A DNA stretch of 26,918 nucleotides from positions 1 to 26,918 of IMG/VR virus record IMGVR_UViG_3300032241_000422. The stretch is one strand, 5' to 3'. The notes beneath the pieces were generated by a model that made no database searches, was not told where the DNA came from, and worked only from the letters and a program-made list of their open reading frames with translations. The stretch comes from a virus. Made by a program: the position numbers and the translations under genes. Numbering within the stretch: the stretch's first letter is position 1; the number at the start of each line of letters is the position of its first letter. Shown here in pieces: positions 1 through 26,918 of this stretch.

Positions 1-987
1 ATCAACGGCGACTGCCTGGAAGTGATGCGAAGCTTCCCCGACAGCTCCGTTGATGCCATCGTGACGGACCCACCCTATTTCCGGGTGAAGGGCGAGGCAT
101 GGGATCGGCAGTGGGATGACGCCGATGAGTTCATCGCCTGGATCGGCAAGTTGTGCGAGCAGTGGCACCGGATCCTGAAGCCGAACGGCAGCCTGTACGT
201 CTGGGCATCGCCCAAGATGGCCGCGCGCGTTGAGGTTGAGATCGGTCGGCGGTTTGCGGTGCTCAACCGGATCCGCTGGGTGAAGTCCGCAGGCTGGCAC
301 CAAAAGACCGAGAAGGAAGCACTGCGTTCCTTTCTCTCACCGTGGGAGGAATGCATTTTCGCGGAGCATTTCGGAGAAGACGGTTACGCAACTCAATCAC
401 AATGCCTGGTCAGAGAGGTTTTTCAAATAGGACCACTAAGCGAATCTCTTGGTATTACGCGCTCTCAAATCGCAAGCCTGATTGCTGCTGATTACAAAAA
501 CATCGAAAGCGCCAAGGCGCAGGCGTCCAACTGGATCCTTGGCAAGAACATCCCCAACCCCTCAGACTTTGCTCGCCTCAAAACAGTGTTGCCCATTGTT
601 GGCGAGTACGAGGATCTTCGCCAGGAGTTTGAAGATCTGCGCCGCCCGTTTTCGGTGACGCCTGATGTGCCTTGGCATGACGTGTGGGACTTCCCCACCG
701 TCAAGGCGTACCCCGGCAAACACCCATGCGAGAAACCGGTGGCGATGCTCCAGCACATCATCCGCAGCAGCACGCGACCTGGCGCGGTGGTGCTCGATTG
801 CTTCATGGGATCGGGTGCCACTGGTGAAGCGTGCCAGCTTGAAGGGCGCGAGTTTATCGGCATCGAATTGGATGCTCGCTATTTCGCTTCAGCTCAGCAA
901 CGTTTGACCAGTACTCAGCCTCAGCTGCAATTAGTCGCAGGTAATTTCCGGGACCCCGAATTAGCTGATTTAGGCGAGGTTGCGTGA
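1..987 (+). CDS. DNA methyltransferase (N6-adenine or N4-cytosine type), 5' end missing
   Basis: This is an S-adenosylmethionine-dependent DNA amino-methyltransferase. The open frame runs in from the first base, and the residues before the first internal GTG (INGDCLE) already match the family's conserved N-terminus, so the true start lies outside the window. In window numbering the catalytic motif DPPY is at residues 23-26 and the AdoMet-binding motif FMGSG starts near residue 268, followed by FIGIELD. This order (catalytic motif first) is that of the beta group. Between them, at about residues 140-200, lies an insert resembling a helix-turn-helix (LGITRSQIASLI, then SNWILGKNIPNP). Similar inserts are known to me in other phage methylases, where they fall in the target-recognition part. 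No restriction partner is visible. In a phage it most likely protects DNA from host restriction or alters regulation. Target sequence cannot be predicted. Confidence 0.93.
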   Translation: MNGDCLEVMRSFPDSSVDAIVTDPPYFRVKGEAWDRQWDDADEFIAWIGKLCEQWHRILKPNGSLYVWASPKMAARVEVEIGRRFAVLNRIRWVKSAGWHQKTEKEALRSFLSPWEECIFAEHFGEDGYATQSQCLVREVFQIGPLSESLGITRSQIASLIAADYKNIESAKAQASNWILGKNIPNPSDFARLKTVLPIVGEYEDLRQEFEDLRRPFSVTPDVPWHDVWDFPTVKAYPGKHPCEKPVAMLQHIIRSSTRPGAVVLDCFMGSGATGEACQLEGREFIGIELDARYFASAQQRLTSTQPQLQLVAGNFRDPELADLGEVA

Positions 988-1204
988 ATACCGTGCGAAC
1001 AACCATTTTTGCATTCTCAAGCCTTTGTTTTTGATTCATTTTCTTTGAACCTATGCTGGTTCTTCGCCATCAGAGCCATGCCCCTGACTGGTTCACGCTG
1101 CGTCCTAGTGACTCATTTTTCCCAATGATTTCAGGGCTTCCCCGCTCCTCCTGATTCGCGCATACTCACGCCCATTCCTTGCAATCTGCGCGAACGGTGC
1201 GCGA
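988..1204. other. Intergenic spacer before the integrase; candidate attP region
   Basis: These 217 bases separate the methyltransferase stop from the integrase start. I see no convincing gene, tRNA or terminator. The first half is T-rich on the plus strand. In temperate phages attP commonly lies next to int, so this is the natural place to look for the core and arm-type sites. GCGAAC/T-containing motifs recur at about 995, 1189 and 1200. This is inference from position only. Confidence 0.3.
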
Positions 1205-1208
1205 ATGG
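1187..1208 (+). repeat. 11-bp imperfect tandem repeat across the integrase start codon
   Basis: Two adjacent copies, TGCGCGAACGG (1187-1197) and TGCGCGAATGG (1198-1208), match at 10 of 11 positions. The second contains the ATG proposed as the integrase start. The 11-bp spacing is about one helical turn. It could be a binding site for integrase or a regulator, or it could be chance in GC-rich sequence. Confidence 0.5.
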
Positions 1209-2299
1209 CGCGACGATGGATTCCCGACAAGCGTGTCCCTGGCCTCGGCGTGCTGGAGCTGCCCAGTGGCGTGGCCACTTGGTACGTACGCTTTCGCGTA
1301 CCAGGCGGCCGGCAAATTACGCATCGGATCGGCCGCATTTCGATCATCAACGCCAGCATCGCCCGCGAAATGGCAATGCAGATACTCGCTTCCTCAATAA
1401 GAGGCGAATACAAGGCACGCAACTACAAGGCCATCACCATGGCCAGCTTGCTTGAACGCATCAAACGTGAGCATTGGCCGCGGCTGCGCCTCAACACCCA
1501 GCGCCAGCAAGAGCTGCTCTGGCGGTTGCATCTGTTGCCGGCCATTGGCCGTACAAAGGTTGCGTCGTTGACATCCGACGACGTTGCCCGCTGGTTTCAT
1601 CAGGCCAGCGTCAAACCGATCACAGCCAACCGTGCGCTGGAGGTGCTGAGCAAGGCAATGAACCTAGCCGAGCTGTGGAACCTACGCCCGCTGCATTCCA
1701 ACCCATGCCGGCACATCACCGCCAACCGCGAGCGCAAGCGGCGCCGCTACCTCAGCCGTGATGAGCTGGCCAGGTTGCTAGCGGCACTTGACCAGAGTTC
1801 CGCGGTATTCGCGCAGATGATCCGCCTGTTGCTGTTGACCGGGTGCCGTGTGGGCGAGATTCAACGTGCCAGGTGGGATTGGGTCAACCTGGATGCCCGC
1901 ATTCTGGTGATACCGGCCGCAGAACATAAAACAGGTGGCGATGGCAATGACCGCGTGGTGCATCTGCCTCCTGCCGCGGTTGAAATCCTACGCCAGCTCC
2001 GTCAACGCACGAATGGGCGCTGGGTCATCCCAGGCCGCGGCGATGCCCCATTGATGTCCTACAGCAAGCCGTGGGCAAGGCTGCTGGAGCGTGCTGGGAT
2101 ATCAGGGCTGCGCGTACACGATTTGAGGCATTCGCACGCATCCTTTGCACTAGAGGCTGGCCTGACGTTGGCGCAGATTGGCGAACTGTTGGGTCATCGC
2201 AGCACTCAGACCACGCAGCGCTACGCGCACCTCAGCCATGAGGCTGCCGCGACCAACGTGGCCAAGGTGGCGGCGTTGCTTAGCCCTTTGAAGCCGTGA
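1205..2299 (+). CDS. int: Tyrosine recombinase (phage integrase)
   Basis: This 364-aa site-specific recombinase would integrate the phage into, and with a helper excise it from, the host chromosome. The catalytic set appears complete: Arg215 in TGCRVGEI, Lys242 in HKTGG, His305 and Arg308 in HDLRHSHAS, His331 in LLGHRS and nucleophile Tyr340 in TQRYAHL. The N-terminal 70 residues look like an arm-DNA-binding region (WYVRFRVPGGRQITHRIGR), followed by a SAM-like core-binding domain at about 78-175 and the catalytic domain from about 180. No in-frame start codon was found in the codons checked just upstream of ATG 1205, and no clear Shine-Dalgarno sequence precedes it. The last 20 bases overlap the 3' end of the opposing dCTP deaminase gene. 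Its presence argues for a temperate phage or prophage. Confidence 0.96.
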   Translation: MARRWIPDKRVPGLGVLELPSGVATWYVRFRVPGGRQITHRIGRISIINASIAREMAMQILASSIRGEYKARNYKAITMASLLERIKREHWPRLRLNTQRQQELLWRLHLLPAIGRTKVASLTSDDVARWFHQASVKPITANRALEVLSKAMNLAELWNLRPLHSNPCRHITANRERKRRRYLSRDELARLLAALDQSSAVFAQMIRLLLLTGCRVGEIQRARWDWVNLDARILVIPAAEHKTGGDGNDRVVHLPPAAVEILRQLRQRTNGRWVIPGRGDAPLMSYSKPWARLLERAGISGLRVHDLRHSHASFALEAGLTLAQIGELLGHRSTQTTQRYAHLSHEAAATNVAKVAALLSPLKP

Positions 2300-2795
2300 C
2301 AGCCAAGTCCGCGTTATACCTTCCAACCTGCGCGTAGGATCGTTCTGGTTGGCCAGATACAAGCATAAATTTCATTTGACCTATACGTAGCCCAGGCCAG
2401 ATAGCCAGCGCGTGATGTTGGCGGCTGTTTTTCAGCTCCATCGTGAGCCGCGACCCATTCCACCCCGGGTCACAAAATCCTGCCTCCGCATGATCCCAAC
2501 CTTCGCGTGCGCGGGATGACTTCAGCACGAACTGAGCGCCAACGTGTTCCGGCAGGTTAAAGATCTCGCGGGTTTCAGCAAGGAACCACTCGCCGGGGTG
2601 AATCAGGAATGGATTGTCCTTGGTGTACTCATGAATTCCAACGATTTGTAACTCTGGGCTTTCCTCTTGCTCGATCATGATCCGATCCCCCAGCACCACA
2701 TCAAGGCTGGCGGGATTGAGGTTGTCCTCGTTGTACGGGGTCACCATCGCCTTCACTTTGCAAAGGCGACGGATCTCGTGGTCAGGAAGGATCAC
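2280..2795 (-). CDS. dcd: dCTP deaminase-like nucleotide hydrolase
   Basis: This 171-aa protein belongs to the dCTP deaminase/dUTPase superfamily, which makes dUTP from dCTP (sometimes dUMP directly) to supply dTTP synthesis. Visible signatures are LNPASLDVVLGD near the N-terminus, the substrate-binding KSSRAREG (92-99), the core CDPGWNGSRLTMELKN with the probable catalytic Glu120, and a C-terminal YAQVGRYN. The length is close to the family norm. It starts at GTG 2795, nine bases after the endolysin stop, so it is probably translated by coupling from the late transcript. It is the last gene of the minus-strand operon and converges on int, overlapping it by 20 bases. A nucleotide-metabolism gene at the end of a lysis module is unusual. 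Sequence alone does not tell whether the enzyme is a plain deaminase or bifunctional. Confidence 0.9.
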   Translation of the reverse strand: MILPDHEIRRLCKVKAMVTPYNEDNLNPASLDVVLGDRIMIEQEESPELQIVGIHEYTKDNPFLIHPGEWFLAETREIFNLPEHVGAQFVLKSSRAREGWDHAEAGFCDPGWNGSRLTMELKNSRQHHALAIWPGLRIGQMKFMLVSGQPERSYAQVGRYNADLAVTASKG

Positions 2796-2804
2796 AAAAC
2801 TAGT

Positions 2805-3455
2805 TCAAGCCAGCCAGAGCTTACCCTCTTCTGTGCGTCGACGTGCAAGGCCTTTCTCAACCGCACTTCCCGGGTCGCGGTAAAGGTACATGGCGCTAGG
2901 CACATCTGGCCAGCGCTTTTCCTTCAGCGCGCGGCTGATGGTGCCGAACCCATCCGCCCCATAAAACCCAGCGCCTAGGTTGTAGGCAAAGGATGTCAAC
3001 GCCCCGCGCTGGTTGTCGTTCATTTCGCTCCAGTAAGGAATCGAACGAGCAAGACAGGCAAACGTGTACTGGACTTCACCCATCAAATACTGATCCGCTT
3101 CGGCCTGGCTGATGTGATCGCCATAGGCGACGGCGCGACCGTTGGGATAGCGAATCGTCCCCCAGCCAATCGTGGGCACACCACAGCCATCGTTGTAAGC
3201 CTGCAAATAGCAGCCCTCAAACTCTTTAATAATTTTCATTGCGCAGTCGGGCACCTCGGCCAATTCATGCGCCGGAATTGGGGTTGGCTTTGGCGTCACC
3301 GTTGCCGACCAGGTGTGGTACCACTCAGCTGCTCGGTCGAGCAAATGCGGTGCGTGCGCCAGGATTTCTTCTTCCAGCTGCTCAATGGCTGCGTTTTGGT
3401 GGGGCAGGCCTTTGTAGAAGGAGAAGAATGAACGAAGGTTCATTGGTTGGTCCAT
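2805..3455 (-). CDS. Endolysin, GH24 (T4 lysozyme-type) muramidase
   Basis: This 216-aa enzyme would cleave peptidoglycan glycan strands at lysis. The catalytic triad is present with exact T4-lysozyme spacing: Glu80 in EFEGCYLQAYND, Asp89 and Thr95 in PTIGWGT (offsets 9 and 15). No signal peptide or signal-anchor is evident, so release would need a holin. The first ~60 residues (FFSFYKGLPHQNAAIEQLEE) form a separate small segment like those I recall before lysozyme domains of cyanophages or cyanobacteria, followed by a Pro-rich linker (TPKPTPIPA). The start is uncertain. ATG 3455 gives the length above, while ATG 3443 (residue 5) overlaps the preceding gene's stop as ATGA, the arrangement common in this operon, and may be the real one. 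The dCTP deaminase gene follows after nine bases. Confidence 0.95.
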   Translation of the reverse strand: MDQPMNLRSFFSFYKGLPHQNAAIEQLEEEILAHAPHLLDRAAEWYHTWSATVTPKPTPIPAHELAEVPDCAMKIIKEFEGCYLQAYNDGCGVPTIGWGTIRYPNGRAVAYGDHISQAEADQYLMGEVQYTFACLARSIPYWSEMNDNQRGALTSFAYNLGAGFYGADGFGTISRALKEKRWPDVPSAMYLYRDPGSAVEKGLARRRTEEGKLWLA

Positions 3456-3646
3456 GGTGCTTTGAGTTCAAGGGCACCACCAAGATCCCGGCTTTCGCCG
3501 GTTTGCACGGTGGGATCAATTGGGTGTTCGATTAAGACAGGCGGCGGAATGTTGGGAGGCTGCGTTGCCTTCCATTGCGCCTCGGCCGCATCGAGACGAG
3601 GTGCCAAGGTCGCGTTGAACTTCCAGTCTTGGATCCATTTGAGCAA
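3440..3646 (-). CDS. Small hypothetical protein of the lysis module
   Basis: I do not recognise this 68-aa protein. It reads as a natural soluble sequence: an N-terminal WIQDWKFNATLAPRLDAAEAQW stretch interrupted here as WIQDWKF plus a likely helix, then a Pro-rich linker (QPPNIPPPVLIEHPIDP). No signal peptide or membrane segment is seen. Its TGA overlaps ATG 3443 of the endolysin (ATGA), which supports this frame. The start is the weak point: TTG 3646 has only a poor Shine-Dalgarno-like GGAAA upstream. The frame stays open to a stop at 3764-3766 without an in-frame ATG or GTG, so a CTG at 3679, preceded by AGGGG, is a possible alternative. A competing frame (3516-3737) looks non-coding in composition. 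Confidence 0.55.
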   Translation of the reverse strand: MLKWIQDWKFNATLAPRLDAAEAQWKATQPPNIPPPVLIEHPIDPTVQTGESRDLGGALELKAPWTNQ

Positions 3647-3699
3647 TTGGCGTTTCCAAGAAGGAGTGCCAAAGCTCAGGTAAAACCCCTGACTGCCGC

Positions 3700-3849
3700 C
3701 TAGTTCTTTGAAGGGAACATCGAGCGGAGACCAGCAAGGAGGAGCTGGATCCAGCTGTTGGACTTAAGAGGTGAAAGCGCGATCAGTTCCGAGCCGGCAG
3801 CGACGACGATCGAAGCAATCGCGGTGGTGTGGGCGTCCATAAGATCCAT
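3700..3849 (-). CDS. 49-aa hydrophobic small protein of the lysis module
   Basis: This short gene starts at ATG 3849 behind a good Shine-Dalgarno sequence (GGAGG, ten bases upstream) and ends at TAG 3700-3702. A second in-frame ATG lies at 3840. The protein has a hydrophobic segment (TAIASIVVAAGSELIAL, about residues 9-25), then LKSNSWIQLLLAGLRSMF and a basic tail. From memory, similar short proteins with the SEIIAL...LKSNSxxQL pattern occur in cyanophages and cyanobacterial prophages, without assigned function. Its place between the holin-like gene and the endolysin suggests a membrane-related accessory role in lysis, for instance a second holin or antiholin, but nothing proves this. Confidence 0.72.
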   Translation of the reverse strand: MDLMDAHTTAIASIVVAAGSELIALSPLKSNSWIQLLLAGLRSMFPSKN

Positions 3850-3867
3850 GGGTGGATGGCCTCCAGA

Positions 3868-4107
3868 TTACCTGTGGTTTATTTCCAGTGCACGCACACG
3901 GTGTTCAAGGTCTTCCATTTGTGACTTGGTATCGGTACGCAATTCCTCCATTTGCTTCAGCAAGGTCTGAACGTTCGCATCCATGCGAGCGAACGAAACC
4001 TGCATATTGACCAGCAACGCCGTGATGGCGCAAAGGCCAAGGGCAAGCGCTTGCGGCAGCGAAGACGATAAGACGCTAGCGAGCGTATGCTGCTTGGGCT
4101 CGTCCAT
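3868..4107 (-). CDS. Holin-like single-span membrane protein with coiled-coil tail
   Basis: This 79-aa protein has a short polar N-terminus, one hydrophobic segment at about residues 17-38 (LPQALALGLCAITALLVNMQ) and a C-terminal heptad-like coiled coil (about 45-75, MEELRTDTKSQMEDLEHRVR) ending in charged residues. The size, single membrane span and position a few hundred bases before a GH24 endolysin that lacks an export signal fit a holin, which would form the membrane lesion that lets endolysin out. I do not recognise a specific holin family, and the long coiled coil would also fit an Rz-like spanin or another membrane anchor. It begins 11 bases after the preceding small gene's stop. AAGGG lies 14 bases or more upstream, which is weak. 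Confidence 0.8.
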   Translation of the reverse strand: MDEPKQHTLASVLSSSLPQALALGLCAITALLVNMQVSFARMDANVQTLLKQMEELRTDTKSQMEDLEHRVRALEINHR

Positions 4108-4118
4108 CGGCTGGATCG

Positions 4119-4277
4119 CTACCCTTTCAGTTTAGGCGGCGGCGACGGGTGATTCAGAGGATCGGGTAAGCCGCTGAGGATGGCAACAGCGCGGCGGTAG
4201 TACCAGTTCTCGGTAGTTCCCGACGCTTCCATGTGATCACGGATCTTGCGCCAGTTTTCCCGAGTTTCTGGATCCAT
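4119..4277 (-). CDS. 52-aa conserved small phage protein (unknown function)
   Basis: The frame opens at ATG 4277, overlapping the previous stop by one base (TGATG), and closes at TAG 4119-4121. The product has an amphipathic helical body (ETRENWRKIRDHMEASG, then ENWYYRRAVAILSGLPDP) and a Pro-rich, basic tail (HPSPPPKLKG). From memory, short phage proteins with the pattern W..I..ALE..G.T..xYxRAV.IL.G..DP recur in cyanophages. No function is known to me. The close coupling on both sides and the natural amino-acid pattern make it a real gene despite its size. Confidence 0.75.
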   Translation of the reverse strand: MDPETRENWRKIRDHMEASGTTENWYYRRAVAILSGLPDPLNHPSPPPKLKG

Positions 4278-4420
4278 CAGCGGCCTTGCCCGCGAAGTGG
4301 CTTGCGGCCACGACGGCGTGGGCGGCTGTGTGCGCCTTGGCCTTGGCAGGTAGTTTTGGGTGGTCCGGGTTGATGGACCAAGCGGGTCGAGCTGATGCCT
4401 TTTTTGGATTTAACGGCCAT
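4277..4420 (-). CDS. 47-aa highly basic small phage protein
   Basis: ATG 4420 overlaps the stop of the upstream gene (TGATG) and the frame ends at TGA 4277-4279, which in turn overlaps the next ATG. The product is strongly basic: MAVKSKKGISSTR at the start, then KTTCQGQGAHSRPRRRGRKP and a final RGQGR. Short proteins with a PKxTRQGxG core and a terminal YRGQGR/K recur in cyanophages as I remember them, with no assigned function. The charge suggests nucleic-acid binding or ribosome-like disorder, but that is a guess. It is a good marker for the type of phage. Confidence 0.72.
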   Translation of the reverse strand: MAVKSKKGISSTRLVHQPGPPKTTCQGQGAHSRPRRRGRKPLRGQGR

Positions 4421-4674
4421 CAGGCGTAGGGGGAATCACCCAGGATCGCCGGCCACGCAGCTTTGAGAGCGTTTACGTCGGAAGCGGCCGCGATGGCAGG
4501 ATCAATGGTCACATCACGCAGCGCTTGCTTCTGGGCAACGATGGGTTTGGTATCGGCGCCGCTTTCTTGAGCACGCTGAAATGCAATGTCGAGCGCCGCA
4601 AGCTTGGGTGCGCGGGCTTCGCGCATTTTGTTCTTGTGAATCTCGCGGGCTTTATCGAGGTTGATGGTGATCAT
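4420..4674 (-). CDS. Conserved small phage tail-region protein
   Basis: This 84-aa, largely helical protein begins MITINLDKAREIHKNKMR and continues with a run rich in Ala, Lys and Arg, ending LKAAWPAILGDSPYA. Proteins of this shape are common directly after the tail fibre in many siphoviruses and are usually annotated as hypothetical or tail-fibre-assembly-like. I base the association on position and pattern, not on a solved function. The gene starts inside the end of the preceding gene (four-base ATGA overlap at 4671-4674) and its stop overlaps the next ATG. No signal or membrane segment is seen. Confidence 0.85.
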   Translation of the reverse strand: MITINLDKAREIHKNKMREARAPKLAALDIAFQRAQESGADTKPIVAQKQALRDVTIDPAIAAASDVNALKAAWPAILGDSPYA

Positions 4675-4919
4675 TGTTTGGCCTCCTTGGCGGCGAAGTA
4701 GGCATCAGCGCCGATGCCGTGGCCGTCAGGGGTTGTGAAATCAGCTTCCCAGGCACCGAAGAAGGTGTGATCTTCAGGGATGCTTGCTGCGTCCACGATC
4801 AGGTACGGAACGCCAGCGGGCACGTCTTTTTGGGCAACGTCCGCAATGGGAAGTTCGCCAGTTGGCATCACCAGTGCGATGTTGCCGTTGTCTTGGGGGT
4901 AGATGATTGCTTGGGTCAT
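4671..4919 (-). CDS. Conserved small phage protein next to tail fibre
   Basis: This 82-aa acidic protein starts MTQAIIYPQDNGNIALVMP and carries the conserved-looking KDVPAGVPYLIVDAASIP, followed by a Trp-containing stretch (FFGAWEADF). Pairs of this gene with the 84-aa gene downstream are common after tail-fibre genes in siphophages of proteobacteria and cyanobacteria. The function is not established; a chaperone or fibre-assembly role is inferred from position only. It starts at ATG 4919, seven bases after the fibre stop codon begins, and overlaps the next gene by four bases. It is soluble, with no signal peptide. Confidence 0.85.
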   Translation of the reverse strand: MTQAIIYPQDNGNIALVMPTGELPIADVAQKDVPAGVPYLIVDAASIPEDHTFFGAWEADFTTPDGHGIGADAYFAAKEAKQ

Positions 4920-4925
4920 GATGGG

Positions 4926-5945
4926 TTAGCGGAAAATTGCAAGAGTCACGTATATTCTGTCTGAGTTGCTAGCGGTATTTGATTGAGCTGTGTAAAACCT
5001 ACATGAACCTGTTGCCGGAGCGGAACCTTCATAAAGAGTAAAGATTCCTTCGCCCCTACCTGAATCACCTGTTACCGTTGAGGCTTGACCAACAATAGAA
5101 TAATTTGCATCCACCATCGCCGTCGTGAAGTTCACCGTATAATCACCAGTACCATTCTTCGTCACGCTGCTGACGTTACCGTTGCCACGCATAGTGCTGG
5201 GTGATGCTGTAGTGCCGTTGAAGTTCACCCAAGCGCGGCAGCCGTAGGCGGTGGCCGATGAGCCGTAACCGGAATTGAATTGAAAGTTACCGCTTGAGTC
5301 GATGCCTGCGCGGTTGACGGCTGCAACAGCGTCATAAAAGTAAAAGTTGTTATTGCCCGCCGCTAATGTATCAACACCGATTTCATATTTAGCAGTGCCG
5401 CTGTTTTGAAAGCGGACATTGCTTTTATAGCTACCTGATGCAGTGCTGTTAAGAACAAGCTGCGGCTGACTGCTTGTTGCAACGCTGATGTTGCCAGTGA
5501 ATGCAGCGCCCGACAGCGCCGCATAACTTGAAAGCGATGAAGTGGTCGCATAGCCCGAGATGCTTGCGCCCGCTGGGATCGTGACGGTGCCAGTGAAAGT
5601 TGGGCTTGCTAGCGGCGCATAGCTAGAAAGCGACGACGTTGTGGCATAACCCGAAATGCTTGCACCAGCGGGGATCGTGACGGTGCCCGTAAAGGTCGGG
5701 CTGGCCAGGGTGGCCAGACCAAGGTTGGCGGTGCCCAGCGTGCCAAGAACGATCCAGCTTGCGTTGCTACTATCCCGTTGCTTGAGTAGCGCGTTGGTCG
5801 TGTCCGCCCACAGCATGTAGGCGTAGGTCGTGGTCGGTGCCGTCGCGCCCGACTGCAACGTCCCCAACGCTTGCAGGTTGGTGTTCACGTCCGCGCGGAA
5901 TGCCGCGCCGGATTCGTTGGGGATGCTTAGCGATGCCTGGGACAC
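4926..5945 (-). CDS. Tail fibre protein
   Basis: This 339-aa fibre subunit probably contributes to host binding at the tail tip. It starts at GTG 5945, three bases after the gpJ-like stop. The N-terminus (SIPNESGAAFRADVNTNLQAL, shortened here to its first part SIPNESGAAFRADVN) and the LWADTTNALLKQRD stretch are typical of phage fibre attachment regions. Residues 80-143 are two almost identical 32-residue units (TFTGTVTIPAGASISGY...), a triple-beta-type shaft repeat. The C-terminus (about 230-339) contains WVNFNGT and GDYTVNFTTAMVDANYS and ends VTLAIFR, a widely shared C-terminal fibre module. The low-charge Ser/Thr/Gly/Ala composition fits a trimeric beta fibre. Specificity cannot be predicted. 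Confidence 0.9.
   Translation of the reverse strand: MSQASLSIPNESGAAFRADVNTNLQALGTLQSGATAPTTTYAYMLWADTTNALLKQRDSSNASWIVLGTLGTANLGLATLASPTFTGTVTIPAGASISGYATTSSLSSYAPLASPTFTGTVTIPAGASISGYATTSSLSSYAALSGAAFTGNISVATSSQPQLVLNSTASGSYKSNVRFQNSGTAKYEIGVDTLAAGNNNFYFYDAVAAVNRAGIDSSGNFQFNSGYGSSATAYGCRAWVNFNGTTASPSTMRGNGNVSSVTKNGTGDYTVNFTTAMVDANYSIVGQASTVTGDSGRGEGIFTLYEGSAPATGSCRFYTAQSNTASNSDRIYVTLAIFR
5517..5708 (-). repeat. Two tandem 96-bp units inside the tail fibre gene
   Basis: Residues 80-111 and 112-143 of the fibre are the same 32-residue unit apart from the final residue, giving two 96-bp direct repeats (5613-5708 and 5517-5612). At DNA level the copies differ at many third positions, so the duplication is not recent or has been diversified under protein-level selection. 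The unit is in frame, so copy number could change shaft length without breaking the gene. Confidence 0.9.
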
Positions 5946-5948
5946 GTG

Positions 5949-8900
5949 TTAGACCGCCCTGCCGTAGCCGATTGCAGTGTAGGCGAATTGCCGGCTGATG
6001 GCACTGCCACTGCTGTTCTCGAATGTTACCTGGAATCCTGTGGTCGTCACGCTGGTGATCGTGAAGTAATCACCGGTCGCCATATTGCCCGATGTGATGC
6101 CCACGCTCGGTGCCTGATAAAAGGCATTGGCAAAGGTCACCGTATAGGTGCCGGCGCTGCTGGTCAGCGTTGCCGATTGCTCCACCCGTTGCTGCATCTC
6201 GACCAAGACGCCCAACTGGCGGATGATGATGTTCTGCGCCGTGTCGTTGCTGGTGGCGTTGAGCTGGAATTGAAGGCCGCGACCACGCACCGTGGCGTTG
6301 CTGAAATCAGCCCAGGCACTCCAAGTTGGTGAGCCGCTCGGGTTATCCGTGGTGGTGCGCACCTGCACCGAAGCGTTCACCTGATCGATGTTGGTGTCAT
6401 CAATTGTGGACCAGTCATCAATGAGACCGAGCTTGGAATCCCAAAGCGAATCCGGCAAATAGGCGAAGGTTTGCAGGCGCCGCTGGATATTCACGTCATA
6501 GGTGGCGCCAAGGTCCAGGGTCGAGGCGAACTGATACGACCCCGAGCTGGCAACGGCGCCACTTGATCTGGTCAGTACCAGGCCAACCTCGGTGCTGTCG
6601 TAGACCATGTTGGTCTTGGTGCCCTGGAATGGCGGGCTGGTGGCATCTTCCGCATCCAGCTGCACCTGATAACGCGGCTGCGGCGTTGGCAGATGCGTGA
6701 CCGCCATGGCCGAGTTGGTGCTACGAAAGCCCGAGCTGGTCTCAAACCTGACCAGGTAGGTGCCTTCCAGCAATGGCACTTGCTTTTGCGTCTGGCTGCC
6801 GGATGCCGAGGGCACGATGTCGGTTGCCTGATCCCATTGCGGGGCGACCGTATCCATCGAATGACGGATCAGCACCGAACCACCCACGCGGACGTTGAGA
6901 TCAGGCGCCAGGTTCCAGCTCAGGATGGCGCTGGTCTGATCAATGGGCACCAACATCAGGCCGGTCACATCCTGCGGCGTTTCATTGCGGCCGTAGGCGG
7001 TGTAATTCAGCGTCGCCACCTGAGATGCCATCAAGGCGGAGTTAAGGCTCGACACCTGGATTTGATAAGTATCGGGCGAGGTGTCGAGGATTTCGTAGCT
7101 GGGCGATGTGACCGTCACCGTTGTCCAGTTACCGGTCGAGCGACGCCATTGCAACCTGTATTGATTGACGCCTGGCACTGCCTGCCAGCTGACAACCAGT
7201 TTGCTCAGCACACGGTCGTTTAATTCATAAAGCACCTCAGTCGCGATGACGTTGGTTGGTGCGTTTGGAACGGCGGTCAAATTAGTGACAGACCGCGTTT
7301 GAAGGGCGATGCCATCTTCAATGTAGTTATATTTCGAGCTGTTATAAGAGAGCGCTGTGATCGCATAGCGGGCGCCGTCTTGTTCCTGGACGGTCAGCAC
7401 GCGCCATGTGGTTGTTTGCAAGGCGCTGGTTTGCAAAACCCAAACGCTGTTTGCATTAGGTGCGCTTGCAAATGCTGGCGACACTGTAATGACGTTGCCG
7501 CTGATGCCCGTGACGTTTGACGTTGCAACAGTGCCATCACTCAGGATCACTGACAGCGTCGGGCTATTGGTTGCCGTTAGCCCGGTGGCATTGTCAACGG
7601 TGACGGTCGTGGTCGTTGCGCTGGAAATGCGCCCGCCTTGCCTTGCGCCTGCACGCACAGGATCACTAATTTGGATAATCTGGCCAGGACGGACAATGAC
7701 GCCGGCGTCAATTGATGCAACGAAACTGACGGTTTCGGTTTCATATTGACCGGCATAAATCAGCCATTTGCCCAGGCGGTGTGCCTGGCCGCGCGATGTG
7801 CAAGCAAATGCGGTGACGGCTGTTTTAATGACGCCATATTTTGCAATGCTGGCCGCGTCTTCGACAACCTCGTAGGCCTGGTTGCGCAAATTTAGATCGA
7901 GATAAGCAACCTGCGCCACGTTCGGGCGCGTTTTTAAACTGGAGCCGGAATAGCTGAAACCTGGCTCTTCCACATTGGCCAAGGTGAAAAGATAGCTTGG
8001 ATCCGCCGGCTTATCCTGGCTGACCGTCAGCGCACCCGTACTCCAAAATGGCATCGCACGGAAAACCGACGCCATGTCGTTGATAAGTTTGAACGCATCG
8101 GTTTCTTGCTGAATGTTGACATTGCAAGAAAAGCGCGGCTCATAACCACCAAAGCCATCCGCGACTAACGTGCTGGCGTATTGCGAGCAAGAATAAAACG
8201 CCCATTTGTCGAGCTGGGTTGTGTCGACGTGATTACCAAATCCGTAGCGGGTGCTGGTCAGCAAGTCCCAAAGGCACCAGGCGGGGTCCGATGTCCATTG
8301 CGCCGCGCCAAAGGTGCCATCCCAAACGCCCGAATAAATCAGCCGTCCGTTGGTTTGGTCAACTGTTGCGTTGGATGGGATTTTGACTTTAATTCCGCGC
8401 ACCCAATAGGAACGGCTAGGAATGCTGCTGAATTGCTCTGCATCAACGCGCAAAGCAATAAGGGCGCTGTTGGGGTAGCCGAGTTTTTTGTAATTTATTT
8501 CCGTGTAACTGGTCCAAGCAAAGGCATCGGTTAAAAGCGACGTGGTGCTATCGCCGGTGACTCGCGTAACCTTGATGTCAACAGGAAATGTTCCATTTAA
8601 TCCGAAAACATAAGAACGCTGATATTGCTGCGACGTGTGGCCGCTGATGGTGTCATCAATAATGGTTGTAAAACCGCCGCCGTTGTATTGCACGGCGATT
8701 TGCAATTCGACGCTGGCGCCATTGACATTGCCTTGGCTGTCAATGTTTTGAAGCTGAGGCAGGGTAACCGTTACGCGCGCTGCATTGGTAGTTGTGTCGG
8801 TAATGGTGCGAACGACAGGAATGCTGTGCAAAACCGTGACGACAACGGGCACTTCGTTGGAAATGGCATCAAAGCCAGGGATATAGCTTTGGCTTTGCGT

Positions 8901-9191
8901 ACCGTTGCGAGTAAAAAGCGTGACGTTTTGGAAATTGTAGGAGCCGTCGGTATTGGTCAGCGGAAAATTTAGGGTGCCGTCTGGGTTTTGCAGCGGGGTG
9001 TTGTCGAAATAGATCGACTTCATCCCATCTTTTAAGCCGTAAATCTCCCCTTCACCAATCAGGTCAACAATGTTGGCGTAGCTTGTAGAAAACAAGCTAT
9101 TGGGAGCGGTTGTCGGTGTTGACGACGAACCGCCGCCACCTTTGCCGCCACCTCCGCCGCCGCCACCACCCGTGCCACGTATTAGGGTCAT
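5949..9191 (-). CDS. Tail tip/host specificity protein (lambda gpJ-like)
   Basis: This 1080-aa protein is the central tail-tip protein that contacts the receptor and starts DNA ejection. The N-terminus is a flexible Gly-rich run (residues about 6-20) followed by SLFSTSYANIVDLIGEGEIYG, quoted here only as SLFSTSYANIVDLIGEGEI, a hallmark of gpJ-type proteins. The baseplate-hub-like body contains WRVLTVQEQDGARYAITAL near 600-620. Two fibronectin type III-like domains follow (about 642-725 and 735-825), and the C-terminal ~100 residues (YTVTFANAFYQAPSVGITSG, ending FAYTAIGYGRAV) form a separate module often found on receptor-binding proteins. The start overlaps the gpI-like stop (ATGA) and the fibre gene follows after three bases. 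Length and order agree with lambda J (about 1130 aa). Confidence 0.95.
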   Translation of the reverse strand: MTLIRGTGGGGGGGGGKGGGGSSSTPTTAPNSLFSTSYANIVDLIGEGEIYGLKDGMKSIYFDNTPLQNPDGTLNFPLTNTDGSYNFQNVTLFTRNGTQSQSYIPGFDAISNEVPVVVTVLHSIPVVRTITDTTTNAARVTVTLPQLQNIDSQGNVNGASVELQIAVQYNGGGFTTIIDDTISGHTSQQYQRSYVFGLNGTFPVDIKVTRVTGDSTTSLLTDAFAWTSYTEINYKKLGYPNSALIALRVDAEQFSSIPSRSYWVRGIKVKIPSNATVDQTNGRLIYSGVWDGTFGAAQWTSDPAWCLWDLLTSTRYGFGNHVDTTQLDKWAFYSCSQYASTLVADGFGGYEPRFSCNVNIQQETDAFKLINDMASVFRAMPFWSTGALTVSQDKPADPSYLFTLANVEEPGFSYSGSSLKTRPNVAQVAYLDLNLRNQAYEVVEDAASIAKYGVIKTAVTAFACTSRGQAHRLGKWLIYAGQYETETVSFVASIDAGVIVRPGQIIQISDPVRAGARQGGRISSATTTTVTVDNATGLTATNSPTLSVILSDGTVATSNVTGISGNVITVSPAFASAPNANSVWVLQTSALQTTTWRVLTVQEQDGARYAITALSYNSSKYNYIEDGIALQTRSVTNLTAVPNAPTNVIATEVLYELNDRVLSKLVVSWQAVPGVNQYRLQWRRSTGNWTTVTVTSPSYEILDTSPDTYQIQVSSLNSALMASQVATLNYTAYGRNETPQDVTGLMLVPIDQTSAILSWNLAPDLNVRVGGSVLIRHSMDTVAPQWDQATDIVPSASGSQTQKQVPLLEGTYLVRFETSSGFRSTNSAMAVTHLPTPQPRYQVQLDAEDATSPPFQGTKTNMVYDSTEVGLVLTRSSGAVASSGSYQFASTLDLGATYDVNIQRRLQTFAYLPDSLWDSKLGLIDDWSTIDDTNIDQVNASVQVRTTTDNPSGSPTWSAWADFSNATVRGRGLQFQLNATSNDTAQNIIIRQLGVLVEMQQRVEQSATLTSSAGTYTVTFANAFYQAPSVGITSGNMATGDYFTITSVTTTGFQVTFENSSGSAISRQFAYTAIGYGRAV

Positions 9192-9769
9192 GAGGCCACC
9201 TGATCCACGTCAACGCCAGCGCTGATCACGATGGAACCCGTGATCACTTCGCCGTAAATAATTGGCACGGGCAAACCTTGACGGCTGGTGTTTTGGATGC
9301 CACTGAAATAGTAATTTCGGCTTGGATCGTTATTGGGTGCTGGCGTCTTAGGACTTAGGAGTTGCGATACGCCGCCGAGTACCAAGGCGGCGCCGACTCC
9401 AAACGCAAGCGTGCCAACTCCAATGGTCCCTGCTCCAAAAAGCCCAATAGCTGCACCACCAAATCCGCCGGTTGCGATAGTCAACGCAATCAATGCAACA
9501 CCGGCAAGAATTTCCCCGACCTTTCCGGCGCCGGACATTACCGGCACGATTTTGATTGCTTGCCTCCCGGCCGGGTGATGCAACTCATCAAGGGTCAAGG
9601 CGTCATCGCCAAGACTTACCCGGTAATGCTGCTCAAGCATGTGGCTTTCGAGCTGCGGGAAATTAGCCAGCAAAAAGCGGATCGCCTCTGCTGCATTGGC
9701 CACCTCAGCGCGAAACACGCGGCGCTTGAGGAATTTGGCCAGTTTTCCGTAGATCCTGATCTCGCGCAT
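9188..9769 (-). CDS. Tail assembly protein (lambda gpI-like)
   Basis: This 193-aa protein corresponds to lambda gpI, needed for tail-tip assembly. The N-terminal ~85 residues (MREIRIYGKLAKFLKRR to IKIVPVMSG) form the ubiquitin-like part. A Gly/Ala-rich hydrophobic region follows at about 95-145 (ILAGVALIALTIATGGFGGA), and a conserved end reads YYFSGIQNTSRQGLPVPIIY. I chose ATG 9769 rather than the longer 9820 start because a strong AGGTG ribosome-binding site sits five bases before it, the family starts with MREIRIYG, and the start then falls just after the gpK-like stop (9778). Its stop overlaps the gpJ-like ATG. Confidence 0.93.
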   Translation of the reverse strand: MREIRIYGKLAKFLKRRVFRAEVANAAEAIRFLLANFPQLESHMLEQHYRVSLGDDALTLDELHHPAGRQAIKIVPVMSGAGKVGEILAGVALIALTIATGGFGGAAIGLFGAGTIGVGTLAFGVGAALVLGGVSQLLSPKTPAPNNDPSRNYYFSGIQNTSRQGLPVPIIYGEVITGSIVISAGVDVDQVAS

Positions 9770-9777
9770 CAGATCAC

Positions 9778-10494
9778 CTAGCCTTTTGCCATGGTAAGTC
9801 GGCCGACCCAGCCGGCGCACTTACGAATCCAGCCACCATAGAGATCCCTGCTGCTGAGCCGATTGGGTCCCAGGTGATGCAGCAGCATTTGATCGCCAAG
9901 GTAGACGCCGACGTGATTCAACCCTGTGCCTGACACGCACATCAGCACCGCGTCGCCGGCTTGCATGTCGCGCTCGTCAATTTGCTCAAAGCCAGCTTTG
10001 CGCCAGCAATCAGCAAACATGGGTTTGGCTTCAAACTCGGCATAGGTCAGCGGCCGTTCCCAATCGGGTAGCACGATGCCCTGCTCGCCGTAGTAATCGC
10101 GCACCAGGCTCCAGCAGTCCTGCACGCCCCACACCCACTCGCGGCCAATCAATGGCGCCTTGTAGCCCTCGGGCTTGCATTCGCCCCACGCTTCGGTTTT
10201 GGGGTTGACAATGTACCAGGGCAGCCCGGACTTCTCGCAGGCCACACGATCGGCCTGGCTGGGTGCGGGCGGCGTTGTCGGGTGACTGTGAACAATGGCC
10301 AAGATTTCGCCAGCGTCTTCGGCTTTGGCAAAGTCCTCAGGGTCGAGCGTGAAGAAATCGCCAGGCTCGCTGCTGAGGTTGCGGCATGGCCAGTAGCGTT
10401 CGCGGCCTTTGACCACGACCACCAAGCCGCAAGCCTCGCGGAGATCTTCGGCTTTGGCGTGCTCCAGCGCAGCGGCGCGTGTGATGTCGTTCAT
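9778..10494 (-). CDS. Tail tip peptidase, JAMM plus NlpC/P60 (lambda gpK-like)
   Basis: This 238-aa tail-tip protein combines two enzyme folds, as lambda gpK does. The N-terminal JAB/MPN metalloprotease domain has its full motif: Glu20, then His69-x-His71, Ser79 and Asp82 in [14 protein letters not shown]. The C-terminal NlpC/P60 cysteine peptidase domain has Cys127 in DCWSL, His194 in GLNHVGVYL and His206/207. It probably opens peptidoglycan cross-bridges during entry and helps tip assembly. ATG 10494 overlaps the upstream stop as ATGA and is preferred. An open frame extends to 10587, but those residues overlap the gpL-like gene and look non-coding. The gpI-like gene follows after eight bases. 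Confidence 0.95.
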
Positions 10495-11210
10495 GCGAAG
10501 TAGGTTCCGATACCCGGGAATGACCCAAATGGAAGTTGCGCCGAAGAGCCAAATCGTGCCTGACAACTGGTCAAACGCTTGCCGCACACGTCATTGGCAG
10601 CCGTGGTGGCCACGTCGTTCGCATCAAAATAAGCCGATCCGGTGTAGGAGCATTCCGCCGAGCGATACACCCACTGGCAAATGTTGGAAATGCAAACGCG
10701 CTTCGGCGATTTGACGCCGGCGAGATCAAAACTAGCCGCAAGCTCGAACTCGACCATGTCGCGGGTTTCGGCAGACTTGCGGTCGATGTAGTAGACCTCA
10801 CGCGGAAACTCAGCCGTCGGATCCGGTGTACCGTAAGGGTTTGTGTTACCGGAAAAGTTCACGGCATCCAAATAACGCGCCATGGTGCGAATGCGCGTGA
10901 CCTTGGCACCTTCCAAGCCTTCGGGCAGGCTCAGAATGATTGCCGTGATCGTACCCAGAATGTTGGCCACCTGGATTTTGGGTCGCGGCAACTGGCTATT
11001 GCCGTTGTATTCAAAGCCTGAAGCTTGAATCGGAAACGCCATGTAGGAATTGCCATTCCAAACAATGTCCCCGTTGGCGTTCATGTTTGTGCCCGCATGG
11101 AAGCGATACAAATCGCCCACACCTTGAATGGCTGAATTAAGCTGCAACTCAAACAGTTCGATGATCGCGCTAGGCGTTACAGATTGAAGCTCGGAAACGG
11201 GAACCGTCAT
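10491..11210 (-). CDS. Minor tail protein (lambda gpL-like), cysteine-rich C-terminus
   Basis: This 239-aa tail-tip protein matches lambda gpL in size, order and pattern. The N-terminal part holds [14 protein letters not shown] and a YRFHAGTN stretch. The middle contains PKIQVANI and the conserved [12 protein letters not shown]. The C-terminal part carries five cysteines (173, 178, 187, 209, 216) in [15 protein letters not shown] and CGKRLTSC. Lambda gpL is reported to bind an iron-sulfur cluster through conserved C-terminal cysteines, so the same is likely here. It overlaps both neighbours by four bases (ATGA), consistent with coupled translation of equimolar tip proteins. Confidence 0.95.
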
Positions 11211-11545
11211 GCCTCGAACACCTGCCTAAATTTGGCGCGGATGTTGTTGAAGCCGTAAGCCTCCATTGAAAGACTCCATTGCTCGCAAACATATTTGCCG
11301 GCTGTCCCCCGCGGTGGCGTCCAGTAAAACGATGTGGCGCCAGCTTGAACTTCAAAAAATGCAAGGATTGAATCGCGTTCCGCATCGGTGCGATTGTTGA
11401 ACTGCAGATCCCATTCCTTGGCGTCGGTATAAAGCCCGAACTTGATGCGCTGCTCATATCCATCAGCCGACGCAAATTTATGAACCCGCGGCTGGCTTAG
11501 CTCGCTGGCGGTAAAGCTTGCTGTGTAAGTGAAAGTGTCGCTCAT
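11207..11545 (-). CDS. Minor tail protein (lambda gpM-like)
   Basis: This 112-aa protein lies exactly where lambda M does, between the tape measure and gpL-like genes. It shows the family pattern: an N-terminal beta region (FTYTASFTASELSQPRVHKF), then AERDSILAFFEVQAGATSFY and the signature WTPPRG, ending [17 protein letters not shown]. Its role is in tail-tip assembly where the tube meets the tip. The length is close to lambda gpM (109 aa). Both ends overlap neighbours by four bases (ATGA). No enzyme motif, signal or membrane segment is seen. Confidence 0.93.
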   Translation of the reverse strand: MSDTFTYTASFTASELSQPRVHKFASADGYEQRIKFGLYTDAKEWDLQFNNRTDAERDSILAFFEVQAGATSFYWTPPRGTAGKYVCEQWSLSMEAYGFNNIRAKFRQVFEA

Positions 11546-14334
11546 GCTGCCAGCAAGCCTCCAGGTCTGCGCTGGTTGATAAGTTCATTCTGCACCGCTG
11601 CGGCAATGACCCGACCAAGCTGAGCGCTTTGGCCGCCGTTACCGGAGACGGTGGTGCCTTTGGCATCAACAGCCACGTTGATGACCGATCCGCTACCGCC
11701 GCCGTTTTTCATGGCCACCGGAATGCGACGACCATCCGGCAGGGGCACATAAGCCTCAGGCGTCGAACCTTCGCCAAAGATGGCCATTTGCGGGCTGTTG
11801 GCGACACCGCCGCCGGCATAGGTGCGCAATGGCATGGAACCCGCTGCGGTCATGATGCCGCCGTTGGCAAAGCTGAAAGCACTGCCGCCGCCATAGCCAA
11901 GCAGGTTGCCACCACTGCCGCCACCAAAAAGACCGCCAAACGCTTTAGCGATTGGTCCGACAATTGCTTGCTCGATCGCAATGCGCGCCAGTTCCTTAAC
12001 GGCGTAATCAGCAAACGCTCTGAAATTTACCTTGCCAGTCTCAACAAAATTGATAAGGCCATCTTCGAGCTGGGTGAGCGTGCCCTTAACGGCGCCGCCG
12101 ATGCTGTCAGCAAGCGTGCCAATGCCATTTAAATATTCTTGGGCGCCTTTGGCGGCGCCATAACTCACGTTGTTGCCAAGGGCTTGCATCTCGGCAAAGC
12201 TTGCTTTCAATGCTTGATATTGCTGATCAAGGTCCCGAATCGTTTGAGGATTGAAAAGTCCAGGTTTTGACTGGATTTCCTCCATCTTTCGCTCAAGCGC
12301 ATCTAGCTGTTGGGTTTGCTGTTGGACCAGGCTGCCCTGAGTGGCGCCAAGAACGGCATATCGATTGCGATTGGCAATATCTTCCAGCGCATTGCGTTGC
12401 GCTAATTGCCGGTCGTGCTCTGCTTTGGCTGTTTGGAAAGCAATGTCCGCAACGTTTTTTTCATAATTAATTTCAAGCTTTTTAAGCTCTAAGGTCGCTT
12501 TAAGGTTTTCTTTGCGGTCTTTTTCTGCGCGATTGGTTTGATTGGTGGCATCGGCGTTGTCTTTCAAAGCCGCTTGCAAATCGCTTTCTACTTTATTGCG
12601 ATCTTCCGCATATTGAAGCTGCACGGCTTGCAGTTTGGTCGAAAGTTCAGCATTAACGTTTCCAGCGTCGCGGTATTGGGTTTCCAGCAAAGCTAAAGCG
12701 TTGAGCTTTTCTTGAACCGCTTCCCTTTTAATTTGAGTTTCTAGGGTTGAATTTTCCTTGGCCAGCGCATTGGCCTCATTGATGCCCGCCGTATCCAGCT
12801 TGCCCAGGTTCGCGCCACGGCCACCGCCGCCGCCGCCTGGTAAATCGGGATTGTATGTTTCCGTTTTTTCGTCGTTGGTTTTTGTGTTTGTTTTAGTTGG
12901 GGCGCCTTGGGTAAATGCACGAAAATAAACCGAAGCTGCGTAACCGGCGGGTATTGTGTTTAAGACATTTTGCGCCGCTTGCCCCATGCCTGCACGTATG
13001 TTTGCGGGGATCTTGTTCCACAAACTTTGAATCGTCTCTAATACTTGTCCAAAGTATTTTTTAGCCTGAATTGCAATTTGAGCAAATGCGCCGCCAAACA
13101 TTTCTTGGAGCCCATAGGCGACTTGTTGCCCCTGGTATTTCGTGTCATTCATGGCCTTTTTGACAATACCAAATGCAAGTTGTGCGGTATCGCCAATTTC
13201 TTTCATTGCGTTTTTGAAATCGCCTGAAACAACGGCTGCGACATTGGTCGCCCAATTGTGAAAATCTTGATTGTTGTTGTAAAGCGCAACGCCGAGCAAG
13301 CCCAAAGCTGTGGCGGCGCCAGCAATCCAACCAACAATCGGAACGGATGCGATGGCAACGCCCACGCCTTCGATCCCGCCCGCCAGCAAAGGCATCACGC
13401 CCCCGGCCAATGCCGTCTGGTAGGCAAGCAGCTCCATGCCACCGGCAGCTGCTCCAAAGAGGCCAACTGCGCCGCTAAAAATTCCGGTGATCGGTCCCCA
13501 CGCGATGGCGACCAGTGCCCCGCCAATTGCAAGATCTTTTACTGGACCGGGCAGCTTATTAAAGGCTTCGACGCCAGAAGTCACGGCGGTGGTGATTTTT
13601 TCAAGCGCCGGCAGCAAAGCTTCGGCCAAATCCATGCCCAGGATTTGCACTTGACCACTGAGCGCCGCCAATTTCTTTTTGTATTCGTCCGCCTTTTCTG
13701 CAAAGGCCGAGGTCATCTTGGTTTGAAGCTTGCTGATCGCATCGCCGCCCATGTCAAGCATGGGGATCATTTCAGCGCCAGCTCTGCCAAACAACCCAAG
13801 CGCAATGGCAGTCTTCGCTGCACCATCCGGCATTTCGTGGAACCGGTTGGCAATGTCCAGCATTACCGCATTGCTATCGCGCAGTTTGCCGGACGAGTCC
13901 TTCACACTGATGCCAAGGGCGTCAAACCATTTAGAAGATTTGCCATTGGCGAAAGCATCCACCATGGACTTGTCGAGTTTGACGATCGACTTGCCGACCG
14001 TTTCAAGGTCGGTATTGGTCAGCGCTGCGGCCTTCTTAAATTTGGCAAGCTGCTCGACGCTCACGCCGGTTTTTTCCGACATGTGCAGCATTTCTTGGCC
14101 GGCGTCCAACGCGCCCTTGGCCATGCCTACAAGCCCGGCCACGCTCAGCAGCGGTGTCAACGCAGACAAGGCACCCGACAAGCCGCCAGACGCGCCTGCC
14201 ATGGTTTTTAGGGCGCCTGTGACGTTCTTGGCGGTGGTCTCAACACCCGTCAGGGAACGGTTGAAATCAATGATGGAGTTGGCGCCTTCGACCTTCGCTC
14301 GCAGCGTCAGGGCGGCGTCCATGTTCATGGCCAT
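11542..14334 (-). CDS. Tail tape measure protein (lambda gpH-like)
   Basis: This 930-aa protein sets tail length and is ejected with the DNA. An N-terminal helical part (about 1-250) is followed by hydrophobic stretches near 262-305 (AIGGALVAIAWGPITGIFSG) and 321-350 (ASVPIVGWIAGAATALGLLG), a Gly run at about 498-503, a long charged coiled-coil region (about 510-740), and a C-terminal lambda-type domain with VNFRAFADYAVKELARIAIE. By the usual ~0.15 nm per residue the tail would be about 140 nm long. ATG 14334 has an excellent AGGAGG eight bases upstream, and lies three bases after the chaperone frame's stop. The middle of the gene is clearly AT-richer than its ends. Confidence 0.97.
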   Translation of the reverse strand: MAMNMDAALTLRAKVEGANSIIDFNRSLTGVETTAKNVTGALKTMAGASGGLSGALSALTPLLSVAGLVGMAKGALDAGQEMLHMSEKTGVSVEQLAKFKKAAALTNTDLETVGKSIVKLDKSMVDAFANGKSSKWFDALGISVKDSSGKLRDSNAVMLDIANRFHEMPDGAAKTAIALGLFGRAGAEMIPMLDMGGDAISKLQTKMTSAFAEKADEYKKKLAALSGQVQILGMDLAEALLPALEKITTAVTSGVEAFNKLPGPVKDLAIGGALVAIAWGPITGIFSGAVGLFGAAAGGMELLAYQTALAGGVMPLLAGGIEGVGVAIASVPIVGWIAGAATALGLLGVALYNNNQDFHNWATNVAAVVSGDFKNAMKEIGDTAQLAFGIVKKAMNDTKYQGQQVAYGLQEMFGGAFAQIAIQAKKYFGQVLETIQSLWNKIPANIRAGMGQAAQNVLNTIPAGYAASVYFRAFTQGAPTKTNTKTNDEKTETYNPDLPGGGGGGRGANLGKLDTAGINEANALAKENSTLETQIKREAVQEKLNALALLETQYRDAGNVNAELSTKLQAVQLQYAEDRNKVESDLQAALKDNADATNQTNRAEKDRKENLKATLELKKLEINYEKNVADIAFQTAKAEHDRQLAQRNALEDIANRNRYAVLGATQGSLVQQQTQQLDALERKMEEIQSKPGLFNPQTIRDLDQQYQALKASFAEMQALGNNVSYGAAKGAQEYLNGIGTLADSIGGAVKGTLTQLEDGLINFVETGKVNFRAFADYAVKELARIAIEQAIVGPIAKAFGGLFGGGSGGNLLGYGGGSAFSFANGGIMTAAGSMPLRTYAGGGVANSPQMAIFGEGSTPEAYVPLPDGRRIPVAMKNGGGSGSVINVAVDAKGTTVSGNGGQSAQLGRVIAAAVQNELINQRRPGGLLAA

Positions 14335-14337
14335 GCC

Positions 14338-14664
14338 TTAGCCCTCCTGGTTGTTGAGTAGGGGCAAAGCCGCAGCTTCCATGACCTGCAAGTCCTCTAA
14401 GAGCGAACGCTGGTCCTCCACTTCGTACAGTTTAAGCAGCCATGCCACCGCTGTGTAATCGAGGCCAATGACGCCACTCATGGCCGTGCGCCATTGCGTT
14501 TGCACGCGAAGAAACATTTCAACGATTGGCCAATTGTCAGGCCACACCTCAAAATCTTCAGGCACCGGTTCCGTCGGCAGTTCAATGTTGAACGCGGCCG
14601 CGTCCGATTCCAGATCCTTTTCGTCCTTTGCGCCGCGAGCCCAATGCTCAACGGCGTCGATCAG
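14338..14664 (-). CDS. Tail chaperone extension (T part of G-T frameshift product, DUF1799-like)
   Basis: This frame has no start of its own at its beginning. It is entered by -1 frameshifting from the G-like gene, giving a G-T fusion of 222 aa (114 from G, 108 from here). The open frame begins at the slip site: KKLIDAVEHWARGAKDEKD leads into the DUF1799-like part (DFEVWPDNWPIVEMFLR, then GLDYTAVAWLLKLY and LLEDLQVMEAAALPLL). DUF1799-type proteins occur directly before tape measure genes. A GTG at 14565 could serve as an independent start for 75 aa but has weak support. In lambda, G-T recruits tail tube subunits to the tape measure and is absent from the finished virion. The TMP gene follows after three bases. 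Confidence 0.88.
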   Translation of the reverse strand: MIDAVEHWARGAKDEKDLESDAAAFNIELPTEPVPEDFEVWPDNWPIVEMFLRVQTQWRTAMSGVIGLDYTAVAWLLKLYEVEDQRSLLEDLQVMEAAALPLLNNQEG

Positions 14665-14670
14665 TTTTTT
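14631..14670 (-). promoter_or_regulatory. Programmed -1 ribosomal frameshift signal (slippery heptamer plus hairpin)
   Basis: On the minus strand the heptamer A-AAA-AAC (14670-14664) sits in the correct frame of the G gene, immediately before its UGA stop. After a seven-base spacer (14663-14657) a GC-rich hairpin follows: CGCCG (14656-14652) pairs with CGGCG (14635-14631), and inside it GAGC (14649-14646) pairs with GCUC (14640-14637), enclosing a five-base loop with a small UU/G internal bulge. The slip sequence, spacing and structure are those of efficient -1 sites. The shifted frame is open through to 14338. No computation of folding energy was made. Confidence 0.9.
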
Positions 14671-15005
14671 CTCTTTGCCCCAGTGACCGATTGAAAGTAA
14701 GCCGTCACCACAGCTGCTGCGACCTGTGGAACATTCATCAGCTGCGTTTTGGCCGATTCCGAAAACGGAACCTCCTTGCCAGCGTCGTCGTTGATGCCCG
14801 ACCAGCCCACCAGGATTTCAGAGCAAGCATCCTGATCGGTCACATCGCCAGAACGGCCGCCCTCAAGGATCGCGGTGTTGCGTTCCTGGGGCAGCCGTTT
14901 GAATTCGGCGTCGAACGTCTGCTTGTCAAACCGGCCGCCGTCGATGGGAATCTCGACGGTGACCGGCCACTTGTAAGTGTCGGACTGCTTCAGAACGAAA
15001 GCCAT
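14661..15005 (-). CDS. Tail assembly chaperone (lambda gpG-like)
   Basis: This 114-aa protein lies between tail tube and tape measure genes, the place of lambda G. It begins MAFVLKQSDTYKWPVTVEIP and contains FKRLPQERNTAI, a pattern common in gpG-like tail chaperones, then an Ala-rich C-terminal helix (VPQVAAAVVTAYF). It would coat the tape measure with its frameshifted longer form before the tube polymerises. ATG 15005 has an AAGG element about eight bases upstream. Its last sense codons form the slippery heptamer and its stop is the zero-frame terminator of the frameshift, so most ribosomes should end here and a minority continue into the T part. Confidence 0.92.
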   Translation of the reverse strand: MAFVLKQSDTYKWPVTVEIPIDGGRFDKQTFDAEFKRLPQERNTAILEGGRSGDVTDQDACSEILVGWSGINDDAGKEVPFSESAKTQLMNVPQVAAAVVTAYFQSVTGAKRKN

Positions 15006-15017
15006 GCAGCGCCTTTA

Positions 15018-15947
15018 TCAGGTGAAGGAGAACGAGAACTCGTCGTTGCCGGCAGTCGTCGGGGTGGCCATGTAGGGCACCTGCAACATTTGAACGCCGT
15101 TCATGTCCACGTAAGTGGGCGCCGAGAGGTCCGTCTGGGGGGAGTTGAACGTAAAAATACTACCGGCAGTCGTGCCATGTTGAAAGCTCATGGCGCCGGT
15201 GGGCGTGTTGATCGCGGCGGAGAAGAAGTCCTTGGTGCCGATGTTGACAGCTTCTATCGAGAAAGTGCCAGAGGGCTTGCGGTCCACAAGCATGGCTTCC
15301 TTGGTGCCACCCACGAGTTCCCGGTACTGGATGTCATTGGCCAGCTTGAGGTCGATCGATTCAAGCGCACCCGAATAAGAGAAGACCGAGAAGTTGGAGG
15401 TGTTGCCGTTTTTGAAGATTAAAGGAGCGGCTTGGTTGTAGGAAGCAGAAGGCAGCGCCACATCGCTCGGGCTGTTGTAAAGCCCGATCATGTCAAATGT
15501 AAAATAAGGAATTTCACCCACTTTGCAAACCATGTCCACGGTCCCGCGGCAGCCGGTCAGCTTGTGGAACACGCCATCCACGTAGTAGTAGATGGTCGCA
15601 GAGCTGAAGCTGGTGGAAACCGGCGAGTACGCCACAGAGGTGGCAGCCGTGATGGTTTCAGAAAGGCCGCAAGCTTTCAAAACGGCGCCGAACTTGGGCG
15701 CGGTGCCAGCGGTGCCAGAACCCTGAATCTCAACGTCAAACTTGACCTGCACGCGAGTTTGCGCCAACAGCACTTCGTAGTTGCCAAGGTATGGCCTTAC
15801 GAGGTCGCGGCTTTTGACATCAGCCAACAGCGGGGTGATCTCCAACGTCCGCACCAAGAGGGCATCGGTCGAAGTTGGCACCGCATCGGTGCCGTAGGTT
15901 GTCTCAGCCTTGGTCAGGATGAGGCGCTTCCGAGTTCTGAGTGCCAT
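15018..15947 (-). CDS. Major tail tube protein (lambda gpV-like)
   Basis: This 309-aa protein would polymerise into hexameric rings to make the non-contractile tail tube. The N-terminus (MALRTRKRLILTKAETTYGT) and SRDLVRPYLGNYEVLLAQTR are typical of siphophage tail tube proteins, and the remainder is beta-rich with few charged clusters (VKFDVEIQGSGTAGTAPKFG). Position between the tail terminator and the chaperones agrees. The start ATG 15947 has no strong ribosome-binding site and lies inside the end of the preceding 56-aa gene (44-base overlap), so coupling is likely. The length is above lambda V (246 aa); no Ig-like decoration is evident at the C-terminus. Confidence 0.93.
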   Translation of the reverse strand: MALRTRKRLILTKAETTYGTDAVPTSTDALLVRTLEITPLLADVKSRDLVRPYLGNYEVLLAQTRVQVKFDVEIQGSGTAGTAPKFGAVLKACGLSETITAATSVAYSPVSTSFSSATIYYYVDGVFHKLTGCRGTVDMVCKVGEIPYFTFDMIGLYNSPSDVALPSASYNQAAPLIFKNGNTSNFSVFSYSGALESIDLKLANDIQYRELVGGTKEAMLVDRKPSGTFSIEAVNIGTKDFFSAAINTPTGAMSFQHGTTAGSIFTFNSPQTDLSAPTYVDMNGVQMLQVPYMATPTTAGNDEFSFSFT

Positions 15948-16074
15948 TGGCTGTTACCGGAGGTTGGTAATCGTTGGGGAACATGGGATCGAGCGTGCGC
16001 TCGACCAGCGTGCGCTTCCCTGTCTTGGGATCCAAGAGGTAGGAGCCGCCTTGTCCTGCGTATTCGTCTTCCAT
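15904..16074 (-). CDS. 56-aa small conserved phage protein before tail tube gene
   Basis: The frame opens at ATG 16074, five bases after the tail terminator stop, and ends at TGA 15904-15906, overlapping the start of the tail tube gene by 44 bases in another frame. The product begins MEDEYAGQGGSYLLDPKTGK and continues RTLVERTLDPMFP with a disordered, polar tail. The pattern YAGQGGSYxLD..GKR.LVERT is one I recall from small genes at this same position in other siphophages. No function is known. Position suggests a tail-assembly accessory. It is below common length cut-offs and easily missed. Confidence 0.75.
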   Translation of the reverse strand: MEDEYAGQGGSYLLDPKTGKRTLVERTLDPMFPNDYQPPVTANGTQNSEAPHPDQG

Positions 16075-16079
16075 CGTAG

Positions 16080-16511
16080 CTAGTTCACACTGGCGAGATT
16101 TGAGAGAGAAGTGCGATAACGGACGACGTAATCACACATGACGACGCCGGCCGGTTGGTCGGCTTCTATCAGTTGATAGTTTACCGAGGTTGGCTGGATA
16201 TCCATTGCGTAGCCGCCGAGCGTGATGTCGGCCATTACCTGTGAATGGAGCGACTGGATGGTGGCATCGGCCAACTGATCAGGTGCGGTGCCTCGAACAA
16301 TCACGGCAATGCGCACGGTCAAACTCCAGTCCAGCGTTGGAAGGCTTGTATTTTCTTGCGCTGTGTCGCTGATGGGTTCCACCACAATCGCGGGACTTTC
16401 CCCACGCGCCATGGCTTCCACACGGCTGCGATAAATTCGCGTGCCAACGCCGGACGTACCGGCAAGTGCCGTGACGATGTTGCTGAGAATGGATTCGCGG
16501 CGGGTCGTCAT
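16080..16511 (-). CDS. Tail terminator / minor tail protein (lambda gpU-like)
   Basis: This 143-aa protein most likely caps the tail tube and joins it to the head connector, or is the neighbouring gpZ-like joining protein. It begins MTTRRESILSNIVTALAG, then GTRIYRSRVEAMARGESPAI, LDWSLTVRIAVIVRG and ends YVVRYRTSLSNL; this alpha-beta pattern is that of siphophage tail terminators. The start chosen is ATG 16511, which overlaps the preceding stop as ATGA; the frame stays open to 16559 but those codons belong to the upstream gene. No membrane or signal segment is seen. Confidence 0.88.
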   Translation of the reverse strand: MTTRRESILSNIVTALAGTSGVGTRIYRSRVEAMARGESPAIVVEPISDTAQENTSLPTLDWSLTVRIAVIVRGTAPDQLADATIQSLHSQVMADITLGGYAMDIQPTSVNYQLIEADQPAGVVMCDYVVRYRTSLSNLASVN

Positions 16512-17320
16512 GCGGTTGCTCCAACGGCATCGATGGTGAGTGGGCTCATGTTGACCCAAGCGGAGCCGGTGTAACCCTCAAAGCAGCCGCGATCGGTGTT
16601 GTATCGAATCATGCCCTGCACCGCTGTTGGGCGCTGGGCAGTGGTGCCCACGGGCACCTGGATCGTGCCGGTGCTGTTAAAGGTCGTGTTGCCCGAAGCG
16701 TCAGTGGTGACGCGGATGGTGTTGTTGGTGGAAATAGTAAAAGGCTTGTTATCCCGAACCGTCAAAAATGCACTGCTAGAACCGATGCCAAGGACAATCC
16801 CTGTGCTGTCAAGGGCGTTGGAAGGAAGGGCAATCGAAAGGCATGTCTGCGTCCCAGAGGTTGCCTGCAGCCCGAGCATGTACCCAACGCTTGACCCATA
16901 GGTTTGCGTCGGGTTGTTTCCAACCAGCAAGGAACCGCTGCTTGTTCCAAACGTGGCGGCGCCTGTAAATGATGCGGCTGCACCATTGAGCGTACCGGTC
17001 AGCGTCGGCGAAGCCGAAAGCACCACGCTGCCCGTGCCAGTGCTGCTGGTGACGCCTGTGCCACCGTTAGCAACCGCAAGCGTGCCGGCCAAGGTGATTG
17101 CGCCTGTCGTGGCTGACGATGGCGTCAGGCCAGTCGTGCCGCCTGAAAAGCTTGAAACGGCCGCACCACCCAATTGCACCACCGAAGCGGTGCCGCTGTT
17201 CATGCAGCCGTAGAGCTTGCCGTCGTAAGTGTTGAATGCCAGCTCGCCCACGGACATTTGCCCCGTGGTCGGAACTTTGCCTGGGGTGCTGGAGCGCTTG
17301 AGAAGAACGGTGTTTGCCAT
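16508..17320 (-). CDS. Fibre-like structural protein with Mtd-N-like N-terminus (paralogue 1)
   Basis: This 270-aa protein begins NTVLLKRSSTPGKVPTTGQM then SVGELAFNTYDGKLYG, a short virion-attachment domain resembling the N-terminal domain of major tropism determinant proteins and many cyanophage structural proteins. A low-charge Ser/Thr/Gly/Ala body follows (VANGGTGVTSSTGTGSVVLS, LTGTLNGAAASFTGA), typical of phage fibres. The C-terminus contains VPVGTTAQRPTAVQGMIRYN and CFEGYTGSAWVNM, a common end module. It has a fair AGGA ribosome-binding site eight bases before ATG 17320. A fibre gene between connector and tail terminator is not the lambda arrangement; it may encode a decoration or whisker near the neck. 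The N-terminus is homologous in pattern to the next gene. Confidence 0.82.
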   Translation of the reverse strand: MANTVLLKRSSTPGKVPTTGQMSVGELAFNTYDGKLYGCMNSGTASVVQLGGAAVSSFSGGTTGLTPSSATTGAITLAGTLAVANGGTGVTSSTGTGSVVLSASPTLTGTLNGAAASFTGAATFGTSSGSLLVGNNPTQTYGSSVGYMLGLQATSGTQTCLSIALPSNALDSTGIVLGIGSSSAFLTVRDNKPFTISTNNTIRVTTDASGNTTFNSTGTIQVPVGTTAQRPTAVQGMIRYNTDRGCFEGYTGSAWVNMSPLTIDAVGATA

Positions 17321-17363
17321 TTGGCGGTCCTGAGATGGCTATGTAGCCGGACGTAACGAAGGC

Positions 17364-18551
17364 TCAGAACGAGCCGCCGTCGATGGTTGCGGAATCGTTC
17401 AGCAAGGTGCCCGAGGTTGGCAGTGTCACGCTGGTGGTGCCCGAAGCGGTAAAGGTGACGTTGTAAGCGCCGCTGAATGCAACGCTGCCACCCATGGTCA
17501 GGGTGCTAGATCCGTTGTTGACGCCGGTGCCACCGTAGGTGGCGCCAACCACTGAACCCTGCCAGGTGCCGGTGCTGATTGTCCCAACGGTGACGATGCT
17601 GCTCTGGCCGGCATAGGAACCGCTGATGCTCAGCGTGTTGCCCGATTTAGAAAGGCCAGTGCCGGCGGTGATTTCACCAGCGCCGGTGAATTGCGTGAAC
17701 GCAATGCTGGTGGTGCCCAGCGTGATGGTGCCGCTGGTGCTACATACCCAACCCGTCGAAGCGTTGGTGGTGCCTTCCTCAATAAAGGTGAACAGGCCGG
17801 GGGTAAATTCACCGCCAGGGCTGTTGTCGGCATCGGTGGACCGACTCCAGGCACCCGCAGCGACCACGTAGATGCCGTTTTGACTGGCGGTGCTTTGACC
17901 AGCCACCAGCACGCGATCACCAGCCACCAAAGCCACGCCGTCGATTGTTTGCGTGTTGCTCAGCGTGATGTTGCTGGTCGCAATGGCACGACAGCTGTTT
18001 TTGACATCGAGGCCGGTCTTGACGGCATCGACGTAGTTCTTGGTTGCTGCATCCTGCGCGTTGACCGGATCAGCAACGTTGATGATCGACTGGCTGTTAA
18101 AGGACACCGAAGCCGTCGGCGCCGCCATTTGATCCAGGCGGCTGGTGCGGACCTGGGTGTCAAAGTTGCTGATGTAGCTGGCTGTCAGCGTCGGAATATC
18201 CGTGGCGCTCAGCGTCGTGCCAGAAGTGACCCGGCCTTTGGAATCGGTCGTGACCTTGGTGTAGGTGCCAGACGTGCCAACGCTTGGCAGCGTCAGCGTC
18301 GAACCGGAAAGGTCAACGGTGCCGGTAAAAGTTTTATTGCCGCTGATTGTCTGGGTGGTGCCAAGCGTTGCAAACTGCCCAGGACCGCCAATGGCAAGGA
18401 TTGTTGTGGCGCTACCGCCAGTGCCGCCGGTGCCGACGCCGTAATAAAGGGTCGAATCAACTTCGTTAAAAGCCAATTCGGCGTTTGCCAGTGAGCTGGG
18501 GGCACCCGGTGAACCGCTAGCGCGCCGTTTAATGCGGACCGTGTTGCTCAT
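17364..18551 (-). CDS. Fibre-like structural protein with Mtd-N-like N-terminus (paralogue 2)
   Basis: This 395-aa protein starts NTVRIKRRASGSPGAPSSLA and ELAFNEVDSTLYYG, the same attachment domain as the gene downstream. A shaft follows (SGNKTFTGTVDLSGSTLTLP; TTDSKGRVTSG), then NAQDAATKNYVD at about 163-174 and a domain with TIDGVALVAGDRVLVAGQ and NGIYVVAAGAWSRSTDAD (about 205-240), a module common in phage tail fibres. The end is TLPTSGTLLNDSATIDGGSF. It would form a surface fibre or side appendage. Its ATG 18551 overlaps the upstream TAA by one base (TAATG), and a 43-base gap follows before the next fibre gene, the largest inside this cassette. Confidence 0.85.
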   Translation of the reverse strand: MSNTVRIKRRASGSPGAPSSLANAELAFNEVDSTLYYGVGTGGTGGSATTILAIGGPGQFATLGTTQTISGNKTFTGTVDLSGSTLTLPSVGTSGTYTKVTTDSKGRVTSGTTLSATDIPTLTASYISNFDTQVRTSRLDQMAAPTASVSFNSQSIINVADPVNAQDAATKNYVDAVKTGLDVKNSCRAIATSNITLSNTQTIDGVALVAGDRVLVAGQSTASQNGIYVVAAGAWSRSTDADNSPGGEFTPGLFTFIEEGTTNASTGWVCSTSGTITLGTTSIAFTQFTGAGEITAGTGLSKSGNTLSISGSYAGQSSIVTVGTISTGTWQGSVVGATYGGTGVNNGSSTLTMGGSVAFSGAYNVTFTASGTTSVTLPTSGTLLNDSATIDGGSF

Positions 18552-18814
18552 TAGAAGTTGCCCCCGTCAGTCAGCGACAGAATGGTGTTGGTGCCGTCCG
18601 CCTTAAATTTAGCGCTGGAGGCGTTGTAGAAGACGACGGCCTGGTCGGTGCGATTGGTCACATCAACGTCATGCAATGCCGCAAAGGTGTTGATGCCCAC
18701 GCTGCTATCGACGTAGCTCTTGGTGGCCGCATCAGTGTCCTGCGTTGGTGTGGCTAGGCCTGTGACCTTGCTGACGCCTTGCAGGTCAAGGTCTGTAAGG
18801 ACTTTCTTGCTCAT
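18551..18814 (-). CDS. Small fibre-like protein sharing modules with the next gene
   Basis: This 87-aa protein begins MSKKVLTDLDLQGVSKVTGL and carries DTDAATKSYVDSSVG, matching the DAATK(N/S)YVD element of the 395-aa fibre downstream, and ends SLTDGGNF against that protein's TIDGGSF. It therefore looks like a detached or minimal version of the fibre shaft base, or an accessory subunit assembling with it. The junctions on both sides are TAATG one-base overlaps in nearly identical sequence context, as though the unit had been duplicated. Alone it has no recognisable enzyme or binding motif, and function is inferred only from resemblance and position. Confidence 0.82.
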   Translation of the reverse strand: MSKKVLTDLDLQGVSKVTGLATPTQDTDAATKSYVDSSVGINTFAALHDVDVTNRTDQAVVFYNASSAKFKADGTNTILSLTDGGNF

Positions 18815-19317
18815 TAGAACAACCTCGCAATGCCGGCTGTAGCCACCGAGAACGTAACCACAGTCTGATTGATGGAAGGGTTGGTGACAGCAGCCTCCAC
18901 CTCGGCGCCGGTCGAATCGATGACCTCAACCGAAGGCTCATAGCCAAAGTTGTGGTCGATGACCCAGACAGTTGCCGGAGTGGGTTGCTCAAACACAAAC
19001 ACAAACGCACGCGGCTGACCGCCAGGCGCTGTGGCGTCGGGGTCCAGCTTGGTCAGCGTGATTTCGCAGAAAGAGCCATCATCCAATTTGCGCACTTCGC
19101 GCACCTGATAATGAGCGCCAGCAATGGTGATGCCATCGCCGTAAAACAACCCGCCAAAATCAGCGTTCTTGCACGTCAGTGTGTAGTCCGTGCTGATCAC
19201 CATGCCATTGCCAAGCACTTGGCCGGGCATATCGAGAATTCCCACGCCCGTAATGGCGCCAGCCGTGCAGGTGACGCCAAAGTCGGCGAGAAACGTATCC
19301 AACGGTTCGTTCACCAT
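18814..19317 (-). CDS. Head-tail connector protein fused to a C-terminal fibre-type module
   Basis: This 167-aa protein has two parts. Residues 1-97 (FLADFGVTCTAGAITGVGIL, TLTCKNADFGGL, YQVREVRKLDDGSFCEITL) resemble small head-closure/connector proteins of the lambda gpFII kind, which prepare the filled head for tail docking. Residues about 104-167 (VWVIDHNFGYEPSVEVIDST through VVTFSVATAGIARLF) match a small beta module (W.I.H.LGY.P.V.V.D) that I know from the C-termini of fibre-like virion proteins. The connector part fits its place between capsid and tail genes. The extra module would project from the neck and is the likely link with the fibre cassette just downstream. It overlaps the DUF1003-like gene by seven bases. 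Confidence 0.82.
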   Translation of the reverse strand: MVNEPLDTFLADFGVTCTAGAITGVGILDMPGQVLGNGMVISTDYTLTCKNADFGGLFYGDGITIAGAHYQVREVRKLDDGSFCEITLTKLDPDATAPGGQPRAFVFVFEQPTPATVWVIDHNFGYEPSVEVIDSTGAEVEAAVTNPSINQTVVTFSVATAGIARLF

Positions 19318-19676
19318 CTGCGGTGCCTCTCGATCTTCTCCAGGTGTTGATCTAGGTGCTCGGTGATGGCCATCAGGATCTTGTGGTCCTTTTGGTCGAT
19401 CTCAAGGTTTTCAATCGCGCGGGCGCGGTCGATTTCAGATTGACGGTTGGCTGAAATCAAAAGCATCGGCGCCGCGTATGCCGCTTGCAGGCTCAGGATC
19501 AGGTTGAGAAGAATGAACGGATAGGGATCTGGACGCTTGGCCGTTTGCATCGAGCAATTCAGGCAGATCCAAAACGTGATCACCACCGTTTGAATAATGA
19601 GAAACCGCCACGATCCAAGCGTGGCGCTGGCCTTATCAGCCAGGCGTTGCCCGAACGTAAGCGGTTTCTGTTCCAT
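19311..19676 (-). CDS. DUF1003-like two-span membrane protein
   Basis: This 121-aa protein matches the bacterial DUF1003 membrane family: a cytoplasmic start with LTFGQRLADKASATLGSW, a first membrane span (about 23-40, RFLIIQTVVITFWICLN), a short loop with the conserved DPYPFILLNL, a second span (about 53-74), and a charged coil-prone tail (NRQSEIDRARAIENLEIDQK). DUF1003 proteins are cellular inner-membrane proteins of unknown function; finding one in the middle of a phage structural operon is unusual. It starts one base after the preceding stop (TGAGATG) and overlaps the connector gene by seven bases, so it is part of the operon rather than a recent isolated insertion. It might act at the host membrane during infection. 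Confidence 0.88.
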   Translation of the reverse strand: MEQKPLTFGQRLADKASATLGSWRFLIIQTVVITFWICLNCSMQTAKRPDPYPFILLNLILSLQAAYAAPMLLISANRQSEIDRARAIENLEIDQKDHKILMAITEHLDQHLEKIERHRRW

Positions 19677-19677
19677 C

Positions 19678-19851
19678 TCAGGCGGCAGGCGCGGCTGCTT
19701 TTTTGGTTGCAGGTTTAGGTGCCTCGACAGGTTCGACCTGATGAGCCACTAGTTCGTGTTGCTCAGGGCTCAGCTCCAGCTCAGCGCCGGGACCGTGCAC
19801 CTCATTGCCATGGCGAACGTGGAAATGTTCGCGGACTTTGTATTTAGCCAT
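19678..19851 (-). CDS. 57-aa small protein after the capsid gene
   Basis: The frame opens at ATG 19851 just beyond the terminator hairpin and ends at TGA 19678-19680. The product starts MAKYKVREHFHVRHGNEVHG, then PGAELELSPEQHELVAHQVE, with a Pro/Ala/Lys-rich tail (PKPATKKAAAPAA). Small proteins with this K.KV...F....G...GPGdE.ELs..Q.. pattern are common next to capsid genes in many phages; their role is unknown, possibly a head accessory. No ribosome-binding site is evident because the poly-U tract of the terminator lies immediately before the start, so translation may be weak or depend on read-through. The gene is below common length cut-offs. Confidence 0.78.
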   Translation of the reverse strand: MAKYKVREHFHVRHGNEVHGPGAELELSPEQHELVAHQVEPVEAPKPATKKAAAPAA

Positions 19852-19856
19852 GTGTG

Positions 19857-19882
19857 AAAAAAGGGGGCGGTTGCCCGCCCCC
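19857..19882 (-). terminator. Intrinsic terminator after the capsid gene
   Basis: On the minus strand GGGGGCGG (19882-19875) pairs perfectly with CCGCCCCC (19870-19863) around a GCAA loop (a GNRA tetraloop), followed by six U residues (19862-19857). This is a strong Rho-independent terminator placed nine bases beyond the capsid stop. Because further genes of the same operon follow, it is probably a partial terminator that lowers expression of downstream genes relative to capsid, or acts as an mRNA 3'-end stabiliser. Confidence 0.9.
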
Positions 19883-19890
19883 GGCTCCTA

Positions 19891-21843
19891 TCAAGCGGCG
19901 ATGTCGGTGATGGCCGCGAAGGAAGCGGCGTGACGGACGGCAATGTCCACAGTCTGGAGGCTGCGGATATTGATCGAACCGGAGTTGTAACCGCTGCCAT
20001 AGGGGTTGGGCAGGATCTCGAGGGCGCCCCACATGCCGATGACCAGATCGGAGAAGTTACCGAAGAGGAGAGCGGACAGGTTGGTGCCAGTGCCTTTGGA
20101 CAGGTTGAAAGGAACCTGGTTGGTGCGAGCAACGCTGTAGCCCGAGATGCTGCCGGGGGTGGCAAGCGCGGTGGTGGCGTCGGTGTTGTTGCTCCACAGG
20201 TAACCGCCGTACTGATCTTTCAGCTGCTTGAGCTGAGCGATCACGCGAGCGTTGGTCATGTAGTAGAGCGAACCTTCCAGGGCGTTGGCGATGTCCAGTT
20301 TGGATTCAAGCTGGATCAGCTGGTCAAGGCCGGAGGGAGAAACGGAAGCCGAGCCGTTTGCAAAGGAACCACCGTTGGTGCCCATGCTCACGGTGCCGAT
20401 ACCGGACTGGTTCAGGATGCCGGTGGGTTCACCGTTAGCGCCAGCGCCGTAAATCGAAGCTTTGTCGATAGCAAGAGCCATCACCTTGGCGAGATCGTTG
20501 CGAACAACCATCTCGATGTCCGGTGTGGACTGTTGCAGCATCAGGCGACTGTACTGAGAAATGGCGCCGACTTGTTTCGGGCTCATGGTCACCTGGTCAA
20601 AGGTCACCTCGGCCTCGGTCAGGGTTTCAGCCTCATTCACCCAGTAGGTCTGAGTGGCAGAGGTCTGACGAGGAATGGCGATGTTGCCAACCAGGCCGGT
20701 CAGCATGGTGGGACCCAGCTGCATGATCATCGCTTTCGCCCGCAACACTTCAATGAAGCTGCCGGCAAGCAAATTTGTAGCAACCAGGCTGCCGCCAGTA
20801 GCAGAAGCGCCTACGGCATAAGGAGCGCGAAGGTTGAGGGGCATGAAGAAGCCCTCGGTTTCGCGGCCGGACTGGCGAGCCAGCTCGGCGGAAACTTCAC
20901 GCTCCAGGCCAGCGTTGTTCCATTTGCCGGAAGCAGCAGCGCGGATGGCTTTCACCACGCTGTACTGAGACATGTCACGCTCGGACATGTCCACGGTGCC
21001 GGTGCCTTTATCGGCGATCGGCTCCTGCTTGGCGCCCAGCTTCTCAAGAAAAGCGGAGCGAGCTTCGTCAAGGCTCTTGCCGCCGTCGATCAGCTGGCGA
21101 GCCATGTCGGCCTGGTTGAACTTGTCACCCAGCTTGGAGATGCTGGCAATACGAGCACGCTCAGCGGCAACCGCCTCTGAACGCACTTCGTCAAAGTTGA
21201 CGGAAGTGTTTTCCATTGTGAGATCCCTAGATTCGGGGGTTGGTGTAGAGGCGTGTTGCGCCGGTTCCACTGGTTCAGGAGATGAAACAGTGACTTCATT
21301 ATCGCTAGTGGGCTCTTCACGGCCGATCCCAACAGTGGGGTCAGCCGGAATCGTCACTAGCGATATCTCGTAAGGCGCCCAGCGCGTCGCTGTGAACGTT
21401 GCGCTGTCGCCTTCAGCTCCATCGGACACCATGTTCATGACGCGGTAACCGAAGGACACGTTACGGAGCACGTTGTCGGCAACGTCCCCCATCACCTGCT
21501 GCGCTAACTCATTTTGTGAGAAGCGAGCGGTGACATAACCGCGGCCACCATCAATCCAAGCCCGCTCGACAACGCCGATGAGCTGGTTGGGGTCGTGGTT
21601 GTAGAGCAGCGGTGCCCCGTCATTAAGACGGGACAGATCCGCCGCCCCGGATTCATGACTCAAGACTTCCTGCCCGAACCAGCGCTCAACTGGATAGGTG
21701 CTGCTGAAAGGAAAGGTGATCGAGCGCTGCTCGCTATCGACAATCGGCGCTTCCATCAAAATGGAGCGCTGCATCTTGGGCAGCTTCAGGCGGGTTTCGC
21801 CTGCTCTGGCAAGTCCTGCGGGATTAGCCACGGCGGCGCTCAT
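19891..21843 (-). CDS. Fused prohead protease and HK97-type major capsid protein
   Basis: This 650-aa polyprotein joins a maturation protease with the capsid subunit. The N-terminal ~175 residues are an HK97-like prohead protease with probable catalytic His83 (LLYNHDPNQLIG), Ser130 (LRNVSFGYRV) and nearby Glu159 (YEISLVTIPA). Residues 180-209 are a disordered Pro/Ser/Glu linker. From about 215 a helical, scaffold-like delta region begins (VNFDEVRSEAVAAERARIAS), and from about 330 the HK97-fold capsid (ASIYGAGANGEPTGIL, NIRSLQTVDIAVRHAASFAA). The protease presumably cuts away itself and the delta region. An internal ATG at 21216 could also yield capsid precursor alone. The start overlaps the upstream stop (ATGA) and a terminator follows the stop. 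Confidence 0.95.
   Translation of the reverse strand: MSAAVANPAGLARAGETRLKLPKMQRSILMEAPIVDSEQRSITFPFSSTYPVERWFGQEVLSHESGAADLSRLNDGAPLLYNHDPNQLIGVVERAWIDGGRGYVTARFSQNELAQQVMGDVADNVLRNVSFGYRVMNMVSDGAEGDSATFTATRWAPYEISLVTIPADPTVGIGREEPTSDNEVTVSSPEPVEPAQHASTPTPESRDLTMENTSVNFDEVRSEAVAAERARIASISKLGDKFNQADMARQLIDGGKSLDEARSAFLEKLGAKQEPIADKGTGTVDMSERDMSQYSVVKAIRAAASGKWNNAGLEREVSAELARQSGRETEGFFMPLNLRAPYAVGASATGGSLVATNLLAGSFIEVLRAKAMIMQLGPTMLTGLVGNIAIPRQTSATQTYWVNEAETLTEAEVTFDQVTMSPKQVGAISQYSRLMLQQSTPDIEMVVRNDLAKVMALAIDKASIYGAGANGEPTGILNQSGIGTVSMGTNGGSFANGSASVSPSGLDQLIQLESKLDIANALEGSLYYMTNARVIAQLKQLKDQYGGYLWSNNTDATTALATPGSISGYSVARTNQVPFNLSKGTGTNLSALLFGNFSDLVIGMWGALEILPNPYGSGYNSGSINIRSLQTVDIAVRHAASFAAITDIAA
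21214..21228 (-). promoter_or_regulatory. Possible internal ribosome-binding site and start for capsid precursor
   Basis: Inside the fused gene, AGGGA (21228-21224) lies seven bases before an in-frame ATG (21216-21214, Met210) located exactly between the disordered linker and the scaffold-like delta region. Starting here would give a 441-aa capsid precursor without protease. Lambda makes its scaffold from an in-frame internal start of its protease gene, so the principle is known; use of this site is inferred from sequence only. Confidence 0.5.
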
Positions 21844-22223
21844 TTCAGGAACCTCAGCTTGTAGATGGTGGAATCAAACAACTGCGCGATCTCATCGCAG
21901 AGATTTTGCAGCTCGGAATCTGAGCCAATGTTAGCCCTGGCGCCTTTGAAATAATCCGACAGGATCGACACGTACTCCAACGGCGTGCCGTCGTAGGGCA
22001 GGTAACCCTCGGGGTAGTTGGTCACGATGCCGTACTTGCCCTGGTAGGCCTCGATCAGCGAGTCGGTGAGGTCAGGCATGTTCTCGTAAAAGTTTTGCAG
22101 AGCCTTGTGCTCGCTGAAGCTCTTGGTCTGCAAATGCAAGATGTGCCCGGTCGTCGCTGCATGAAGCAGCGTCATAAAGAAATGGGCAACGTCGTCGTTG
22201 GTGGATGTGTCGGGTGGGATCAT
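21840..22223 (-). CDS. DUF5856-like, helical phage protein
   Basis: This 127-aa all-helical protein shows HFFMTLLHAATTGHILHLQT then KSFSEHKALQNFYENMPDLT, AYQGKYGIV and STIYKLRFLK. The pattern is one I recall as DUF5856, best known from T4-like cyanophages and other myoviruses; His and Glu residues spaced along the helices suggest a ferritin/Dps-like four-helix bundle, but metal binding is inference. It is inserted between portal and capsid genes, where lambda has its C/Nu3 protease and scaffold genes, and overlaps both neighbours by four bases (ATGA), so it is co-translated with head proteins. A role in the head or as a cytoplasmic helper is equally possible. Confidence 0.82.
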   Translation of the reverse strand: MIPPDTSTNDDVAHFFMTLLHAATTGHILHLQTKSFSEHKALQNFYENMPDLTDSLIEAYQGKYGIVTNYPEGYLPYDGTPLEYVSILSDYFKGARANIGSDSELQNLCDEIAQLFDSTIYKLRFLK

Positions 22224-23815
22224 GACGAAGACTTGGGTTGCTTGACGGGTTTGTTCATTTTGGGCGGTGCATCAACCGGCGCATCACCAGCCGGGGCAGC
22301 CGGCTCAAATTGATCGTCCGGCGTCGGTTGCTCTTGACCCTTGGCATCCACTGCGCCGCTGTCGGTATCAAAGACCAAGCCAAGATCCTGAGCCTGTTGC
22401 AGCTCGTTGCTGCGGTTGGCCAGCAGCTCCTCGATGTCGCCGCCAGCTTGCGCGATAACATCGGCCTGGGTCATAAACCCACAGCGCACGGCTTCTTTGT
22501 AGGCCTGCACTTCTTTCAGCGGATCAACCCATGCCCACCCGCGCGGCAACCAACGGGCTTGGTTGAAACGTGAGGGGTCGAGGTCATAACCAGGCAGGCT
22601 CAAAGAGCCAGACAGCACGGCCATATCCAGCCAGGTGTCGAACACCACCTGATGGAAGTTCTCAACTAGCCAATACTGAAGCACCTTGTAGTTGTCGCGG
22701 TCTTCAAGAAGCGACAGCCGGCTGGATGAATAGTTGGTCTGGCTGAAATCGCGGCTCACGGTCTCGTAGCTGACGCCGAGGCCGGCTGCGACCGCCCGCA
22801 GCATCTGCCGCATGAAGGGCTCAAACGTATCCGGGCGCTGCAAGCTCGGCACAGTGAACGATTCACCCGGTGCCAGGTACTTGATGGTCCCAGGCTCGAA
22901 CGCGGTCACGCGCTCGCCGTCTTCGATGGCTTCTTCCACCAGCTGGCCTTCAGGGCTGCTCACAAAACCCATCAGGCTGGCGCCAGCACGCGCAGCGATC
23001 ACCTCGCTTTGCTCGTAGCCGCTCAAGTGGTGCAGCCGGGTTAGCGCGGAAGCAAACCAGGGAATGCCGCGCGTCTGCAATGGACGCTCGTGGCGGAATA
23101 GATGGACCACCTCATCAGCTGGCACGCGAATGCGTTTGCGGTAAGGGTTGGACTTTTCGCCGTACTGATAATCGCCGGGATGCTTTTGATAGAACCAATA
23201 GGCCACCGGCCGCTGCCAGCGGTCCACTTCGACGCCCATTCGGATCTCGTTGCCTTCTTCCGAAACGCCGTTGTAGTTCTCATCCAGCAGGTCCGACTCG
23301 ATCACTTCCAGCGCAAGGGGGATCTTGGAACGGCCGAAAGGCTGCTTGATCATTCGGATCAGCACTTCACCCGACTCAGCGGTGCTTGTGACAGCCAACC
23401 GCTCAATATCGGCAAAGCACAGTCGCCCTGCGACGTCGCAGCTGTCCTTACGGCACCAGTCATCCCAGGCTTGCTCAATCGCGCTATTGACTTTCGGGTT
23501 GAGCTTGCCGCCGCGTTGCTGCCGGACCTGGCTTTGAAACTTGATGCCAGTTCCCACCACGTTGGTGGCAATTGCCCGCAGCGCTTGCTTGGCATAGTCG
23601 TTATCGCGGCAAAGCTGACGGACCCGGTTCCGCAACACGCGGATGCTCATCCGCGCTTCCGCGTCCTGGCTGGTGCTCTGGCTGATCCAGTCGGATGTCA
23701 ACCGCGAAAGCAACGCGCCTTCATAGGACCGGCGCCGTGGTGATGCCGCCGGCGCAGGTGGCTCAGCCTTGGCCTTGAAGCCAAGCGCTTCACGAATAGA
23801 GAATCCGAATGGCAT
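22220..23815 (-). CDS. Portal protein (lambda gpB-like)
   Basis: This 531-aa protein would form the dodecameric portal through which DNA is packaged and released. It has the lambda-family features: an N-terminal basic region (SPRRRSYEGALLSRL), LRNRVRQLCRDNDYAKQALR, then VVGTGIKFQSQ, the central AESGEVLIRM, VIESDLLDENYN, and IPADEVVH-type VPADEVVHLFR, followed by the clip/stem region RGIPWFASALTRLHHLSGYE and FSQTNYSSSRLSLLEDRDNY. The C-terminus is acidic and Pro-rich with a basic end. Length equals that of lambda gpB (533 aa). It starts at 23815 overlapping the upstream stop by one base (TGATG) and overlaps the next gene by four. Confidence 0.96.
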   Translation of the reverse strand: MPFGFSIREALGFKAKAEPPAPAASPRRRSYEGALLSRLTSDWISQSTSQDAEARMSIRVLRNRVRQLCRDNDYAKQALRAIATNVVGTGIKFQSQVRQQRGGKLNPKVNSAIEQAWDDWCRKDSCDVAGRLCFADIERLAVTSTAESGEVLIRMIKQPFGRSKIPLALEVIESDLLDENYNGVSEEGNEIRMGVEVDRWQRPVAYWFYQKHPGDYQYGEKSNPYRKRIRVPADEVVHLFRHERPLQTRGIPWFASALTRLHHLSGYEQSEVIAARAGASLMGFVSSPEGQLVEEAIEDGERVTAFEPGTIKYLAPGESFTVPSLQRPDTFEPFMRQMLRAVAAGLGVSYETVSRDFSQTNYSSSRLSLLEDRDNYKVLQYWLVENFHQVVFDTWLDMAVLSGSLSLPGYDLDPSRFNQARWLPRGWAWVDPLKEVQAYKEAVRCGFMTQADVIAQAGGDIEELLANRSNELQQAQDLGLVFDTDSGAVDAKGQEQPTPDDQFEPAAPAGDAPVDAPPKMNKPVKQPKSSS

Positions 23816-24387
23816 CAGTGGAACCGCACGAATAGATTGCGGGGGTTGCCCAACCCGTTAGCCATATCTTGCTGCAACTGCTCGCGGTAAACACGAGCCT
23901 TCAGCCGACTTTCAAGTTCGAGTAGATCCGTCATCGACATTTTGCGCAGATGCCGATTCCCAATCGTGTATTCCTGCACCGCGCCACCCGTGATAATCGC
24001 CCGAATGGCAGCCTGCACGGCCTCCAGATCAATCGCTGATTGCGTCCGCCCGTCATACGCCCCAGGTGTGCCCGAATAGCTCAGCGCAGGCATCACCGTG
24101 GACTGCCCCGAGCCCGCGGTGATGCTGCTGCTCCCCTTCGTCGCAACTGCTTGCCAATACCAAATGCCCTCAACCAATGTGGCGCTTACAGCCGCCGAAA
24201 TCGTGAACGCCCAGCCCAAGCCATAAACCGAGCCCGCCACCGTCGTGCCAGCACTGTCCGTATTGGTCCGCAGGTAATACGTCAGCTCCCAATCAACGCT
24301 CGTGACTGCATTGCCGAGATAATCCTTGGTTGGATCATCCAGCCATTGCACCGTGTCACCGGCCTGGATTGTCGCGGGGATGTTCAC
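23815..24387 (-). CDS. Ig-like plus gpW-like head protein between terminase and portal
   Basis: The product (190 aa from GTG 24387) has an N-terminal beta domain (NIPATIQAGDTVQWLDDPTK, WELTYYLRTNTDSAGTTV, WYWQAVATKG) and a C-terminal helical part with AVQAAIRAIITGGAVQEYTI, GNRHLRKMSMTDLLELESRL and a final NPRNLFVRF. The helical part and the position between terminase and portal recall lambda gpW, the head-completion protein that docks under the portal. Many phages carry this longer, two-domain version. I prefer GTG 24387, four bases after the terminase stop behind GGTGAGG, because the family begins NIPATI; a longer TTG start at 24408 would overlap the terminase gene. Its stop overlaps the portal ATG. 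Confidence 0.8.
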   Translation of the reverse strand: MNIPATIQAGDTVQWLDDPTKDYLGNAVTSVDWELTYYLRTNTDSAGTTVAGSVYGLGWAFTISAAVSATLVEGIWYWQAVATKGSSSITAGSGQSTVMPALSYSGTPGAYDGRTQSAIDLEAVQAAIRAIITGGAVQEYTIGNRHLRKMSMTDLLELESRLKARVYREQLQQDMANGLGNPRNLFVRFH

Positions 24388-24391
24388 GGCC

Positions 24392-26260
24392 TCACCAGTT
24401 GGCGACAAATGGCTTCTGCTCTTTCGATCTTAGCTGCGCCGGCTTTGTCTTCTCTACTGGCTTCTCAAGCCGCTTTTCCAACTGATCCCAAATCGTTCTG
24501 CGGTCGTACCGCTGGTACATCCGATTTAATCCGGCATAGGCATAGACCAAGCAGTCCAACGCTTCGTTGCGTGCGCTGGGTTTTTTGACCCATTCCCGAA
24601 TTGGAAATCCTTTCTGGAATCGCGTCACCTGCTTCTCGGCCGTCAATTCCAGGAAATACTGCTCACCCACCGTCGCAAAGAAATGCAAGTAGCCCGGTCC
24701 CACGTCGTTGTGACGCAACCGCCCAAACAACGTGGTCTTGATCGTGTCGCTACCAACCGGATAAACCGCTGCGCCGCGCTTCAGCACCCGACCCTTGATG
24801 TCCAAATCCACCTTGGTGGCCTTTCCGATCGGGACCTTGCCCCGCTGTGATTGCCCTTTGATCGCAATCACGCCAGCGCCCTGCCGTTCCCGCGCATATT
24901 GATAAACCTCAGCCGTGGCCAAGCCGCCCGAGTCGATCGCCACCACGTCCGGCTTGATCTTCACGCCCATCACGTGAGGCCATGGCCGCAAGATGATTTC
25001 ATCCAGCTGCTTCCAAACCTCAGCTCGATGCGGATCACCAAAAATCTCCTGGTGATCAATCAGCCAGCCTTCCTCTTCGCGTCCCCACGCCCAAACGCTC
25101 ACCGCCAAGCGATCACCAGCGGTGCCACCACCGCCTTGCACGTCCACGCCAACCGTCAACGCCAGGCTGCCTTCAGGCATCACGCCAGGCTCGTAGACCT
25201 CGGCGCGTTCCATCAAGGCATCAACGCCCACCTTGCTTGAGTACTCTTCCTCCCAAACCTCACCCAGCGCCGTATTCACAAAGGTCTTCAGCGTCTCTGG
25301 GTTCGATTTCGCTTCCAGGAACTCCGCCACCAGGTGGCTCCAAGTCGCGTTAGGGCTGTAGCTATAAGCCGCCCAGATATGGAAGCCCGCGTGCTTGCCG
25401 GTGCCTGGTGCCGTAGCTCGCCATTCCCCACGCTCCACCATCCGTCGCTTGTGCCGGTGCTCAATGCACACCCCGCAGCTCTCGCACACGTAATGCGCCG
25501 TATCGGGGTCGTTGTCCCGCCACCGCAAATGTGACCATTTGAGGTACTGCATGTGGTCACAATCCGGGCACGGCACGTAATACCGACGCTGATCCGACTC
25601 TCCAAACATCCGCTCGATGCGGCTAAAATCCTTCACCGTTGGCGTTGATCCCGCCACGATCTTGCGGTTCCAGTAGTACTCCGTCCGCCGGATGCCCAGC
25701 TTGATCTGGTCACCTTCCGTCCCCGCACTCGGTGGGTAACCGTCCACCTCATCGAACAACACAATCCGCCGGCTCACACGCCGAAACCCGCGCGGGCTGT
25801 TGGCGCCCACCAGGCTCAGCGTCCCGCCAGGGAAGGCCTTACCCAGGATCGTGTTTGCCCCATCCTTGGCCTTGGCATCACTCACCACGCCACGCAGGCA
25901 CGGCGTATCACGCAGCATCGGCGCGATCTCTTCCTTCGAGTACCCCTGCGCGTCTTCAATCGTCGGCTGGACCACCATGATCGGGCACGGATCCTGGTGG
26001 ATGTGATACCCAATTGCGTGGTTGATCATCTTGGTGTAGCCAACCCGCGCCGACTTCATCACCGTGATCTGTTCAACCGATGGATCCGTAACGGCATCCA
26101 TCATTCCCTTCTGATACGGCAACGTGTGCCACCGCCCGGCCTCAGCGCTTGACTCAGCGCTCAAGAACGCAAAGCGATCTGCCCATTGGCTCAAACTCAA
26201 CTTCTCCGGCGGCCGGAAGGCCTCCAGAGCCGCAGTAAGCAAGGCTGAGGCGTCAGCCAC
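24392..26260 (-). CDS. Terminase large subunit (lambda gpA-like)
   Basis: This 622-aa motor and nuclease packages DNA into the prohead. The ATPase part shows the family's deviant Walker A KSARVGYTK (69-77) and Walker B IVLFDEVD (166-173, Asp170, Glu171), preceded by the conserved LPYQKGMMDAV. A zinc-binding element lies at Cys231/Cys234 and Cys259/Cys262 (CPDCDH, CESCG). The nuclease domain shows Asp373 in LTVGVDVQGG, Asp443 in VVAIDSGGLAT and Asp569 in NEALDCLVYAYA. It starts at GTG 26260 with GAGG nine bases upstream and overlaps the small subunit gene by eight bases. GpA-type terminases usually belong to cos-type phages that cut 5'-protruding ends. Confidence 0.97.
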   Translation of the reverse strand: MADASALLTAALEAFRPPEKLSLSQWADRFAFLSAESSAEAGRWHTLPYQKGMMDAVTDPSVEQITVMKSARVGYTKMINHAIGYHIHQDPCPIMVVQPTIEDAQGYSKEEIAPMLRDTPCLRGVVSDAKAKDGANTILGKAFPGGTLSLVGANSPRGFRRVSRRIVLFDEVDGYPPSAGTEGDQIKLGIRRTEYYWNRKIVAGSTPTVKDFSRIERMFGESDQRRYYVPCPDCDHMQYLKWSHLRWRDNDPDTAHYVCESCGVCIEHRHKRRMVERGEWRATAPGTGKHAGFHIWAAYSYSPNATWSHLVAEFLEAKSNPETLKTFVNTALGEVWEEEYSSKVGVDALMERAEVYEPGVMPEGSLALTVGVDVQGGGGTAGDRLAVSVWAWGREEEGWLIDHQEIFGDPHRAEVWKQLDEIILRPWPHVMGVKIKPDVVAIDSGGLATAEVYQYARERQGAGVIAIKGQSQRGKVPIGKATKVDLDIKGRVLKRGAAVYPVGSDTIKTTLFGRLRHNDVGPGYLHFFATVGEQYFLELTAEKQVTRFQKGFPIREWVKKPSARNEALDCLVYAYAGLNRMYQRYDRRTIWDQLEKRLEKPVEKTKPAQLRSKEQKPFVANW

Positions 26261-26774
26261 CCGCTAAGTCCTCCAACGCCTCACGGACGATCTCCTCAAG
26301 CAATGCCGCATCATCCGCCGATAGGTCCGGCATTCGCTGCTTTGCCTTGCTCGGCACCCCCATAATCTTCGTTCGAGTGATGGCAACTAACTCGCCCCAC
26401 TTTGCAGCAACCTGATCTGCATCGACAAGCCGCCCTTCCTTCTCAGCGCGCTCGATCTCTAGCAGCTCAGCCTTCAAATACTCAGTCCGTGCCCTGCTCT
26501 CGTTGTAGTCCGGCACCTCATCCGTTGCCCGTACCACCTCACGCTTTGGCCGGCGGTCAGGCCAGCGGCTTTCCCCAGCAGGTGGCTTGGGTCCACGGCC
26601 AATCTTTCGCTGTGTCTTGGCGTCCCATTCATCTCGCATGGTTTCGGTATTGATCAGCTCACGCCCATCCCGCGTGGCCACAACAGACAAGCGACCTTCT
26701 TTCACCGCACGATAAACCGCAGCTGGCGTAACGCCCAGCGCCCGTGATGCCTCGGCTTTCGTGATTAGTGGCAT
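26253..26774 (-). CDS. Terminase small subunit (Nu1-like)
   Basis: This 173-aa protein recognises the packaging start site and recruits the large subunit. Residues 1-30 form a winged helix-turn-helix (ITKAEASRALGVTPAAVYRA, then VKEGRLS) of the Nu1/DUF1441 type; a basic linker follows (RKIGRGPKPPAGESRWPDRR), then a helical oligomerisation region (YNESRARTEYLKAELLEIER) and VITRTKIMG-like VAITRTKIMGVPSKAKQ, with an acidic C-terminus that would contact the large subunit. It is the first gene of the leftward late operon. Its ATG 26774 lacks a recognisable Shine-Dalgarno sequence and sits behind an AT-rich leader. The start is supported by the HTH beginning near residue 4. Confidence 0.94.
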   Translation of the reverse strand: MPLITKAEASRALGVTPAAVYRAVKEGRLSVVATRDGRELINTETMRDEWDAKTQRKIGRGPKPPAGESRWPDRRPKREVVRATDEVPDYNESRARTEYLKAELLEIERAEKEGRLVDADQVAAKWGELVAITRTKIMGVPSKAKQRMPDLSADDAALLEEIVREALEDLAGG

Positions 26775-26908
26775 TTTTTAATGCGAGTTAATCTTAATTA
26801 AAGCCGAATACCGCTAATTGTTGTGGGGTAGGGGATCTCATTGTGAGTCCAAGGCAATACTAACTCAAAAAAATCGTGCCTAGAAATAAGGCGCGCGCGC
26901 GAACAACC
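26775..26908 (-). other. Leader upstream of small terminase; candidate cos region
   Basis: These 134 bases contain no gene I can see. Nearest the terminase they are AT-rich (TTAATTAAGATTAA on the minus strand); further out lies GCGCGCGCGC (26891-26900), a perfect 10-bp palindrome. In lambda the cos site lies about 190 bp before the small terminase gene, so a cos-type site with its terminase-binding repeats would be expected here or just beyond. No R-type repeats could be identified. Confidence 0.35.
26840..26868 (-). promoter_or_regulatory. Possible promoter for the leftward late operon
   Basis: On the minus strand TTGAGT (26868-26863) and CACAAT (26845-26840) are separated by 17 bases, matching four of six positions of each sigma70 hexamer. 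It lies 66 bases before the small terminase start in the only sizeable gap of the operon. In lambda the late promoter is far upstream, so this may simply be part of a cos-proximal leader. Weak call. Confidence 0.3.
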
Positions 26909-26918
26909 AGATCGGAAG
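26909..26918 (+). other. Residual Illumina sequencing adapter at the contig end
   Basis: The last ten bases, AGATCGGAAG, equal the first ten of the standard Illumina adapter. This is almost certainly non-biological and should be removed before any use of the terminal sequence. Why it survives at this exact point is discussed in the findings. Confidence 0.9.

Follow-up and report, generated by a model that had tools for sequence, protein, structure and literature searches.

Gene layout and an insertion between the neck and tail genes

The window, by which we mean the whole stretch of DNA analyzed, is a 26,918-base IMG/VR virus contig in which the structural genes lie on the minus strand. Read in that direction, they run from the small terminase, TerL, adaptor, portal, a protease-capsid fusion, a DUF1003 protein, and the stopper to three genes for proteins of 87, 395, and 270 aa (hereafter f87, f395, and f270), followed by the tail terminator, tail tube, tape measure, and tip proteins ending with J (Table 1). 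The window also encodes integrase, dCTP deaminase, endolysin, and methyltransferase genes as well as, in addition to J, a separate 339-aa fiber gene. A preliminary description had delimited the same three open reading frames, and these indeed lie on the minus strand between a gpFII-type stopper and a gpU-type tail terminator. Three other gene products of the region may be mentioned in passing: the DUF1003 membrane-type protein (19311-19676), which sits between the capsid and stopper genes, is kept in the relative L130 and is unusual for a structural operon; a 127-aa phrog_858 protein, labeled as a starvation-inducible regulator, is encoded between the portal and capsid genes (21840-22223); and the C-terminal domain of J (5949-9191) is weakly similar to H-type lectin or gp53-like domains.

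Table 1. Positions of the neck genes, the insertion, and its modules in the window, with comparable gene chains of other loci in the last row
Feature	Position	Strand	Basis or remark
Head-tail adaptor (neck component)	23815..24408	-	phrog_5774, E 4e-42
Neck stopper, gpFII-type, 167 aa	18814..19317	-	PF05354, above cut-off
Stopper core, residues about 1-92	19042-19317	-	Homologues without fibers are 91-93 aa
Stopper flexible linker, residues about 93-104		-	AlphaFold2 pLDDT <50
Stopper added beta domain, residues 105-167	18817-19005	-	AlphaFold2 pLDDT 85-96
Insertion unit: stopper C-terminal extension, f87, f395, f270	16513..19053	-	Empty site in L130
f87, 87 aa, proposed base	18551..18814	-	DAATKSYVD element, LxDVDV...FYN module, DGGNF end
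f87 C-terminal tag DGGNF (N-type, precedes f395-type sockets)	18554..18568	-	
f395, 395 aa, proposed link	17364..18551	-	Socket at the N-terminus and tag at the C-terminus, with the phrog_2647 domain between
f395 N-terminal domain, residues 1-60, gp37-N-like socket	18372..18551	-	hhalign
f395 conserved domain, residues 115-311, phrog_2647 "head decoration"	17619..18209	-	Related to PDB 9nx3 and cyanophage PSS2 ORF074
f395 C-terminal tag DGGSF (T/S-type, precedes gp37-type sockets)	17367..17381	-	
f270, 270 aa, proposed tip	16508..17320	-	Begins with a socket, lacks a tag at its end
f270 N-terminal domain, residues 1-55, homologous to T4-type gp37 N-terminus	17156..17320	-	hhalign, HMM, tblastn
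Tail terminator, gpU-type, right border of slot	16080..16514	-	phrog_4204, E 6e-37; 88% identity in L130
Vibrio podovirus four-gene chains	L218:7040-10276; L302:3037-6768; L219:3561-7067		

In L130, the counterparts of window stretches 19054-21202 and 15148-16512 are separated by just 7 bp, and the sequence present in the window at this point takes in the three fiber genes together with the final ~75 residues of the stopper. Therefore, the stopper extension and the three genes constitute one insertion unit. The cassette of three genes recognized earlier is thus a genuine unit, but one that is larger than had been proposed. In phages sharing the same backbone, the slot between stopper and terminator is empty in some cases and in others holds an Mtd_N protein (202-212 aa), an F5/8C-like protein (106-109 aa), or a larger set of fibers, and thus behaves as an exchange site for surface fibers. 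That Mtd_N proteins, some with a BclA_C/TNF-like domain, and F5/8C-like proteins fill the same slot supports a reading of its contents as neck appendages.

An extended stopper

Both the profile and the fold identify the protein upstream of the cassette as an FII-type stopper. It scores 34.5 bits against PF05354 (cut-off 26), and the model of its core matches the lambda stopper (8xow/8k37; Z 9.7, 98-99 residues aligned, rmsd 3.7-4.2), with further likeness to R4C, Chi, and other neck stoppers (best matches, Z 8.7-9.7). The whole protein is predicted by AlphaFold2 with a pLDDT of 83 and comprises this core, a flexible linker, and an added beta domain; the latter, predicted within the whole stopper, gave no separate fold match. 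The gpFII protein of lambda touches the gpU ring with its C-terminal loop (PMC10721106).

Extended stoppers also occur in relatives, with 51-150 residues beyond a core of ~91-93 aa. Among 47 non-redundant relatives, fiber genes are present in the slot beside 10 of 10 extended stoppers vs 13 of 37 unextended ones (p 2e-4), and multi-gene or large fibers accompany 6/10 vs 0/37 (p 2e-5), p-values that are optimistic because relatives are not independent samples. Among the relatives examined, extensions are found only where fiber genes occupy the slot; some slot fibers of the Mtd_N type (208-212 aa) go with unextended stoppers, which counts against anchoring through the stopper.

A similar linker is common to the stoppers of the window and of L153, L158, L135, and L200, but the modules behind it differ. 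With an HMM derived from all f87-like ends, the f87-like C-terminal module was detected fused to the stopper in L135 (E 2e-7) and L158 (E 1.5e-6) and, more weakly, in the extensions of L200 (E 8e-4) and L153 (E 0.03), whereas an HMM from just four such ends gave no significant match to stopper extensions. Candidate stoppers in L023, L047, L055, L075, and L080 were rejected, as their match was confined to the C-terminal extension domain.

Shared modules of the three fiber proteins

The similarity between the N-termini of f395 and f270 noted in the preliminary description is borne out by a local alignment score of 68, the maximum in 2000 shuffles being 53, and by comparison of the f395-type and f270-type family profiles (hhalign 97.8%, E 1e-12). 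The shared domain had been called Mtd-N-like, but it better matches the N-terminus of T4-type gp37, with hhalign probabilities of 99.1% (E 1e-18) for f270 and 92.4% (E 5e-7) for f395 vs 10-16% for Mtd_N (PF18454), no Pfam match, and an Mtd fold match at Z 2.0. We have therefore replaced Mtd_N by gp37-N as the name of the domain; the two families score 79% against each other in hhalign. HMMs of the f270-type domain match gp37 at E 3e-13 to 3e-15, and tblastn also reaches gp37 genes. The profile matches of f270 to gp37-type families reach the N-terminus alone, the receptor-binding C-terminal region of gp37 being not seen.

f87 is devoid of such a domain. The DAATK(N/S)YVD element is, as had been described, common to f87 and f395; however, the alignment of the two proteins is by itself weak (equaled by 1.5% of shuffles), and the element is widespread in phage fibers. 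The other similarity pointed out between them, the DGG(S/N)F end, can hardly be due to chance. Among the 2502 genes called in related loci, 108 end in DGGx[FYW]; the f395 homologues, 82 in all, account for 60 of them, with DGG being invariant across the 37 homologues that were aligned, and most of the remaining genes with this ending sit directly before an f395 homologue. Hereafter, we refer to the five-residue end as the tag and to the gp37-N-like domain as the socket. A literature search on the tag motif and the DAATK element found nothing relevant.

Outside these modules, f395 matches phrog_2647 at E 4.5e-55. Its AlphaFold2 model, of moderate confidence (mean pLDDT 72, pTM 0.40), consists mainly of beta structure or loops. 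In VIA-align, residues 1-67 gave weak fold matches (Z 2.0-3.4) to trimerizing N-domains and the rest of the protein gave none, whereas Foldseek returned nothing below E 0.6; 9nx3 was absent from the fold matches. Residues about 195-258 of f270 resemble a module of cyanophage proteins, and a search of solved structures with f270 gave no match.

Tags usually precede sockets

Across related loci, f87-like proteins have a tag but lack a socket, f395-like proteins carry both (tag in 44/53), and f270-like proteins carry the socket but almost never the tag, which is absent in 59 and present in 3 of 62. When loci were gathered by means of the f270 N-domain and genes lying behind an f395 homologue were set aside, the upstream gene ended in a tag for 27/40 f270-type and 25/29 f395-type genes vs 20/310 other genes (p 3e-18 and 1e-21, respectively; again optimistic given the relatedness of the loci). 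The tag residue at position -2 differs according to the socket that follows, being N before 43 of 58 f395-type sockets and T or S before 97 of 111 f270/gp37-type sockets. After clustering at 75% identity, N precedes 8/16 f395-type vs 1/53 gp37-type sockets, and T/S 0/16 vs 46/53. The window obeys the rule, with DGGNF followed by the f395 socket and DGGSF by the f270 socket.

The same pairing is found in the long tail fibers of T4-like phages, where gp36 ends in D[FY]Gx[YF] in 8/8 phages examined and, in T4, trimeric gp36 binds the N-terminal region of gp37 (PMC3004832). The window has a gp37-like N-domain in f270 and, less strongly, f395, an upstream partner with a D-x-G-x-aromatic end (f395 and f87, respectively), and the same partner-then-socket gene order. 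Because gp36 and gp37 show the same pair, we read tag and N-domain as two halves of a joint; by analogy, it would be the tag itself that contacts the N-domain. Unlike in T4, the locus is that of a siphophage neck rather than a baseplate fiber, the middle protein bears both socket and tag, and neither gp34, gp35, and gp38 nor a gp37 receptor tip was seen.

A proposed modular neck fiber and its alternatives

Collectively, these observations suggest that f87, f395, and f270 probably join end to end into a neck fiber through the tag and its matching socket. f87, with a tag only, would form the base; f395, with socket and tag, the link; and f270, with a socket only, the distal tip. The DGGNF end of f87 would engage the N-domain of f395 and the DGGSF end of f395 that of f270, as gp36 does on gp37, with the N or T/S residue of the tag determining the order of the chain, which would end at f270 because this protein has no tag. 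The added beta domain, borne on a flexible linker by a presumably hexameric gpFII-type stopper ring, would be the anchor or part of it. We consider it fairly probable that the insert as a whole encodes such a modular neck, or collar, fiber, anchored via the stopper and held together by gp36-gp37-type joints. From the genes, we infer that the proteins physically dock, are trimeric, attach to the stopper, and are located at the neck of the virion, with the tip binding to a surface.

The position of the cassette is by itself no proof of a neck location, given that it is also found in head or tail-fiber regions: it adjoins neck genes in Melnitz, lies between the portal and capsid genes in L034 and L054, and is found among tail-fiber genes in L002, P-HM1, and PSS2. 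In L002, Melnitz, DC31, and P-HM1, the base follows a protein of 111-118 aa, which in L002 and P-HM1 is LtfC-like or annotated as such. No LtfC-like anchor gene adjoins the cassette in the window, where the stopper extension stands in that place, suggesting that the anchor sets the location of the fiber, hence the neck here. Accordingly, whereas the preliminary observation of a fiber cassette was confirmed and enlarged, its interpretation as neck-attached appendages is partly supported: the inclusion of the stopper extension in the insertion unit, the restriction of extensions to slots with fiber genes, and the fusions in relatives speak for it, and the occurrence of the cassette in head and tail-fiber regions elsewhere speaks against it. 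The carbohydrate binding and the specificity separate from that of the tail tip, which had also been suggested, gained no support.

This wider occurrence leaves room for two other locations. The proteins could be capsid decorations or head fibers, with f395 on the capsid shell in many copies, f270 projecting from it, and the stopper extension incidental. Such a view draws on the assignment of f395 to phrog_2647 and its relationship to 9nx3, described as a capsid decoration protein, on the head decoration annotation of related genes in S-CBS2 (gp51) and Myrna (gp111), and on the proximity of the cassette to the capsid gene in L034 and L054. The label is, however, inherited. ORF074, the f395 relative in PSS2, was identified in virions from 2 peptides, yet it owes its name to its likeness to a lambdoid tail collar/fiber protein, and its gene is located in a tail-fiber cluster (PMC2784084). 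Since the name rests on similarity, the label is no evidence for a capsid location, and for f395 it is weakly supported. f395 resembles PSS2 ORF074 and Myrna gp111 in its central domain but shares socket and tag with the S-CBS2 protein; the PSS2 and Myrna members (L082 and L217), annotated as head or capsid decoration, have neither. With the stopper extension forming part of the insertion unit, we regard a capsid location as unlikely. Similarly, we find it quite unlikely that the products are tail-tip or side tail fibers merely encoded at this locus. The socket is that of a long tail fiber protein and the same cassette lies amid tail-fiber genes in P-HM1 and L002, yet the window already has the 339-aa fiber gene and a tip protein, J, whose end is lectin-like, the cassette inserts at neck genes and alters the stopper, and the LtfC-like anchor gene that would be expected from L002, Melnitz, and P-HM1 is not beside it.

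A further explanation would deny the shared ends and N-termini any role in joining and ascribe them to the shuffling of fiber repeats, the DGG codons perhaps serving as a ribosome-binding site. Fiber genes are highly mosaic, and some DGG codons do lie 8-10 bases upstream of the next ATG. Nevertheless, the tag is retained at gaps of -4 to 60 bases before the next gene, even where that gene has its own binding site, on which ground the ribosome-binding-site reading was rejected; the aromatic last residue and the choice between N and T/S are conserved; and the known gp36-gp37 joint has the same tag-socket pair. Shuffling without a joining role therefore appears very improbable.

Comparison with known neck appendages

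The modular neck fiber proposed here has a precedent in that of Anabaena phage A-1(L), gp82-gp81-gp80, which consists of three co-transcribed parts (PMC10966104). That fiber is anchored at the neck, and its single operon supplies a base, middle trimers linked one behind the other, and a distal part, an architecture like the one envisaged for the window. It differs in being attached via gp82N to the gp5 ring and in having about 14 repeated gp81 units. The neck passage structure (NPS) of lactococcal TP901-1 and the T4 whiskers (fibritin) are also neck appendages and thereby agree with the position and broad role proposed here. However, NPS, which lies downstream of the receptor-binding gene, contains a BppU-like collar domain, and f87, f395, and f270 gave no Pfam or PHROG match to a BppU-like N-terminal collar domain; fibritin is a coiled coil, of which none was seen here, and f395 and f270 gave no Pfam match to it at E up to 1.

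If the gap between stopper and terminator is indeed a slot in which a core neck protein gets extended along with each new fiber set, the small number of imaged cases would understate how common and how diverse siphophage neck fibers are. The joint is already known in kind from gp36-gp37, and its use to build chains of defined order from an exchangeable neck cassette, by way of tag and socket, appears to be new, as no description of it was found in the open-access literature.

Putative tag-socket chains in other phages

The base-link-tip pattern also fits, with small changes, the cultured phages S-CBS2, Melnitz, DC31, and P-HM1. Three Vibrio podoviruses (172P1, 1.293.O, and 1.208.B) have four-gene chains without an f395 protein, composed of two tagged bases, a link with socket and tag, and a tip with the socket alone. 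Conceivably, then, there is a general code for fiber assembly, in which a D-[GFY]-G-x-aromatic tag docks into the gp37/Mtd_N-type N-domain of the next gene product, residue 4 of the tag picks the class of socket, and the resulting base-link-tip chains need only a different anchor to switch between neck, head, and tail. We would give this generalization an even chance. It would provide a testable rule, readable from gene ends, for which phage fiber proteins join and in what order, and would link the T4 gp36-gp37 joint to many genes now left unannotated as "hypothetical" or "head decoration."

Several further gene arrangements deserve mention. In P-HM1 (L304:4001-8141), a gene annotated as gp7 baseplate wedge starts with a gp37-type socket behind the same cassette, and its name may be wrong. 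Another type of stopper extension, in L156-L167, ends in (D/N)GGxA and is followed by a 202-aa Mtd_N protein, possibly representing a third tag-socket pair. Finally, a 460-aa Mtd_N fiber encoded among the tail-tip genes of L138 (15117-16499), and also of L139, L147, and L151, has DGG[ND]F and a single further residue at its C-terminus, with a second Mtd_N gene coming next, as though the tag-socket rule extended to tail fibers.

Follow-up and report, generated by a model that had tools for sequence, protein, structure and literature searches.

DUF1003, which we take to be synonymous with COG4420, is a common, uncharacterized membrane protein family that is rarely mentioned in the literature searched. 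No role of DUF1003 in phages was found in that literature, which omits most subscription journals, and PHROGs returned no match to the phage protein analyzed here at an E value of ≤1, in agreement with the original prediction, which knew of no assigned phage role. Cellular members of the family have been addressed in two papers. The group B Streptococcus gene SAN_2180 is reported to be required for survival in host cells, a relative of SAN_2180 from L. lactis is described as linked to acid and multistress tolerance, and the S. mutans gene SMU_1307c is reported to acquire recurrent mutations in experimental evolution. These reports connect the family with stress, survival inside cells, and experimental evolution and not with lysis, which speaks against a lysis role.

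The DUF1003 gene analyzed here lies in an IMG/VR record of 26,918 bases, referred to below as the window. Its product matches PF06210 at 103.2 bits (E value of 9.7e-30, residues 21 to 118; Pfam cutoff, 27.4), and a six-frame search was concordant with this call. Hydropathy analysis revealed two hydrophobic windows, the first beginning at residue 25 and the second at residue 56. The AlphaFold2 model (pLDDT of 92.3, pTM of 0.64) features helices at residues 8 to 20, 23 to 42, and 55 to 120; the predicted architecture is two membrane spans separated by a short loop and followed by a long cytosolic helix. Together, these results bear out the original prediction of a DUF1003-like two-span membrane protein, with the spans themselves being predicted, and the profile search that had been named as the check that could refute it returned the family well above the cutoff. 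In the structure alignment, for which 99 of 140 sequences were used, all ten columns that are invariant across the 99 sequences are present in the window protein. Holin families in Pfam and PHROGs gave no match, nor did a fold search of the PDB; a sequence search of the PDB found no convincing relative (best E value of 0.62) and no solved DUF1003 structure, and a viral structure library contained one unnamed match at an E value of ≤0.001.

Features of the window referred to in the text, with the evidence for each assignment (positions are those of the window unless given as residues)
Feature	Position	Strand	Evidence or remark
Integrase	1205..2299	+	phrog_1, E value of 1.4e-69
Cyanophage-type endolysin	2805..3455	-	phrog_28234/phrog_7; ~16 kb from DUF1003
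79-aa single-span protein near endolysin	3868..4107	-	Hydropathy peak at residue 21
Head closure/attachment protein Hc1, with C-terminal extension	18814..19317	-	Phage_attach PF05354, phrog_82
Two-span membrane protein DUF1003 (PF06210) of 121 aa, ATG start	19311..19676	-	Pfam, hydropathy, AlphaFold2, dN/dS
DUF1003, predicted N-terminal helix	Residues 8-20		Judged amphipathic
DUF1003, predicted TM1	Residues ~24-42		
DUF1003, predicted loop	Residues 43-54		DPYPF motif
DUF1003, predicted TM2	Residues ~55-76		Continues as cytosolic helix to residue 120
57-aa gene between capsid and DUF1003	19678..19851	-	Weak DUF7210 match, below cutoff
Intrinsic-terminator-like hairpin and T run, just after capsid, upstream of 57-aa gene and DUF1003	19863..19882	-	Fold z of -3.7
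Prohead protease fused to major capsid protein	19891..21843	-	PF04586 + PF05065, phrog_617
DUF5856/phrog_858 accessory gene, portal-capsid interval	21840..22223	-	Pfam, PHROGs

The gene is tightly packed between its neighbors: base 19677 alone separates the DUF1003 start codon from the stop codon of the 57-aa gene, and 7 bases (19311 to 19317) are shared with the Hc1 gene. The proposed coupling to both neighbors therefore stands, and so does the overall placement between capsid and connector genes, except that the immediate upstream neighbor is the 57-aa gene and not the capsid gene. The operon neighborhood also holds portal and terminase genes (Pfam, PHROGs), and relatives without DUF1003 have a similar small gene directly upstream of Hc1. 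As a side observation, several head-gene relatives also have the DUF5856/phrog_858 gene, and in further phages (loci L110, L115, L095, L104, and L112) it precedes DUF1003 either immediately or with one gene intervening. A specific link between the two genes was considered and found unsupported, given that DUF5856 occurs in 9 of 33 DUF1003 records (8 above the cutoff) versus 5 of 17 head-gene relatives. Outside the head genes, the integrase suggests that the window phage is probably temperate, and genes for a dCTP deaminase (2280-2795) and a DNA methyltransferase (22-987) are located near one end of the record.

To what extent DUF1003 belongs to this operon can be read from related records. IMG/VR contains 45 loci with a relative of the capsid protein and four with a relative of the closure protein; across 49 related records (L002 to L050), many of which are fragments, DUF1003 was detected in none at an E value of ≤10. 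Locus L047, whose closure protein is 86% identical to that of the window, has the capsid, small, and closure genes in direct succession, and in L064 a DUF1003 gene occupies the same position as in the window, with 79% amino acid identity and an identical one-base gap. Of the 44 loci examined (41 of the 45 capsid loci, plus L047, L064, and Synechococcus phage S-LBS1; the omitted L002, L027, L028, and L037 stop within or right at the capsid gene), 36 yielded an Hc1 gene, and DUF1003 accompanied it in L064 only. With L047 as the empty site and L064 as the same insertion, sequence comparison identifies DUF1003 as an optional accessory cassette of the head operon, and it is in this capacity that the claim of a gene embedded in the structural operon is confirmed. 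The dN/dS between the window and L064 copies is 0.158, indicating purifying selection (0.112 and 0.244 for the two downstream genes), and the base composition of DUF1003 is inside or near the operon range. Because the arrangement recurs in L064, an independent contig, and because of this dN/dS, the reading frame is a real gene and not a chance ORF. A separate observation concerns the C-terminal extension of the closure protein and the fiber-like genes that follow it (16508-18814 and the end of 18814-19317), which are present in L047 and absent from L064, so that the two accessory modules assort independently.

Where the gene came from was addressed by comparing phage and cellular relatives. 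An alignment query of IMG/VR returned 403 pattern-matched DUF1003 relatives, not all of them from phages, with top identities of 79, 61, 59, 55, and 53%; a scan of viral contigs with the window protein as single query found no relative, which reflects a limit of that method. The same alignment query of bacterial genomes yielded identities of 48 to 52% over at least ~100 residues and at most 58% over ~92 residues among the best 80 of 578 relatives (ranked by likeness to the window, as were the best 80 of 403 kept from the viral set), and plasmid copies did not exceed 52% (109 residues) or 56% (91 residues). A 151-sequence tree places the window protein inside a group of 21 phage sequences that contains none of the 79 host sequences (FastTree support of 0.745), and an interim maximum likelihood tree to which the six best cyanobacterial homologues from 388 genomes had been added keeps the same 21-member group, although this all-phage group is sampling dependent, with a 74-taxon tree placing other phage sequences inside it. 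In the latter tree, the window, L064, and a single tandem copy from each of L065 and L066 form a clade with aLRT/UFBoot support of 95.5/100; the next node has 79/95, support is weak beyond the five nearest sequences, and no host sequence is included until the group has grown to 31 taxa. Judged by eye, psbA- and psbD-like genes are present in L067 and a psbA-like gene in L126, and both are therefore cyanophages. Thus, as judged from these comparisons, the closest relatives of the window DUF1003 are phage genes, including those of T4-like and psbA/psbD-bearing cyanophages, and direct capture of the gene from a host by the window phage, as originally suggested, is for this reason unsupported. Two T4-like loci hold tandem, diverged DUF1003 copies (L065, 6774-7592; L066, 7570-8402), with a late-type promoter motif before each copy. 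Three records labeled as phage were set aside: MT835995.1 and two named “Acinetobacter phage MD-2021a,” the latter judged to be pieces of bacterial chromosome from the gene content of one of them. The gene content of both CAKLQH020000009.1 (L051) and MT835995.1 (L052) reads as that of a bacterial chromosome.

The 21 phage sequences share the membrane core with 39 host sequences and differ from them mainly in the cytosolic helix. Characteristic of the phage group are R86 (21/21), I88 (20/21), H98 (17/21), H107 (17/21), H111 (18/21), and F112 (18/21), the last of which is replaced by leucine in the window protein. Conversely, E100 and D90, each present in 39 of 39 hosts, are lost or nearly so in the phage group; together with N94, these host-type cytosolic residues are substituted in both the window and the phage group, which is a difference between subfamilies and not a criterion of the Pfam family.

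The timing of expression was approached through promoters. Of 14 DUF1003 genes from 12 T4-like loci, picked by eye from gene content, 8 have the T4-type late-promoter motif NATAAATA starting 29 to 32 nt ahead of an ATG, versus 33 of 234 other genes from the same loci (Fisher p = 4e-4), for which the motif was counted at 24 to 40 nt before the ATG and crude ORF calling admitted some false genes. The six other DUF1003 genes have no such motif at that spacing. Two loci were omitted from the test, namely, L082, a near copy of L075, and the T4-like L108, which is motif-less and would change the count to 8/15. In the gp46/deformylase loci, DUF1003 is on the opposite strand to those neighbors, the orientation that one would expect if a late gene had been placed among early ones. 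For the window itself, a simple scan restricted to σ70-like promoters found none in 18700-20100, and the strong hairpin after the capsid gene can also be folded at the same place in L064 and L047 despite their different sequences; it may reduce the expression of all genes past the capsid gene. Given this hairpin and the lack of a σ70-like promoter in the scan, DUF1003 most likely relies on late operon transcription, and its placement behind the 57-aa gene and directly before the gene for head closure likewise makes it most likely that it is transcribed with the late operon, probably at a reduced level past the hairpin.

As for the host, the window endolysin matches 78 phage records, of which 63 are Synechococcus phages (best match S-CBS3, 47.9%), and the nearest isolate by capsid is Synechococcus phage S-LBS1 (37%); because of these matches, the host is probably a picocyanobacterium. 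Searching 388 cyanobacterial genomes, we found DUF1003 matches at an E value of ≤1e-10 in 48, all of at least 2.7 Mb, and hosts with small genomes may therefore be without the gene. Capsid matches in 388 cyanobacterial genomes were confined to 12 and were too remote to call the host. No tRNA clue to the host was found in the window.

Some relatives place DUF1003 near lysis genes. It is preceded by a lysozyme and a YkuD gene in L065 and by an endolysin gene in L066, with Phage_lysozyme2 downstream in both; it lies near a lytic transglycosylase gene in L068, and in L069 it is preceded by a three-span holin. Across 50 DUF1003 records, a PF00959 lysozyme is found in 12, within 2.5 kb in 4 (1.6 expected; p = 0.05, a borderline value and not proof) and more than 5 kb away in 7; it is absent from the other 38. 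DUF1003 lies next to an endolysin gene in a minority of relatives but not in the window, where the endolysin is distant and has the 79-aa single-span protein as its own neighbor, so that, on present evidence, this endolysin does not require DUF1003 as a holin. The 79-aa protein, whose PHROG matches are all of unknown function and which has no Pfam match, is a possible holin of the window phage. The suggestion of a part in lysis timing thus draws weak support from the lysozyme neighbors of some relatives, but proximity is borderline and does not extend to the window.

The proposed search for DUF1003 in other phage head-tail operons was also productive, although its loci had been ordered by their similarity to the window gene and were no random sample. 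In L138/L139, from an unrelated phage lineage, the gene order is protease, capsid, adaptor Ad1, DUF1003 (Pfam, 133 bits), a 66-aa gene, Hc1, and Neck1, and the core of the DUF1003 protein is 79% identical to a Sinorhizobium plasmid copy. In the T4-like L108, DUF1003 follows a baseplate wedge gene and is 70 to 74% identical to Bacteroidota host copies, and in a 735-kb phage record it sits between tail-tube-like and baseplate-hub-like genes. This looks like repeated recruitment of DUF1003 from different bacteria into phage late modules. In cells, DUF1003 lies directly downstream of a soluble PRC-MgtE_N-CBS protein in all three actinobacterial loci examined (L052, 3730-6017; L237; L238), the partner having been identified by Pfam on L052 and as 46 to 47% relatives with CBS-domain annotation in L237 and L238; this suggests that cellular DUF1003 may act next to Mg2+ sensing, as a membrane partner. 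The actinobacterial partner itself has no match to the MgtE membrane domain and is possibly part of a split Mg2+-responsive system. No gene family occurred more than twice among 131 host neighbors of DUF1003, the one observation that bears on the membrane signaling suggested originally. A scan of DUF1003 neighbors covered 143 of 219, with repeats, short ORFs that are probably spurious, and loci of bacterial appearance omitted.

For the window gene, the family, the insertion relative to an empty site, the purifying selection, and the exclusively phage origin of the nearest relatives are established, and many relatives carry a late-type promoter. We tentatively favor, at less than even confidence, a late membrane-conditioning or lysis-timing protein over a superinfection exclusion factor or a virion part. 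Regarding its cellular location, topology, oligomerization, and effect on permeability or lysis, we infer the following: late in infection, the protein would form a two-helix hairpin in the cytoplasmic membrane of the host, with a long helix extending into the cytosol, assemble through its conserved membrane core, and alter or steady the ion permeability of the membrane until programmed lysis, an effect that would be holin- or antiholin-like but outside known holin families. The main rival, which we regard as unlikely, is that the phage protein performs the cellular job of DUF1003, balancing the membrane or Mg2+ as a late stress or ion homeostasis helper without a specific role in lysis. The actinobacterial PRC-MgtE_N-CBS loci, the reported need for SAN_2180 inside host cells and stress tolerance tied to its L. 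lactis relative, and the membrane core common to host and phage proteins all fit such a helper. However, the phage group has lost the host-invariant cytosolic residues E100 and D90, an unsystematic look noticed no MgtE-type partner beside phage DUF1003 genes, and the host neighbors themselves show no recurrent family.

The setting of the gene among head genes, where it overlaps Hc1, together with the different DUF1003 genes in the head, baseplate, or tail modules of L138/L139, L108, and the 735-kb phage, would suit a minor virion or assembly component, such as a membrane-interacting head-neck or DNA ejection protein. We consider this improbable, since the conservation with the head module expected of a virion protein is not observed (none of the 49 related records that share similar head genes, many of them fragments, and 1 of 36 Hc1 loci), which implies that the gene is dispensable for assembly, and elsewhere DUF1003 lies by gp46/deformylase or lysis genes, away from head genes. 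Somewhat less probable still is a role in immunity or, as had been raised initially, superinfection exclusion, exerted from the host membrane. Exclusion genes are normally early or prophage expressed, T4 Imm being an early gene, and although a small two-span membrane protein encoded by an optional cassette of an integrase-bearing phage would be in keeping with exclusion, the late-operon placement, the lack of a σ70-like promoter of its own in the simple scan, and the late promoters in relatives weaken this reading. That DUF1003 is a mere passenger, maintained by chance and without benefit in mosaic phage genomes, could account for its patchy distribution but is very improbable in view of its dN/dS, its conserved motifs, and the 403 pattern-matched relatives, even if these are not all phage.

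If a late membrane-conditioning or lysis-timing role, or one in membrane protection, were true, DUF1003 would represent a new kind of phage late gene. The family itself is already known; what is undescribed in the literature searched (most subscription journals aside) is a branch in phages that is marked by a distinct signature and a late context. It is tempting to speculate further, though we hold this to be doubtful, that phage DUF1003 proteins form an undescribed class of late membrane effectors, in which one lineage, its cytosolic helix rebuilt and rich in histidine, spread through mutually unrelated cyanophages as well as other phages, and other DUF1003 genes were taken from different bacterial groups into late head or baseplate modules, pointing to a shared late membrane-conditioning function. 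In any case, a phage-adapted branch with a late signature and the presence of DUF1003 in the late modules of unrelated phages offer a handle on the function of the family: the trimmed 121-aa phage version hints at which part of DUF1003 is indispensable, and phage infection provides a timed assay (lysis time, membrane potential).

Compared with described systems, cellular DUF1003 proteins share with the window protein the PF06210 match and the two-span core with its GSW-F, DPYPF, N-L, P, and N-R-D-R positions, but all host members fetched are longer (at least 129 aa, with a median of ~178 aa based on the longest ORF, which overstates length), and their cytosolic helix has diverged from that of the phage group, which typically has R86, H98, H107, H111, and F112. 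The nearest relatives, from T4-like cyanophages and other phages (L065 to L068, L073, L084, and L126, among others), carry the same cytosolic signature and in many cases late-type promoters, yet their DUF1003 genes lie beside lysozymes, psbA, or gp46/deformylase and sometimes occur as two tandem copies (L065, L066). S-LBS1 resembles the window in its terminase-to-capsid gene order and in the small gene after the capsid but has no DUF1003 by profile at that site and is absent from the seven phage-collection records with a DUF1003 match. T4 Imm-type exclusion proteins are likewise small phage membrane proteins, whereas the context of DUF1003 is late. Class II holins, finally, resemble the window protein in being small, two-span proteins with a charged tail that are probably expressed late; they differ from it in that it matches no holin family, is not encoded beside the endolysin, and has a tail that is long and helical.
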